From an uncultured Sphingorhabdus sp. (lineage in GTDB: Bacteria; Pseudomonadota; Alphaproteobacteria; Sphingomonadales; Sphingomonadaceae), in the NCBI GenBank assembly GCA_905479715.1, contig CAJQNR010000082.1:1-64000 (forward strand): a stretch of DNA of 64,000 bases. Reading direction: 5' to 3'. Below are positions 1 to 64,000 of the stretch, in pieces. The number at the start of each line of letters is the position of its first letter. The first letter of the stretch is position 1. Under the pieces are notes generated by a model that had not been told where the DNA came from, searched no databases, and saw nothing but the letters and a program-made list of their open reading frames with translations. The position numbers and the translations under genes are program-made.

Positions 1-48
1 TAGAGCTTTCGAATCGCGGGCGTGTGCCGGCGCTGAGCATGGGAGGGA

Positions 49-134
49 TGGTGGACAGGATAGGATTCGAACCTATGTACGCTTACACGGGCAGATTTAC
101 AGTCTGCTGCCTTTAACCACTCGGCCACCTGTCC
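49..134 (-). tRNA. tRNA-Tyr (GTA anticodon), CCA encoded
   Basis: Reverse complement GGACAGGTGGCCGAGTGGTTAAAGGCAGCAGACTGTAAATCTGCC...GGTTCGAATCC...CCTGTCCACCA; 7-bp acceptor stem, T-loop TTCGAATC, anticodon GTA, long variable arm. Confidence 0.95.
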
Positions 135-270
135 ATCTGGGTACCCAAGGCCGCCATCGGCGACAAGAGCGGCTCAATGACGAAGGGATCGCAAACTGTC
201 AATGCCTGCCCATGCAAATTTGAAGAAAAAAAGGGCTGTCGGCATGAGGCTTACCGGCTAGAGAGCCAAT

Positions 271-1023
271 ATGGCACGCAAGAACAAATCTATAAAGAAA
301 ACTGGTGGTGGTCTTAAATTCTGGGGACGGCACGCAATTGAAGCCGCTCTCGACAATCCGCGCCGGATGATCAAGAAGATCTCTATCACGCGCGAAGCAC
401 TGGCAACGCTCGAGATTCCAGACGATATTGCCGTTGTCATCAGCGATGTAGCGGACCTCGGCCGGGTCATCCCGCGCGATGCGCCGCATCAGGGCATGGT
501 CGCGGATGTCGACCCCCTGCCCGATATCTGGCTGGGCGATATTCTCGACGAACCGACTGATCGACCGTTGCTGCTCCTCGACCAGGTGACCGATCCCCAT
601 AATGTCGGCGCGATCCTTCGGTCTGCCGCCGCGTTCGATGCCGCCGCGATTATCACCCAGGACCGTCATGCTCCGCCCGAATCGGGTGTCCTGGCAAAAT
701 CCGCATCGGGCGCTCTGGAAATCGTCCCGTGGGTCCGGGTGGTCAACCTGTCCCGCGCGCTCGACGAGATTGCCGAAGCCGGCTATTGGCGGATCGGCAT
801 GGACGGAGATGCCAGCGACGAGCTGGAAGGCGCGATGGGAAGCGGCAAGCTGGCGCTGGTGATGGGCGCGGAAGGCGAAGGGCTGCGGCAGAATGTAGCG
901 GCCCATTGCGACGTGCTGGCGCGCTTGCCGATGAGCAGCAGGATGGAAAGCCTCAACGTATCCAATGCGGCTGCCATTGCTTTGTATGCTGCCTACACGA
1001 GAAATGGGGGAAGCGATCAATGA
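271..1023 (+). CDS. rlmB: TrmH/SpoU family 23S rRNA (guanosine-2'-O)-methyltransferase RlmB-like
   Basis: FWGRHAIEAALDNPRR, LDQVTDPHNVGAILRSAAAF, VMGAEGEGLR, MESLNVSNAAAIALYA are SpoU motifs. Confidence 0.9.
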   Translation: MARKNKSIKKTGGGLKFWGRHAIEAALDNPRRMIKKISITREALATLEIPDDIAVVISDVADLGRVIPRDAPHQGMVADVDPLPDIWLGDILDEPTDRPLLLLDQVTDPHNVGAILRSAAAFDAAAIITQDRHAPPESGVLAKSASGALEIVPWVRVVNLSRALDEIAEAGYWRIGMDGDASDELEGAMGSGKLALVMGAEGEGLRQNVAAHCDVLARLPMSSRMESLNVSNAAAIALYAAYTRNGGSDQ

Positions 1024-1919
1024 CCATTTTTGCAAAACTGGTCGCGGCTGTCTCTGCGCCTCTGCTGCTCACTGGCTGTCTGGTCACGCCCGGAGCATTT
1101 GAATCCGAACTGGTCCTGCAACAGAATGGCGAATTCTCCTTTTCTTACGAAGGTGAAATCTCGGTTTTGGGCATGCAAAAGCTGGTCAATCTCGCAGCAA
1201 AGTCGGAAGAAGAGGACTTTATACCTCTATGCTATGAAAATAGCTGGATGGAAGAAGCCGCATATCAAGAGTGGCAAGCCGTTCAATCCGGCGATGACGA
1301 AATCCGGGAATGTACCGAAGAAGAAGCCGCAGAACAGCTTGCCGAAAAGAAGCGTGAAAACGAAAAAATGACCGGCCTGTTTCAGGCGCTATTCGGCGGT
1401 GTGGACCCGTCCACGCCGGATGCCCTGAAAGAACTGGTCGAACGAACCAGAAAGCAAAAAGGCTGGGAACAGATCGATCATCGCAGCGATGGTATTTTCG
1501 ATGTGAAATATGCAATCAGCGGGCGGCTGGATCGAAATTTTGCCTTTCCCCATTTCGAACAGGCCAAGGGCGCGACCGCCTTTGTCGAAGCGATCGTCCG
1601 CAAGGATGACAAAATCCGTATCGAGGCCCCTGGTTTTGCGCAAATCGAAGAGAGTAGCGGCATTATGCAGCTCAGCACGCTCGCGGCGATAGGCGAGGAG
1701 GAAAGCGAACCGGAAGGCTTTACCGAAGACGAAAAATCACCGCTGCCCGCCGGATTCACGAAACCGAATGGCACGTTCAAGATCACAACCAATGCCGAGA
1801 TTTTGACCAACAATACCGAGGAAGGGCCGGAAACCGATGGCGACATGAAAGTTCTTCTTTGGAATATCACCGAACGAACAAAATCACCGCCAATGGCACT
1901 GTTCAAAATCATTGGCTGA
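1020..1919 (+). CDS. predicted lipoprotein of unknown function (paralog 1)
   Basis: Start at 1020 overlaps the rlmB stop; lipobox-like LLLTGC; resembles next ORF in N- and C-terminal parts. Confidence 0.75.
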   Translation: MTIFAKLVAAVSAPLLLTGCLVTPGAFESELVLQQNGEFSFSYEGEISVLGMQKLVNLAAKSEEEDFIPLCYENSWMEEAAYQEWQAVQSGDDEIRECTEEEAAEQLAEKKRENEKMTGLFQALFGGVDPSTPDALKELVERTRKQKGWEQIDHRSDGIFDVKYAISGRLDRNFAFPHFEQAKGATAFVEAIVRKDDKIRIEAPGFAQIEESSGIMQLSTLAAIGEEESEPEGFTEDEKSPLPAGFTKPNGTFKITTNAEILTNNTEEGPETDGDMKVLLWNITERTKSPPMALFKIIG

Positions 1920-1944
1920 CCGAAGCGACAAGGAGAACCGGCTT

Positions 1945-2679
1945 ATGAAGCTGTTTGCAAAATTATTCGTAATTGTGGCCGCACCATTGCTGCTTGCGGG
2001 TTGCCTGCTCATTCCGGGAAAGTTCGAGTCGCAATTGCGATTGATGAACGACGGGACCTATAGCTTTACCTATAATGGCCAGATGCAGTTGGCCAGCGAC
2101 AACGACAAATCAATGCCACCCCAATCAGGGGATTCAGACGAAGTAGGGCAAAAGCAATCTGACCCGAAACGGGCTGCAATGAGCGAAATTTTCGGTGGGG
2201 CAGTGCCCGGAGATGACGAAGGCCTGAAAAAATTCGCCGCGCAACTCGCTAAATATGACGGCTGGAACAAGGTGGAATATGTCGGAGACAATCTGTTCGA
2301 GGTCGAATATGCGATGAGCGGCAATTTCGACCAGATGTTCTCTTTTCCCACGATCCCCGGCGCGATCATGCAATTTCCGTTCGTTCAGATCGTCCGGCGA
2401 AGCGGCGGAGAACTCGAAATACTGACGCCCGCAATGGCAGGACAGGCCTCACTGGCCAGTCCGATGGCACCGATGATGATGGGCGCCAGCGGATCGAAAG
2501 AATCAAAAATGCAGCCGATTGACGGGACATTCACCATCGTGACCGACGGCGAAGTGCTGGTCAACAACACCCAGGACGGCCTGACCGTCAGCGGTTCGAC
2601 AAAAAATATGCGATGGAAGGTGGATAGCACCACCGGCCCGGATGGCAGCCCGCGCGCGATTATCAAATTAGCCAAATAG
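1945..2679 (+). CDS. predicted lipoprotein of unknown function (paralog 2)
   Basis: ATG at 1945 (MKLFAKLFVIVAAPLLLAGCLLIPGKFESQL), lipobox LLLAGC; shares GxFESxLxL..G.(Y/F)SF(T/S)Y and C-terminal NGTF/DGTF..NNT motifs with the upstream gene. Confidence 0.75.
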   Translation: MKLFAKLFVIVAAPLLLAGCLLIPGKFESQLRLMNDGTYSFTYNGQMQLASDNDKSMPPQSGDSDEVGQKQSDPKRAAMSEIFGGAVPGDDEGLKKFAAQLAKYDGWNKVEYVGDNLFEVEYAMSGNFDQMFSFPTIPGAIMQFPFVQIVRRSGGELEILTPAMAGQASLASPMAPMMMGASGSKESKMQPIDGTFTIVTDGEVLVNNTQDGLTVSGSTKNMRWKVDSTTGPDGSPRAIIKLAK

Positions 2680-2691
2680 TCTGGTCACCAG

Positions 2692-2734
2692 ACAAAAAAA
2701 TGGGGGCTGCTGAAAAGCGCCCCCATTTTTTTGT
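2692..2734. terminator. bidirectional intrinsic terminator
   Basis: Perfect 16-bp inverted repeat acaaaaaaatgggggc ... gcccccatttttttgt between convergent genes. Confidence 0.9.
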
Positions 2735-2747
2735 CGGTCATAAAGGA

Positions 2748-3065
2748 TCAGTCTTCTTCAGCGATCCGGACTTTCAGACCGTCAAGATCATCAGACAGTT
2801 CAATCTGGCAGCTGAGCCGAGAAAATTCGTCGCGGTGATCGCTGCTTTCCAGCAGATCATCTTCATCTTCGCTCATTTCCGGCAATTTGGCTTTCCATTC
2901 AGCGTCGACATGGACGTGGCAGGTCGCACAGGAGCAGCAGCCGCCGCATAGAGCCAACAGCTCATCAAAGCCATTGTCGCGAATCGCCTCCATGACGCTG
3001 ATTCCGCTGTCGACGGAAACCGCCTTTTCTTCTCCGTCGCGGCCGGTTACGTGAATCGTTGGCAT
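2748..3065 (-). CDS. 2Fe-2S ferredoxin
   Basis: [15 protein letters not shown] cluster-binding motif, [12 protein letters not shown]-terminus. Confidence 0.92.
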
Positions 3066-3160
3066 AGTTACCCCTTAGTAGTGACTGTTAATTGAAAATC
3101 CCGCACGCTATGTCCGGCCCGTTAAAAAGAATCAAGGGCCGAAACAAGGACCGATAGTCA

Positions 3161-3778
3161 ATGGGCCTATCAAAAGAAGCGATTAAAGCCGGACTGGACC
3201 ATGTCAGCGGGATCGAACCGATGCTGGCGGCGGCGGTCGCGCAGTCCGGCTATCCCGAACCCCGGATCCGGCCAGAGGGCTATGAGACACTGCTGCGCAC
3301 CATCGTCGGCCAGCAGGTCAGCGTGGCTTCGGCGGCAGCGGTCTGGAACAAGCTGGAAGCGCGACTGGGCAACGGTTGCCCGGCGGAAGCACTGATCACT
3401 ACGGAATTTGACGAACTGCGCGCCTGCGGCCTGTCGCGCCAGAAACAGGGCTATGCGAGAAGCCTCGCGGAACTGATCCTCTCCGGCGGGCTTGATCTCG
3501 ACAATCTGCCACAGGATGATGAAGAGGCAATCGCTCTGCTGACCAGAGTCAAGGGCATCGGTCGCTGGTCTGCAGAAATCTATCTGCTGTTTGCGCAGGG
3601 TCGTCCCGATATCTGGCCCGCCGGCGATCTTGCGATTCAGGTCGGCGTCGGCAATTTTCTCGGCCTGCCCGAGCGGCCTTCGGAAAAAGATATCCGCGAC
3701 ATCGCGAAAATGTGGTCACCGCATCGCGGCGCCGTGGCGATTTTCACATGGCACCATTATCATGTCATGGTGATGTAG
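3161..3778 (+). CDS. DNA-3-methyladenine glycosylase II family (AlkA-like, HhH-GPD)
   Basis: LLRTIVGQQVSVASAAAVWNKL; LTRVKGIGRWSAEIYLLFAQGRPDIWPAGDLA HhH-GPD motif. Confidence 0.92.
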   Translation: MGLSKEAIKAGLDHVSGIEPMLAAAVAQSGYPEPRIRPEGYETLLRTIVGQQVSVASAAAVWNKLEARLGNGCPAEALITTEFDELRACGLSRQKQGYARSLAELILSGGLDLDNLPQDDEEAIALLTRVKGIGRWSAEIYLLFAQGRPDIWPAGDLAIQVGVGNFLGLPERPSEKDIRDIAKMWSPHRGAVAIFTWHHYHVMVM

Positions 3779-3794
3779 GCTTGGAGTCAGGCCC

Positions 3795-4571
3795 CTAGAT
3801 ATCGAGCGGGTGGTTCCACCAGGCGGTATCGGTAAAGGCGCGCATATCGAGTTCGAAGGTCCAGGCCGAGCGATGCTGGTGCGCGATATGGAAATAGGTG
3901 TCGGCAATCGCCCCCGGCTCCATGATCTCGTCCCTGCCATTGGCTTTGGCTTCCCGCAATTTTGCAAACTGCTCCGGACCAAGCAATTTGCCCAATGTAT
4001 CCGGTGCGTTGACGGCGCTGTCGATCAATATATGCGCGACATGGATATTCTGCGACGCAAATTCCGCGTTCAGGGTCTGGCAGAGCATCCGCCGCCCGCC
4101 CATGGCGGCGGCATGGCTATGTTGTCCGGCATTGCCGCGCATCGCGGACGTGGCAGAGGTCACCAGCAGTGTCCCTCCTCCGCGGCCCGCCATTTTCGGG
4201 AAGAGTTTCTGCGCCACCCGGAACACGCCAAATGTGCCCATCCGCCAACCCAGTTCGAAGGTCTTGGGCGGCGTGTCGACCAGCGGCCGATTGCCGATCT
4301 GCGCTCCGAGATTATAGACCAGTACCTTGATCGCTCCGATATCCGCTTCGACCTCGTCGATGAGCGTCTCGATCGCCCCGTCTTCCACCGCGTTGAGCAA
4401 ATGGCCCGAGGCCTTGCCACCGGCGGCCTCGATTTCGGCGACCAAATTGTCGAGACCATCCTGATTGCTGCGGCGGCATAGAGCGACGTGATAGCCATCT
4501 TGCGCAAAACGCTTGCCGACATGACCGCCAATGCCGGCGCCTGCCCCGATGATCATGCAAACGTCGGTCAT
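3795..4571 (-). CDS. SDR family oxidoreductase
   Basis: Rossmann GAGAGIGGHVGKRFA; short-chain dehydrogenase layout. Confidence 0.8.
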   Translation of the reverse strand: MTDVCMIIGAGAGIGGHVGKRFAQDGYHVALCRRSNQDGLDNLVAEIEAAGGKASGHLLNAVEDGAIETLIDEVEADIGAIKVLVYNLGAQIGNRPLVDTPPKTFELGWRMGTFGVFRVAQKLFPKMAGRGGGTLLVTSATSAMRGNAGQHSHAAAMGGRRMLCQTLNAEFASQNIHVAHILIDSAVNAPDTLGKLLGPEQFAKLREAKANGRDEIMEPGAIADTYFHIAHQHRSAWTFELDMRAFTDTAWWNHPLDI

Positions 4572-4590
4572 ATCGCGTGCCTTTATATTA

Positions 4591-5121
4591 TCATTTCAGA
4601 AACGGATTGAGTTTCATCACCTCTTCCATGAAGGAGCGGGGCTTTTTCCAGTTGGCGGTTTTCAGATTGGTTTTCAGGTCAAGCGTCTTGATCACGTCAT
4701 TGATGAAATGAACGCAATTGCGTTTGTTGAGACTGTAGCTTTTCTGGGGAATATCCTGCCATTTTTTTACAACAGCCATCAGTCTGCGATATTTCGCATC
4801 GTCGATTTTGACGGTAAAATGCGGATTGCTGCTGGCGATATATTTCGCCGATGGCGCCTTTACGTGACCGTTGACCGAGCCGAACAATATGCCGGGCGAC
4901 ACGTTGATCGCGGTAAAGCCGAAAGCGGTATCCACCTTCTTGCCATCGGACAATTCCCCCTTTGCGACAAAGAAAGCATGCGGGAAATTCTTGCCGAAAT
5001 CATGCGAGTAGAACGTAACATTCACATCGGCGCGCGCAGCAACCGAAAAGCTCGCGATGAAAAACATTGCCGCCAGAAGGGCCATTCTCGCCAAAGTTGC
5101 AAAACCAGATTTCACGTTCAT
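4591..5121 (-). CDS. secreted protein of unknown function, possible permuted papain-like fold
   Basis: Signal-peptide-like N-terminus (LARMALLAAMFFIASFSVAARA); conserved-looking PHAFFVAKG and KRNCVHFINDV blocks. Confidence 0.65.
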   Translation of the reverse strand: MNVKSGFATLARMALLAAMFFIASFSVAARADVNVTFYSHDFGKNFPHAFFVAKGELSDGKKVDTAFGFTAINVSPGILFGSVNGHVKAPSAKYIASSNPHFTVKIDDAKYRRLMAVVKKWQDIPQKSYSLNKRNCVHFINDVIKTLDLKTNLKTANWKKPRSFMEEVMKLNPFLK

Positions 5122-6653
5122 TCCCTCAACTTCCCGTTCAGCCAGCTTGCGGCTTGCCTTGCTGTTTTCTTGTCGTCCGTGCGATCGACCATATAATTGG
5201 CTTCCCGCATAACTTCCACTGTGATCGCACCGATCAACGGATTTAATGCCGCAACAAATTTCTCATCGCCAGCGCGTTTCGGAGCGAGCAGCACGATCGC
5301 CTCATAGGATGGGACAGCCTCTTTGGGGTCTTCCAGCACGACAAAATTGTTCGCCGCTATCCTGCCGTCGGATGAAAAGGCGGAAATGACGTCGACTTCA
5401 CCGCTGGCGAGGGCCGGGTACATGAAGGTCGGGCTGAATGAACGCGCATCCTTGAAGCGGATCGGATAGGCATTCTGAACCATTTCCCACTCGGGCCGTT
5501 CGAGAAATTCGACATCCGTGCCGAAATTGAAATCGCTCGACACCCGGGCAAGATCATCCAGTGTCTTCAGCGTCTTTTGGCGAGCGTCTTCGGGCCTTAC
5601 AGCAAAGGCATAGGTATTTTCAAATCCCAGCGCGCCCAGCATCTTGACCCCGTGATTGGCGCTGCTCCATTGCGCGATCATATCGAGCATCACCGTTTTC
5701 GGCTGGCTATCGGTGCGTTCCATCTGGTTGGTCCACAAAGTCCCAGAATAGTCGACATAGACGTCGATATCACCCTTCGACAGCGCCTGATAAACAACGG
5801 CAGACCCCAGCCCGTCACGGTAACGGACCTTATAGCCGGCCTCTTCCAGCCGCGATCCGATCAATCGCGCGAGAATATATTGCTCGGAAAACCCCTTGGC
5901 CCCGATTATCACAACATTGTCGCGGGCAATCATCAGCGGCAGCGTCGCGATCAGCAAGCCCGCAGCGATGAGGGCCATTCCCGCCCATGCCAATATCTTT
6001 CGCCGTTCGCGGATGCCGCGCTCGATCAATCCGAGCAACAGATCAACCGAGATCGCCAGAGCGGCGGAAAACAGACAACCGGTCAGCACCAGTGTCCAGT
6101 TCTGTGTCTGCAGACCGGCAAAGATCAGATCGCCGAGGCTGGGCTGGCCAACCGTGGTGGACAGCGTCGCCGCGCCGATGGTCCAGACCGCAGCAGTACG
6201 AATGCCGGCCATGATCGTCGGCGCGGCGAGCGGCGCTTCGACCAGATAGAGCTTCTGCCCCCTGGTCATGCCGAGACCGTCCGCCGCTTCGGTGATCGCT
6301 GGATCGACGGCAGACAATCCGGTCACCGCATTGCGCAGGATCGGTAACAACGCATAAAGCGTCAACGCAAGCAGCGCGGGCAAAAATCCGAAAGCGGATA
6401 TCCCGCCGCCCAGCAAGGCCGAAAGACCGAGCAGCAACGGATAGAATAGCGCCAGCAGCGCCAGTCCGGGGATCGTCTGGACAAGACTGGCCAGGGTCAG
6501 GGCAACCGCAGCAACTTTCGGTGACCGCGCTGCCCAGATCGCCAGCGGTAGACAAATGAGCATCGCCAGAAACAGCGCGGACACGCTGATCTGGACATGG
6601 GCGGCGAGCAGCTCGGGTACGCGCGAAAAGGCCCGTTGCCACGCTTCGGTCAT
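5118..6653 (-). CDS. osmoprotectant/glycine betaine-type ABC transporter, permease fused to substrate-binding domain
   Basis: N-terminal BPD permease (TIPGLALLALFYPLL, EAADGLGMTRGQ) then OpuAC-like SBP (VVIIGAKGFSEQYILARLIGSRLEEAGYKV, DVYVDYSGTLW). Confidence 0.9.
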   Translation of the reverse strand: MTEAWQRAFSRVPELLAAHVQISVSALFLAMLICLPLAIWAARSPKVAAVALTLASLVQTIPGLALLALFYPLLLGLSALLGGGISAFGFLPALLALTLYALLPILRNAVTGLSAVDPAITEAADGLGMTRGQKLYLVEAPLAAPTIMAGIRTAAVWTIGAATLSTTVGQPSLGDLIFAGLQTQNWTLVLTGCLFSAALAISVDLLLGLIERGIRERRKILAWAGMALIAAGLLIATLPLMIARDNVVIIGAKGFSEQYILARLIGSRLEEAGYKVRYRDGLGSAVVYQALSKGDIDVYVDYSGTLWTNQMERTDSQPKTVMLDMIAQWSSANHGVKMLGALGFENTYAFAVRPEDARQKTLKTLDDLARVSSDFNFGTDVEFLERPEWEMVQNAYPIRFKDARSFSPTFMYPALASGEVDVISAFSSDGRIAANNFVVLEDPKEAVPSYEAIVLLAPKRAGDEKFVAALNPLIGAITVEVMREANYMVDRTDDKKTARQAASWLNGKLRE

Positions 6654-7423
6654 GCCGATTTGCCCAGTGCGATCAGATGAGCCGCCTGCGCGCGCGGGAT
6701 GGCAACCAGTGCCTCCGCTTCTGCGCCGACATTGCCCGACAGCAATTGGGCAGGCGTGGCATCGGCCTTTATCTGCCCACCCTCCATTACCAAAATCCGG
6801 TCGGCGAGATAGAGCGCCTCCGCCATGTCATGAGTGACGATGATCGTCGTCAGGCCGAGTTTTTCATGCAGCGCCTTATATTGATCGGTGAGATTGTCGC
6901 GGGTGACCGGGTCGAGCGCACCAAAAGGTTCGTCCATCAGCATCAGCCCCGGTCGCGTCGCCAGCGCGCGGGCCACGCCTACCCTCTGTTGCTGGCCACC
7001 GCTCAGCTGATCAGGCATGCGGGAGGCCATGGCCTGTGGCAATTCGACGAGATCAAGCAATGCGGCCACCCGGGCCGCCCTGCCCTCTTTCTCGCCAGCG
7101 AGCTCCAGCCCGATCGCAATATTGCGCGCTATCGTCATATGCGGAAACAGACCGATATTCTGGCAAACATAGCCGATTCGGCGGCGCAGGATATGGGGAT
7201 CGATCGAGTCGACTGCTTCGTCACCGATGCGGATTGTGCCGCTACTTGGTTCTACAAGCCGGTTGATCATCTTGAGCAAGGTGGATTTTCCGGATCCGGA
7301 CAGCCCGACCAGAGCCACCAGACTGCCCGCCGCGATTTCCAGCGATACCGAATCAACCGCGCGGACCGTACCGTAATCGCGGCTCGCCTTGTGCAGACTG
7401 ATGGAAGGACCGGAGACAGGCAT
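6650..7423 (-). CDS. osmoprotectant-type ABC transporter ATP-binding protein
   Basis: Walker A GLSGSGKST, signature LSGGQQQRVGVARAL, Walker B LMLMDEPFGALDP; likely start MPVSGPS inside the longer ORF. Confidence 0.9.
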   Translation of the reverse strand: MPVSGPSISLHKASRDYGTVRAVDSVSLEIAAGSLVALVGLSGSGKSTLLKMINRLVEPSSGTIRIGDEAVDSIDPHILRRRIGYVCQNIGLFPHMTIARNIAIGLELAGEKEGRAARVAALLDLVELPQAMASRMPDQLSGGQQQRVGVARALATRPGLMLMDEPFGALDPVTRDNLTDQYKALHEKLGLTTIIVTHDMAEALYLADRILVMEGGQIKADATPAQLLSGNVGAEAEALVAIPRAQAAHLIALGKSA

Positions 7424-7532
7424 CGGGATATATAGTGACGCCCTTTCATCTGCTTGTCCAACTTCGCTTGACGTTCGCGTCAAAAACCGCTCGAATATAC
7501 ATCAATGTTAATAAGAAACTGGGAGCGGGAAC

Positions 7533-8366
7533 ATGGGCTATCAAAGCGGACAAAAGACTATTTTCATCACCGGCGGGGCCTCTGGTCTGGGGCGCGAGGT
7601 CGGTCGCTATTTTGCCGACAAAGGCTGGTTCATCGGTATCGCCGACGTCAATGACGCGGGCATGGCCGAAAGCGCGGCGCTTCTGCCGGAAGGACAAAGC
7701 TCGATCCACAAGCTCGACGTAACCGATCGTGCCCAGTGGAAACAGGCGGTCGCCGATTTCGGCGCAATCACCGGTAACACGATGCATGTCCTGTTCAACA
7801 ATGCCGGCATTGGCGAAGGCGGGCCGATCCACGAAATGGAAGACGCCGCGATAGACCTGATGATCGCAATCAACCTGACCGGCGTGATCAGCGGTACCCG
7901 CGCTTGTTTCGACATGCTGAAAAACACGCACGACAGCTGCATACTCTACACCGCATCGGCAGCGGGTATCTACGGGGTGTCCGATCTCAGCGTCTATAGC
8001 GCTACCAAATTCGCGGTGCGCGGCCTCGCCGAATCGCATGATATCGAATTGCGCAAATTTGGCATCAAGTCGCGCTCGCTGATGCCGGGCTTCATCGACA
8101 CCAATATCATTTCCAATGTTGTCGAAGGCACTAACCAGAGCGGGAAGGAACGACTGGAAGAGGCCGGCGTCATGGTTAGCCCTGTGTCGATCATCGGTCC
8201 GGCGGCCTGGAACGCCGTACATGGCGACAAGGTCCACACACCGGTCAATAAAATGGCCAAGCAGCTGGCCTTTGCCGCGCGCTGGATGCCCGGTCGCGTG
8301 CGCAAGCAATCGGTCAGCCTGACCAGCGATCTGGGCGAAGTCCTGGCCGGATCGGAAGAAAAATAG
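7533..8366 (+). CDS. SDR family oxidoreductase
   Basis: ITGGASGLGREVGRYF, NNAGIG, YSATKFAVRGLAE. Confidence 0.88.
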   Translation: MGYQSGQKTIFITGGASGLGREVGRYFADKGWFIGIADVNDAGMAESAALLPEGQSSIHKLDVTDRAQWKQAVADFGAITGNTMHVLFNNAGIGEGGPIHEMEDAAIDLMIAINLTGVISGTRACFDMLKNTHDSCILYTASAAGIYGVSDLSVYSATKFAVRGLAESHDIELRKFGIKSRSLMPGFIDTNIISNVVEGTNQSGKERLEEAGVMVSPVSIIGPAAWNAVHGDKVHTPVNKMAKQLAFAARWMPGRVRKQSVSLTSDLGEVLAGSEEK

Positions 8367-8369
8367 CGC

Positions 8370-8666
8370 CTAGGCGCAGCGCTCGATTATGTCCGCCAGC
8401 GCCAGATCACGCTGCGACAATCCGCCCTTTTCACCCGCGTCATGGGTGGTGAGCGTGATATCGACGCGGTTGTAGACGTTGAACCATTCCGGATGATGAT
8501 CGGCCTTTTCCGCGTGCAGGGCGACGCGGGTCATGAAGGCAAAGGCTTCGGTGAAGTCGGAAAATTTGAACGACCGGCTGATCGCATCGCGCTTTGCGTC
8601 ATATTCCCAGTCTGGACGCTTGGCGAGAGCCGCCTTGCGTTCCTCATCGGTCAGTTGCGCTACCAT
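8370..8666 (-). CDS. phhB: 4a-hydroxytetrahydrobiopterin dehydratase (PCD)
   Basis: [54 protein letters not shown], typical PCD signature. Confidence 0.92.
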
Positions 8667-8719
8667 ATTTATTGCTCCTTGCTTGGCTTTCGCGCCAAAT
8701 CATGTCTTAAGTCTGTGCG

Positions 8720-9346
8720 ATGAACGATGGACAGTCAACCGGAAGCAACGATCGGCTCTTCGCCGAAGCGATAAGCTGCACGCGCGGCGGGCGGACATTG
8801 TTCCGCGACCTGACATTCAAGCTGGCTCCGGGACAGGCGGGATTGCTCACCGGCCCCAATGGGGTTGGCAAATCCAGCCTGTTGCGCCTGCTCGCCGGGC
8901 TGCTCCAGCCATCGGCGGGATCCTGTACGGTGCCGATGGCGAAAGCTTTGTGTGACGACCGGCTCGCGCTGAACGAGCAACTGCCGTTCGAACAGGCGTT
9001 GCGCTTCTGGGCCAGGCTGGACGGCAGGGTACAGGCCGATGTTGCCGCCGCCATGGCACGGGCGGGGCTGGCCCATCTCGCCGAAGTGCCGGTGCGCTAT
9101 TTTTCGACCGGGCAGAGACAACGGGCCCGGCTCGCCAGAACCTATCTCACAGACGCGAGATTGTGGCTGCTCGACGAGCCTGCCAACGGGCTTGATACCG
9201 ATTCGGTCGCTCAACTGGGGACGGCGCTGCAAAGCCATCTCGATGATGGCGGGATCATTCTTGCCGCAAGCCACATACCCTTGCCAATCCCCTTTGATTT
9301 CACCCTGAAGCTTGAGCCATTGGAAGATTTGGAAGCATGTTTGTGA
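8720..9346 (+). CDS. ccmA: heme ABC exporter ATP-binding protein CcmA
   Basis: GPNGVGKSSLLRLLAGLL; YFSTGQRQRARLARTYL; LWLLDEPANGLD; followed by ccmB. Confidence 0.9.
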   Translation: MNDGQSTGSNDRLFAEAISCTRGGRTLFRDLTFKLAPGQAGLLTGPNGVGKSSLLRLLAGLLQPSAGSCTVPMAKALCDDRLALNEQLPFEQALRFWARLDGRVQADVAAAMARAGLAHLAEVPVRYFSTGQRQRARLARTYLTDARLWLLDEPANGLDTDSVAQLGTALQSHLDDGGIILAASHIPLPIPFDFTLKLEPLEDLEACL

Positions 9347-9993
9347 TGGGTAGCATCGCCACGATCATCTGGCGCGACGTGCGGCAAAGCTATGCCAGCG
9401 GCGGGACCTGGCTACCGGTAATATTTTACCTCTCTGCTGCAACATTATTCCCCTTTGCGGTGGGCCCGGACCGCGCATTGCTGCTCCAGACCGGCGGCGG
9501 GATTTTGTGGATCGCGGCGCTATTGGCGACCCTGTTGCCGCTTGACCGGCTGATCCAGCCCGATCTCGAAAACGGGGTTTATGACCAGATGATCGTGCGC
9601 GGCCTGTCTGACGAAATAATCGCGGCGGCGCGGATGATGTCGCACTGGCTTGCCTTCGGTCCGCCGCTGTTGTTTGCGGCCTTTCTCGCCAGCGGGCTGA
9701 TGGGACTGGAAGGCGCGGCTCTTGGAACATTGCTGGCAAGCCTGGCGATCGCGACACCGGCGCTGGCCGGTCTCGCGGTGATGATTGCGGCGCTGACCGC
9801 CGGCCTAAAAGGAGCCGGTGCGCTCGGCGGATTGTTGCTGGTACCACTGGCCATTCCGCTACTGATATTCGGGGCCGGCAGCCTGTCCACCCAGGGCAAC
9901 AGTGCCTTGCTGTTTCTCGCCGCAATTTCGCTACTGCTCGTCGCCATCACCCCCTTCGCCGCCGGAGCAGCGCTGAGCGCGGTCAGGGAATAA
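9337..9993 (+). CDS. ccmB: heme exporter protein CcmB
   Basis: Polytopic; VIFYLSAATLFPFAVGPD and LFEDGVYDQ-like LENGVYDQ; start overlaps ccmA end. Confidence 0.9.
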   Translation: MFVMGSIATIIWRDVRQSYASGGTWLPVIFYLSAATLFPFAVGPDRALLLQTGGGILWIAALLATLLPLDRLIQPDLENGVYDQMIVRGLSDEIIAAARMMSHWLAFGPPLLFAAFLASGLMGLEGAALGTLLASLAIATPALAGLAVMIAALTAGLKGAGALGGLLLVPLAIPLLIFGAGSLSTQGNSALLFLAAISLLLVAITPFAAGAALSAVRE

Positions 9994-10045
9994 CGCCAGC
10001 GCGCCGGGACGCTAGCCGCCCGTGCCGGTTAACCGACCAGAGCGG

Positions 10046-11521
10046 TCAATTGGTTGTCCCGTTTGACGGCGAGAAAAAATCCCACTCGCGGACGTAACCG
10101 AGGAACTGGTCGACATGCTGGTTGAGCTTGGCGGCCTGTTTTTCCAGATCCGTTGCAGACCCCAGAACCTGGGTGGCCGATTCCCCGGTTGCACGCGACG
10201 TTTCCTTCACCTGGGCAATATTGTTCGAAACTTCCTCCGTACCCTTCGCGGTCGCGTCAATGCTGCGCGCCAGATCCTGACCAGCCACGGCCTGTTGATC
10301 CACGGCGGCGGCGATAGAAACGGCCGTTGTTTCGAGTTTCTGGATTTGCGAACCGATGGAACGTAGCGCTTCCACGCTGGCGCTGGTCGATTCCTGCATG
10401 GTGCCGATCTGGTGAGCGACATCCTGCGTGGCCTTGCTGGTCTGTGAGGCCAGTTCCTTGACCTCTGAGGCGACAACCGCGAAACCCCGTCCGGCTTCTC
10501 CGCCACGAGCCGCTTCGATCGAGGCATTGAGTGCCAGCAAATTGGTCCGATGGGCGATGGTCTGGATGAGTTCGACAATCTGGCCGACCTGTTCGGCGGA
10601 GACCGACAGCGCCGTCATCGTCATGTCGGCCTCACCGGCGGCATCTGCGGCCTTGCGCGCCAGTTCTGCGGAGCTCGAAGCCTGGCGACTGATCTCGCCG
10701 ATAGACATGGCAAATTCATCGCTGGCCGCGGCGGCGGCGGTGACACCCTTGGATGCGTCTTCCATTGCCTTTGCAACATTGCCAGTCTGGGTCGAGGACT
10801 GTTCCGCAGACGATGCCATCGACGTCGCTGTTGACTGCAACTGGGCCGATGCAGCCGCGACGCTGCTCACCACGTCGCTGATCGTATTTTCGAACTTGTC
10901 CGCCATGATCCGGATTTTTTTCGCTTGTGCATCCCGCAGGCGGTCCTGCTTCGCTTCATTTTCCTTTTCCCGTTCAAAGGCTTGTTCACGCTCGCTGCGA
11001 ACCTTCTGGAGCTGAACGGACGCACGACGGAACACTTCGATCGAGCGCGCCATTTCCCCAATCTCGTCCTGACGTTCGACATAGGGGATTTCCATATCCA
11101 TCTTGCCTTCGATAACGTCCCACAACATCGGCACGAGCCTTTTAATGCCTCCGGAGACATCCCTGCTAACGCGAACAATTGCAAAGGCACCCCAGCCCAC
11201 GGCCAAGACCATAATCAGGACGAATATCATTTCTGCGCGGTCAGCAATTGCCGAAATATTCGGCGCATCAATGCCCTGCTTCACCAAGTCGACCTGAATA
11301 GCGTTCATCGAGAACCAGCCGACGCCAACCAATGCCAAACCGAAAAGCGAGTTCACCGCGTGATAGATATTGAGCTTGGTCGCAACCGAACAATCGAGAT
11401 ATTTGGTCCAAAGCGAATTGGCTCGCTGGCTGGACAGCGACAATAGCATCTCTTTGGTTTCACTATGGGCCGAACTAAGATCGGGCTTTTGCGTCGGAGC
11501 GGTCGAAGCTGCGGTCATCAT
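10046..11521 (-). CDS. methyl-accepting chemotaxis protein with HAMP
   Basis: Two TM segments, then signaling tip [40 protein letters not shown]. Confidence 0.95.
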
Positions 11522-11528
11522 GTCTATC

Positions 11529-13049
11529 CTATCCGATTAACTTTTTTTGATCGTTTTGCGAATCTTGCTGGTTGAGGTGATGGGTGATCTCGTCGGGCGG
11601 CATTGCTTTGAAATAGAGCCAGCCCTGGAGATGATCGCAACCAGCTATTCTCGCCAGGTCCGCCTGTTGCTGGGTTTCAACGCCCTCCGCGGTAACCGCC
11701 ATATCAAGCGCACGCGCAACGCTGATGCTGGAAATCATCATCGCACGGGACCCTTCGTCCTCTCCCGCATCAACCACCAGGGAACGATCCAGTTTCAGCT
11801 TTTCAAAGCGGAACATCCGCAGAAAGCCAATAGACGCATAGCCTGTGCCAAAATCATCCAGCGCGATATTGACGCCAAAACCTCTAATGACGTCGAGGGT
11901 ACGTTCGGCAAGCACCGGATCCAGCACAAGGCAGGTTTCGGTTATTTCCAGTTCCAGCCGCTCGGCCGGAAAGCCGGTTTCCTCCAGAATCTGTCCCAGC
12001 TGAATGGGAAATTCGACATCACGCAGCTGCGCGGGGGAAATATTCACCGAGAGCGTGATATCGTCCCAGGCCAGCGCATCGTTGCAAGCCTGGCGCAGAA
12101 CCTTCAAGCCTATCGGATTGATCAAACCGGATTCTTCAGCGATCGGAATGAAGACATCCGGGCCCATCAGCTCACCATCTGGCCGCGCCCAGCGCAATAG
12201 GGATTCCACCGCGACAATTTTGGACGTCTGGGCACAGACCAGAGGCTGGTAATGCACGTAAAACTCGTCATTCGACAAGGCCCGCCGCATCTCGCCGTCA
12301 ATTTTTTGAGAGACCTCCCGGTTGCGGTCGAATTCAGGTTGATACCAGGTACATCGCATCTTGCCGTTGCGCTTGGACGTATACATGGCGACATCCGAAC
12401 GGCGAAGCAGTTCGGAGGAATTCTGCCGGTCTTTGCCTCTGCTGCACGAGATGCCAATACTCGCCCCGATCACAATGCGGCGATCGTCCACGATGATCGG
12501 CTTTTTAAACAGATCGATAAAGCTGCGGGAGATGCCCTCGACGATGGTCCCGGCAAGCGATCCGGTCATTGCGATCGCAAATTCATCGCCACCCAGACGA
12601 TAGCAACGTGCGTCATCCCCACATAGGTCTGCGAGCATGGCGGCACAATTTTTGATCACCTGATCACCAACATTATGGCCATATTGGTCATTGACCAGTT
12701 TGAATCCGTCGAGGTCGATCAGTGCAATGGCCAATTCGGAATCTTTGGTGCCATGGCGTTGAACATCAATATGAAGCGCGCGCCGGTTCGGTAGGAGGCT
12801 TAAACTGTCGGTCATCACCAGGCGCTCGAGGTGGCCGACATAGACAGCACCGAGACGCGCGAAAACCAGCGCTGCAATGACAAAGGCCAAGGTACCGCCC
12901 AAGATCAGTGGCGACGTCAACGGTATTGAAATCGCGTCGTTCATTACAAGCAGCAGAGCCAATGCGCCAAAGATCAATGTAAGCACGATCAGTGGCGTAA
13001 AAACCAGGCTTTGGGTGCTCCCACCCAATTGCTTCAAGTATTTCCTCAC
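11529..13049 (-). CDS. GGDEF-EAL bifunctional cyclic-di-GMP signaling protein
   Basis: [14 protein letters not shown]-domain motifs [35 protein letters not shown]. Confidence 0.95.
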
Positions 13050-13152
13050 TCCATTATCCTCTTTAAGGGATAGTTGACAGGGCTTTACATCCTTATGACT
13101 AAGGATTGATTAATGTTTTTTTACATAGAGTTACAAGAGGTCCGATAGGCTG

Positions 13153-14007
13153 TTACGATGCGCAAACCTCATATTGGGCTGCCAGTTCGGACTTGATCGG
13201 GCGGTAGAGTCCGATCCCTCCCTTGACCAATGCCAGCTCATCGGTGTGACCGACAATGGTTTCGCCGGCACCAAGCATGATCCAGCCATCGGGATGCAAA
13301 ACCTCCATCAGTCGCGCAAAGGCGCGCTGACGGGTCTCTGAATCAAAATATAGGAGCACGTTCCGGCACAGGATGAGATCGAACGGCCTGATTACGGACA
13401 TCGGATCAAGCAGATTATGGACCCTGAAGCGCATCAGCGACCGCAATTCTTCATTCGCTTCCCAACCCATCGGTGTTTCATTGAAATGGGACAGCATTTG
13501 CGAGACCGGCAGGCCACGTTGTATCTCGAATTGCGAATAGGTGCTCGCCCGGGCGGCGGCTATGGCTTCGTGGGATATATCCAGTCCTGTGATTTCCAGA
13601 TTCCAGCCGGCCCAGCGCGTCTTTTGTTCCAGCAGCAGCATTCCCAGCGACAGCGCTTCCTGTCCGGTCGAACAGCCGGCGCATAAAATCGAGAACGTCT
13701 TTTCTTCTTTGCGCTGCTTTGCAATCTGCGGCAGCACGTGATTGGACAGTTGGTCAAACATCGCCCGATCACGAAAAAAATAGGTCTCGTTATTGAGCAA
13801 GGCTTCGACCACTTGCTGGGCCAAAGTCGAATGGGCGGGCTGGTCGAGCAGGCACACAAGCTGATCGACATTGGATATGCCGATTTGCCGAAAAATGCCC
13901 GAAAGCGCAGTACCAATTCGCCAGCTGCGGTCTTCCGTAAGCTGCTGCCCGGTCCGGGCAGAAAGCAAATCGGCAATGATTTTTTGTGATCCGGCGTTCA
14001 TGCCCAT
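13153..14007 (-). CDS. cheR: chemotaxis protein methyltransferase CheR
   Basis: NNETYFFRD, CAGCSTGQEALSLGMLL, ILCRNVLLYFD. Confidence 0.95.
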   Translation of the reverse strand: MGMNAGSQKIIADLLSARTGQQLTEDRSWRIGTALSGIFRQIGISNVDQLVCLLDQPAHSTLAQQVVEALLNNETYFFRDRAMFDQLSNHVLPQIAKQRKEEKTFSILCAGCSTGQEALSLGMLLLEQKTRWAGWNLEITGLDISHEAIAAARASTYSQFEIQRGLPVSQMLSHFNETPMGWEANEELRSLMRFRVHNLLDPMSVIRPFDLILCRNVLLYFDSETRQRAFARLMEVLHPDGWIMLGAGETIVGHTDELALVKGGIGLYRPIKSELAAQYEVCAS

Positions 14008-15104
14008 TTCGTTGCCACCCGACTGGAAAGTATACGGATTGCGAGTTCTTCGGGAGGAAGAATCGCCGATGCCAGTCCCGCTTCAGCCACGGCACGCGGC
14101 ATCCCCCAAACAGACGAAGTCTCTCGATTCTGCACCAGAATCGTGCCGCCCGCATCGACAACGCACCGGGCACCAAGCACGCCGTCGCGCCCCATACCCG
14201 ACAGGATGATGCCAAGAACGGCCCCGTCGAAACATTTTGCCAGCGATTCCAGCATCGGATCAACCGAAGGACAACAGCCATTGGGCACCTGATAACGAGC
14301 GATGCGTACGACGGGTTGCCCATCCTTCAATTCAACGGTCAGATGACCGTCACCAGGTGCAATCAGGACCTCGCCAGGGATCACCGGCATGCCGTCTTTT
14401 GCAATACGCGCCGCACGGGAAGAGGCGATTTCAATCTGGCGGGCGAAGACGGGTATGAAACTGCTCGGCAGATGTTGGGAGATGAATATGGGTTGGTCGA
14501 TATATTTGGGCAGATCAGTCAGCATCTGATTCATCGAATGGATGCCGCCGGTAGACGCGCCAATGGCAATTGCCCTTGCCGGTTTTGACGTCCTGCTGAT
14601 TTTTTTGCGGGTCTCGTCACCGCGGAGGGCACCGGGCCGGCTAGTGGCAGTCGACGAGATACCGATGGCGCGGATGCGTGAGGCAAGTTCGCTGCGATAA
14701 TCGGATGTGAATTCGCTTGGCCGCGGCTTGAGGACAGTATCGGCCGCGCCCATTGAAAGAGCCGCGACGGTGGCTTCTGCTCCCGTCGTCGTGAGCGAAG
14801 AAATGACGATGACTTGTGCACCACCAGCGCATGTCAAAATTTTCGGCAACGCAGCCAGACCGCCCATGCCCGGCATTTCCAGATCGAGCAGGATGACATC
14901 AACCTCGACCTGCGACAGCTTTTCAATCGCATCCTCGGCGCAATTTGCCATTGCCGAAAGGACCAGGTCGTCGGTTTGTTCGATCACCTTGCGCAGCACC
15001 GTGCGAGCGATCAGCGAGTCATCGACAATCATGACACGGATCACGCCTGCCTGCTTGTGATCGCCATGCTCCTGACCAGCTTGATTGATATCGGCCGCTG
15101 TCAT
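13998..15104 (-). CDS. cheB: chemotaxis-specific methylesterase CheB
   Basis: REC domain (MIVDDSLIART, DVILLDLEMPGMGG) plus methylesterase IAIGASTGGIHSMNQML, QHLP, SGMGRDGV. Confidence 0.95.
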   Translation of the reverse strand: MTAADINQAGQEHGDHKQAGVIRVMIVDDSLIARTVLRKVIEQTDDLVLSAMANCAEDAIEKLSQVEVDVILLDLEMPGMGGLAALPKILTCAGGAQVIVISSLTTTGAEATVAALSMGAADTVLKPRPSEFTSDYRSELASRIRAIGISSTATSRPGALRGDETRKKISRTSKPARAIAIGASTGGIHSMNQMLTDLPKYIDQPIFISQHLPSSFIPVFARQIEIASSRAARIAKDGMPVIPGEVLIAPGDGHLTVELKDGQPVVRIARYQVPNGCCPSVDPMLESLAKCFDGAVLGIILSGMGRDGVLGARCVVDAGGTILVQNRETSSVWGMPRAVAEAGLASAILPPEELAIRILSSRVATKWA

Positions 15105-15114
15105 GTCCTGACCC

Positions 15115-15483
15115 TTAGTCGAACCCGACGATTTGAAGCTTTATCTGCAAAGTCTCGTGATCGAAGGGTTTCATGACATATTCATCCGCGCCGGCGGTCA
15201 TCGCCTCTCGAATGTGGCTGACATCGCTTTCGGTCGTACAAAAAACTATCTTGGGAATATGCCCATTTGGCCGGGCGCGCAGTTCCTTGATGAATTCAAT
15301 GCCGGTCATAACCGGCATGTTCCAGTCCAGCAGAATCAGATCGTAGATCGTCTCGTCACATTTTTCGAGACCGACAAGGCCATTTTCGGCGTCGCTAACC
15401 TCGAAACCGAGCGACTCCAGAATATGTCGCGACACCTTTCGGATCACACTCGCATCATCTACGATCAAACAGGTTTTAGGCAT
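15115..15483 (-). CDS. cheY: response regulator CheY-like
   Basis: Single REC domain: LIVDDASVIRKVSRHIL, DLILLDWNMPVMTG, KPFD. Confidence 0.93.
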   Translation of the reverse strand: MPKTCLIVDDASVIRKVSRHILESLGFEVSDAENGLVGLEKCDETIYDLILLDWNMPVMTGIEFIKELRARPNGHIPKIVFCTTESDVSHIREAMTAGADEYVMKPFDHETLQIKLQIVGFD

Positions 15484-15551
15484 TTCAATTCTCTCAATTA
15501 TCGTAGCAAGTTATCCACTAAGCCTGACCAAAGCCTTAATGTCTCATTCAA

Positions 15552-15571
15552 TGTAATTTAGTGTAAATTAT
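15552..15571. promoter_or_regulatory. tentative 10-bp tandem TGTAAWT motif upstream of cheY
   Basis: TGTAATTTAG-TGTAAATTAT; overlaps 3' end of cheW, about 70-90 bp before cheY start. Confidence 0.25.
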
Positions 15572-15980
15572 TGATGACCGCATCCATCTTGATCAGCATT
15601 GCCGGACCGACATGCGTTTCGATCAGGCCATCCGAAATTTTCGACCATATATCCCCTGCTCCGCCAGGCACTGGCACGGGATCGGCCAGGGCTTCGACGA
15701 CATCCTCCACGGCATCGACGAGCAGCGCATAATCATACCCTTCGAAATTGAGAACGGCAGCGGTTTTTGTGCCATTGCGGTAGATATCATTTTCCTCAAG
15801 CACCTTGGCACAGTCGATCACGGTCAACGCCCGGCTGCGTAACGAGCTGATCCCGACAATATGGGAAGGCGCTCCGGGAACCGGCGTGATCTTGTCCAAT
15901 TCGATAACCGAGTCCACTTCCAGCGCCGGCATCGCGATACGTTGTCCTGCAAGCTGGACCAGCAAAACCGACATGTTCAT
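15558..15980 (-). CDS. cheW: chemotaxis protein CheW
   Basis: VQLAGQRIAMPALEVDSVIEL...VPGAPSHIVGISSLRSRALTVID. Confidence 0.9.
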   Translation of the reverse strand: MNMSVLLVQLAGQRIAMPALEVDSVIELDKITPVPGAPSHIVGISSLRSRALTVIDCAKVLEENDIYRNGTKTAAVLNFEGYDYALLVDAVEDVVEALADPVPVPGGAGDIWSKISDGLIETHVGPAMLIKMDAVINNLH

Positions 15981-18334
15981 GAGGCTTTCCTCCCCGTTTC
16001 GTTCAGGGAGGCCAAAAGCGTGCCGCGGTCATAGCGATAGATGATACCGCCCTTGTGATCGGCCGCTTCCGGATCATTGGTAAGGGTAATCACCTGACCG
16101 GCGTGCCGGACTGCGGCCTGCTGACTGCTCATGGTTATCGCGACGTCGACATCTTCGTTGCTGTCAGCGCCGACTATCGTGTAACCCGCCGCCTCGACCA
16201 TCGGGCGCAGGATTGAGCGCACCCAGGGATCGTCGTCATCAATTTGGCAGGTTTTTGATATTTTCCCGGGACCATGGCCATCATGCTGCGCGAACAGCCA
16301 ATGGCAATCCAGCACTCCCACCGCCTCGCCATCATATAATGTCACGCCTTCAATCTCGCCTTTTTTCTCTTCCGGCATCACCGCATTGGCAATGTGAATT
16401 GTATCGATGACATTCTGTATGGCGTAGGCGATCTGGTTTTCGCCATCACTCAATATCAGGAGATTTGTTTCACCTTCACCGGGCGCACCATGGCTTGTCC
16501 CGGCGAGCGGATATATTTCTCCATCAATGACGACACGGGCACTGTCACCCGAAATGCGAATCGCATCGCTGTCGACCGTTTCAATCCGGCTTACCGGGTC
16601 CATCCGGACAATATAACGTTTGCCGTCCAGCCCCAGAATGAGCAACGCCGAGACCGCTTCTGCTTCGACAGTTTTTTGCCGCTCCGCCAGTGCTGACCTG
16701 CGGCTGGTCTTGTTGACATCACTGACCAGACCCTCCCGATCGGCAATCGCGCCTATATAGAGCATCAGCACCAGACTGCCGTCATCGAGCAAGGAGCTGC
16801 CTGTATAAAGCCGGGTTGCGGTAATCGCTGGCGGCAAAGGCTTGATCACCAGTTCCTGATGATCGATCACCTCGTCCACCGCCAGTCCGAACAAGTCGCC
16901 ACCGGCAAGCCTGATCATCAGCAACACGGAATTTTTTGGATCATCGCAGGCCTCAATATCGAGAATCCGCGCCAGCGAGCAACATCGCAAACGCTGCCCG
17001 AGAAATGTCACCAGCAAAGTGTCGCCGGCCTGATCAAATTCCAGAGACTCCGATTTGACACTGACAATTTCTTCAACATAGGAGCGCGGAATACCGAAGT
17101 TCTGATTGCCGACCTTTACCGTCAGTGCCGGAATAATGCTGAGCGTCGCGGGCAGCAGCACAACCAGTCGTGTTCCTTCTCCCGGCTTGCTGCTGACGCG
17201 AATATTGCCGCCCAGACTTTCAATATTGGCGCGCACGACATCCATCCCGACGCCGCGACCGGAAATTGACGTGACATTTTCTGCCGTAGAAATGCCCGGC
17301 TGAAAAATAAGCCCGATGCGATCATTTTCCGGCATGGCCGCGCATCCCTCGGCGGTGGCTATGCCAGCAGCAACCGCCCGGCCGGACAGCTTTTCGGTAT
17401 CGATACCGGCGCCGTCATCGGTAATCGATATATAGATGCTGTTGCCGGTCTGCCGTGCCGTAACATGAATCAGGCCATGTTTGTTTTTCCCCGCGGCAAG
17501 CCGCTCGGCCGGCGCTTCAATGCCATGATCGATCGCATTGCGCAAAATATGCATCAACGGATCGCGCACCAGCTCGATCAGTTCGCGATCGAGTTCCACC
17601 TGTCCCCCCTCGATATCAATCATCACCTGTTTTCCCAGTTCCGCCGAAAGATCGCGAACAAGGCGAGGCAAGGTGGAGAAAAGATGTTCGAGACGCTGCA
17701 TGCGCATCCGTGAAATATCCGCGCGCGCGTCATCGACGATCGTGGAAAGCCGTTCGAACGTAGCGTTGACGATCGGATCGACCTCGGTTTCGCGAAGGGC
17801 GCGGGCCAGTTCATTGCGGACCAGAACAATGTCGGATATCCCGGACATCACCCGGTCGAGCAAAGGCACCGGCAGACGGATCGACCGCGGCGGCCTGACC
17901 GCATTTTTCTTGTTGTCATCGGTCAGCGGTGCCGCGACCAGCGCCTCCGGATCGATATATTCTCCCCCGTCGGGATCCAGAGCCTGAATCAATTCTTCAT
18001 CGCCGTCGGCAGGGAAATCTTCGCCCGCATCAATCGCATCCACCATCGCGACAATCCGGTCGATGGCGGCCAGCACAGCATTGATCAGGCGATCATCGGC
18101 CGTCCGCTTGCCGGCGCGGACCTGAGCCAGCGCGCCTTCAGCGGCATGGCCCAGCTTTTCAATGCGCGGCAGGTCAAAGAAGCCGCTGCTGCCTTTGACC
18201 GTATGAACGAAGCGAAAAATAGTATCCAGGCGGGCGCGGTCAGTGGGATCCGCCTCCCAGGTAACCAGTTCGCCTTGCATGGCTTCCAGCATTTCTCGCG
18301 TTTCCGCTATGAATTCTGCCAGCAGATCGTCCAT
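15977..18334 (-). CDS. cheA: chemotaxis histidine kinase CheA
   Basis: HPt HTVKGSSGFFDLPRIEKLGHAAEGAL, H-box-dimerization, HATPase (RNAIDHGIE, DDGAGID, GRGVGMDVV), CheW-like domain, further C-terminal region; start MDDLLAEF. Confidence 0.95.
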   Translation of the reverse strand: MDDLLAEFIAETREMLEAMQGELVTWEADPTDRARLDTIFRFVHTVKGSSGFFDLPRIEKLGHAAEGALAQVRAGKRTADDRLINAVLAAIDRIVAMVDAIDAGEDFPADGDEELIQALDPDGGEYIDPEALVAAPLTDDNKKNAVRPPRSIRLPVPLLDRVMSGISDIVLVRNELARALRETEVDPIVNATFERLSTIVDDARADISRMRMQRLEHLFSTLPRLVRDLSAELGKQVMIDIEGGQVELDRELIELVRDPLMHILRNAIDHGIEAPAERLAAGKNKHGLIHVTARQTGNSIYISITDDGAGIDTEKLSGRAVAAGIATAEGCAAMPENDRIGLIFQPGISTAENVTSISGRGVGMDVVRANIESLGGNIRVSSKPGEGTRLVVLLPATLSIIPALTVKVGNQNFGIPRSYVEEIVSVKSESLEFDQAGDTLLVTFLGQRLRCCSLARILDIEACDDPKNSVLLMIRLAGGDLFGLAVDEVIDHQELVIKPLPPAITATRLYTGSSLLDDGSLVLMLYIGAIADREGLVSDVNKTSRRSALAERQKTVEAEAVSALLILGLDGKRYIVRMDPVSRIETVDSDAIRISGDSARVVIDGEIYPLAGTSHGAPGEGETNLLILSDGENQIAYAIQNVIDTIHIANAVMPEEKKGEIEGVTLYDGEAVGVLDCHWLFAQHDGHGPGKISKTCQIDDDDPWVRSILRPMVEAAGYTIVGADSNEDVDVAITMSSQQAAVRHAGQVITLTNDPEAADHKGGIIYRYDRGTLLASLNETGRKAS

Positions 18335-18746
18335 ATTCCCCCACCTCAAAGATATACTGCCACCATTTGCACGGTGATGGTTGATGAACGGTTAAGATAA
18401 ACAGCAATCGGACGGAGCCATCGGCCCACGGGAAATCAGCCGCGACATGTAGAATCGATCGAAATCGACACATGACCATCCGGAAAACAATTCCTGTCGG
18501 CGGCGACAGCGCGAGCGCGTATCCGCTTCCTGCAACAGCATTGCGTCACCACAATATCCACAAGTCGAATCCTTCAAAAGGACGACATATTCGGCAAGCA
18601 AATTGCGTCTCTTCGCTCCCGAAAAACTGGCGTTGCGTTTCATTGACCCGCGGCGATAAATCGGCATAACCGAGGGAGCCGGAACGTCTTGCCCTTGCCA
18701 CCCGTATATCCGTTTCCTGACACCCCTAATATAGAAAAACCCGCTC

Positions 18747-21700
18747 ATGAACGCACTGATCAACCACCGCGATAGAATCCGTGACCATCACCGCGCGGAT
18801 GAAACGGAAACACTCAATTGTCTCATCGCAGAATATGCGCCCAGCGACGAAATGCGGGTCCGTATCAGGGAACGCGCCATTCAGGTGGTCAAGGAGGTCC
18901 GCAGCAAATCCGGCCCCACGCTGACCGAGAGTTTTCTTGGCGAATACGGGCTGTCGACCGATGAGGGCCTCGCCCTGATGACCTTGGCCGAGGCTCTCCT
19001 GCGGGTGCCCGACAATGAGACGATCGACGACCTGATCGAAGACAAGATTGGATCATCGAACTGGCGTGACCATATCCGCAAATCGGACAGCGCGCTGGTC
19101 AACGCTTCGACCTATGCGCTCAACATGACGCACAGCGTGATCCACGAGCCGGAAACGCGGGGGCCACTGGAGGCCATTCGCGGCGCGATCAAGCGGCTCG
19201 GCGAACCGGTTATCCGTGTTGCCGTCCGCCGGGCGATGAAAGAACTGGGCAACCAGTTTGTGCTCGGCGAGAATATGGAACTGGCGCTGAAACGGGCGGA
19301 CAAATGGAAGGCGCAGGGCGCGACATTCTCCTATGACATGCTGGGTGAAGCAGCGATTACACAGGAAGATGCCGATCATTATTTCGCCGCATATTCCGAC
19401 GCCATCGAAACCATTGCCAAAATTGCGAAACCCGGAGACATGCGGGACAATCCGGGCCTGTCGATCAAATTGTCGGCGCTCTATCCGCGCTATGAGATGA
19501 GCCAGCAGGCCAAGGCGATACCGGCCCTGGCCGATCGCGTAGGCGAACTCGCGCGGGCCGCCCGCGACGCGAATATCGGGCTCAATATCGATGCCGAAGA
19601 AGCCTATCGTCTCGGCCTGTCGCTTGACATGATCGAAATGGTGCTGAGCGACCCGCGTCTGGCGGGATGGGATGGTTTCGGCGTGGTCGTGCAGGCGTTC
19701 GGGAAACGCGCCAGCAATGTCCTCGACTGGCTCTATACGCTGGCCAGCCAGCTCGACCGCAAGATCATGGTCCGGTTGGTCAAGGGCGCTTATTGGGACA
19801 GCGAGATCAAGCGCGCGCAGATGGACGGGGTGCCCGATTTTCCGGTATTCACCACCAAATCGGCGACCGATATCAGCTATATCTGCTGTGCAGCACAATT
19901 GCTGAAAATGACCGACCGCATCTATCCGCAATTTGCCACGCATAACGCCCATAGCGTTGCCGCGATACTGGAGATGGCGGGCAACGCGCAGGATTACGAG
20001 TTCCAGCGCCTCCACGGCATGGGCGAGACGCTCCACGAAGCGCTGCTCCGCAAGGAGAAAGTGCGTTCGCGTATCTATGCGCCGGTCGGCAAACATCGCG
20101 AATTGCTCGCCTATCTGGTACGCCGTCTGCTCGAAAACGGCGCGAACTCCTCGTTCGTGAACCAGCTGGCCGATCATGCGGTTGCCGCGGAAGATATCGC
20201 AACCGATCCCTTCGATGCCCTGGCCGCCGATCAGGCCGCGAACCGCGAAAAAATCCTCAACCCGACCAAGCTCTATGCGCCGGAGCGGGTGAACTCGCGC
20301 GGCTGGGATCTGGCCAACCGTCAGGACCTGAACGAATATACATCGCAGCGCGCGCCTTTTGCAGAGAAATTGTGGCGCTCTTCATCGCTGACCGTGCGCG
20401 AGATTATCAGCGGCGAATCGCACAAGATTTTCAGCCCCGCGATCAATGAAAATCAGGTCGGCGAAGTCATCGAGGCCGATAGCGCCCAGGCGATGGCGGC
20501 GATCGAAGACGCCCAGATATGGGACGCACCGGCGAAAGAGCGCGCCGCCGTCCTGCGCCGGGCATCCGACCTGTTTGAAAATCATCATGGCGAGATTTTC
20601 GCGCTATTGGCGCGCGAAGCGGGCAAGACCCAGTTTGATACGATTGCCGAATTGCGCGAAGCGGTCGATTTCCTGCGCTATTATGCTGTGCAATCCGAAC
20701 AATATGGCGAAGCCAAGCCGCGCGGCATCATCAGCTGTATCTCGCCGTGGAACTTCCCGCTGGCAATCTTCACCGGGCAGGTTGCGGCGGCTCTGGCTGC
20801 GGGCAACGCGGTGCTCGCCAAACCCGCCGACCAGACCCCGCTGATCGCGGCACTGGCGACCAATTTGCTGCATGAGGCGGGCGTCCCCGTCTCTGCACTT
20901 CAGTTGCTCCCGGGCGCAGGCACAACCGTCGGCGCAGCGCTGACCAGCGATCCGCGAATCAGCGGCGTGTGCTTTACCGGCTCGACAGCGACGGCACAGG
21001 CGATCAACCGCGCGATGGCGGAAAAGGGCCGGCCGGACGCGATGATGATCGCCGAGACCGGCGGCCTCAACTGCATGATCGTCGATTCCACCGCTCTGCC
21101 CGAACAATCGGTGCGCGATATTGTGACCTCGGCCTTCCAGTCTGCGGGGCAGCGCTGCTCCGCTTTGCGCATGCTCTATATACATGAGGATATTGCAGAA
21201 CCGTTCCTGAAGATGCTGGGCGGTGCGATGGATGCGCTCGAACTGGGCAACCCGTGGTGGTTATCCACCGACATCGGTCCCGTCATCGACGAGGCTGCAC
21301 AGAATAAAATTACCGACCATATCAAGCTTGCCCGGGCCGATGGCCGACTGATCAAGCAGCTTGGCGCGCCCGATGGCGGCTATTTTGTCGGACCAGCGGT
21401 GATCAAGGTGAATGGCATCAATGATATCGAGGAAGAGATTTTCGGCCCTGTGCTGCACGTCGCAACCTTCGGCAATGATGATTTGCCGCAGATTGTTCGC
21501 GATATCAACGGCCGCGGCTATGGCCTGACCTTTGGTCTGCAAACCCGGATCGAACGGCGGATCGACAAGCTGACCGCCGCGCTGCACGTCGGCAATATCT
21601 ATGTGAACCGCAATCAGGTGGGAGCCGTGGTCGGCTCGCAGCCCTTTGGCGGGGAAGGCCTGTCGGGGACGGGTCCGAAAGCCGGCGGGCCCCATTATCT

Positions 21701-22226
21701 GCCGCGCTTTTATGCCAGCGACAATCCATCCTCGCCGATCGAGACCGGCACGCATCTGACACAGGATGACGTGCAATCGGCGCTGGACGCCTTGCCGGCG
21801 GTTGGCAACGCCGCGCTCTCGACAACCGAAATGCCGGGACCGACGGGCGAGTCCAATATATTATCGACCTACGCCCGCGGCGTTGTCCTGTGCCTCGGCC
21901 CCGGTGCCGAGGAAGCACAGCAGCAAGCCGCGGTGGCGCGCAATTCAGGTTGCCAGCCGCTCGTTGTCGCCCCCCGTGTCTCAGGCGAACAGGCGCTGGA
22001 CGGTTGGCTGCCGCGCGAGCAACTGTCTATATTGCAAGGATTTGATGCGGTCGTGTGCTGGAGCGATAGCGACGACCTGCGGGCAATCCGCAAAGCCCTT
22101 GCCGCGCGCGACGGTGCGCTGATCCCGCTGATTGCCGAACGGGACTTTGCCGACCGTTGCCTGATCGAACGCCATGTTTGCATCGATACAACCGCCGCCG
22201 GCGGGAATGTGTCGCTGCTGGCATGA
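18747..22226 (+). CDS. putA: bifunctional proline dehydrogenase / L-glutamate gamma-semialdehyde dehydrogenase PutA
   Basis: PRODH (RLVKGAYWDSEIKRAQ, FATHNAHS) and ALDH (SPWNFPLAIFTGQ, AETGGLN, SAGQRCSALR) domains in 1159 aa. Confidence 0.97.
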   Translation: MNALINHRDRIRDHHRADETETLNCLIAEYAPSDEMRVRIRERAIQVVKEVRSKSGPTLTESFLGEYGLSTDEGLALMTLAEALLRVPDNETIDDLIEDKIGSSNWRDHIRKSDSALVNASTYALNMTHSVIHEPETRGPLEAIRGAIKRLGEPVIRVAVRRAMKELGNQFVLGENMELALKRADKWKAQGATFSYDMLGEAAITQEDADHYFAAYSDAIETIAKIAKPGDMRDNPGLSIKLSALYPRYEMSQQAKAIPALADRVGELARAARDANIGLNIDAEEAYRLGLSLDMIEMVLSDPRLAGWDGFGVVVQAFGKRASNVLDWLYTLASQLDRKIMVRLVKGAYWDSEIKRAQMDGVPDFPVFTTKSATDISYICCAAQLLKMTDRIYPQFATHNAHSVAAILEMAGNAQDYEFQRLHGMGETLHEALLRKEKVRSRIYAPVGKHRELLAYLVRRLLENGANSSFVNQLADHAVAAEDIATDPFDALAADQAANREKILNPTKLYAPERVNSRGWDLANRQDLNEYTSQRAPFAEKLWRSSSLTVREIISGESHKIFSPAINENQVGEVIEADSAQAMAAIEDAQIWDAPAKERAAVLRRASDLFENHHGEIFALLAREAGKTQFDTIAELREAVDFLRYYAVQSEQYGEAKPRGIISCISPWNFPLAIFTGQVAAALAAGNAVLAKPADQTPLIAALATNLLHEAGVPVSALQLLPGAGTTVGAALTSDPRISGVCFTGSTATAQAINRAMAEKGRPDAMMIAETGGLNCMIVDSTALPEQSVRDIVTSAFQSAGQRCSALRMLYIHEDIAEPFLKMLGGAMDALELGNPWWLSTDIGPVIDEAAQNKITDHIKLARADGRLIKQLGAPDGGYFVGPAVIKVNGINDIEEEIFGPVLHVATFGNDDLPQIVRDINGRGYGLTFGLQTRIERRIDKLTAALHVGNIYVNRNQVGAVVGSQPFGGEGLSGTGPKAGGPHYLPRFYASDNPSSPIETGTHLTQDDVQSALDALPAVGNAALSTTEMPGPTGESNILSTYARGVVLCLGPGAEEAQQQAAVARNSGCQPLVVAPRVSGEQALDGWLPREQLSILQGFDAVVCWSDSDDLRAIRKALAARDGALIPLIAERDFADRCLIERHVCIDTTAAGGNVSLLA

Positions 22227-22253
22227 TTTGACCGGCTTGGCGGGGGGTTCAGA

Positions 22254-22868
22254 TCACGACTTCGGCTGGTCAACGGTCAGGTCGAATTCCAGCAGCATGA
22301 GCGTTGAATCTCCCGGGCAGGATCGGGCGGTAAAGCCCATTTCCTTTTCCAGCTCGATCGCCGCATGATTGTCGCGGCTTTCCAGAGACTGTAGTTTCTT
22401 GATGCCGCGCCGGCGTGCTTCCTCGATAACATATTTCAGGAACGTCCAGCTCATCCCGCGATGTTTGTAATCGCTACGCACGACAATCGCGACTTCGGCT
22501 TCCGATTTGTCGTTTTTTGCACCGACCATGGCGCTGGCGATGATCGTCTTGTCATCGATATCGACCGCAATATAATCTTCCTTGGTTTCATGGTCTACAT
22601 TCACCAGCATTTCCAGCAGTGACCCGGGCACTTCCTGAACCGCGGAGAGAAAGCGAAAACGCAGATCCTCTTTTGAAACATGGGTGAAAAATTCGGCCAG
22701 CGCTTCCTTGTCGGATGGCTTTACCGGCCGCACATGAAACTCGAAGCCGGAGCGTGTGACGAGCGGAATGGCATCGCTGACGACAACGGCATGTTTTGGT
22801 TCGATCGGCTCCACAGGTGCGGGCTGTGAACCGAGGGTTTCTGTTTGGGCCACGGGAAGTCCTTTCAT
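22254..22868 (-). CDS. GNAT family N-acetyltransferase
   Basis: VRPVKPSDKEALAEFF...AEVAIVVRSDYKHRGMSWTFLKYVIEEARRRGIKKL. Confidence 0.88.
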   Translation of the reverse strand: MKGLPVAQTETLGSQPAPVEPIEPKHAVVVSDAIPLVTRSGFEFHVRPVKPSDKEALAEFFTHVSKEDLRFRFLSAVQEVPGSLLEMLVNVDHETKEDYIAVDIDDKTIIASAMVGAKNDKSEAEVAIVVRSDYKHRGMSWTFLKYVIEEARRRGIKKLQSLESRDNHAAIELEKEMGFTARSCPGDSTLMLLEFDLTVDQPKS

Positions 22869-23042
22869 CAGTTTGAGCCTTGTTTATAACGAACGCGGTT
22901 GCCAGACGGATATCCGTAAAGCCCCTTAGTCCGCTAAAATTTGCCCTGCCCGCCGGTCGGAATAATGACCTGAATCTTGAACCAGGGAATGAGGGAAACA
23001 TGCGCCTGGCGTTTCGAACAATCACCACCGATCACATGGCAC

Positions 23043-24248
23043 TCATTCATGCCGCAAGGCATCAATCGGATTGAGCGAAGCGGCGCGTCTGGCCGGAAAA
23101 TAGCCAAAGACAACGCCGATAAGAGCAGCAAAAGCGAAGGCGAGAAGGTTGATTTCCACGTTGAATATGAAGGGCAAACCAAACAGGGAGGACAGGCCTA
23201 TCGTGGCGGCCAGGGCGAGGATCAGGCCGATGATCCCGCCCAGACAGGACAGGACCACCGCTTCCACCAGAAACTGCATCAGCACTTCTCGCTGCACCGC
23301 GCCGATCGCAAGCCGGATACCGATTTCATGGGTCCGCTCGGTCACCGAGACCAGCATGATATTCATAATACCGACACCCCCCACAATCAGACTTACCGCC
23401 GCGACCGCCCCGAGCAACAGGGTCAATGTCCGGGTGGTTCCGGACAGCGTGTCCGCCAGCTGTTTGGAATCGAAAATATTGAAGTCATCTTCGATGCCGG
23501 ACGTAAGATTGCGGCGTTCGCGCAATAATTTGATAATCGCCGCGCTTACCGCCGTGCTGTCATATTCGGGATCAACGGCAACCTGGAAGGCACGCACGTC
23601 CTGATTGCCGGTCAGCCGCCGCATCACCGTCTTGATCGGCATGATGACCTGATCATCCGGGTCCAGTCCAAAGCCGGACTGCCCTCTTTTTGTCAGCAGG
23701 CCGATCACCTGACAGCTGATATCGTTCAGACGGATATTGCGGCCGATCGCCTCATCATCGCGAAACAGGCTGGACCGGACGGTTTCACCGATAACGCAAA
23801 CAGACTTGCCAGCCGTTTCTTCAGCCTCGCTGAAGATACGCCCTGCGGCGAGTTCCAGTTGCGAAGCCGCAAAATAATCATTGTTTGTACCGGTTACGGT
23901 TGTTGACCAGTTTTGCGCTTCATAGATGGCCGTCACCGATGCAGTGGCCTGCGGCGCAACATATTCCACACCACCAATCTGGGTCCGGACGGCCTCGACG
24001 TCGCTTTCCTTGAACGGTGGTGGTGATACACCGCCACCGCGGCCCATGCCCTGACCGGGCCGTACGATCAGCAAATTTGTACCAAGACTTGAAATTTGGG
24101 ATTCGATGGAGGCGGTCGCCCCGTTGCCGAGCGACACCATCGTTACCACCGAAGCCACCCCGATAATAACGCCGAGCGTCGTCAGGAATGAGCGCATCAA
24201 GTGACGGCGAATTTCCTTGAGTGCGAGCAGGAAGGTCGTGCCGAGCAT
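23043..24248 (-). CDS. MacB-family ABC transporter permease
   Basis: LMRSFLTTLGVIIGVASVVTMVSLGNGATASIESQI; VGGVGIMNIMLVSVTERTHEIGIRLAIGA. Confidence 0.95.
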   Translation of the reverse strand: MLGTTFLLALKEIRRHLMRSFLTTLGVIIGVASVVTMVSLGNGATASIESQISSLGTNLLIVRPGQGMGRGGGVSPPPFKESDVEAVRTQIGGVEYVAPQATASVTAIYEAQNWSTTVTGTNNDYFAASQLELAAGRIFSEAEETAGKSVCVIGETVRSSLFRDDEAIGRNIRLNDISCQVIGLLTKRGQSGFGLDPDDQVIMPIKTVMRRLTGNQDVRAFQVAVDPEYDSTAVSAAIIKLLRERRNLTSGIEDDFNIFDSKQLADTLSGTTRTLTLLLGAVAAVSLIVGGVGIMNIMLVSVTERTHEIGIRLAIGAVQREVLMQFLVEAVVLSCLGGIIGLILALAATIGLSSLFGLPFIFNVEINLLAFAFAALIGVVFGYFPARRAASLNPIDALRHE

Positions 24249-24946
24249 TAGGCCCGCTCCGCCTTGCTGCTGATATTTTCTACCAAGCCGTCGCGGAAAT
24301 GGATGATCCGGTGGGCATAGTCGGCCATTTCGGGTTCATGCGTCACCATCATGATCGTGATCCCGGCGTTGCGGTTGAAATCGGCAAGCAGTTCCATGAT
24401 TTCCATCGACGTTTCACTGTCGAGATTGCCGGTGGGTTCATCGGCCAACAACACTTCCGGTTCGGTCACGATGGCGCGGGCAATGGCCACGCGCTGCTGC
24501 TGTCCACCGGACAATTCTCCCGATGTATGGCTGGCCCAGGGCGCAAGGCCCACCTTGTCAAGCGCCGCCATCGCCGCGGCCCGCCGTGCCGCATGTTTCT
24601 CACCGCGATAGAGCAGTGGCAGTTCAACATTTTCCAGCGCGCTCGTCCGGGCAAGCAAGTTAAATCCCTGAAAGATAAAACCGATATATCGACGGCGCAA
24701 ATGGGCACGCTGATCATTGCTCAGGGCTCCGACCTCATGACCATGAAAACGATAGGTGCCCGTCGTTGCCACATCCAGGCAGCCGACGATATTCATCATC
24801 GTGGATTTGCCCGAACCGGAGGGGCCCATCACAGCGATAAAATCGCCCATGTTGACATCAAGATCAACGCCGCGAAGGGCCTTGAAGGCATTCGGCCCAT
24901 GACCGAAAACCTTGGTAATACCGCGGAGTTCAATCAGCCGCTTCAT
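24248..24946 (-). CDS. MacB-type ABC transporter ATP-binding protein (LolD-like)
   Basis: GPSGSGKSTMMNIVGCLD, LSGGQQQRVAIARAI, LLADEPTGNLDSETS. Confidence 0.95.
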   Translation of the reverse strand: MKRLIELRGITKVFGHGPNAFKALRGVDLDVNMGDFIAVMGPSGSGKSTMMNIVGCLDVATTGTYRFHGHEVGALSNDQRAHLRRRYIGFIFQGFNLLARTSALENVELPLLYRGEKHAARRAAAMAALDKVGLAPWASHTSGELSGGQQQRVAIARAIVTEPEVLLADEPTGNLDSETSMEIMELLADFNRNAGITIMMVTHEPEMADYAHRIIHFRDGLVENISSKAERA

Positions 24947-26253
24947 TCGCCTTGCGCGAGTGCGCCCGTAACAATTTTCGCACCTTCCTTCAATTTTGGA
25001 CCGGTGACGATGGTTCGCGTGCCGTCACTTGCCCCTGCGGTTACGGAAATCTTTTCAAGCTTGTCATCCGCGCCCAATATGTAGAGCGTCTGGACAGAGC
25101 CGCGGCCGATCGTTGTCTCCTGGGTTGATTGCCCGCGAGGAGGCCTTGGCAACATCGATATCCCGCCGCCGCTTTCTGATTCTGCGTCCGCCGTCGGCGT
25201 GAAACGCAGTGCCGCATTGGGTACAAGGAATACATTTTTCTCTTCGCTTGTGACAATGGTTGCCGTTGCGGTCATGCCAGGCCGCAATATCAGGTCGTCA
25301 TTGCGCACCGACAGGACCGCACCATAGGATATGACGGTCGAGGTCGAGGATGTTGATGTCACCGTATTGGAGCCCAGATTTACCCGCTTGATGCTCGCCG
25401 GGAAGACCTCTCCGGGCCAGGCATCGACCGTGAACGTTGCTTTCTGCCCTTCCTTCACCTGACCAACATCGGCCTCGTCAACCTTGACTTCCAGTTCCAT
25501 CACGGAAAGGTCTTCGGCGATATTGAAGAGCGTCGGTGTATTGAACGATGCGGCCACGGTCTGTCCCGGTTCAATCTCGCGCGACAGGATGACACCGGTA
25601 ACCGGCGAGCGGATCGTTGCCTTGCTCAGATTGTTTCGGTCCGACGAAAGCTGTGCCGCAGCACTGCTTACGCTTGCTTCAGCGGAAGCGAGACTGGCAA
25701 TAGCGCGTGCATATTCGGCGCGGGCGCTGTCCAGTTCGGTCCGCGACGGAACTTTGCCGCCGGACAGCCGCCAGACCTCTTCCTGCCGGTCTAATGTCTG
25801 CCGGGTCTCGGCTAAAGTGGCCCGGGATTGCTGAACACTGGCCCGGGCGGAATCAAGAGACGCCTGACTGATCTGGATCGCGTCGCGCAATTTGACCGTG
25901 TCGATTTGGGCAAGCGGTTGACCTTTGACTACGCGGTCATTCACATCGACATAGACTTTGGTAATCAGGCCGGACAATTCGGAACCGACCGACACTTCGT
26001 TGATCGGCGCGAGATTGCCGGTGGCGGTGACTTCAACCTGAATATCGCCCCGTTCCAGCGTTGCGGTTGCGTAACGGGGGCCGCTATCCCCGCTGCTCCA
26101 CATCCAGATGAGAATGACAGCTGCCAATATCGCCACGCCGATCAGCGCCCAGCGCCACCATTTGCTGATTCCATCCGTATTGTCACCGCCCAGAAATTCA
26201 TCCAGACTTTCGGTTGCCTCGGTTTCCTGAGGGTCGCTTGGCTCGTCTGTCAT
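24943..26253 (-). CDS. MacA/RND-type efflux periplasmic adaptor
   Basis: GDIQVEVTATGNLAPINEVSVGSELSGLITKVYVDVNDRVVKGQPLAQID. Confidence 0.92.
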   Translation of the reverse strand: MTDEPSDPQETEATESLDEFLGGDNTDGISKWWRWALIGVAILAAVILIWMWSSGDSGPRYATATLERGDIQVEVTATGNLAPINEVSVGSELSGLITKVYVDVNDRVVKGQPLAQIDTVKLRDAIQISQASLDSARASVQQSRATLAETRQTLDRQEEVWRLSGGKVPSRTELDSARAEYARAIASLASAEASVSSAAAQLSSDRNNLSKATIRSPVTGVILSREIEPGQTVAASFNTPTLFNIAEDLSVMELEVKVDEADVGQVKEGQKATFTVDAWPGEVFPASIKRVNLGSNTVTSTSSTSTVISYGAVLSVRNDDLILRPGMTATATIVTSEEKNVFLVPNAALRFTPTADAESESGGGISMLPRPPRGQSTQETTIGRGSVQTLYILGADDKLEKISVTAGASDGTRTIVTGPKLKEGAKIVTGALAQGE

Positions 26254-27785
26254 GGCTTGGTCCGTTCATTATCGGAGATCTGGTCGGGGTTTGACGCGGC
26301 ACCGGGCATATCCCAGCCGCCACCCAAAGCCTTGTAGAGCTGGATTGCAGCCGTAGCGCGGGCGGCAGTAGCGGATGTGAGGCTATCCTGGACGGTGAGC
26401 AGATCGCGTTGCGAACTGAGCAGAACCGTGAAGTCGCTCAGACCGTTGCGATAGTTGATCTCGGACATTCGCACGGCTTCCCGCGCGGACCGCTCCGCCG
26501 TTATCAGCGACGCTTCCCTTTCCCGCGATCGTTTGATGGCCACCAGACTATTTTCGACATCGCCGAGTGCGGTCAGCACCGTCCCGCGATAGATCGCCAG
26601 TGCCGCCGCTGTATTGGCTTTTTGCTGGTCTATCCCGGCGCGTATCTGTCCGCCCTGAAAAATCGGTGCGGTAACACTGCCGATCATATTGCCAATCACC
26701 GTATCGATCAGCCCGCCAAGTGAAAGGCTGTAGCTGCTCAATGACCCCGTAAGGCGCAACTGGGGATATAGATCTGCTTCCGCGACACCAATGAGCGCGC
26801 TTTCCGCTGCCAGATTTCGTTCGGCCTGGATGATATCGGGCCGTCTTTGCAGCAGACTGGCGGGAAGGCCTGCGCCAATATCATCGGGGCCGATGGCAAT
26901 CGGGCGCACAGGAGTCAGTTCCGCCATGCTGCTGCCCGGATTTTGGCCGGCAAGGATATCTATGTTATATATCGCGCCTGCAATTGTCTGCTCGATGACG
27001 GGCAAGCGCGCGGCTGTTTGGTCCCGCAGCGAACGGGCCTGCTCCACGTCCAGCGCACTGACCAGCCCCGCCTGATATCGCCACTGCGCTATTTGCAGAT
27101 TGGCATCCTGAATCATCAGATTGCTTTTCGTGACCGCTGATTGTGCCTGCGCTTCGCGGAGATCGACATAATTGAGCGCGACTTCTGCAAGGATCGTGCG
27201 CTGAACATTGTAAAGCGACGCCTCGCTGCTTTGGGCGCTGGCGCGCGCCGCGGCTTCCGACGCACGCAATCCGCCAAAAATATCCGCTTCCCAGGCGGCA
27301 TCCAGCCCAATTTGATAGCCGGTTGATTCGACGTCTGACCCTCTGATCACCTCCTGCCGATTGACCGATGCTCCCCCGGACAAGCTGGGCAACCGGGCAC
27401 CACGGGCTATTCTGACGCCGGCGCGCGCTGCGGCCAGCCGCGCCCGCGCTTCGGCAAGATCATTATTGGCAACCAGCGTCCGTTCAATCAGACTGCCAAG
27501 GATCGGATCATCGAAATTCTGCCACCAATCCGCCAGCGCCGCCGGTTCCATGGAGACATCGTCCTGACCGGAATAGGCATCGGGGAGCGGCATCGCCGTT
27601 TGCACAGCGACGTTATCATATCCTGGTGCGGCACAACCGATCAGCGGCACTGCGGCAATCATGATCACCTTCCCGCGGATTGCCCGGCGCGCAGACCGAC
27701 AATATCGTCGCATCAGCGTCGACCCCAGAAACCGTCCGCTGACAGGGGGCATGCCCACTTCCGGTTTGTGAGATTGCGGTATCAC
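26250..27785 (-). CDS. NodT-family outer membrane efflux lipoprotein
   Basis: Lipobox-like LIGCAAPGYD; WWQNFDDPILGSLIERTLVANNDLAEARARLAAARAG; RRPDIIQAERNLAAESALIGVAEADLYPQLRLTG. Confidence 0.93.
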   Translation of the reverse strand: MIPQSHKPEVGMPPVSGRFLGSTLMRRYCRSARRAIRGKVIMIAAVPLIGCAAPGYDNVAVQTAMPLPDAYSGQDDVSMEPAALADWWQNFDDPILGSLIERTLVANNDLAEARARLAAARAGVRIARGARLPSLSGGASVNRQEVIRGSDVESTGYQIGLDAAWEADIFGGLRASEAAARASAQSSEASLYNVQRTILAEVALNYVDLREAQAQSAVTKSNLMIQDANLQIAQWRYQAGLVSALDVEQARSLRDQTAARLPVIEQTIAGAIYNIDILAGQNPGSSMAELTPVRPIAIGPDDIGAGLPASLLQRRPDIIQAERNLAAESALIGVAEADLYPQLRLTGSLSSYSLSLGGLIDTVIGNMIGSVTAPIFQGGQIRAGIDQQKANTAAALAIYRGTVLTALGDVENSLVAIKRSREREASLITAERSAREAVRMSEINYRNGLSDFTVLLSSQRDLLTVQDSLTSATAARATAAIQLYKALGGGWDMPGAASNPDQISDNERTKP

Positions 27786-28203
27786 AGTTTATTCATCCGC
27801 GCCGCAACCGGTCATTGTGCCTCGCATCGCCCATTGTCCCGTTTTCAGATACACTGCTTTCAATCCAATCAACATTTTCCCTTTTTCGGGTGCAGCCTTG
27901 CGCTGCGAGTATTGCAGCCCATGAAGCGCCGAGCGTTGATATTGAATTTTTCAAGACCGGGACTCCCTGATAAAATTTGCTCCGTCGAGGACCATTGTTG
28001 CGGTAATCACTGAGGCTAAAGCCTCCAGACAATAAGGTTGGCGTCTTGTAATTACGTATTTTCCACTAGTCGGAGCGCAGAAGCGCCACGAATTTATAGC
28101 GGAACGAAAATAGACAATGGCTTCGCAAAGGTGAACAACGGCTGATCAGGTACAATACATAGTTTTTTCTGGACCAATCACACGTTAGGGGAAAGTCAAC
28201 GAT

Positions 28204-28641
28204 ATGACAGAAACCATGAAAATAATATGCCCCACCTGCAACACCGCAAATCGTGTTCCGTCCAACAAATTGAACGATCACGGCAAATGTGGCAGATGCG
28301 GAAAAGCGCTTTTTCTGGGCCAGCCGGTGACCCTGACTTCCGCCAATTTTGACAAGCATTTCACCGCGAGCGACATTCCCCTGCTGGTAGATTTCTGGGC
28401 AAGCTGGTGTGGGCCCTGCCGCCAGATGGCGCCGGCCTTTGCGGCCGCAGCGAAACAGCTTGAGCCCAGGGTACGGTTGGGCAAACTGGATACCGAAGCC
28501 GAGCAGGCGATTGCCGCAAGATTTCATATCCGGTCGATACCATCGCTAATCTTGTTTTCCAAAGGCAAGGAATTGTCCCGAACCGCCGGAGCGATGCCGA
28601 CACCCGCCATTGTCCAGTGGACGACGTCCGCTCTCGGCTAG
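28204..28641 (+). CDS. trxC: thioredoxin TrxC-like with N-terminal zinc ribbon
   Basis: CPTCN...CGRCGK zinc ribbon; LVDFWASWCGPCRQMAPAF. Confidence 0.92.
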   Translation: MTETMKIICPTCNTANRVPSNKLNDHGKCGRCGKALFLGQPVTLTSANFDKHFTASDIPLLVDFWASWCGPCRQMAPAFAAAAKQLEPRVRLGKLDTEAEQAIAARFHIRSIPSLILFSKGKELSRTAGAMPTPAIVQWTTSALG

Positions 28642-28676
28642 GCCATCAATGGGAAATTGCCGGATTCAAGTGGATT

Positions 28677-29273
28677 TTACTCGGCTTTCTTGTCGTGATC
28701 GAGGGCATCCCGGTGTTCCGCCAGCCCCGATCGGTAATTGTCGCCATCTCCATATTCCTCAAACAGACGGTAGCGCGCATGCGCGCCATGCCGGCGTTGC
28801 GCGTGCTTGATCGGGCACCAATATTGTTCCGTCCGCGCCGCCACTTCCCGGACATAGGCAATCACCCCGTTGGCGTAGCTGCAGTAGGTGCAGTTGATCT
28901 TCTCGATCAAATTCAAATAGGGCAGCTTCTGGCGATCAAAAATCAGATAGTCGGAACGCCGGACACGATCGATTTTATAGGCCCGGAAACAGATGGCCTG
29001 ATAAATCGTGACGGAAAGATCAAGAAATACAAAAGAGAAGATCAACCCGTAGATGAACGGAGCGGTCAAAATATTGAGAATTTGCGCCTGCCGCAAATAG
29101 GTGAAAATCCCGACGCGCAATGATCGCTGCAAACGAAGCATTTCCTGGTCAAATTCAGCGCCGCCTTCCGCGAGACGCTTATTAAGCCGTCCTTTTTCCA
29201 GTTTTGCCTGCTTTTCCAGCTCCCCCTCCAGGTCGCGAATACGGCTCACAATTTCCTGGGTTTTTTTGCTCAT
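28677..29273 (-). CDS. conserved hypothetical membrane protein
   Basis: Coiled-coil N-terminus, two TM-like segments, CTYC motif; codon-complete ORF of 198 aa. Confidence 0.75.
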   Translation of the reverse strand: MSKKTQEIVSRIRDLEGELEKQAKLEKGRLNKRLAEGGAEFDQEMLRLQRSLRVGIFTYLRQAQILNILTAPFIYGLIFSFVFLDLSVTIYQAICFRAYKIDRVRRSDYLIFDRQKLPYLNLIEKINCTYCSYANGVIAYVREVAARTEQYWCPIKHAQRRHGAHARYRLFEEYGDGDNYRSGLAEHRDALDHDKKAE

Positions 29274-29537
29274 CTGATATTCCCTTTGCGCTTGCGAAAG
29301 ACCTGGATCACATCTGCCGGAACGGATGCCATAACCCTATCACAAGGTCTGGCTCGAAGACGGAGCAATCGAACAGTTCGCAATATCCGGACCGATTAAA
29401 CCCACGATAAGATGTCATTGAAGACAATCTGGCGGCAATATCAATAAGGGCAATTGCTTAGCTGACCCGCTCGGCGATACCGTCGCCATAAGCTCCAGCC
29501 GCCGTCGGGAATATCGCAATATGGGCCGGTTCTGTTC

Positions 29538-31211
<1,674 letters not shown>

Positions 31212-31581
31212 TCACCTTGTCACATTAACCGGCGGCGCGCGCAAGCAAGGTAAAATACTAATATCGGACAACTTGCTGGCCATGATGAAGCGTGATGTTT
31301 TCATGCAAAACGGTGGGTCCGTCCCGTTGGTTGGAACCAGTCGATAACGCTGAGACTGCGGACGGTCAGATCGTCGTTGCAGCAGCATTTCTGCCGATAA
31401 AGTCGGCTCTCCCGTTACGTAGATTCCACGAATGTAACGTCCGGAAAACATCTTTATCCATCGAATCTAGATATGAAACACAGTGCAATGCCACGCATGA
31501 GAAATCGATCATGCGGGACTGGAAACGGCAGCCCATCACCGGATGGCAGCCATCACCCAATCGAGAATCGAGGACGGACTG

Positions 31582-32925
31582 ATGAACAAACCGACCAAAT
31601 TGCGCCAGGAATCTCGCGTCGCTTCGGACGAACTGATAGCAGCGCTGCGCGACAATGCGGAGATCCTCCCGCCGCCGGAGAAATTCAACGAATTTGGAGA
31701 ATTTTTTGACCGGTTCGCCGATGCACAGGTGGTTTTGCTCGGTGAAGCCACCCACGGCACATCGGAATTTTATAATGCCCGCGCGGCGATAACCCGGCGG
31801 CTTATCGAAAAGCACGGCTTTACCGTTGTCGCCGTCGAAGCGGATTGGCCCGATGCCGCGAGGATTGACGGCTATGTCCGCCATCATGACCCGCGACCGC
31901 GCAGCGGCGACAGTTTCGTGCGCTTTCCGACATGGATGTGGCGCAATCAGGAGGTTCTGGCATTCGCCGACTGGCTCCGCCATTATAACGATGGCAGGAA
32001 GGATATTGCGCAGGCCTCGTTTCACGGTCTGGACGTGTACAGCCTGAGCGAGTCGATTGTGGCGGTTCTGGAATATCTTGATGCCGTGGACCCCGACGAA
32101 GCCGCCCGGGCCCGTTGGCGCTATGGCTGCCTGACCCCATGGCAGGACCATCCGGCAGAATATGGCAAAGCCGTGATCCATGGCCAGCAGCATCCCTGCG
32201 AAGATGCTGCGGTCGAACAAATACATCAGCTCTTTTGCAAACGCTTGGAATATATCGAAAATGATGGCGAGAAATGGTTTGATGCTGCGCAAAACGCGAA
32301 AATCGTGGCCGCCGCCGAACGTTATTATCGGGCCATCTATCAAGGCAGCGCCGCGTCTTGGAACCTGCGGGATCGCCATATGTTTGAAACGCTGCAGGCC
32401 ATTATTGCCCATCGCGGCGTTGGCACCAAGGCGGTTGTCTGGGCCCATAATTCCCACATTGGCGATGCGTCGGCGACCGCAATGGGCTGGCGCGGCGAGT
32501 TCAACATTGGGCAGCTCGCCCGAATCGCTTATGGCGATGACGCTGTCTGCATCGGCTTTGGCACGGATAACGGCACGGTCGCTGCGGCCAGCGACTGGGG
32601 CGCGGATATGCAGATCAAGACAGTCCGTCCGGCGCGCCCCGACAGCTACGAGCATGCCTTTCGCCTGACCGGCTATGGCCGCTCGCTCACCGACTGGCGC
32701 GGACGGGAGAAACAGAAATTTGCCCATATGTTGCGCGAGCCCCTGCTCGAACGCGCAATCGGCGTCGTCTATCGCCCTGAAACCGAGCTCGCCAGCCACT
32801 ATTTTGAAGCGATTCTGGCGGACCAGTTTGATGCCTATATCTGGTTTGAAACCACCAAGGCGATCACGCCGCTCGGCCATGAAAAGCCGCTTGGTGCACC
32901 CGAAACCTATCCGTTCGGCCTGTAA
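31582..32925 (+). CDS. erythromycin esterase-like protein
   Basis: LLGEATHGTSEFYNARAAITRRLIEKHGFTVVAVEADWPDAARIDGYVR; VVWAHNSHIGDA; start MNKPTKLRQES. Confidence 0.92.
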   Translation: MNKPTKLRQESRVASDELIAALRDNAEILPPPEKFNEFGEFFDRFADAQVVLLGEATHGTSEFYNARAAITRRLIEKHGFTVVAVEADWPDAARIDGYVRHHDPRPRSGDSFVRFPTWMWRNQEVLAFADWLRHYNDGRKDIAQASFHGLDVYSLSESIVAVLEYLDAVDPDEAARARWRYGCLTPWQDHPAEYGKAVIHGQQHPCEDAAVEQIHQLFCKRLEYIENDGEKWFDAAQNAKIVAAAERYYRAIYQGSAASWNLRDRHMFETLQAIIAHRGVGTKAVVWAHNSHIGDASATAMGWRGEFNIGQLARIAYGDDAVCIGFGTDNGTVAAASDWGADMQIKTVRPARPDSYEHAFRLTGYGRSLTDWRGREKQKFAHMLREPLLERAIGVVYRPETELASHYFEAILADQFDAYIWFETTKAITPLGHEKPLGAPETYPFGL

Positions 32926-32935
32926 GGAACACAAT

Positions 32936-33586
32936 ATGACCCAGCATGTTCTTGAAGAAATAAAACCGTCTGAAATTGAAATCACGCCGGTCGGACTGCG
33001 GGCGATTTTTGCCGTTCCGCCCAACGCGACCGGTATAGTCATTTTTGCCCATGGCAGCGGCAGCGGGCGGCTGAGTCCACGCAATAATTATGTTGCCTCC
33101 GCGCTGCGCGACGATGGTTTCGGCACATTGCTGATCGACCTGCTGACGCCGGCAGAGGAACAGGACCGGGCCAATGTTTTCGATATCGGTCTGCTCGCCT
33201 CACGCCTGTCCATGGCGGCCCAGTGGGTGCGGGCGCAATGGTCCGCCGCGGAGATGCCGATCGGATATTTCGGAGCCAGTACCGGCGCGGGTGCCGCGCT
33301 CGTGGCCGCCGCTCGCGATGAGCCGGAAGTGGCCGCAATTGTCTCACGGGGCGGTCGTCCCGATCTTGCCGGTGCATGGCTCAGCAATGTCCAGACGCCG
33401 ACTCTGCTTCTGGTCGGAAGCCGCGACGGACCGGTGATCGGACTTAACAAACAGGCTTTTGATGCCATTCCGGCACCGAAACGAATGACGATCATCAACG
33501 GTGCGGGCCATTTGTTCGAAGAACCGGGAACACTGGAAGAAGTCATTGTCCACGCGAGCGCATGGTTTAGCGCCTATTTCCATTGA
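32936..33586 (+). CDS. dienelactone hydrolase-like alpha/beta hydrolase
   Basis: VIFAHGSGSGRLSPRNNYVASAL; IGYFGASTGAGAALVAAA nucleophile elbow; start MTQHVLEE. Confidence 0.9.
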   Translation: MTQHVLEEIKPSEIEITPVGLRAIFAVPPNATGIVIFAHGSGSGRLSPRNNYVASALRDDGFGTLLIDLLTPAEEQDRANVFDIGLLASRLSMAAQWVRAQWSAAEMPIGYFGASTGAGAALVAAARDEPEVAAIVSRGGRPDLAGAWLSNVQTPTLLLVGSRDGPVIGLNKQAFDAIPAPKRMTIINGAGHLFEEPGTLEEVIVHASAWFSAYFH

Positions 33587-33605
33587 CCGCAGCAAAGGAA
33601 CGACC

Positions 33606-34265
33606 ATGGAACAGATGACCAAATTGTTCGCAGATCGACGGGATGCCGGTCGACAACTGGCGGCCAGGCTCGCAGACAAGGCCGCCGAGAACCCGGTCAT
33701 CCTGGCTCTGCCCCGCGGCGGTGTTCCCGTCGCCTATGAAATTGCCAAAGCGCTGGATGCTCAACTCGACTTGCTGATGGTGCGCAAAATCGGCGCACCG
33801 GGATGGCCGGAATTTGGTATTGGCGCGGTTGTCGACGGAGCCGATCCGCATCTGGTTATGAATGACGATATTGTTCGGCAGGTGGCCCCCAGCCCCGAAT
33901 ATATTCGCGCCGAATTGCAGCGGCAGCTCAAGGAAATTGAGCGGCGCCGGCACATTTACTGCGGCGACCGCAAACCGGTCAAACTTTCCGGCAGAACGAT
34001 CATAATCGTCGATGACGGCATAGCGACGGGAGGCACGATCAAGGCAGCGCTCAAGGGCGTCCGCAAATCCCGGCCCCAACGGATCATCCTTGCCGTTCCC
34101 GTTGCGCCGCAATCGGCGCTGGACGAACTGGAAAGCCAGTGTGATGAAATCATATGCCTATATGTGCCCGTCGATTTTGGCGCTGTCGGAGCCTTTTACC
34201 AGGACTTCACTCAGACCGAAGATCGCGAGATCATGTCCTTGATGGATTCATTGAACGATTCATGA
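33606..34265 (+). CDS. phosphoribosyltransferase family protein
   Basis: LFADRRDAGRQLAARL...VILALPRGGVPVAYEIAKALDA; IIIVDDGIATGGTIKAAL PRPP-binding motif. Confidence 0.93.
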   Translation: MEQMTKLFADRRDAGRQLAARLADKAAENPVILALPRGGVPVAYEIAKALDAQLDLLMVRKIGAPGWPEFGIGAVVDGADPHLVMNDDIVRQVAPSPEYIRAELQRQLKEIERRRHIYCGDRKPVKLSGRTIIIVDDGIATGGTIKAALKGVRKSRPQRIILAVPVAPQSALDELESQCDEIICLYVPVDFGAVGAFYQDFTQTEDREIMSLMDSLNDS

Positions 34266-34396
34266 ATTTTCAGCCGAGCAATCATTGACGTTGTCGAGCC
34301 CCCGCTATCGCGGCCCGCACGTTTTCGGCTTCAACCGAAGCCCCGCAAGGCAATTGCTAACCCTCTGGGAACCCAGCATGAAATGTGCACAAGGTA

Positions 34397-34441
34397 GCGG
34401 TGCCGCGAGACATTGAAATCAAGAAAAAAGGTGGTGCGCGA
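34397..34441 (+). repeat. imperfect direct repeat, copy A (see 57553-57598)
   Basis: gcggtgccgcgagacattgaaatcaagaaaaaaggtggtgcgcga; about 41/46 positions shared with copy B by hand alignment. Confidence 0.8.
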
Positions 34442-34800
34442 CGCAGTCTTTCGCGAACCGGTCTCGGGTGGTAACTTCCCGATTCTTGTATTATTTTTGA
34501 AGAACTATGGTCAAGTGTGGGGCTGACTCGCAATTTTCCACCTTACGATTGCTACCAATTTGAACAGAAAATGCGTAATTTTGGCTTAATTCTGCAGAAA
34601 CGGAACTTTTTGTACCATGATGCACAGACACGCGCGCACGCGCGCGTCTCTCGAAGTGAAATACGCATCAAGTCTTATTGCGAAGCTCCTGCGATTTGAG
34701 CGTCTTTTACCACGTGTCAGGACTTTATTGATCTTGGTCTGACTTAAGCGGCGGGCGACCCCCCTGCAAAGCAAGATGACAAGTTCTATAACGGGAGAAG

Positions 34801-35802
34801 ATGTCCATGGCTGATGAAACCAAAGAACTCATCGTTGTTCCCATGAGTTTTCTGGTAAAAGCTGGGCTGTTTGAAAACAAAAACTCCGTCATCACTCTCA
34901 CCTTTCAGGATCGTGGCCTTTCTATAAGTTACAACGAGGACGCTAACCAAATACTGGTAATCGCAAACGGTTGGCGACATCAAAAATGGTCAGTCAGTAT
35001 CAGCCGTCATCTTCCGAAACATGGGTCCAGACCATATTTCGATATTCATAATAATCAACAATCACAGTTGTTTATTATCATATATGGCGAGGATCTACAT
35101 AGCCGTAAAAGTTTCTTGGCGGATTGCGACCGCCCCTCCCTGGCGCAAAGGAAAAAGCTTCTTCAGCTCGCTCGGCAACGAGCCAAGTTCTATGTCACCC
35201 CAGGGTCTGGGGCCGTTAAGACACACAGGTTGGCAGCTCTCGCTCACCAAATGCTTGCCTCGGAAGAGTTTGACAAGTTACCAAGCGAGACAATCGCTGC
35301 TCTTGAAAACGCCCGATCACTTGGGCAGCTTCGCCGAGACGGGAAGAGTGCGCAGAACCAGCTAAGTTCTAAATATGCGTTTGCCAACGCACCAGAATTG
35401 GCGCCATTTCACACTGAATATTTCGGCCGTAGCTCGTCAGCCCAATTGAGACGTCAATATCCAGTCAGTGTTCCTGTAATCGACCTAGCGCCCCAGCCGA
35501 TCGATAACTACTGCCGGCTGGATATCGCTGACATAAACCATGCTGGCATGCTTAAACGCGGCGAGCTGTTCGTCCATATACTCGCTTGGCCTGAAGGACG
35601 AACCTCGGGAAGATCCATCACGCAATATTCTGATTTGCGTGACAGAAAACATCCAATGCTGCTCTTCGAACTTCTGTTTCCAAATATTGATGAAGCGCTT
35701 TGGCAGCAGGTGATGCTCACCCAGGTCAATAATGCCAGAGGGTATTTTCTATGCCCCATCAAGGGGCATCGGTGCGACACGCTTTACTTTCGTGCGCACT
35801 GA
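34801..35802 (+). CDS. uncharacterised protein, C-terminus probably truncated
   Basis: 333-aa ORF, RBS-like gggaga upstream, locally AT-richer than flanks; C-terminal FLCPIKGHRCDTLYFR. Confidence 0.65.
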   Translation: MSMADETKELIVVPMSFLVKAGLFENKNSVITLTFQDRGLSISYNEDANQILVIANGWRHQKWSVSISRHLPKHGSRPYFDIHNNQQSQLFIIIYGEDLHSRKSFLADCDRPSLAQRKKLLQLARQRAKFYVTPGSGAVKTHRLAALAHQMLASEEFDKLPSETIAALENARSLGQLRRDGKSAQNQLSSKYAFANAPELAPFHTEYFGRSSSAQLRRQYPVSVPVIDLAPQPIDNYCRLDIADINHAGMLKRGELFVHILAWPEGRTSGRSITQYSDLRDRKHPMLLFELLFPNIDEALWQQVMLTQVNNARGYFLCPIKGHRCDTLYFRAH

Positions 35803-36175
35803 TTTGCTTCATGGCAAGCTCAAAGGCTATATCATCCGTCTCAGCGGGGATGAACGCGCAGGAGGTGCTCTCCGTCGGGGCCTTCCCGCCCACAAGCCGT
35901 CGTCTAGATATGTTCGTTCAAATGCCCCCTCCCCACCCACTTCTCACCATGCGACCGTGAATAAATATATGCTCTGAATGCCTCCTCCTAGGAACATACA
36001 TCGACATTAATCCTGACAATAAAAAGTACGAAGCGGACCACTGTTCCAGCTTTTGAAAGCGGGATATCAACAAAGGCGTGGTTTAATATTAATATAAATA
36101 TAAAGCGATTACGCTATCTTAATTACAGAAGATTCTAATGTATTTTTGTGCCAAGTGGAGGCATTCACTAATATC

Positions 36176-38326
36176 TTAATTGTTGAGCGAAGCTTCGCTG
36201 CGGAACAATCTGGTCAGGCTATTCATAAAACCGCCCGCCAAGGAGCGTCCCGATGCAGAAATTTCGACGACACCTGGGGTGACCTGTAGCATCGCCCCCT
36301 CCTTATATGACTTTTTGGAAGCAACGAGCCGAATGCGGTAGAGAGCGGTGCGGGGCCGTATAATATTTTCGTCCTTATCGGATGCGATCGGCCCACCATT
36401 GATCGATGCCAGTATCGGTTGATCCAGCCGCTCAACCGCATTTGTTGATTTCGCGACCAGCTTGGCCGCTCTCGATGGCTGAACCGGATCATCGGGAACA
36501 AATCGTCCACGCGCGTCTTCCTTTATACGCCAGATATCATTTTCGTTTACATAAGCTTGAATATCATAATCGTCCGACGTGACGATATGGGCGATTGTTT
36601 CTGTTCCCCCAAGCCAGCGGCCGTTATGGATATCCGGCGAGAGGTCAGTGACAATGCCAGCGAAAGGTGCACGCAGGATCAATCGCTCGCCGCGCAACTC
36701 GAGACCGCTTAGCTGGTCCTGTTCCTGCTTCAGTTGCCGCTCCACCACCATCCGATTGGACAGATCGATATTGTCCGCCGCCCCTCGACCATATTGCAGT
36801 TGCAAATTGGCAATCCGGACCTTGGCCGCTGCGGTGGCGTTTGCGAGTTCCGGGGCGGAAATCTGTATGAGAGGCGCACCGGCGGCGACGCGTTGGCCGT
36901 TACGGACAAATATCTTTTCCACCCTTCCCGGGTCTCCCGCTATCACCGGAGAGGCGCCGATGGGGGCTAGAACCGCTGGTGCGCTGATATGTCGATCAAG
37001 TGGCAACAGACATAACACTAGTGCAATGCCGACACTTATCAACAATAGGCGCGTTCGTGATGTCGCCAATATCCGCTCTTTCATACTCACCCAAATCTTG
37101 AATTCGGCAATGACCGGTCGCGCGATAAAGACTGTAATTTCAACGAAAAACAGGATCAAACCGAGGATTTTGAAGAATAATGTATAAACAAGCAGAGCGA
37201 TACCGATGAACAGTATCAGCCGATACACCCACGTCATCCACGCATAGGCAATCATCCCGCGGCGCAATTTATGTGGCACCTGTTCCGGCGCTTCATCGTT
37301 TAGAGCAAATAATAATTCGCGAAGCTTCCATTTCCCCAGCGCAAAGGCTCGCGGTTGCAGATTGGGGACGCCGAGCCAGTCGGACAAAAGATAATAGCCG
37401 TCAAAACGCATGAACGGATTGAGGTTGATCGCGAGGCTCATCAGCCAGCTGGTCGTTGCGAGAATGAAGGCGACGCTTCGCACCATCCCATCAGGTAGAA
37501 ACACCCAAGCCATGGTCGCTACGCCTGCAACCATCAATTCCACTGCGACCCCTGCACAGTCTATCATCAGCCTTTGTTTGCGCGAAGTCAGTCGCCATGC
37601 ACCCGACGTGTCAGTATAGAGCACCGGCATCATGACCAGAAAGCTGACCCCCATACTGGGCACGCGGCAACCGAAACGCGTCGCGGTATAGGCGTGGCCT
37701 AGCTCGTGAAGGACTTTTATGGCGAAAAGCCCTATTCCATAAGCAACCAGGCCCTGCCAGCTGAAGAAATACAGGAAGGAGGCCAGAAAACTATCCCATT
37801 GACGGGTGACCAGAAATAGTCCGCTCAAAGCCAATAGCGCAAAGAAAATCAGAGCAGGGAAGGACCAGAGCGGAGCGACTTTATCAATCGTGCGTTCGAG
37901 AAATGCAGCGGGTTTGACAATCGGTATCCGGATGAAAAGATAATTATCCAGCATCCACTTCCACCACTGTTTTTTTGCTCTTTGCCGCTGTTCCGTAAGG
38001 CCAGCGACCGTATTCCCGATTGGCGTTACGGTGAGGCTGTTGGACAAGGAAAACTCTACCACTCTCCCGAAGGCAGCATTTATCTGCTCTTCATCCAGAC
38101 CTTCACCGGCCAGATCATCATTGACCTTCACTAGGTCACCCGAAGCCCATCGGGAGAGAATGCGATATTCTATCCTGCCCAGTTGAAAAAACAGATGCCG
38201 CAACGGGTCAAACAACGTCCAGCTTGGCGCGCCATTGATCAAAGCCGCGCCGGGTTCGATCCGAAGCTCTTGCCTCAATGGAGGCAGTAAAGGCCGTTCC
38301 GGCTCCGCGGACGCGCTGACAGTCAA
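36176..38326 (-). CDS. M50 site-2-type membrane metalloprotease fused to HlyD-like biotinyl-lipoyl/adaptor domain
   Basis: HELGHAYTATRFG (HExxH) and NPFMRFDGYYLLSDWLGVPNL motifs, many TM segments, then GRVEKIFVRNGQRVAAGAPLIQI...LILRAPFAGIVTDLSP adaptor hairpin. Confidence 0.92.
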   Translation of the reverse strand: MTVSASAEPERPLLPPLRQELRIEPGAALINGAPSWTLFDPLRHLFFQLGRIEYRILSRWASGDLVKVNDDLAGEGLDEEQINAAFGRVVEFSLSNSLTVTPIGNTVAGLTEQRQRAKKQWWKWMLDNYLFIRIPIVKPAAFLERTIDKVAPLWSFPALIFFALLALSGLFLVTRQWDSFLASFLYFFSWQGLVAYGIGLFAIKVLHELGHAYTATRFGCRVPSMGVSFLVMMPVLYTDTSGAWRLTSRKQRLMIDCAGVAVELMVAGVATMAWVFLPDGMVRSVAFILATTSWLMSLAINLNPFMRFDGYYLLSDWLGVPNLQPRAFALGKWKLRELLFALNDEAPEQVPHKLRRGMIAYAWMTWVYRLILFIGIALLVYTLFFKILGLILFFVEITVFIARPVIAEFKIWVSMKERILATSRTRLLLISVGIALVLCLLPLDRHISAPAVLAPIGASPVIAGDPGRVEKIFVRNGQRVAAGAPLIQISAPELANATAAAKVRIANLQLQYGRGAADNIDLSNRMVVERQLKQEQDQLSGLELRGERLILRAPFAGIVTDLSPDIHNGRWLGGTETIAHIVTSDDYDIQAYVNENDIWRIKEDARGRFVPDDPVQPSRAAKLVAKSTNAVERLDQPILASINGGPIASDKDENIIRPRTALYRIRLVASKKSYKEGAMLQVTPGVVEISASGRSLAGGFMNSLTRLFRSEASLNN

Positions 38327-39717
38327 AATCCAACCGTTTGTCTTAGGCTTGCGATCGGACGTTTGAGAAGGGAATACAATAATGGCACCCGTTCGCCATA
38401 AAGCTTCGCAGTGCCGCGTGAACCAATGCGCGGTCTATCGGAAACCGGCTCTGCTAAGACCGCAAAAGCCAATATGCCTTCAGCCGTCTGGCGGGCCTGA
38501 TAGCTCGCATATTTGACTTTGCCTTCAATCGCCCACAATGGCTGTGCATCGAGCCATAGCTTAACCCGTGATCCGCGATTAAGGGCCATTTGCTCCGCCG
38601 CTGGCAAGTCAATTCGGAGCGCTATCTTTCCGGGGTCCGCAACCTGTAAAATCGGATCGCCGACATTGACGGCCCGCCCTTCCCAATCACGACGATCACT
38701 ATAGATCGCCATCCCGGATCGCGGGGCTTTGATCGCTGCCAGATCCATAACATCATTGGCAAAACCATAATCTGCCTGGGCCAGATCATATTCAGCGCGC
38801 AGCGTGGCAATCTCGCGTGTTTCATCATCTTTGCCAAACGCAGAACTGGTCGAACGATCCACACGGGCTTTCGCCACAGCCAGTTTCTCTTCCGCGAGCT
38901 TCAGTTCATTGGACAGCTTCACATCATCGAAAGAAACCAGCAATTCGCCTTCCTCGACCGCCGCGTTGGGCGCAACGTGAATACGCGATATCACCCCGGA
39001 AAACGGGGCCGCTACCGTGAACGGACGTTCAGCGACAACTTCCACCGGAGCAAGAGCTGTCATTCTCACCGGAAACAAAGCTATCACTAGCAAGGCAACC
39101 GAGACTCCAATTTTCTCCTTGCGACCAAAACGACCAATCCGTTTTACCGGCTTTTCGCCGGTAAGTGCCCGCCAGCTATGTGATACCGTTTCCGATATCC
39201 GCGTGAGGCGAAAATTCTCACCCTCCCGAAACATCGTTTCCCGCATTAGCAAAAGTCCGGCGAAGACCTTTCCTTCCCTGTCGAGAAGCGGCTGCCAGCG
39301 GCACTGTCCAAAAGGATATTCAGCAAGCGCGGCATCATCCCCCATCGCAGCAAGCGCGAAGTCGTGGGGTCGATCAAGACCGTCGGTTGCAGCAAGTTTG
39401 CTGATCAGCTTTTCCATCGCCTGAATCAGTGGTGTATTGCGATCTACCGAGGATATGCTGGAGGCACAGATTATATGATAATCGTCGCCTATGCGGGGCT
39501 GACGCGCGATGAACATCTGGTCATAAGGTAGAATACGACGCATTTCATTCGCGACATGATAGTGGAGTTCGGCAACGCTGCCCTGGCGCCGGATCTCCGC
39601 TTCAAACTGCAGCAAACCGGCCAGCACATTCGCGTCGCCGGAAACAGGAGCTGCCCCCGAAGCAAGCGGTAATATCGCAATGGGCGCACCTTGCGGGTCA
39701 GGAGGGCTCGCGGCCAT
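38323..39717 (-). CDS. HlyD-like periplasmic adaptor with extended cytosolic (GAF-like?) N-terminal domain
   Basis: About 200-aa soluble N-terminus, single TM (VSVALLVIALFPV), then FTVAAPFSGVISRIHVAPNAAVEEGELLVSFDD...IKAPRSGMAIYSD; overlaps both neighbours by a few bp. Confidence 0.85.
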   Translation of the reverse strand: MAASPPDPQGAPIAILPLASGAAPVSGDANVLAGLLQFEAEIRRQGSVAELHYHVANEMRRILPYDQMFIARQPRIGDDYHIICASSISSVDRNTPLIQAMEKLISKLAATDGLDRPHDFALAAMGDDAALAEYPFGQCRWQPLLDREGKVFAGLLLMRETMFREGENFRLTRISETVSHSWRALTGEKPVKRIGRFGRKEKIGVSVALLVIALFPVRMTALAPVEVVAERPFTVAAPFSGVISRIHVAPNAAVEEGELLVSFDDVKLSNELKLAEEKLAVAKARVDRSTSSAFGKDDETREIATLRAEYDLAQADYGFANDVMDLAAIKAPRSGMAIYSDRRDWEGRAVNVGDPILQVADPGKIALRIDLPAAEQMALNRGSRVKLWLDAQPLWAIEGKVKYASYQARQTAEGILAFAVLAEPVSDRPRIGSRGTAKLYGERVPLLYSLLKRPIASLRQTVGF

Positions 39718-40678
39718 CGGCTTTCGCTGCTCCCGATTTGACCGTCGTTTTCACCGGTGATTTTTCAGCAGCTCCGGTCACGGCGGGAGCATCTGACGGC
39801 TTTGTAAAAATGCCCGTTCCACTCATCCCGGGAAGGATAAGACTGTCGGTCTTGTCGACGCTGCCGGTAACGCGGATTGTTTTGCTGACGGGATCAACCG
39901 ATGCGCCCAACCGGGTAATCTGCCCGGTTACGTCCGCTCCCGTCTCATCAATCTTGAACGTGAAGTCAGCTCCGGGGCGCAACCAGGTTAGCCAGTTGCT
40001 CGGCACAATCAGTTCAACTTCCAGATCACCCCCGCTTTGGATTTTCAGCAGCGGTTGACCACTGGCCGCGATTTCTCCGCGATGACCGATTTCCTCAACA
40101 ACCGTTCCAGAAAAAGGAGCATATACGGCACAGTCGGACAGATTGGCCTTTATCGCGTTAGCCTCGGCATTGGCTTTGCCCAAATTGGCCTTTGCTACTG
40201 CGACTTCATTCTTGCCAATCGCCTCATATTGATCGAGCTCAACGTTGGTCTGATAGGTAACATTATAGGCATTGGAGGCAGCTTGCGCGGCTTTCAGCTC
40301 TGCACGGATCGCCGAACAGTCAAATTGCGCCAACAATGCACCTTTTCGGAAACTGCGCCCTTTGCCAAAAGGCATGGAAGTAATCCGGGCCGTCATCCGC
40401 GATGCAATTGTGGATTCCTGCTTGGGCTTGATTACCCCGCGCACGTCGGGGTCGGGTTCTGCTTCAGGCTTGTCGGCGATCTTGTTGCCCGTTTCAGCGG
40501 CAGATTGATTGGCAGCATCTGGCGTGGCCGGATTGCTCGACCAGTCAGTGCCATCTCCTCCGTTCGCGAACGCGAGCCCGACGATTGCGGCAAGCGCAAT
40601 TCCACCGCCCCAGAACCAGGGGGTCATCGATTTCTTCTCAGGATCCGAAGCTGTTTCCCCGGTTTCATCGTTCATCAA
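39698..40678 (-). CDS. HlyD/RND-type periplasmic adaptor
   Basis: N-terminal TM, GVIKPKQESTIASRMTARITSMPFGKGRSFRKGALLAQFDCSAIRAEL, YAPFSGTVVEEIGHRGEIAASGQPLLKI. Confidence 0.88.
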   Translation of the reverse strand: MMNDETGETASDPEKKSMTPWFWGGGIALAAIVGLAFANGGDGTDWSSNPATPDAANQSAAETGNKIADKPEAEPDPDVRGVIKPKQESTIASRMTARITSMPFGKGRSFRKGALLAQFDCSAIRAELKAAQAASNAYNVTYQTNVELDQYEAIGKNEVAVAKANLGKANAEANAIKANLSDCAVYAPFSGTVVEEIGHRGEIAASGQPLLKIQSGGDLEVELIVPSNWLTWLRPGADFTFKIDETGADVTGQITRLGASVDPVSKTIRVTGSVDKTDSLILPGMSGTGIFTKPSDAPAVTGAAEKSPVKTTVKSGAAKADGREPS

Positions 40679-40698
40679 CTGTGCGTTCCTCTTTTCCG

Positions 40699-42192
40699 CT
40701 ATTTATCGAGCTGCATCGCTGCTTCCCGATCCCGCCACAGCTTGGCGAGCGAACTGGTCAAGCTGGTCACATCTTCGCGTCCGGTCAGATCCGGAGCGAA
40801 ATCGTCGATGCCCATTGAAGCAAAGAGATTGGCATAGGCATTCTGTGCCTCTGCATAGGCGATGTCATATTTGACTTCTGCCACCAGCGTATTCATTTCC
40901 TCGCGCAACAACGTCTGCTGGCTCATCGCGCCGGCTTTGTGGCCCGAGCGGATCTGGTAGAGAATTTTTTCCTGCACCCGATGCTGATGCTCAGCGGTCT
41001 GTAGTTCCTGCTGCAAATGGCCAAAGCGCGCCCGCGATACGTGGACCTGAGTCATGACCGCCATTGTCAGCGCCAGTTCGCGTTGACGCAATAGATCGTC
41101 CTGCGCCCGCACGGCCTTTTTCTTAGGGCCCATTTTGAACAGGTTCAATACATTCCAGCTGGCCTGGGCGCCATATTGGAACCAGTTGTTGTTGAACAGA
41201 AAGTCGTTGGAATCGACGTTGACGCCCAAAATACCGCGAAAACTGGGCAGCGCTGACAACAAGGCTGCATCGAGCTCCTTACTGTTTATCCGTTGACGGT
41301 AGCTGACTTCACGCAATTCCGCGCGATTTTTCAGAGCGGTCATCATCATATCTTCACCGCTGTATCGAACCGCGGGCAAATTGTGGGTACGGTCCGGCAA
41401 TACCAGCGAGAAATCGGTGCCGGGTCGCAGGTTCATCAAAGCCGCCAGCTGCGCCTTGGCGACAACCAGTTCGCGCTGCAATTTGCGGATTTCAGCCTGT
41501 ATCTGAACAAGTTCACGCTGATAGGTAAGAGCGGTAAGCGGCGCCGACAACCGGCGCTCTGAAAGCCGTTCGCTGTTTTCGAGAGTAGTCGTCACATTAC
41601 CCTCCAGCTCTTCCAGCTTGTTGAGCAATCGCTCTGCGCTAACGGCACGCCAGTAAGAGGTGCGGACATCTTCGATAATGCGGTTTGCGACCTTGCGGCG
41701 GCGTTCCTGAGAGATCAGAAATTCATCTGCCTTTTGCTGGGAACGGACGTAGGACAATCCAAAATCAAGCACATCCCAGCTCAAGGATAAGTCGCCAGTA
41801 AAAATATCACGCTCGGACGAAGTTGACGGTTCGAGAGACTGGCGGCGCGTGATCAGGGAAAGTGAACTTGCGCCCGAAAAATTGTTCCGTCCGGCATAGC
41901 CGGCATTGGCGACAAGTTGAGGCAACATATCATAGCGCGACAAGTTCAACTCTCTGGTCTTCAGGGCCTCTTCCATCAACTCGACTTTGTAATCGAGATT
42001 ATATTTTAGCGCCCGGGCCATGGCTTGATAGAGATCGATTGGCGCGGATACCGGCTCCTGTTCCGCATCGACCGCAATGATATTTTCGCGTGCTGTCGAG
42101 TCGATCTGCGAGGGTGTGAGCGGTTTGGGGGTAACGGCGCAACCGGCCAATAAGGCTACCGCCGAACAGCTTAGAACAAGTTTCTTATCCAT
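40699..42192 (-). CDS. TolC-family outer membrane protein
   Basis: Lipobox-like LLAGCAV; long helical OEP-type repeats; adjacent to adaptor genes. Confidence 0.85.
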   Translation of the reverse strand: MDKKLVLSCSAVALLAGCAVTPKPLTPSQIDSTARENIIAVDAEQEPVSAPIDLYQAMARALKYNLDYKVELMEEALKTRELNLSRYDMLPQLVANAGYAGRNNFSGASSLSLITRRQSLEPSTSSERDIFTGDLSLSWDVLDFGLSYVRSQQKADEFLISQERRRKVANRIIEDVRTSYWRAVSAERLLNKLEELEGNVTTTLENSERLSERRLSAPLTALTYQRELVQIQAEIRKLQRELVVAKAQLAALMNLRPGTDFSLVLPDRTHNLPAVRYSGEDMMMTALKNRAELREVSYRQRINSKELDAALLSALPSFRGILGVNVDSNDFLFNNNWFQYGAQASWNVLNLFKMGPKKKAVRAQDDLLRQRELALTMAVMTQVHVSRARFGHLQQELQTAEHQHRVQEKILYQIRSGHKAGAMSQQTLLREEMNTLVAEVKYDIAYAEAQNAYANLFASMGIDDFAPDLTGREDVTSLTSSLAKLWRDREAAMQLDK

Positions 42193-42208
42193 AATTTTTA
42201 ATCCCTAT

Positions 42209-45200
42209 CTAAGCTTTAAACGCGGCAAGCAGCTGCGCGGTTTCATCAGCGACACTGGCATCTGCCAATGCGACGGTGCTCGCCAATGGCACGGCACCTC
42301 TTGTGTTTTGAGAAAGATCGCGTTTTTCATCGATCTGAATTTCTCCCGTCGATCCTTGAATAATAACCGGAATCTCAGTGATTTGACCATCGGCGCGAAT
42401 AGCGCGCACGATCAGTCGAACGGTTTCTGCATCGACCGGGCGCTCGATGATTGCCAGGCCACGAGCGTCCATGCGGATCCAGCTTGGGAGCGGGCTACCA
42501 TCGCGGGTACGCAATTGATATTCAATCATCCGGGGCGCGCTTTCGGCACCAATATCGCGGATTTCCATATAAATGACCCGGTCACGAACGACCGATTCAA
42601 TCATCACTTGGTCACTACCCGTAGCAAGTTGACGCACCGAAAATCCGGTCAGGCCTTCGGTAAGGAAATCACCGAAGCGTGGATCGAACAGGCGATCTGC
42701 TCCGAAACGTAGATCCCGGATTTTATCGAGCTGCTTGACGACTTGGTCGATCGGACCTTCAGCGCTGTCCAGCTCTCCGATGCCGTTCAACGAACGCAAT
42801 CCGTTTATGGCCGTCAACAGTGGTCGGTTCCCGTTGAGATCTGACAAGCCGCTTAACGAACGGAAGCTGTTCACGGCATCGCTGATGATCAAGGGAGTTG
42901 AAATGAATTTGTCTAACGGATCCACGCTCGTGCTCGGCAACGGACGATCCGGGAAGCCGGGATCATTGGCACCAAGCAGGTCATTCACATTGGCATTGGC
43001 CTGTGTGACGATAATCGTTGCCGTGGATTGATCATATCCGCCGTTACCATCGCTGACAATATAAGTGATTGTCGCAACGCCCTGAAATTCGGGTGGCGCA
43101 AAATGGGAAATGGTTCCGTCAGGGTTAATCACCACCGTTCCGACATCAACTTTGGCCGTAAACACGCTGAGCGTTTCTCCATCGGGGTCACTGCCATTGG
43201 TCAACACATCGACAATCGTTTCCGCGCCGCCAATGCCAAACATTTCTTCGTTACCATCGACCGGCACTTCATTGACGTTGCGGACGGTGACAGAAACGGT
43301 CGCGGAGGAGGTGCCACCATTGCCGTCGCTAATTGTATAATCGATCGTATCAGTGCCGAAAAAGTCCACATTCGGCGTGTAAGTGATTGTACCATCGGCA
43401 TTGATTGCCACCGTGCCATTGGCCGCAACCGCGTTGGTCACCGTCAGCGGATCTCCGTCGAGATCGATGTCATTGGCCAACACCGGAATGACCAGCGGAA
43501 CTTCTTCTTCGGTATCAGCAATATCATTACTGGCAATTGGCGGATCATTGACCGCGGTGACCGTCACGGTAATCGTTGCGGTGGTGAAGCCTCCATTGCC
43601 ATCGCTTAGCTGATAAGTGATCACATCGGTGCCGCTGAAATTTGGATCAGGCGTATAAGTGACTGTTCCATCGGGATTGATCGTCACTGTACCATTTGGC
43701 GATGATGCGCTGATAATAGTCAGCGGATCACCATCGATGTCGCTGGCTTTATCAAGCGGCGATAGCTCGATTGGCGTATCTTCTGTTGTAATCACTACAT
43801 CAGGACTGGCTACCGGAAGATCGTTGACCGGAGTAACGTTGACCGTCACGACTGCCGTGGAAGTCCCTCCCTTGCCGTCGCTGATCTCATAACTGATGGT
43901 CGTAATTCCGTTGAAATCCGCATCGGGTGTGAACGTAATCGTCCCATCAGCATTAATTGTGACGGAGCCATTGGGCGAAGCCGCTGCGGTCACCGTCAAA
44001 GGATCACCGTCCGCATCCGTATCGTTCCCGAGGACCGGAATAATCACTGGCGCATCCTCGGGCGTTGAAACATTATCGTTCACTGCCGCCGGGATATCGT
44101 TCACCGCATTGACTGTGATCGTGGCTGTCGTTGTTGCGAAACCGCCCTTTCCGTCGGACACCGTGTAGGTGATAATATCGGTGCCGTTGAAATTCGGCTT
44201 CGGCGTATAAGTCACGGTGCCGTCGGCGTTGATAACAACAGTACCGTTAGGCGCACTGGCTGCCGTAACCGTCAACGGATCGCCGTCAGCATCGGTGTCA
44301 TTGGACAGAACAGCGACGGTAACCGGCGTATCTTCATCAGTCTGGTCAATATCAGGCACCGCGACTGGAGCGTCGTTTACGGGATTAACCGTGAGAGTGA
44401 CCGTCGCCGTTGCGGTACCGCCCTTACCGTCGCTAATCGTATAAGTGACTGTGGTGACGCCATTGAAATCCGGATTTGGCGTGAACGTCACAGTACCATC
44501 CGCATTGATCGTGACCTGACCATCGGGCGACGTTGCGCCGGTCACCTTCAGTGCATCGCCGTCCACATCGCTGTCATTCGAAAGGACAGAAATTGTTACC
44601 GGCGTGTCTTCTGGCGTGGTCGCTACATCATCACTGGCTACCGGCGGATCATTGACCGGGTTCACTGTCACCGTAACCGTTGCTGTTGCCGTTCCGCCCT
44701 GCCCGTCACTGACAACATAGGTTATGACGTCGATTCCGTTGAAATCCGGATCGGGCGTATATTCAATCGTACCATCGGCATTGATCGACACCGTGCCATT
44801 GGGTGCGATTGCGCTGATGACCGTCAACGGATCACCGTCCACATCGCTATCGTTGGACAGCACAGAAACCGTAACCGGTGTTTCTTCATTGGTGACGGCA
44901 ATATCGTTGACCGCGACCGGTGGGTCGTTGACCGCGCCGACAGTGACCGTAACCGTTGCTGTCGCTGTTCCGCCATTGCCATCGCTGATCGTGTAGACAA
45001 TCGTATCAATACCGTTGAAATCAGGATCAGGCGTATAGTCGATAGTACCATCGGGCCGTATCACGATCGTGCCTTTGGCAGCGCTGGCGCTTGTAACACT
45101 CAGCATGTCGCCATCAGGATCGGAGTCATTTGCCAGAACCGGTATATTGACAGGCAAGTCTTCGGCGGTAGACGCGCTGTCATTGACAGCCACCGGAACA

Positions 45201-48200
45201 GGATTGGTTATGGTCCAGGTAAAGGACTGGTCAACCGTGCCCCCTCGGCCATCATTTGCCGTTACGATAACCGAATATATGCCACCAGCAGGCTGACTGG
45301 CATCTTTGTCGATCATGCCCGAGATTATCCCGGTGGTGGAATCAATGGAAAGCCCCAGCGGCAATCCCGTCGCGGAAAAGCTAAGCGGGTCGCCATCGAC
45401 ATCGGAAAAATTGGCGGCCACTGGTACGGAAACCACAGCACCATCAAGCGCATTGCGCGGCGCGATAGGGTTGGCCACCGGTGCGTCATTCACCGATCCC
45501 ACAACGATGTCGACGGTTGCCGTAGAGGTGCCGCCATTGCCGTCACTGATCGTATAGGTGATCGTGTCGGGACCGTTATAATCGGGATCCGGCGCGTAAT
45601 TTAACGTTCCATCCGGGTTGACCGTCACATCGCCATGACCGGCCGAAACCAGTGTCACGGTCAGCATGTCACCGTCAGGATCAACGTCATTGCCAAGGAC
45701 ATCTATATCCAGCGGCGTATCTTCGGTTACCGCAATCGGTCCGTCATTACTGGCAACAGGCGGCGGGTTCGTGACGGTCCAGTTAAAGGTGGTGGAAACG
45801 GTCCCCCCGTTGCTGTCATCAGCGGTGATCGTGACGCTGTAAATACCATCACCATTCGGTCCACCCTGTGAAGCCGATGGATCAATCGTACCGGTAATAT
45901 TGCCCGCGGCGTCAATGTTCAGCCCTGGCGGTAGGCCCGTTTGCGTAAAGGTCAGAGGGTCACCGTCCAAATCGGCAAAGGCGCCGCTGATATCCAGTGC
46001 AATCAGGTCCGCATCGGCATTTCCCAAAGCCGATAGCGGCGTAACCGTCGGCGCATCATTTGCAGCGCCAACGGTGACGGTGACGGTTGATGTCGAACTT
46101 CCACCCTGTCCATCGCTGATCACATAGGTGATCGTGTCCGTCCCGTTGAAATTTGCTTTGGGTGTATAGGTTAACGTTCCATCCGGATTGATCACCACCA
46201 CACCATTGGGCGCGCTTGCCGCAGTGACCGTCAAGACATCCCCGTCAGGATCATTATCATTGGTCAGAACATCGATTGGCACCGAAGCCGTATCTTCGGT
46301 GGTCGCGGCAAGATCGCTATTGGCTGTGGGGCCCGGATTGGTAATCTTCCAGATAAAGCTTTGCGCCGTTTCCAGACCGCCATCATCGGTTGCGGTAATT
46401 TCAACCTGATAGACGCCGCCGTTTAACTGACTCGCGTCCGGCCCGATGATACCGGTTATTTCACCGGTGATCATGTCGATAGACAAGCCATCCGGGAGAT
46501 TAGTCGCCGTGAAGGTCAAGGCGCCGCCTTCGGGATCACTGTATAATGCCCCGAAATCGATGTTGACGGGGTCACCGTCCTTGCTGTCGCGATTGGGCAG
46601 AATTGTGCCGTCTGGAGCGTCGTTCACCGGATCGACAACGATTGTAGCGACAGCGGTTGCAAGGGCGCCATTGGCATCCTGGATTGTATAAGTCACGGTC
46701 GCCGTGCCATTGAAATCCGGATCCGGCGTAAAGTTGATCGTGCCGTCCGCCAATATCACTGCCGTTCCATGGGTCGCAACCGCGGAAATAATCTCTATCG
46801 GGGTCATCGGATCTGCATCGGGATCGACGTCATTGGCCAGTACATCGAGATTGATCAGCGTGTCTTCGGTGCCGATATAATTGTCGTTATTGGCCCGCGG
46901 GGGTTCATTGGTGATGGTCCAGGTGAATGTCGTGCTCACCATTTCGCCCGCGGCATCGGTTGCGGTCACGGTTACCGTATATAGACCGTCCAGAACGTCG
47001 GATGAGGCGGTTGCACTCGTCGTCCCGGACACTGTGCCGGTAGCTGGATCAAAGGTCAGGCCCGCGGGCAATCCGGTTATATTATATGTCAATGTTGCGT
47101 CATCAGCGTCGCTAAATGCCGAACCCAGCGGGACTGTGATATCTTCGTTGTTTGAGTCAAACAGGTCGGGCAATCCCGCCGTTTCCGGTGCATCATTCAC
47201 GGCCGTCACGGTGACTTCAACCGAAGCGGTTGCGGTGCCGCCATTGCCATCGCTGATTGTATAGACGATCGTGTCTATGCCGTTGAAATTCGGATCCGGC
47301 TGATAAGTGAGCGTTCCATCCGCTTCGATGACCACCACACCATTGGCGCTATCAGCCGAAATTATTGTCAGATCGTCGCCATCAGGATCGCTATCGTTGG
47401 TTTGCACCGGAATGGTAACGGCGGTATCTTCGGCGGTCGCCGCCACATCATTGGCCGCAACCGGTGGGGGATTAATCACCGTCCATCTAAAGGTCGAGTC
47501 AACTGTGCCGCCATTGCCATCATCTGCGGTAACGGTAACGATATAAAGACCGCCATTCATCTGGCTGGCATCGGGATCAATCGTGCCGGTTATCAAACCA
47601 TCGGCATCGATAGAAAGCCCCGCTGGCAAACCGCTAGCGCTAAAACCAAGCGTGTCGCCATCGAGATCGTTGAAACTACCCCTTACGTCAACCGAGACAA
47701 GGTCGGCGTCATCATTGGTCTGATTATTAAGCGGAGGATCAGCGGTCGGCGCGTCGTTGATCGCAACCACTGTAACATCAACGGTTGCAGTTGACGTGCC
47801 TCCGTTGCCGTCATTAATCTGATAGGTGATAATATCAGTGCCGTTGAAATTGGCGGAAGGCGTATAAACCAGCGTATTGTCGGCATTGATAACAACCGTG
47901 CCGTCGAGTGCCGTTGCGCTCGTCACCGTCAGACTATCACCATCCGGATCGCTGTCGTTGGCGAGTACGACAATCGGCGCGGTAGGGGTATCTTCATTGG
48001 TCGTGGCGGTATCGTTTACCGCCGTTGGCGCCGGGTTGGTCACCACCCAGGTGAAACTGCCCTCCACCGTTCCGCCGTTGCCGTCGTCCGCGGTAATCGT
48101 AACCGTATAGACGCCGCCGTTGATCTGGCTGGCCTGGTTGTCAATCGTACCGGTGATCACACCATTGGCATCGATTGTCAGACCCGCTGGCAGTCCCGCT

Positions 48201-51200
48201 GCGGTGAAGGTCAACGTGTCGCCGTCAAGATCGCTGAACTTGTCGCTGATATCGACGGAGATAATCTCCGCATCTTTATTGGCCAGATCGGAAATCGGGA
48301 TATCGACTTCAGGTCCGTCATTAACCGAAGCAACTGTGACGTCGACCGTTGCAGTGGATGTCCCGCCATTGCCATCACTGACCGTATAAGTGATCGTGTC
48401 CGTTCCATTGAAATCCTGATTGGGAGTATAGTTAATCGTTCCATCGGGATTAATGATGACGCTGCCGTTGGGCGCCGTCGCAACAGTTACGGTCAGATCA
48501 TCGGCATCGGGATCAGTGTCGTTCGCCAGCACTGCGACCGTGACCGGCGTATCTTCGTCGGTCGCGACCATATCATTGGCGGCCGTAGGGGCGGGGTTGG
48601 TTACGGAATAAGTGAAGGTTGCAGAGACTGTGCCGCCATTGCCGTCATTGGCCGTAACCGTGACCGTATAGACACCGCCGTTAATCTGGCTCGCCTGGTT
48701 GTCAATCGTACCGGTGATCAGACCGGTACCGGGATCGATGCTCAGGCCCGCTGGCAATCCAGTGGCGGCGAAGGAAAGCGTATCTCCATCGATATCGCTG
48801 AAATTCCCTGCTGTCGGTATCGAAGGACTTCCGCCATCCACGTCTGCAATATTTGGCAACGGACGGGTGACAATCGGCGCATCATTGACCGCGGCAACGG
48901 ACACTTCAACAGTCGCCGTCGAGGTGCCGCCATTACCATCGCTGATACTATAGGTAATTATATCACTACCATTGAAATTGGCTTTGGGGGTGTAGGTCAC
49001 CGTCCCGTCCGGATTGATCACGACAAGGCCATTGGCTGCGGTGGCCGAGATCACGCTCAGCGTATCTCCATCGGGATCGCTGTCATTGCCCAGAACCGGA
49101 ATGATGACCGGCGTGTCTTCGTTAGTTGCTGCAACATCATTAGCCGCCAAGGGGGCCGGATTATTCACTTCCCACACAAAGGTCTGGTTGACAGTTCCGC
49201 CGTTTCCGTCGCTGACGGTCACTGTGACAGCATAAATGCCGTCGGAGCCGGGACCCCCTTGTGAGGCGTCTGGATCGATGGTGCCCGTAATATTGCCGGC
49301 AGCATCAATAGCCAGGCCGGCCGGTAATCCCGCAGCGGCAAAGCTCAGCATATCGCCATCAACATCTGAAAAATTGCTGGCGACCGACAGATTTATGACA
49401 TCCGCGTCATTGTCATTTTGCGGCGCTATGGGGGTTGTGACCGGAGCATCATTTGTCGCAGTTACCGTCACTTCCACGGTGGAAGTCGAGAAACCACCCT
49501 GTCCGTCGCTGATCGTGTAAGTGATCGTATCCGTGCCATTAAAGTTGGCATCAGGCACATAAATCACAGTGCCATCGGCATTGATCGTCACGGTCCCATT
49601 GGGAGCATCAGCAGCCGTGACGGTCAGTGGATCGCCGTCAACATCCGTGTCATTGGCCAGAACCGGAATATCAACCGGACTATCCTCGTCCGTGGTTATA
49701 CTGTCCATATTGGCGACCGGGGGATCATTGACAGCGTCGACCGTGACCGAAACGGTCGCCGTGGAAGTCCCGCCATTGCCATCGCTAATCGTATAACTGA
49801 TCGTTGTCGGACCATTGAAATCAGCATTGGGTGTGAAGGTAATCGTCCCATCGGCATTGATCACGACCACACCGTCAGGAGAAGTGGCGGCAGTCACGGT
49901 CAACGGATCGCCGTCTATGTCCGTATCATTGCCAAGAACACCGATCGTAACCGGCGTATCTTCATTGGTGGTTGCGGCATCATCAACCGCCACCGGCGGA
50001 TCGTTGACCGCATTGACAACCACTTCGACCGCAGCGGTAGAAACGCCACGATTGCCGTCACTGATCACATAGGTAATCGTATCCGTGCCATTAAAATTGG
50101 CATCGGGAGTATACGTCAGCACACCGGCGGCGCTGATTGTCACCGTACCATTCAGAGCGGTCGCCGCCGTCACAGTAAGCGGATCGCCGTCCGGATCGCT
50201 GTCATTGGTCAGCACCGTGATGTCGACCGGCGTGTCTTCGTTGGTAATCGCCGTATCGTTGACCGCAGTCGGCACCGGATTGGTTATCGTCCAGGTAAAG
50301 GTCCGGCTGGTGGACAGGCCATCGGGATCTGTACCGGAAACAGTGACCGAATAAACGCCGCCGCCGGGCTGACTCGCATTGCGGTCAATGGTCCCGCTAA
50401 TGATGCCCGTCGCCGGGTCTGCCGAAAGGCCGGCGGGAAGCCCCGTGACAGAAAAGGTCAGCGTGTCTCCGTCCAGATCGCTAAAGAAGCTGCCTGTATC
50501 AACCGAGACCGACTGGTTATCTTCGTTGGTAATATTTGGAATCAGGACGGAGTCCGGCGCATCGTTGACTGCAACAACATCGATGGTGAGAGTCGCAGTG
50601 GCAATACCGCCCTGCCCGTCAGACACGGTGTAGCTGACCACTGCTTCGCCATTGAAATTTTCCGCCGGTGTAAAAGTGAGAGTCCCGTCGGGATTGACGA
50701 CGACCGTTCCGTTCTGCGCACTTGCCGCTGTGATTGTTAACGGATCGCCATCGGGATCGAAATCATTCGTCAGCACGGCTACATTGACCGGCGTATCTTC
50801 CGGCGTGGTTGCTGTATCATTCACTGCAACTGGCGGAATATTCTGGATCGAATAGACAAAGGTGGTGGATACGGATTCGCCGGACGGATCGGTGGCCGTG
50901 ACGGTCACGATAAATGGTCCGGTAACGGAACTGTCAGAGGCCAGCATTCCGGAAATCAGACCGGTATCCGGATCGATCACCAATGCTGGCGGCAATCCCG
51001 ATGCGGTAAAGGTTAGATCGTCCCCATCAATATCTGAAAAACTGGAGGCCGTCGGGATAGAAACCTCCGCGCCGTCTTCCCCGTTCTGATTGGCCAGACC
51101 CACTGTGGTCGGGGCATCATTCACCGGAATCACCGTCACGGTGACGGTCGCGGAAGAGAAACCGCCCTCGCCATCACTGATCGTGTAAATGATAGTGTCC

Positions 51201-54200
51201 TCGCCGTTGAAATTGGCATTGGGCTTATAGGCCAGCGTACCATCTGCGTTAATGGTCACTGTGCCGTGACCGGCTTCAACATCGACAATGGTCAGCGCAT
51301 CACCGTCTACATCAGCATCATTGACGAGGATCGGGACATTAACCGCAGTGTCTTCGTTCGTCGTCACGCTGTCATTCTGGGCAACGGGTGCGGGATTGGT
51401 AACTGTCCACACAAATGTCGTCGATACGGTGCCGCCACGACCATCATCGGCATATACTGTTATCGTATAAGCACCGCCATTTATCTGGCTGGCACTATGA
51501 TCAATCGTACCCGATATAATTCCCGTAGCGACATCAATGGTCAGGCCCGCCGGCATGCCTGTCGCGCTATAGTTCAGCAGATCGCCATCGGGATCACTAA
51601 ACGCCCCTGCAATCGGCAGGCTGATGAGCTGGCTGTCGAGATTGCTTTGGTCGCCGATGCTTCCGTTGGCGATCGGCGTATCATTGATATCCGCAACAAT
51701 AACGGTAATTTCTGCAATTGAAGTCCCGCCCTCACCATCCGAGATTTCGTAGGTGATCGTGTCGGTGCCATTAAAGCCGGGATTGGGCGTATATATGATC
51801 GACCCATCGGCATTGATCGCTACAGCCCCGTTCAATGCACTGGCAGCGGTGATGGTCAGATCATCGCCATCGGGATCGCTGTCATTCGCCAGTGGGAAGA
51901 TAGTAACCGGTATGTCTTCATCGGTCGACGCACTGTCATTGACAGCATCGGGGCCAGGATTGACGACATCGAAGACAATAGCGCGCGTCGCCGTGCCGCC
52001 ATTGCCGTCAGAGGCTGTGATAATAGCGGTATAGGTACCGCCGCCTGTCTGGCTCGCGCTATTGTCAATCGTCCCCGAAATCACCCCGCTATCCGGATCA
52101 ATGGAAAGCCCGAGGGGCAGACCAGTCGCCGTAAAAGTCAATATATCGCCGTCTACATCGCTGAAATTGCCTGCAACCGGCACCGCGATGACAGCGCCAT
52201 CGACAGTATCCTGCAGCGGCAGCGCAGTGCCGACCGGCGCATCATTCACGGCAGTCACTGTAACTTCAATCGTCGCGGTCGCTGTACCACCTTCGCCATC
52301 GCTGATGGTATAGGTGATAGTAGCGATACCGTTGAAATTGGCCGGCGGGACATAGTTGACCTGATTGCCCACAATCGTGGCCTGTCCGACGGAAGCCGCA
52401 GCAGCGATCAAGCTGATAGGGTCGCCATCGGGATCGCTGTCATTCGGCAAGACATCAATCAGAATGGGCGTGTCTTCGCTGGTCACAGCGCTATCATTGG
52501 CCGCAACCGGTGCGGGATTGGAAACAGTCCAGCTAAATGTCTGTGTCGCACTAAGGCCGCCGGAATCAGTGGCTGTGACAGTGATCGCATATACGCCGTT
52601 CGAGCCACCCTGACTGGCGGAACGATCTACCACACCGGTAATCTCGCCCGTATTGGTGTCAATGCTGAGACCAGACGGCAGACCCGACGCGCTATAGGTC
52701 AGTGTCGCATCATCGCTGTCGGTAAATCCGCCAGCCGTTGCAACGCTAATACCGGTATCCGCGTCGATATTTGTCTGTGGCGGCAGCGAGCCTACCGGTG
52801 TGGGTGCATCGTTGACGGACGTCACCGTAACGTCGACTGTCGCCGTTGAACTGCCGCCTTCCCCGTCGCTTATCGTATAAGTAATAGAATCCGTGCCGTT
52901 AAATCCAGGGTTTGGCGTGTAGGTAATCGTGCCGTCACCATTGATATCGACCGTACCGTTCACAGCACTAGCTGCAATGACACTCAACAGATCACCGTCA
53001 GGATCACTGTCATTGGTTAGCACATTGACATTTACTGCTGTATCTTCATCTGTTGATGCGACATCATCGGAAGCGGTTGGCGCGGGATTGTTTACGGTCC
53101 AGGCGAATGTCTGGGTGGCAGGTGTAGATTGAAAATCGGTAGCCGTTACGGTGACGGTATACACACCATTAGCGCCGCCTTGGCTTGCGCTATTGTCGAT
53201 CGCACCGGTAATTTCGCCGGTATTGGAATTGATCGAAAGACCAGGCGGCAGTCCAGTTGCGCTATAATTGGTGGACGGGCCATCTACGTCATTAAAGCCG
53301 CTCGCCGTTGCGACGCTCACACCGGTGGTGGCATCGACATCAGACTGAGGTGGCAACACTCCGATCGGATTTGGCGCATCATTTACCGCCACTACGGTCA
53401 TTCTATAAACTGCGGTATCGGTTCCACCTTCGCCATCGCTAATCGTATAGGTAATAATGTCATTGCCATTAAAATTGGCATTGGGCGTATAGGTCAGCGT
53501 ACCATTTGCATTGATCACCACGATACCATTCGCGGCACTTGCCGATATAATGGTTAGATCGTCGCCATCGGGATCCCTATCATTGGCGAGCACATTAATG
53601 ATGATCTCAGAGTCTTCATTGGTGGAACCACCATCATCATTCGCTTCCGGTCTCGGGTTCGTGATCGTCCACGCAAAATCTTGCGTCGCAGACAGCCCGT
53701 CGGGATCAGTCGCAGTTACGACAATATTATAGACCCCGCCAGAACCGCCCTGACTGGCACTATTGTCAATCGTGCCGGTAATTGCGCCCGTGTTGGCGTC
53801 GATCGTCAAACCCGACGGCAAACCGATTGCACTGTAAGTCAATATGGCATCGTCAGCATCGTTAAAGCCTTGGGCCGTACCGACATAAATCCCTTGTGCG
53901 GCGTCTATATTGCTTTGCGAAGACAGGCTGCCTACCGGCATTGGCGCTTCATTCACCGGAGTGACGACAATCTCGACAGTGGCAACGGACTCGCCGCCTC
54001 GTCCGTCGCTGATCGTATACACAATGGTATCTAAACCGGAAAATTGCAGGATCGGTGTGTAATTCAAACTGCCGTCGGGGTTGATTACTACGGTCCCGTT
54101 GAGGGCCGTTGCCGAAATGACAGACAGCGTGTCACCATCGCCATCGAAATCATTCGCCAGCACGTTGATATTGTTAATCGGTGTATTTTCCGCAGTTATC

Positions 54201-56635
54201 TGAGCAGTATCGTTAACGGCAGTGGGCAGATCATTCACTTCGACAACGCTGATAGTGGACGTTGCCACGTTCGAGCTGAGAAGGCTGTTGGCAAAGCTTA
54301 TGGTAATATTGCGGTCAATGGTTGATGGCCGCTCTCCAACGGATTCAAAGGTGATTGCCTTCAATGCATTTTGATATTGAGCGGAATTGGCATCGCCACT
54401 CAGAGAAACGCCGGTAGCAGAGAGTATATAGTTGATTCCTCCTCCCAACGTGCCAGTTGCATCACTGGAACCATTCACCAGCAAACGGTCACCGGCCTGC
54501 GCGTTTGTCAGCGTTATTGTGGCATTTTGAACATCGCCGACCGGATTGGTGATACGAATGTCACTATCGACGATTGCCGTACCGGCAAAATTTTCGACAT
54601 ATGTCCCTTTATATGCAGAGCCGGCTGCAGTGCTGTCATTCCCGTCCAAATCGAGCCGCGGAATGGAAACCGTCGTGCCTCCGCTACCCAGGTTGAAGTC
54701 GAGATCGCCATCGTGACTAAAACCCGCTTGGGCGACCCCCGAAGCTGGATCGATATTATAGGTTATCGTGAAATCGCTGGTATCCAGCCAGTTAAACCGT
54801 GCGGCTGATGTAGTATTTGTGGACCCGGTTTCATTCTGCGTACCCGATGCCGTGACCTCGCCCGGAATGGAAACATCAAATTCAATATCCGATGTACCCG
54901 CATTTTCGAATGATGAGAGCGTATCGGTACTAACCGTCACAAATTCGCGGGAACGCGGTGCGCCGGCAACACCGTCAATATCAGCGACGGTATAGGTTAT
55001 ATCAATGTTCACCGGTACGCCGGTCAGAGTATAGAAAACGTCCCAACGCACTTCGGCTGTAGCGAGATCCCCTCCGTCACTCTGCAGTAAAAAAGTCGGA
55101 TCATCGCTGCCGCTCGGTCTATCAAATCTAATGGTGTCCCCATCGGTAATCGATACAATCGTCGCACGGATGGAGACGGCCAGCCCGTTAGCCGTGCCAA
55201 CATTATCCCAGGTTGCGGTTGCACCGGTTGTTTGACCCGGCGAGCGGTTGCCAGGAAAATTGTTTGTTCCGGTCGAAATAACAGTGCCCGATGCATCCCG
55301 AACGGTAAGCGAATTATTCGGTGCCGAAATGGCTGTTGAAGCGAGCAGTCCGTCCCAATCCCGCGCAACCAGAGAAGATGACTCCACCTGACCCAACCTG
55401 TTTTCCAAGGTCCAGTCACCGCCGCGTAGAATGCTGCCGGTATCGTCGATAGAAGCGGCTATATCGGCGCCGGTTATCGCCGCCAAGCGGTCCATCAATT
55501 GCTGTCCGGCCTCGTCACTGCCTACATCACAACCATAGATTAAAATGTCACCATCGACAGACAGCTTGGCACCTATCGATGCGAGGGAAGCTGATAGCGC
55601 GCCCGTGACGGTTGCGCTGTCAACTTGCGTCGTTCCCAGCCAGAACACCCCTTCATCGCCATGACTGACCAGATGGATCGCACCGATATTGTTGACGCCG
55701 GCCAAGGCAGTCATGATCTGGTCGATACCGTCACGACCTCCGTCGATAAGTACGAGAACGCCCTTCCCTGCCCATGTTTCGGCTAGTTCTTGGTAATTTT
55801 CGACATTGGTATCGATGAAAATATAGTCTTGCGACGACGTTATCTGGGGCGATACAACCAGCGCATCCGCCACCTCGGACCCTTCATCATAGAAACGTGG
55901 ATCCATGTTAAACGGGCGTAAAAAATTATCGTCTGCTATGAAGAAGTCACCGGTTTCGTAAGTTATTGCAGCGCCAAAGGTGTCTTTCACAACAAACCGC
56001 GGCTGCAAGAGATCGCGATTTAACGGGTGGTTATTGGTTATGCCTGCGGTAGCACCGGAAAATGCTTCACCGTCAAACTTATTATCGACCAGATATCCTT
56101 TGCTAACGACGCGAGCTTCCTCGGAAAACAATCGCTCGTTTACGTCGATATTGTCCGAGTAATCTGACGCAATTTCGGCGTCGAAAATTGCCGCTGGTAC
56201 GGATCTAATATTTCCAGGCATCGCAAGAACAGGTCCGGTTTCAGACGCCGGCACTACCGATTCCGCAAGAGTAACGCTGAATTGTTCCGCCTCGGTCACT
56301 CCTCCGGCTCCGGACGTCTGATCAATCGATGCAACGCCCTTGAACGATGTCACCAGATCATTCTGAATATCCAAGTCCGCTGGAACCAAACTGGACAAGG
56401 CCGCGTCGCTATTCTGGTCTGCCGCTGTTTGTGGTGCCAGTCCGATATTGGGGATGCTGTCGATCGTGATCCATCGGTTGCCCGATGACAAAAGGCCAGG
56501 CGTTAACGCATCGTGGTCCTGTCCATCGAATGAGGGCATAGCGGCCGCAGCAGTTACAACCGCTGCCCCGTCAAACATCATTCGCGGCTCAAGAGCGATA
56601 AGATGAGATTGCGGATTTGTAGATTTCTTGACCAT
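42209..56635 (-). CDS. giant LEPR-motif / DUF4347 / tandem-95 (cadherin-like) repeat surface or secreted protein
   Basis: Uninterrupted ~4,800-aa ORF (ORF track begins at 56656; MVKKSTNPQ at 56635 is the likelier start); LEPRMMFDGAA; DUF4347-like block; about 25 VNDAP...EDTPV...NDSDPDGD units. Confidence 0.93.
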   Translation of the reverse strand: MVKKSTNPQSHLIALEPRMMFDGAAVVTAAAAMPSFDGQDHDALTPGLLSSGNRWITIDSIPNIGLAPQTAADQNSDAALSSLVPADLDIQNDLVTSFKGVASIDQTSGAGGVTEAEQFSVTLAESVVPASETGPVLAMPGNIRSVPAAIFDAEIASDYSDNIDVNERLFSEEARVVSKGYLVDNKFDGEAFSGATAGITNNHPLNRDLLQPRFVVKDTFGAAITYETGDFFIADDNFLRPFNMDPRFYDEGSEVADALVVSPQITSSQDYIFIDTNVENYQELAETWAGKGVLVLIDGGRDGIDQIMTALAGVNNIGAIHLVSHGDEGVFWLGTTQVDSATVTGALSASLASIGAKLSVDGDILIYGCDVGSDEAGQQLMDRLAAITGADIAASIDDTGSILRGGDWTLENRLGQVESSSLVARDWDGLLASTAISAPNNSLTVRDASGTVISTGTNNFPGNRSPGQTTGATATWDNVGTANGLAVSIRATIVSITDGDTIRFDRPSGSDDPTFLLQSDGGDLATAEVRWDVFYTLTGVPVNIDITYTVADIDGVAGAPRSREFVTVSTDTLSSFENAGTSDIEFDVSIPGEVTASGTQNETGSTNTTSAARFNWLDTSDFTITYNIDPASGVAQAGFSHDGDLDFNLGSGGTTVSIPRLDLDGNDSTAAGSAYKGTYVENFAGTAIVDSDIRITNPVGDVQNATITLTNAQAGDRLLVNGSSDATGTLGGGINYILSATGVSLSGDANSAQYQNALKAITFESVGERPSTIDRNITISFANSLLSSNVATSTISVVEVNDLPTAVNDTAQITAENTPINNINVLANDFDGDGDTLSVISATALNGTVVINPDGSLNYTPILQFSGLDTIVYTISDGRGGESVATVEIVVTPVNEAPMPVGSLSSQSNIDAAQGIYVGTAQGFNDADDAILTYSAIGLPSGLTIDANTGAITGTIDNSASQGGSGGVYNIVVTATDPDGLSATQDFAWTITNPRPEANDDGGSTNEDSEIIINVLANDRDPDGDDLTIISASAANGIVVINANGTLTYTPNANFNGNDIITYTISDGEGGTDTAVYRMTVVAVNDAPNPIGVLPPQSDVDATTGVSVATASGFNDVDGPSTNYSATGLPPGLSINSNTGEITGAIDNSASQGGANGVYTVTVTATDFQSTPATQTFAWTVNNPAPTASDDVASTDEDTAVNVNVLTNDSDPDGDLLSVIAASAVNGTVDINGDGTITYTPNPGFNGTDSITYTISDGEGGSSTATVDVTVTSVNDAPTPVGSLPPQTNIDADTGISVATAGGFTDSDDATLTYSASGLPSGLSIDTNTGEITGVVDRSASQGGSNGVYAITVTATDSGGLSATQTFSWTVSNPAPVAANDSAVTSEDTPILIDVLPNDSDPDGDPISLIAAAASVGQATIVGNQVNYVPPANFNGIATITYTISDGEGGTATATIEVTVTAVNDAPVGTALPLQDTVDGAVIAVPVAGNFSDVDGDILTFTATGLPLGLSIDPDSGVISGTIDNSASQTGGGTYTAIITASDGNGGTATRAIVFDVVNPGPDAVNDSASTDEDIPVTIFPLANDSDPDGDDLTITAASALNGAVAINADGSIIYTPNPGFNGTDTITYEISDGEGGTSIAEITVIVADINDTPIANGSIGDQSNLDSQLISLPIAGAFSDPDGDLLNYSATGMPAGLTIDVATGIISGTIDHSASQINGGAYTITVYADDGRGGTVSTTFVWTVTNPAPVAQNDSVTTNEDTAVNVPILVNDADVDGDALTIVDVEAGHGTVTINADGTLAYKPNANFNGEDTIIYTISDGEGGFSSATVTVTVIPVNDAPTTVGLANQNGEDGAEVSIPTASSFSDIDGDDLTFTASGLPPALVIDPDTGLISGMLASDSSVTGPFIVTVTATDPSGESVSTTFVYSIQNIPPVAVNDTATTPEDTPVNVAVLTNDFDPDGDPLTITAASAQNGTVVVNPDGTLTFTPAENFNGEAVVSYTVSDGQGGIATATLTIDVVAVNDAPDSVLIPNITNEDNQSVSVDTGSFFSDLDGDTLTFSVTGLPAGLSADPATGIISGTIDRNASQPGGGVYSVTVSGTDPDGLSTSRTFTWTITNPVPTAVNDTAITNEDTPVDITVLTNDSDPDGDPLTVTAATALNGTVTISAAGVLTYTPDANFNGTDTITYVISDGNRGVSTAAVEVVVNAVNDPPVAVDDAATTNEDTPVTIGVLGNDTDIDGDPLTVTAATSPDGVVVINADGTITFTPNADFNGPTTISYTISDGNGGTSTATVSVTVDAVNDPPVANMDSITTDEDSPVDIPVLANDTDVDGDPLTVTAADAPNGTVTINADGTVIYVPDANFNGTDTITYTISDGQGGFSTSTVEVTVTATNDAPVTTPIAPQNDNDADVINLSVASNFSDVDGDMLSFAAAGLPAGLAIDAAGNITGTIDPDASQGGPGSDGIYAVTVTVSDGNGGTVNQTFVWEVNNPAPLAANDVAATNEDTPVIIPVLGNDSDPDGDTLSVISATAANGLVVINPDGTVTYTPKANFNGSDIITYSISDGNGGTSTATVEVSVAAVNDAPIVTRPLPNIADVDGGSPSIPTAGNFSDIDGDTLSFAATGLPAGLSIDPGTGLITGTIDNQASQINGGVYTVTVTANDGNGGTVSATFTYSVTNPAPTAANDMVATDEDTPVTVAVLANDTDPDADDLTVTVATAPNGSVIINPDGTINYTPNQDFNGTDTITYTVSDGNGGTSTATVDVTVASVNDGPEVDIPISDLANKDAEIISVDISDKFSDLDGDTLTFTAAGLPAGLTIDANGVITGTIDNQASQINGGVYTVTITADDGNGGTVEGSFTWVVTNPAPTAVNDTATTNEDTPTAPIVVLANDSDPDGDSLTVTSATALDGTVVINADNTLVYTPSANFNGTDIITYQINDGNGGTSTATVDVTVVAINDAPTADPPLNNQTNDDADLVSVDVRGSFNDLDGDTLGFSASGLPAGLSIDADGLITGTIDPDASQMNGGLYIVTVTADDGNGGTVDSTFRWTVINPPPVAANDVAATAEDTAVTIPVQTNDSDPDGDDLTIISADSANGVVVIEADGTLTYQPDPNFNGIDTIVYTISDGNGGTATASVEVTVTAVNDAPETAGLPDLFDSNNEDITVPLGSAFSDADDATLTYNITGLPAGLTFDPATGTVSGTTSATASSDVLDGLYTVTVTATDAAGEMVSTTFTWTITNEPPRANNDNYIGTEDTLINLDVLANDVDPDADPMTPIEIISAVATHGTAVILADGTINFTPDPDFNGTATVTYTIQDANGALATAVATIVVDPVNDAPDGTILPNRDSKDGDPVNIDFGALYSDPEGGALTFTATNLPDGLSIDMITGEITGIIGPDASQLNGGVYQVEITATDDGGLETAQSFIWKITNPGPTANSDLAATTEDTASVPIDVLTNDNDPDGDVLTVTAASAPNGVVVINPDGTLTYTPKANFNGTDTITYVISDGQGGSSTSTVTVTVGAANDAPTVTPLSALGNADADLIALDISGAFADLDGDPLTFTQTGLPPGLNIDAAGNITGTIDPSASQGGPNGDGIYSVTITADDSNGGTVSTTFNWTVTNPPPVASNDGPIAVTEDTPLDIDVLGNDVDPDGDMLTVTLVSAGHGDVTVNPDGTLNYAPDPDYNGPDTITYTISDGNGGTSTATVDIVVGSVNDAPVANPIAPRNALDGAVVSVPVAANFSDVDGDPLSFSATGLPLGLSIDSTTGIISGMIDKDASQPAGGIYSVIVTANDGRGGTVDQSFTWTITNPVPVAVNDSASTAEDLPVNIPVLANDSDPDGDMLSVTSASAAKGTIVIRPDGTIDYTPDPDFNGIDTIVYTISDGNGGTATATVTVTVGAVNDPPVAVNDIAVTNEETPVTVSVLSNDSDVDGDPLTVISAIAPNGTVSINADGTIEYTPDPDFNGIDVITYVVSDGQGGTATATVTVTVNPVNDPPVASDDVATTPEDTPVTISVLSNDSDVDGDALKVTGATSPDGQVTINADGTVTFTPNPDFNGVTTVTYTISDGKGGTATATVTLTVNPVNDAPVAVPDIDQTDEDTPVTVAVLSNDTDADGDPLTVTAASAPNGTVVINADGTVTYTPKPNFNGTDIITYTVSDGKGGFATTTATITVNAVNDIPAAVNDNVSTPEDAPVIIPVLGNDTDADGDPLTVTAAASPNGSVTINADGTITFTPDADFNGITTISYEISDGKGGTSTAVVTVNVTPVNDLPVASPDVVITTEDTPIELSPLDKASDIDGDPLTIISASSPNGTVTINPDGTVTYTPDPNFSGTDVITYQLSDGNGGFTTATITVTVTAVNDPPIASNDIADTEEEVPLVIPVLANDIDLDGDPLTVTNAVAANGTVAINADGTITYTPNVDFFGTDTIDYTISDGNGGTSSATVSVTVRNVNEVPVDGNEEMFGIGGAETIVDVLTNGSDPDGETLSVFTAKVDVGTVVINPDGTISHFAPPEFQGVATITYIVSDGNGGYDQSTATIIVTQANANVNDLLGANDPGFPDRPLPSTSVDPLDKFISTPLIISDAVNSFRSLSGLSDLNGNRPLLTAINGLRSLNGIGELDSAEGPIDQVVKQLDKIRDLRFGADRLFDPRFGDFLTEGLTGFSVRQLATGSDQVMIESVVRDRVIYMEIRDIGAESAPRMIEYQLRTRDGSPLPSWIRMDARGLAIIERPVDAETVRLIVRAIRADGQITEIPVIIQGSTGEIQIDEKRDLSQNTRGAVPLASTVALADASVADETAQLLAAFKA
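43005..54250 (-). repeat. intragenic tandem protein repeats (Big_9/tandem-95-like with interleaved He_PIG-like units)
   Basis: Counted by reading the ORF: about 25 VNDxP-...-NDxDxDGD units, about 15 of them preceded by a GLPxGLxIDxxTGxIxGTIDxxASQ unit. Confidence 0.9.
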
Positions 56636-56793
56636 CTGACTCTCCCGAACGTGCACATCAACCCAAACCCGTCAATGTGCCGCAACAGCTATAAATTACA
56701 CAATTAGCTAATGCCCTAGCTCGCTCTGTCTGACGCAGTAATACCAGAGAAGTATAAAGATCTGCAACGTCAAAACCTCAGAATTCCATAAAA

Positions 56794-56813
56794 TGACGTA
56801 AATTGATGTAAAT
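56794..56813. promoter_or_regulatory. tandem 10-bp motif upstream of the giant gene
   Basis: TGACGTAAAT immediately followed by TGATGTAAAT (9/10 identical, one helical turn apart), about 160 bp upstream of the start. Confidence 0.4.
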
Positions 56814-57255
56814 AATATTTTCTTGTTAATCAGAAATATATCAAATAAAACAAAGATATGCCTGCTAACATTGCATCCTTATATGTCATAAACTTAACGA
56901 TAACTTTGTAACAGAAAAATTGGATTTCATTTATCGTATTTATACTAGTTCTTGATTTGGAAAATCGATAATTTTCGTCAGAAAGCCGCCCTTGGCACAG
57001 CTTGTTCCAGTGGAAGACGAGGTCATTGATCTCGAACGGATGCTCAGCCCGGGCCTTTAAAGGGTCAATTTTGATTATCGCCCGAAAATCGGGGGTAAGA
57101 AGAATTTTTCAGAGCTCGAGCCGCGACACCCCCTTTGTCCGTGTTGCAGTGCAAATGCGGACAGTCCGCTATCGGCCCAATTGCGGTCGGTCCGAAATGC
57201 GCCCAACTTCCGACATTCGATGAGTGAATGTCAGTTCCGAAATGCGGACATTTGA

Positions 57256-57406
57256 TCGTCCCACCCAGTTCACTGCAAACCTGCCGGATGATCTCGCGCA
57301 CCCGCAGACGCACCTCCCCATGCAGCACCTTGAAGCGGTATTTTGACGCCCAGACAATGTGATAACGGTGATGAAAAGCCGTGTGAGACCCACGTAAATA
57401 TGGCAT
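57256..57406 (-). pseudogene. IS200/IS605-type tnpA N-terminal remnant
   Basis: MPYLRGSHTAFHHRYHIVWASKYRFKVLHGEVRLRVREIIRQVCSELG matches Y1 transposase N-terminus; homology then stops before the expected DHVH region. Confidence 0.8.
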
Positions 57407-57413
57407 AAGCATT

Positions 57414-57462
57414 ATCCTCCAGAAAATGACTTCGCCTGCGAGCCGGTCATTTTCTGGAGGAT
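57414..57462. repeat. 17-bp perfect inverted repeat (hairpin) next to the tnpA remnant
   Basis: atcctccagaaaatgac / gtcattttctggaggat, 15-nt loop. Confidence 0.9.
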
Positions 57463-57552
57463 AGTGCTGTGCAAACAATAACGGCTGAAGCCTCGTACCA
57501 GCTACAAGCTGGTGGGTTTATTCCGAAGGTGCCACTAAATTGGCGCACGGGG

Positions 57553-57598
57553 GCGGTACCGCGAGACATTGAAAATTAAGGAAAAAGGTGGTGCCCGA
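57553..57598 (+). repeat. imperfect direct repeat, copy B, overlapping the 3' end of tRNA-Phe
   Basis: gcggtaccgcgagacattgaaaattaaggaaaaaggtggtgcccga. Confidence 0.8.
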
Positions 57599-57664
57599 GG
57601 GCGGATTCGAACCACCGACACAGCGATTTTCAGTCGCTTGCTCTACCAACTGAGCTACTCGGGC
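57589..57664 (-). tRNA. tRNA-Phe (GAA anticodon), CCA encoded
   Basis: Reverse complement GCCCGAGTAGCTCAGTTGGTAGAGCAAGCGACTGAAAATCGCTGTGTCGGTGGTTCGAATCCGCCCTCGGGCACCA; 76 nt. Confidence 0.96.
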
Positions 57665-57765
57665 ATCTGGGCCTGCGCGATGCGCTGGCCACGTTAGGAA
57701 GCGACGCTATAGGCGGGGGGATTGCCGCTTGTCCAGCCTAAAAATGGCGGCCTTGTTATGGCTGC

Positions 57766-57969
57766 TCAAGCCTCCCCGTCGCGGCCGGAATCGCCGGCAA
57801 AATGATCGGCGAGTTCATCCGGTGAAACCGCCTGTCCCGGGATTTTATAACCGTCACCCAGCCATTGCAGCAAATCGCGATCCTTGCACCCGGCGCTGCA
57901 GAACGGCGTCCATTGTTCGGATCCCGGATTGCCGCAAACCGGGCATTTTGGACGTTTCCTGCCAGCCAT
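57766..57969 (-). CDS. yacG: zinc-binding DNA gyrase inhibitor YacG
   Basis: CPVCGNP...WTPFCSAGCKDRDLLQWLGDGYKIPG; the 57969-57766 frame carries the motif. Confidence 0.9.
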   Translation of the reverse strand: MAGRKRPKCPVCGNPGSEQWTPFCSAGCKDRDLLQWLGDGYKIPGQAVSPDELADHFAGDSGRDGEA

Positions 57970-57972
57970 CCC

Positions 57973-59445
57973 CTATCCCATGCCAAATAGTTGCGGGAAC
58001 AGGCCGGACAGAAGAATGGCGGTGATCACCAGCGGGCACAACCAGCGCACGAGGAAAAGCCAGATACGGTGGAGATTGCCGTCGAGCCCGTTTTCGCTGT
58101 CAATCAGGCGCCGGTCCGCGATCCAGCCGACAAATATGGCGACGAGAAGTGCCGATGACGGCAACAATATTTTGGCGGTCAGCTCGTCGATGATGCCGAA
58201 AACCGGCTGCCCTGAAAAGATCATGAAATCAAACGGCTGGAAATCCGCCTGGCTGTTGAACGAGAAACTTGCCCAGGCGCCGATCAGGAAGGCCAGCCCG
58301 CCCAAGATGATCGTCACCAGCCAGCGCGGTTTCTTGAAACGCCCGATGGCCCAGCTGACCGAAGCCTCGAGCAGGGCAACCGAACTGGTCAGTGCGGCAA
58401 AGAATACCATGATGAAGAACAGCAAACCGATCAGCGACCCCGCCGGCATCGTCTGGAAGGCGACCGGCAGATTGACGAACAATAGTCCGAGACCACCCTG
58501 CACCTGTTCCTGACCATCCAATATTGCGGTCAGAGTGGCGGGTGCAAGCGCCGCGAAGGTGATCGGAAATATCGCGAGCCCCGCGATAATCGCGACCGAT
58601 GTATCTGCGGCGGCAATCTGGAGGGATGTTTTTGCAAGATTTATATCCCGCGCCGCATAGGCACCATAAGTGATCATCAGCGCAGACCCGAGAGAAAGCG
58701 AGAATAACGCCTGCCCGAGCGCCGACAGCTGCACCGAAGGATCCAGCAATCGCGCCGGTTCGAAATCAAACAGGAAAGCGAGTGCCGCCCCGAATGATCC
58801 GGTGAACGCGCCATATATGGTAATCGCGATCAGCAGCAGGAAGAAAATCGGCATCAACCAGACAGCCACTTTCTCAATACCGCTACTGACCCCGCGACCG
58901 ACGGCAATGATCGTGAGCGTCATGAAGATCGCGTGCATCGCGAGCATCTCGCTACTGTTCGCCTGCAAGGCGGGCAATATGCCCTGGACCTCATCAACCG
59001 AATAGCCTTGCAGCGCACCCTGGGCGATGTTGCCCGAACCGAGGGTGCTGGCGACATCACCCACGAAAACGCCAATGAAATGGACAATCCAGCCCGCCAG
59101 CACGCTATAATAGGTGAGGATAAGAAAAGCGCCGACCATCCCGATACCGGCGGCCACCGACCACCAGGGCGATGCACGGGATTCACGCGCCACCCGCTTC
59201 ATGCTTTCGATCGCGGAGCCCTGTCCATGGCGTCCGATCAGCGTTTCGGACAACAGAATCGGCAGGCCGATCAGCAGGACACAGAAAATATAGAATATGA
59301 CAAAGGCGCCACCGCCATTCGCCCCCGCTTCAGCAGGAAAGCGGACAAGATTGCCAAGCCCGACTGCGGAACCGATCGCTGCCAAGACAAATGCTGTGCG
59401 CGAGGACCAACCTTCGCCTCGTGGTGCTGCTGCGCCTGCCATCAA
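57973..59445 (-). CDS. sodium-dependent transporter (SNF/NSS family)
   Basis: WSSRTAFVLAAIGSAVGLGNLVRFPAEAGANGGGAFVIFYIF NSS signature. Confidence 0.95.
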   Translation of the reverse strand: MMAGAAAPRGEGWSSRTAFVLAAIGSAVGLGNLVRFPAEAGANGGGAFVIFYIFCVLLIGLPILLSETLIGRHGQGSAIESMKRVARESRASPWWSVAAGIGMVGAFLILTYYSVLAGWIVHFIGVFVGDVASTLGSGNIAQGALQGYSVDEVQGILPALQANSSEMLAMHAIFMTLTIIAVGRGVSSGIEKVAVWLMPIFFLLLIAITIYGAFTGSFGAALAFLFDFEPARLLDPSVQLSALGQALFSLSLGSALMITYGAYAARDINLAKTSLQIAAADTSVAIIAGLAIFPITFAALAPATLTAILDGQEQVQGGLGLLFVNLPVAFQTMPAGSLIGLLFFIMVFFAALTSSVALLEASVSWAIGRFKKPRWLVTIILGGLAFLIGAWASFSFNSQADFQPFDFMIFSGQPVFGIIDELTAKILLPSSALLVAIFVGWIADRRLIDSENGLDGNLHRIWLFLVRWLCPLVITAILLSGLFPQLFGMG

Positions 59446-59494
59446 TGCTTCTCCCCGATTTTCCGGACCTGTTGCGGTCTTGTTACACCTGTTA

Positions 59495-59878
59495 CTAGCT
59501 GCGCATCAGCATCGGGCCAAGCGGTTTTCCCGCAAATATGTGGAGATGGAGATGAGCCACTTCCTGATGGCCGTTCTTGCCGATATTGGCGAGCAGGCGG
59601 TAACCGGGCTCAACCATCCCCGCCTCGCGCGCGACATGGCCGACGGCGCGGACAAATCCGGCAATTTCAGCCTCGCTCGCGCTGGCCGAAAAATCATCCC
59701 AGCTGACATAGCGGCCTTTCGGGATCACCAATATATGTTCCGGTGCCTGCGGGTTGATATCGTGAAAGGCGAGCACCCATTCATCTTCATAGACGGTCTT
59801 GTTGGGGATTTCTCCACGCAGGATTTTCGCGAATATATTGTCGTCATCATATGGCAGGGTCGGGTCAATCGCCATCAA
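59495..59878 (-). CDS. HIT family (histidine triad) protein
   Basis: IFAKILRGEIPNKTVYED...GQEV-like NGHQEVAHLHLHIFAGKPLGPM. Confidence 0.95.
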   Translation of the reverse strand: MMAIDPTLPYDDDNIFAKILRGEIPNKTVYEDEWVLAFHDINPQAPEHILVIPKGRYVSWDDFSASASEAEIAGFVRAVGHVAREAGMVEPGYRLLANIGKNGHQEVAHLHLHIFAGKPLGPMLMRS

Positions 59879-60195
59879 TTTGCTCCTCTAGCCGCTTTTT
59901 CTTCCAGTCCGGACAGGCCTTCGCGGCGCGCCAGTTCGGCGGTCACATCATCGAGAGACAGGTCCATATCGGCCAGCAACACCATCAGGTGAAAGACCAG
60001 GTCGGCCGCTTCCCCGGTCATCCCCTCCTTATCATCAAGCACAGCGGCAATTACCGCTTCGGTCGCCTCTTCCCCGAGCTTTTCGGCCATTTTGGCGCGG
60101 CCCTTGGCCCGCAGGCTGGCGACGTAGCTTTGGTCCGGCTCCGCTTCGCGGCGTTCCAAAATCGTGCGTTCGAGAGATTTGAGAATATTGGTCAT
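59875..60195 (-). CDS. hisE: phosphoribosyl-ATP diphosphatase HisE
   Basis: SYVASLRAKGRAKMAEKLGEEATEAVIAAVLDDKEGMTGEAADLVFHLMVLLA. Confidence 0.95.
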   Translation of the reverse strand: MTNILKSLERTILERREAEPDQSYVASLRAKGRAKMAEKLGEEATEAVIAAVLDDKEGMTGEAADLVFHLMVLLADMDLSLDDVTAELARREGLSGLEEKAARGAN

Positions 60196-60347
60196 CGCTG
60201 GCGGTTTGCGCGACGAATCGCCTGTTCGTCAAGTCCTAGCGGCACAAGTTTGCACATCTCGTAAAAAAGGGCCGCCAGTGCCCCCACTGACGACCCGGAA
60301 CCGGCCAGCCTGTAATTGGAGAACAGGTGGCTCGGGAATCATGATGG

Positions 60348-60722
60348 CTAGCGCTTTTTGCGGCGCCGGGCAGCCATTCGGCCAGTAACCAGTCCGGCCA
60401 GACCAAGGCCGAGCATCAGCATGTTGGACGGTTCAGGAACCGGTGTCCCGCCGCTTGAATAACCACCGGAGGAACCTGTCCCGCCGCTAGATCCGGTCGA
60501 TGTGCTGGTTGAGCCGCCATAGCTCGAGGAGCCCCAGCCCGAACTGCCCCATCCGGAACTGCCGCCACGTGAACTGCTTCCACGGGAGCTACTACCGCCG
60601 GAACTGCTCCAGCCCTTCACGCTTCCGCGACTGTCGCTGCTCGAGGTCGCTTCCGCCGGGGCGGCTGCGACGACAGCAATCGCTGCAGCAGCGGTCCAGA
60701 TTGTATATTTCATCACTTTCAT
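60348..60722 (-). CDS. small Ser/Gly-rich PEP-CTERM protein
   Basis: N-terminal signal, SSRGSSSRGGSSGWGSSGWGSS, C-terminal TPVPEPSNMLMLGLGLAGLVTGRMAARRRKKR. Confidence 0.88.
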   Translation of the reverse strand: MKVMKYTIWTAAAAIAVVAAAPAEATSSSDSRGSVKGWSSSGGSSSRGSSSRGGSSGWGSSGWGSSSYGGSTSTSTGSSGGTGSSGGYSSGGTPVPEPSNMLMLGLGLAGLVTGRMAARRRKKR

Positions 60723-60918
60723 GATCGAATTCCATTCCCACGTTCAAAAATCTTATGGAAATAGTTAAGCAAGAGCCTTGCCAGTTCGCCGGAAAGCGCA
60801 GCTTTGGGACGATAGAATAGTTAACGAGATTTCGAAAAACCAGAAAATGTAAAGTGAACCGACATTAACCATCGCTCACCATGGCGATCATCGGCGGATA
60901 TTTACAATTTTGGCCGGA

Positions 60919-61680
60919 TCAGGCCCGGGCGGGGAGCTTCGCGGCGCGCAGTGCGGCATGGGCATCGGCGATGCTATATTGACCAAAGTGGAATATGGAG
61001 GCGGCGAGCACCGCATTCGCATGGCCTTTGGTCACGCCCTCGACCAGATGGTCGAGATTGCCGACCCCGCCGCTGGCCACGACCGGAATCGAGACGGCAT
61101 CGGCCAACGTGCGCGTTAACTCGAGATCATAGCCGTCGCGGGTTCCGTCACGGTCCATCGAGGTCACCAGCAACTCCCCTGCCCCCAGATCGGCCATGCG
61201 GACGGCATGTTCCAGCGCGTCAATGCCGGTCGGGGTACGGCCCCCATGGGTGAATATTTCCCAGCGGCCTTCTTCGACTTTCCGGGCATCGATCGAGGCA
61301 ACCATGCACTGGCTGCCGAAGCGGGTGGCGATATCACTGACCACTTCGGGCCGCGACACAGCCGCGCTGTTCACCGCAACCTTGTCCGCTCCGGCCATCA
61401 ACAAGGCCCGCGCATCGTCCGCGGTGCGGACACCGCCGCCGACGGTCACCGGCATGAAACAGACCTCGGCGGTGCGCCGGACCACATCGATGATCGTATC
61501 GCGATTTTCATGGCTAGCGGTAATGTCGAGGAAGCAGAGCTCGTCAGCGCCAGCGGCATCATAGGCCTGCGCCTGCTCGACCGGATCACCGGCGTCCTGC
61601 AGATCAACGAAATTGACGCCCTTGACCACCCGGCCATTGGCGACATCGAGACAGGGAATGACGCGGATACGGACGGTCAT
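60919..61680 (-). CDS. hisF: imidazole glycerol phosphate synthase subunit HisF
   Basis: [50 protein letters not shown]. Confidence 0.97.
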
Positions 61681-61694
61681 GAGCGTCCTGCCGT

Positions 61695-61761
61695 TCGTGT
61701 CGAGCGAAGTCGAGCGACACTGTCCTGCGATTTCAAGATGTCTCGACTGCGCTCGACACGA
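61695..61761. repeat. intergenic palindromic element between hisF and hisA
   Basis: tcgtgtcgagcgaagtcgag (61695-61714) inverted against ctcgactgcgctcgacacga (61742-61761), 19/20. Confidence 0.85.
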
Positions 61762-61776
61762 GTGGATTGGAACCGC

Positions 61777-62505
61777 TCAACCACGATTGGCCATCGCAAT
61801 CGCGGTCGCCAGATCGAGCCGCCCGTCATAGAGCGCCCTTCCGGTGATCACCCCTTCGACGCCGTCCTTGGCGTGGAGGCTCAGAATATGGATATCGTCC
61901 AGTCCCTTGACCCCGCCGCTGGCGATCACCGGGATATCGACACCCCGCGCCAGATCGACCGTGGCTTCGATATTGCAGCCGGTGAGCATGCCGTCGCGGC
62001 CGACGTCGGTGAACAGGATCGAGGCAACGCCTGCGTCTTCAAAGCGGCGGGCGAGATCGCGGACGCTGACATCCGATACGTCGGCCCATCCTTCGGTCGC
62101 GACCATGCCGTCGCGCGCGTCGACCGCAACAACGATGCCGCCTTCATATTCCTTCGCCATGTCCTTGACGAAATCGGGGTCCTTGAGCGCAGCGGTGCCA
62201 ATCACCAGCCGGGCGACCCCCAGTTCAAACCAGCGTTCAACCGTCTCGCGATTGCGGATGCCGCCGCCGAGCTGGACATAGCCGGGAAAGCTGGCGACAA
62301 TCGCTTCCACCGCTTCCGCGTTCTGGGGGGATCCGGCAAAGGCGCCGTCAAGATCAACAACGTGAATATGCTCGGCACCGGCAGCGGCAAACAGGCCTGC
62401 CTGTTCGGCTGGATTGTCGCCGTAAACGGTGGCGCGATCCATATCGCCTTCGGAAAGGCGAACGACTTCACCGGATTTGAGGTCAATTGCAGGAAATACG
62501 ATCAT
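61777..62505 (-). CDS. hisA: phosphoribosylformimino-5-aminoimidazole carboxamide ribotide isomerase HisA
   Basis: MIVFPAIDLKSGEVVRL; QLGGGIRNRETVERWFELGVARLVIGTAA. Confidence 0.97.
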   Translation of the reverse strand: MIVFPAIDLKSGEVVRLSEGDMDRATVYGDNPAEQAGLFAAAGAEHIHVVDLDGAFAGSPQNAEAVEAIVASFPGYVQLGGGIRNRETVERWFELGVARLVIGTAALKDPDFVKDMAKEYEGGIVVAVDARDGMVATEGWADVSDVSVRDLARRFEDAGVASILFTDVGRDGMLTGCNIEATVDLARGVDIPVIASGGVKGLDDIHILSLHAKDGVEGVITGRALYDGRLDLATAIAMANRG

Positions 62506-62528
62506 TTCAGAAATTCCGTTGGTGGTGG

Positions 62529-62587
62529 GCTTGTCGAACCATGGCTATCTGGCGAGAAAGATCCTTCGACAGGCTCTGGACGAACGG
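62529..62587. repeat. intergenic palindromic element between hisA and hisH
   Basis: gcttgtcgaacc ... ccttcgacaggctctggacgaacgg, inverted-repeat-like, resembles GTCGAA(G) repeats common in intergenic DNA. Confidence 0.6.
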
Positions 62588-62599
62588 TGTTCATCATAG

Positions 62600-63220
62600 T
62601 CATGGTTTCCACTCCAGAAAACGCTTGAGAAAGGCCAGCCCGTAAGCCTGGCTTTTCTCCGGATGAAATTGCACGCCGACGATATTGTCGCGGCCGACCG
62701 CCGATACCAGCGGCCCGCCGTGGCTGGTCTTGGCCAGAATATCCGCCTCGTTCACAGCATCAAAATGATAGCCGTGCAGATAATAAGCTTCGCCGGATTC
62801 GAGAAGATCATGCCCCTCGGTCGGGGTGACATCATTCCAGCCCATATGCGGGATTTTGATTTCGTCACTGGCGGGTTCGATTGCCTTTACCGTACCGCTG
62901 ATCCAGCCGAGACCGTCATGCTCGCCAAATTCAATGCCCTTGTCGGCGAGCATCTGCATTCCGACACAGATGCCGAGAAAGGGAATGGCTTCGCCGCGGA
63001 CCCGCCGATCCATCGCAGCGACCATGCCGTCAATGGCTACCAACGCATCGCGACAGGCACCAAAAGCGCCAACACCGGGCAATATGATCCGGTCCGCCCG
63101 CGCAACCATGGTCGGGTCGGCCGTCACCGCCACATCCCCGGCCCCTGCTGCGATCAGCGCATTATGAACACTGTGCAGATTGCCGGCGCCAAAATCGATC
63201 AGCGCGATTGTCTCAGCCAC
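62600..63220 (-). CDS. hisH: imidazole glycerol phosphate synthase subunit HisH
   Basis: [47 protein letters not shown]. Confidence 0.97.
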
Positions 63221-63806
63221 CCAACTGCCCCTTGGTCGAGGGAATCGCGTCGCCCTTGCGCGGATCGCGCTCTACCGCCTGACGCATCGCCCGGGCAAAG
63301 CCCTTGAAGATGCTTTCCGCGATATGGTGATTATTCTCGCCATAGAGCAATTCGATATGCAGGGTGATCCCGGCAGCATCGGCGACGCTGTGGAACCAGT
63401 GCTTGAACAATTCGGTATCCATCTCGCCGAGCCGTTCCTGGGTGAAACCTGCATTCCAGACGAAATAGGGCCGCCCCGAGATATCGAGCGCGACCCGGCT
63501 CAATGTCTCGTCCATCGGCGAATAGGCACTGCCGTAGCGCACGATACCGGCCTTGTCGCCGAGCGCCTGGTTAATCGCCTGGCCCACTGCGATCGCGCTG
63601 TCTTCGGTCGTGTGGTGCTGATCGACGTGGAGATCGCCCTTGATCCGCAATTTCAGGTCAATCAGCGAATGACGCGAAAATTGCTCGATCATATGATCGA
63701 GAAAACCGATGCCGGTAGACACGTCAAATTGGCCGGTTCCATCGAGGTTCAGCTCGACGAAAATCTCGGTTTCCTTGGTATTTCGTTCAATTGTCGCAGT
63801 TCTCAT
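63213..63806 (-). CDS. hisB: imidazoleglycerol-phosphate dehydratase HisB
   Basis: [42 protein letters not shown]. Confidence 0.97.
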
Positions 63807-63920
63807 GCCACTGGCCTATAAAGGGTTGGACAAATCAGGCAAGAATTTCGCGGCCTTTGCTTGATAGGAAATTCATTTTACGCTCTTGACCCGCTGCTCG
63901 CTTCGCGCCACCTAGTGCAA

Positions 63921-64000
63921 ATGAGTGATGATGCCCCAGATAGCCTGATTCCTTACGATGAAATCGTCCAGGAAGCCCTGCGCGCGGTGGTAGGCCGGGT
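63921..64000 (+). CDS. SspB-like ClpXP adaptor, 5' part only
   Basis: MSDDAPDSLIPYDEIVQEALRAVVGR runs off the window end; resembles alphaproteobacterial SspB N-termini. Confidence 0.7.
   Translation, partial: MSDDAPDSLIPYDEIVQEALRAVVGR

Follow-up and report, generated by a model that had tools for sequence, protein, structure and literature searches.

An M50 protease-HlyD adaptor fusion with an RRE-like domain as a candidate leader-processing subunit in the export of giant surface proteins

The window analyzed here, a stretch of 64,000 nucleotides from an uncultured Sphingorhabdus sp., carries a tightly packed five-gene operon on the minus strand, in the order giant protein, TolC, HlyD, GAF-HlyD and, as its last gene, RRE-M50-HlyD. 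The operon and its features are as follows:

36176..38326, minus strand: RRE-M50-HlyD gene, 716 aa (open reading frame, Pfam, AlphaFold2)
36179..37000, minus strand: HlyD/MacA-type adaptor region with a short helical hairpin, residues ~443-716 (Pfam, AlphaFold2, PDB fold match)
37127..37879, minus strand: M50 membrane protease region, residues ~150-400 (Pfam, NCBIfam, AlphaFold2, hydrophobic helices)
37397..37420, minus strand: second M50 motif NPFMRFDG, residues 303-310
37694..37708, minus strand: HELGH zinc site, residues 207-211
37997..38290, minus strand: RRE/PqqD-like N-terminal domain, residues ~13-110 (AlphaFold2, PDB fold matches)
38323..39717, minus strand: partner adaptor with a GAF-like N-terminal domain, one transmembrane segment and an HlyD domain
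39698..40678, minus strand: second HlyD adaptor
40699..42192, minus strand: outer-membrane channel of the TolC family, lipobox-like at its N-terminus (LLAGC)
42209..56656, minus strand: giant surface protein with tandem-95 repeats (4815 aa), the proposed substrate
55367..55822, minus strand: DUF4347 domain of the giant (Pfam, E 1.4e-46)
56564..56593, minus strand: leader motif LEPRMMFDGA near the N-terminus of the giant

The RRE-M50-HlyD frame starts with TTG and overlaps the stop of the preceding gene by 4 nt, and the giant contains 26 tandem-95 stretches. Between a phosphoglucomutase gene and the operon lies a 572-aa ORF (31366-33084, minus strand) that has no Pfam match and may shadow plus-strand ORFs.

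The initial annotation described the product of 36176..38326 as an M50 protease fused to an HlyD-type adaptor. Both parts were borne out, with Pfam Peptidase_M50 (residues 198-300, E 1.5e-7) and HlyD_3 (residues 551-610, E 4e-8) scoring above their curated cut-offs. A structural model had been suggested as a check on the adaptor fold, whose absence would have counted against the initial reading. The AlphaFold2 model that we obtained from an 82-row alignment, sister class included, reached a mean pLDDT of 92.3 and a pTM of 0.81, and its C-terminal part matched MacA and MexA in the PDB at E 1e-12, so the adaptor part is genuine. Pfam and the fold match together reveal the barrel-sandwich and helical hairpin of an HlyD/MFP periplasmic adaptor. 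Seven hydrophobic helices separate the N-terminal domain from the adaptor, and they would place the former inside and the latter outside. The earlier reading had overlooked this N-terminal domain, which is RRE-like.

HELGH (residues 207-211) and NPFMRFDGYY (from residue 303, position 37420) are both intact, as initially reported. Across 90 homologues (49 clusters that are less than 70% identical to one another), H207, E208 and H211 were invariant in 90/90, and so were P304, D309 and G310 of the second motif; N301 is invariant as well. FMRFDGYY was one seed of our genome scan, so the invariance of the second motif arises partly by selection, while that of HExxH is unaffected. The first Asn of NPFMRFDG does vary (N303 is N, S or T among the homologues), and here the motif reading had to be amended. 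The catalytic H, E, H and D were also invariant in the 82-row alignment including the sister class, and conservation along the chain peaks in the M50 segment, where it far exceeds that of the adaptor. With an HExxH in a membrane helix and a second motif providing an Asp zinc ligand (D309), the region has the features of an M50 (site-2) protease. An inactive M50 was rejected on the invariance of H207, E208, H211 and D309, and catalysis by this site is, on the evidence of the alignments, under selection.

RREs (PqqD/RRE fold) are domains that bind peptide leaders. In the AlphaFold2 model, the N-terminal domain (pLDDT >90) has the PqqD-like order of three strands followed by three helices. When this domain was compared with the PDB by Foldseek, the best 8 matches were all RREs (probability 0.98-1.00, E 0.016-0.09), from TbiB1 in complex with leader peptides and from a sactipeptide synthase that contains an RRE, and the next match had a probability of 0.2 or less; the top E value was only 0.016 despite a probability of 1.00. 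PDB matches came from the model-based search alone; a profile built from class A N-domain sequences (class A being the class of the window operon) found no chain there. Pfam PqqD made no call on the window protein and gave weak matches in 4 of 57 class A N-domains, whereas the N-domain of sister class B scores above the Pfam PqqD gathering threshold, and profile-profile comparison linked the window domain to the PqqD domain of that class at E 3e-9. The modeled N-domain thus adopts an RRE-type fold, with putative leader binding.

Relatives come from Alpha-, Beta- and Gammaproteobacteria and from Nitrospira, and the closest of them mark the window as part of a Sphingomonadaceae-like genome. Class A or B is present in 90 of the 399 genomes of the phylum sample, about a fifth. 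The order TolC-HlyD-GAF-HlyD-M50-HlyD was kept in 70 of the 74 loci with enough upstream DNA, and GAF-HlyD lay directly upstream of M50-HlyD in 75/75. The class A operon also occurs on E. coli and Citrobacter plasmids, where no ABC gene adjoins it; it is rare in E. coli (24 of 5426 complete genomes).

The giants encoded beside class A operons have an N-terminal motif in common, LExR(x)xFD[AG]A. Across 28 non-redundant giants, a basic stretch is followed by LExR, one hydrophobic and one arbitrary residue, F (Y in one case), D, either A or G, and A, a core whose invariance is partly by construction because its positions stood in the search pattern; a T usually follows four residues on, and then an acidic region. 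As a rule, the motif lies about 14-40 residues in, and it was seen even where the gene order was shuffled. In an independent test, we ran a degenerate DNA pattern over the same 399 genomes as the protein search, with the lists transcribed by hand, and found the motif in 57 of 77 class A genomes vs 3 of 322 without class A (Fisher p about 6e-48, a value that ignores kinship, as related genomes in the sample are not independent). The leader is thus tied to the machine, and 47 pairs of leader and class A machine share a contig at distances of 0.2-20.4 kb. One of the three exceptions is a 57%-complete genome, and the other two, reading FEKRRLFDGA and LEWRRLFDGA, are probably chance matches. Among the class A genomes that escaped the pattern are some with a variant motif, LERRIAFDAA in genome G338 being one. 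Within the fetched loci, no ordinary short ORF carried the motif; judged by position, each of the 11 shorter matches is a giant that was cut or broken. For the hitherto unread 7208-aa giant of genome G175, a leader was predicted and then found (LEPRMMFDAA). Short ORFs of 293 and 370 aa combining the leader with DUF4347 lie beside the operon in G568 (L153-L154) and at L084, and these may be broken giants or separate short substrates.

The conserved N-terminus of the giants looks, from its sequence, like a recognized leader. The initial annotation had proposed cleavage coupled to export, for example by release of an N-terminal anchor. The coupling is well supported by linkage, that is, by the conserved operon, the invariant catalytic residues and the common motif of the giants. 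The anchor was rejected on hydropathy, since the best 15-residue value of the leader is 0.55-1.91, with charged residues inside the motif; the hydrophobic stretch of the leader is shorter than would be expected of a classical S2P substrate.

To our knowledge, neither a function nor a partner has been assigned to the LEPR-XLL domain (NF012209). This model scored 14.7 bits on the full-length window giant, 20.4 on its N-terminal 46 aa alone and 20.1 in a six-frame genome search, against a cut-off of 17. The LExR(x)xFD[AG]A motif appears to be a form of the LEPR-XLL domain.

A tail resembling FxxQL...LLAAL was observed at the C-terminus of 17 of 27 class A giants (about 1.3 expected by shuffling) and is absent from the window giant. 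It could be a C-terminal export signal; the motif was chosen post hoc, and we kept it out of the support for our main claim.

Sister class B is 25-31% identical to class A over the M50-HlyD region. Its loci encode a larger GAF-HlyD, an HlyD and, in most cases, a SecA paralogue of ~670 aa with DEAD, P-loop and preprotein-binding domains. The class B giants carry a canonical LEPR-XLL above the NCBIfam cut-off (e.g., LEDRVLLSAD and LEPRLLLAAD). Altogether, 14 LEPR-XLL matches above cut-off were obtained in 13 genomes, all in open frames of 2,850-15,251 aa, and 12 of these lie, by their coordinates, next to an M50-HlyD operon. The form of the leader therefore follows the machine class, being FD[AG]A in class A and the canonical xLL[SA]A in class B. 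The SecA paralogue stands beside PqqD-M50-HlyD and LEPR-XLL giants at L171, L172, L173, L176-L178, L180, L182, L183, L185 and L189-L191. The LEPR-XLL giants of G881, G293, G303 and G768, at 10,000-15,251 aa, are among the largest bacterial reading frames.

The class A operon itself encodes no motor. An HlyD adaptor and a TolC channel, two features of type I secretion, are present; the third, an ABC motor in the inner membrane, was sought and not found, and by its defining features the machine is therefore not a type I system. A conserved neighboring ABC transporter was rejected, as ABC-like ORFs of at least 450 aa were found within about 10 kb at none of 79 loci. In the window, about 8.4 kb downstream of the M50-HlyD gene, there is a MacAB-TolC type ABC efflux operon (23046-27785, minus strand) that includes an adaptor and a TolC of its own and is not conserved beside the relatives. 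Since sister class B has a SecA paralogue to itself, the chain probably crosses the inner membrane by SecA/SecYEG; the lack of an ABC gene of type I size in the 79 loci also favors Sec. The tested class A genomes without class B have one full-length SecA copy.

In our proposal, to which we give slightly better than even chances, RRE-M50-HlyD is the subunit that recognizes and processes the leader in an exporter dedicated to a single giant surface protein. The cytoplasmic RRE domain would bind the LExRxxFD[AG]A leader, and its fold would explain how the M50-HlyD protein finds that leader; recognition by the RRE is supported indirectly. The membrane-embedded M50 site would cut in or just after the leader, at a position and time that we can only infer. 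The chain would cross the inner membrane probably through SecA/SecYEG, and the periplasmic HlyD part, together with the separate HlyD and GAF-HlyD adaptors, would form a bridge to the TolC channel, through which it would leave. Against this reading stand the absence of a motor of its own in class A, the RRE missed by Pfam in the window protein, the Foldseek E of 0.016, the FxxQL tail and the short hydrophobic part of the leader. A broader proposal, which we advance more tentatively and regard as possible rather than probable, is that of a secretion route of a categorically different kind, widespread among Pseudomonadota and Nitrospira, in which RRE, site-2 protease and adaptor in one chain read and remove LExR/LEPR-XLL leaders, powered not by an ABC motor but by Sec (housekeeping SecA in class A, the SecA paralogue in class B).

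The main rival to this proposal, which we hold to be unlikely, is a retention/release switch as in LapA/LapG, in which the giant would be exported first while the RRE keeps hold of its leader at the inner membrane and so tethers it to the cell, until M50 frees it on a signal sensed by the GAF domain of the partner adaptor. The GAF-like domain on the obligatory partner adaptor and the position of the leader at the extreme N-terminus would suit such a switch, and the motif conserved in the C-terminal tails of many giants is what C-terminus-first export would predict. Yet export in that direction would need a motor, absent from the operon, the window giant is devoid of the C-terminal motif, and the sister-class SecA fits N-terminal entry better. 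A second rival invokes an ABC transporter whose gene lies elsewhere in the genome; type I secretion would then move the giant, and RRE-M50-HlyD would only trim the leader, much as bacteriocin exporters do with their C39 peptidase domain. The adaptor and TolC fold are common to type I systems, and the operon at 23046-27785, with adaptor and TolC of its own, is only about 8.4 kb away. That operon, however, is MacB-type and not conserved, the 0/79 count speaks against a neighboring ABC gene, and on the E. coli and Citrobacter plasmids the M50-HlyD operon travels as a unit with no ABC gene adjoining. We consider this explanation a shade less likely still than the retention switch.

Two further explanations concern the M50 domain itself. 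M50 enzymes are commonly regulatory, and the intact catalytic site would also be expected of a conventional S2P that cuts another membrane protein (e.g., an anti-sigma factor) and is merely fused to an adaptor; this appears very improbable to us, given that the gene comes last in a conserved operon of adaptors and TolC whose proposed substrate is a giant and that an RRE fold was found rather than a PDZ domain. Alternatively, the M50 fold might have given up proteolysis and serve the giant as a scaffold or channel in the inner membrane, an idea that draws on class A operons encoding no other translocase component for that membrane. In a pure scaffold, one would not expect the zinc ligands, the catalytic Glu and the Asp of the second motif to be invariant in 90/90, and we rate this as the least probable of the four.

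The component families are known, and we found no description of their combination in the open literature; an RRE-M50-HlyD/giant-protein system was absent from the openly licensed literature that we searched, and a paper behind a subscription may have been missed. As in type I systems (HlyBD-TolC, LapBCE), there are a TolC-family channel, HlyD-type adaptors and very large repetitive surface substrates; unlike in those, the operon is without an ABC transporter, M50 and an RRE are fused to one adaptor, and the substrate has an N-terminal leader. The closest M50 families by NCBIfam are RiPP leader-processing proteases, namely daptide_HExxH (NF041824; residues 110-401, E 2e-45, 155 bits, below the 300-bit equivalog cut-off) and YydH/LiaK (E 1e-8, below the equivalog cut-off), peptidases that are likewise linked to leader-bearing substrates. 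The window M50 differs from them in its fusion to an HlyD adaptor and in a candidate substrate of thousands of residues instead of a small peptide. PqqD, TbiB1 and CteB resemble the N-domain in fold, and PqqD in homology via the sister class, but here the domain, with its putative leader binding, would guide an exporter/protease and not a peptide-modifying enzyme. LapA-LapG-LapD offers the parallel of a giant adhesin whose N-terminus may be under proteolytic control, with a possible small-molecule sensor (GAF); its protease is the cysteine protease LapG rather than an M50 membrane metalloprotease, and it has a periplasmic retention module in place of a leader at residue ~20-40. The window and sister-class leaders exceed the LEPR-XLL cut-off in peptide and genome searches, and, unlike the domain as catalogued, they are tied to a specific machine. 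If our reading holds, the LEPR-XLL domain gains a partner and a function, RiPP-style leader recognition serves proteins of 2,000-15,000 residues, and giant surface proteins have an export route without a type I motor.

The large Ig-like giants on the E. coli and Citrobacter plasmids recall the Big (Ig-like) proteins of IncHI plasmids, large exported proteins of enterobacterial plasmids whose export has been credited to the plasmid type IV system (PMC6764697, PMC8730810). We considered these papers as a prior description and rejected them, as HlyD, TolC and type I secretion are all unmentioned there. In the complete Citrobacter plasmid copy, the giant is a 4465-aa Ig-like protein, and GAF-HlyD is annotated as two pieces. 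In addition, IS elements lie close to the operon and the giant Ig-like gene on the E. coli and Citrobacter plasmids (L095, L096).
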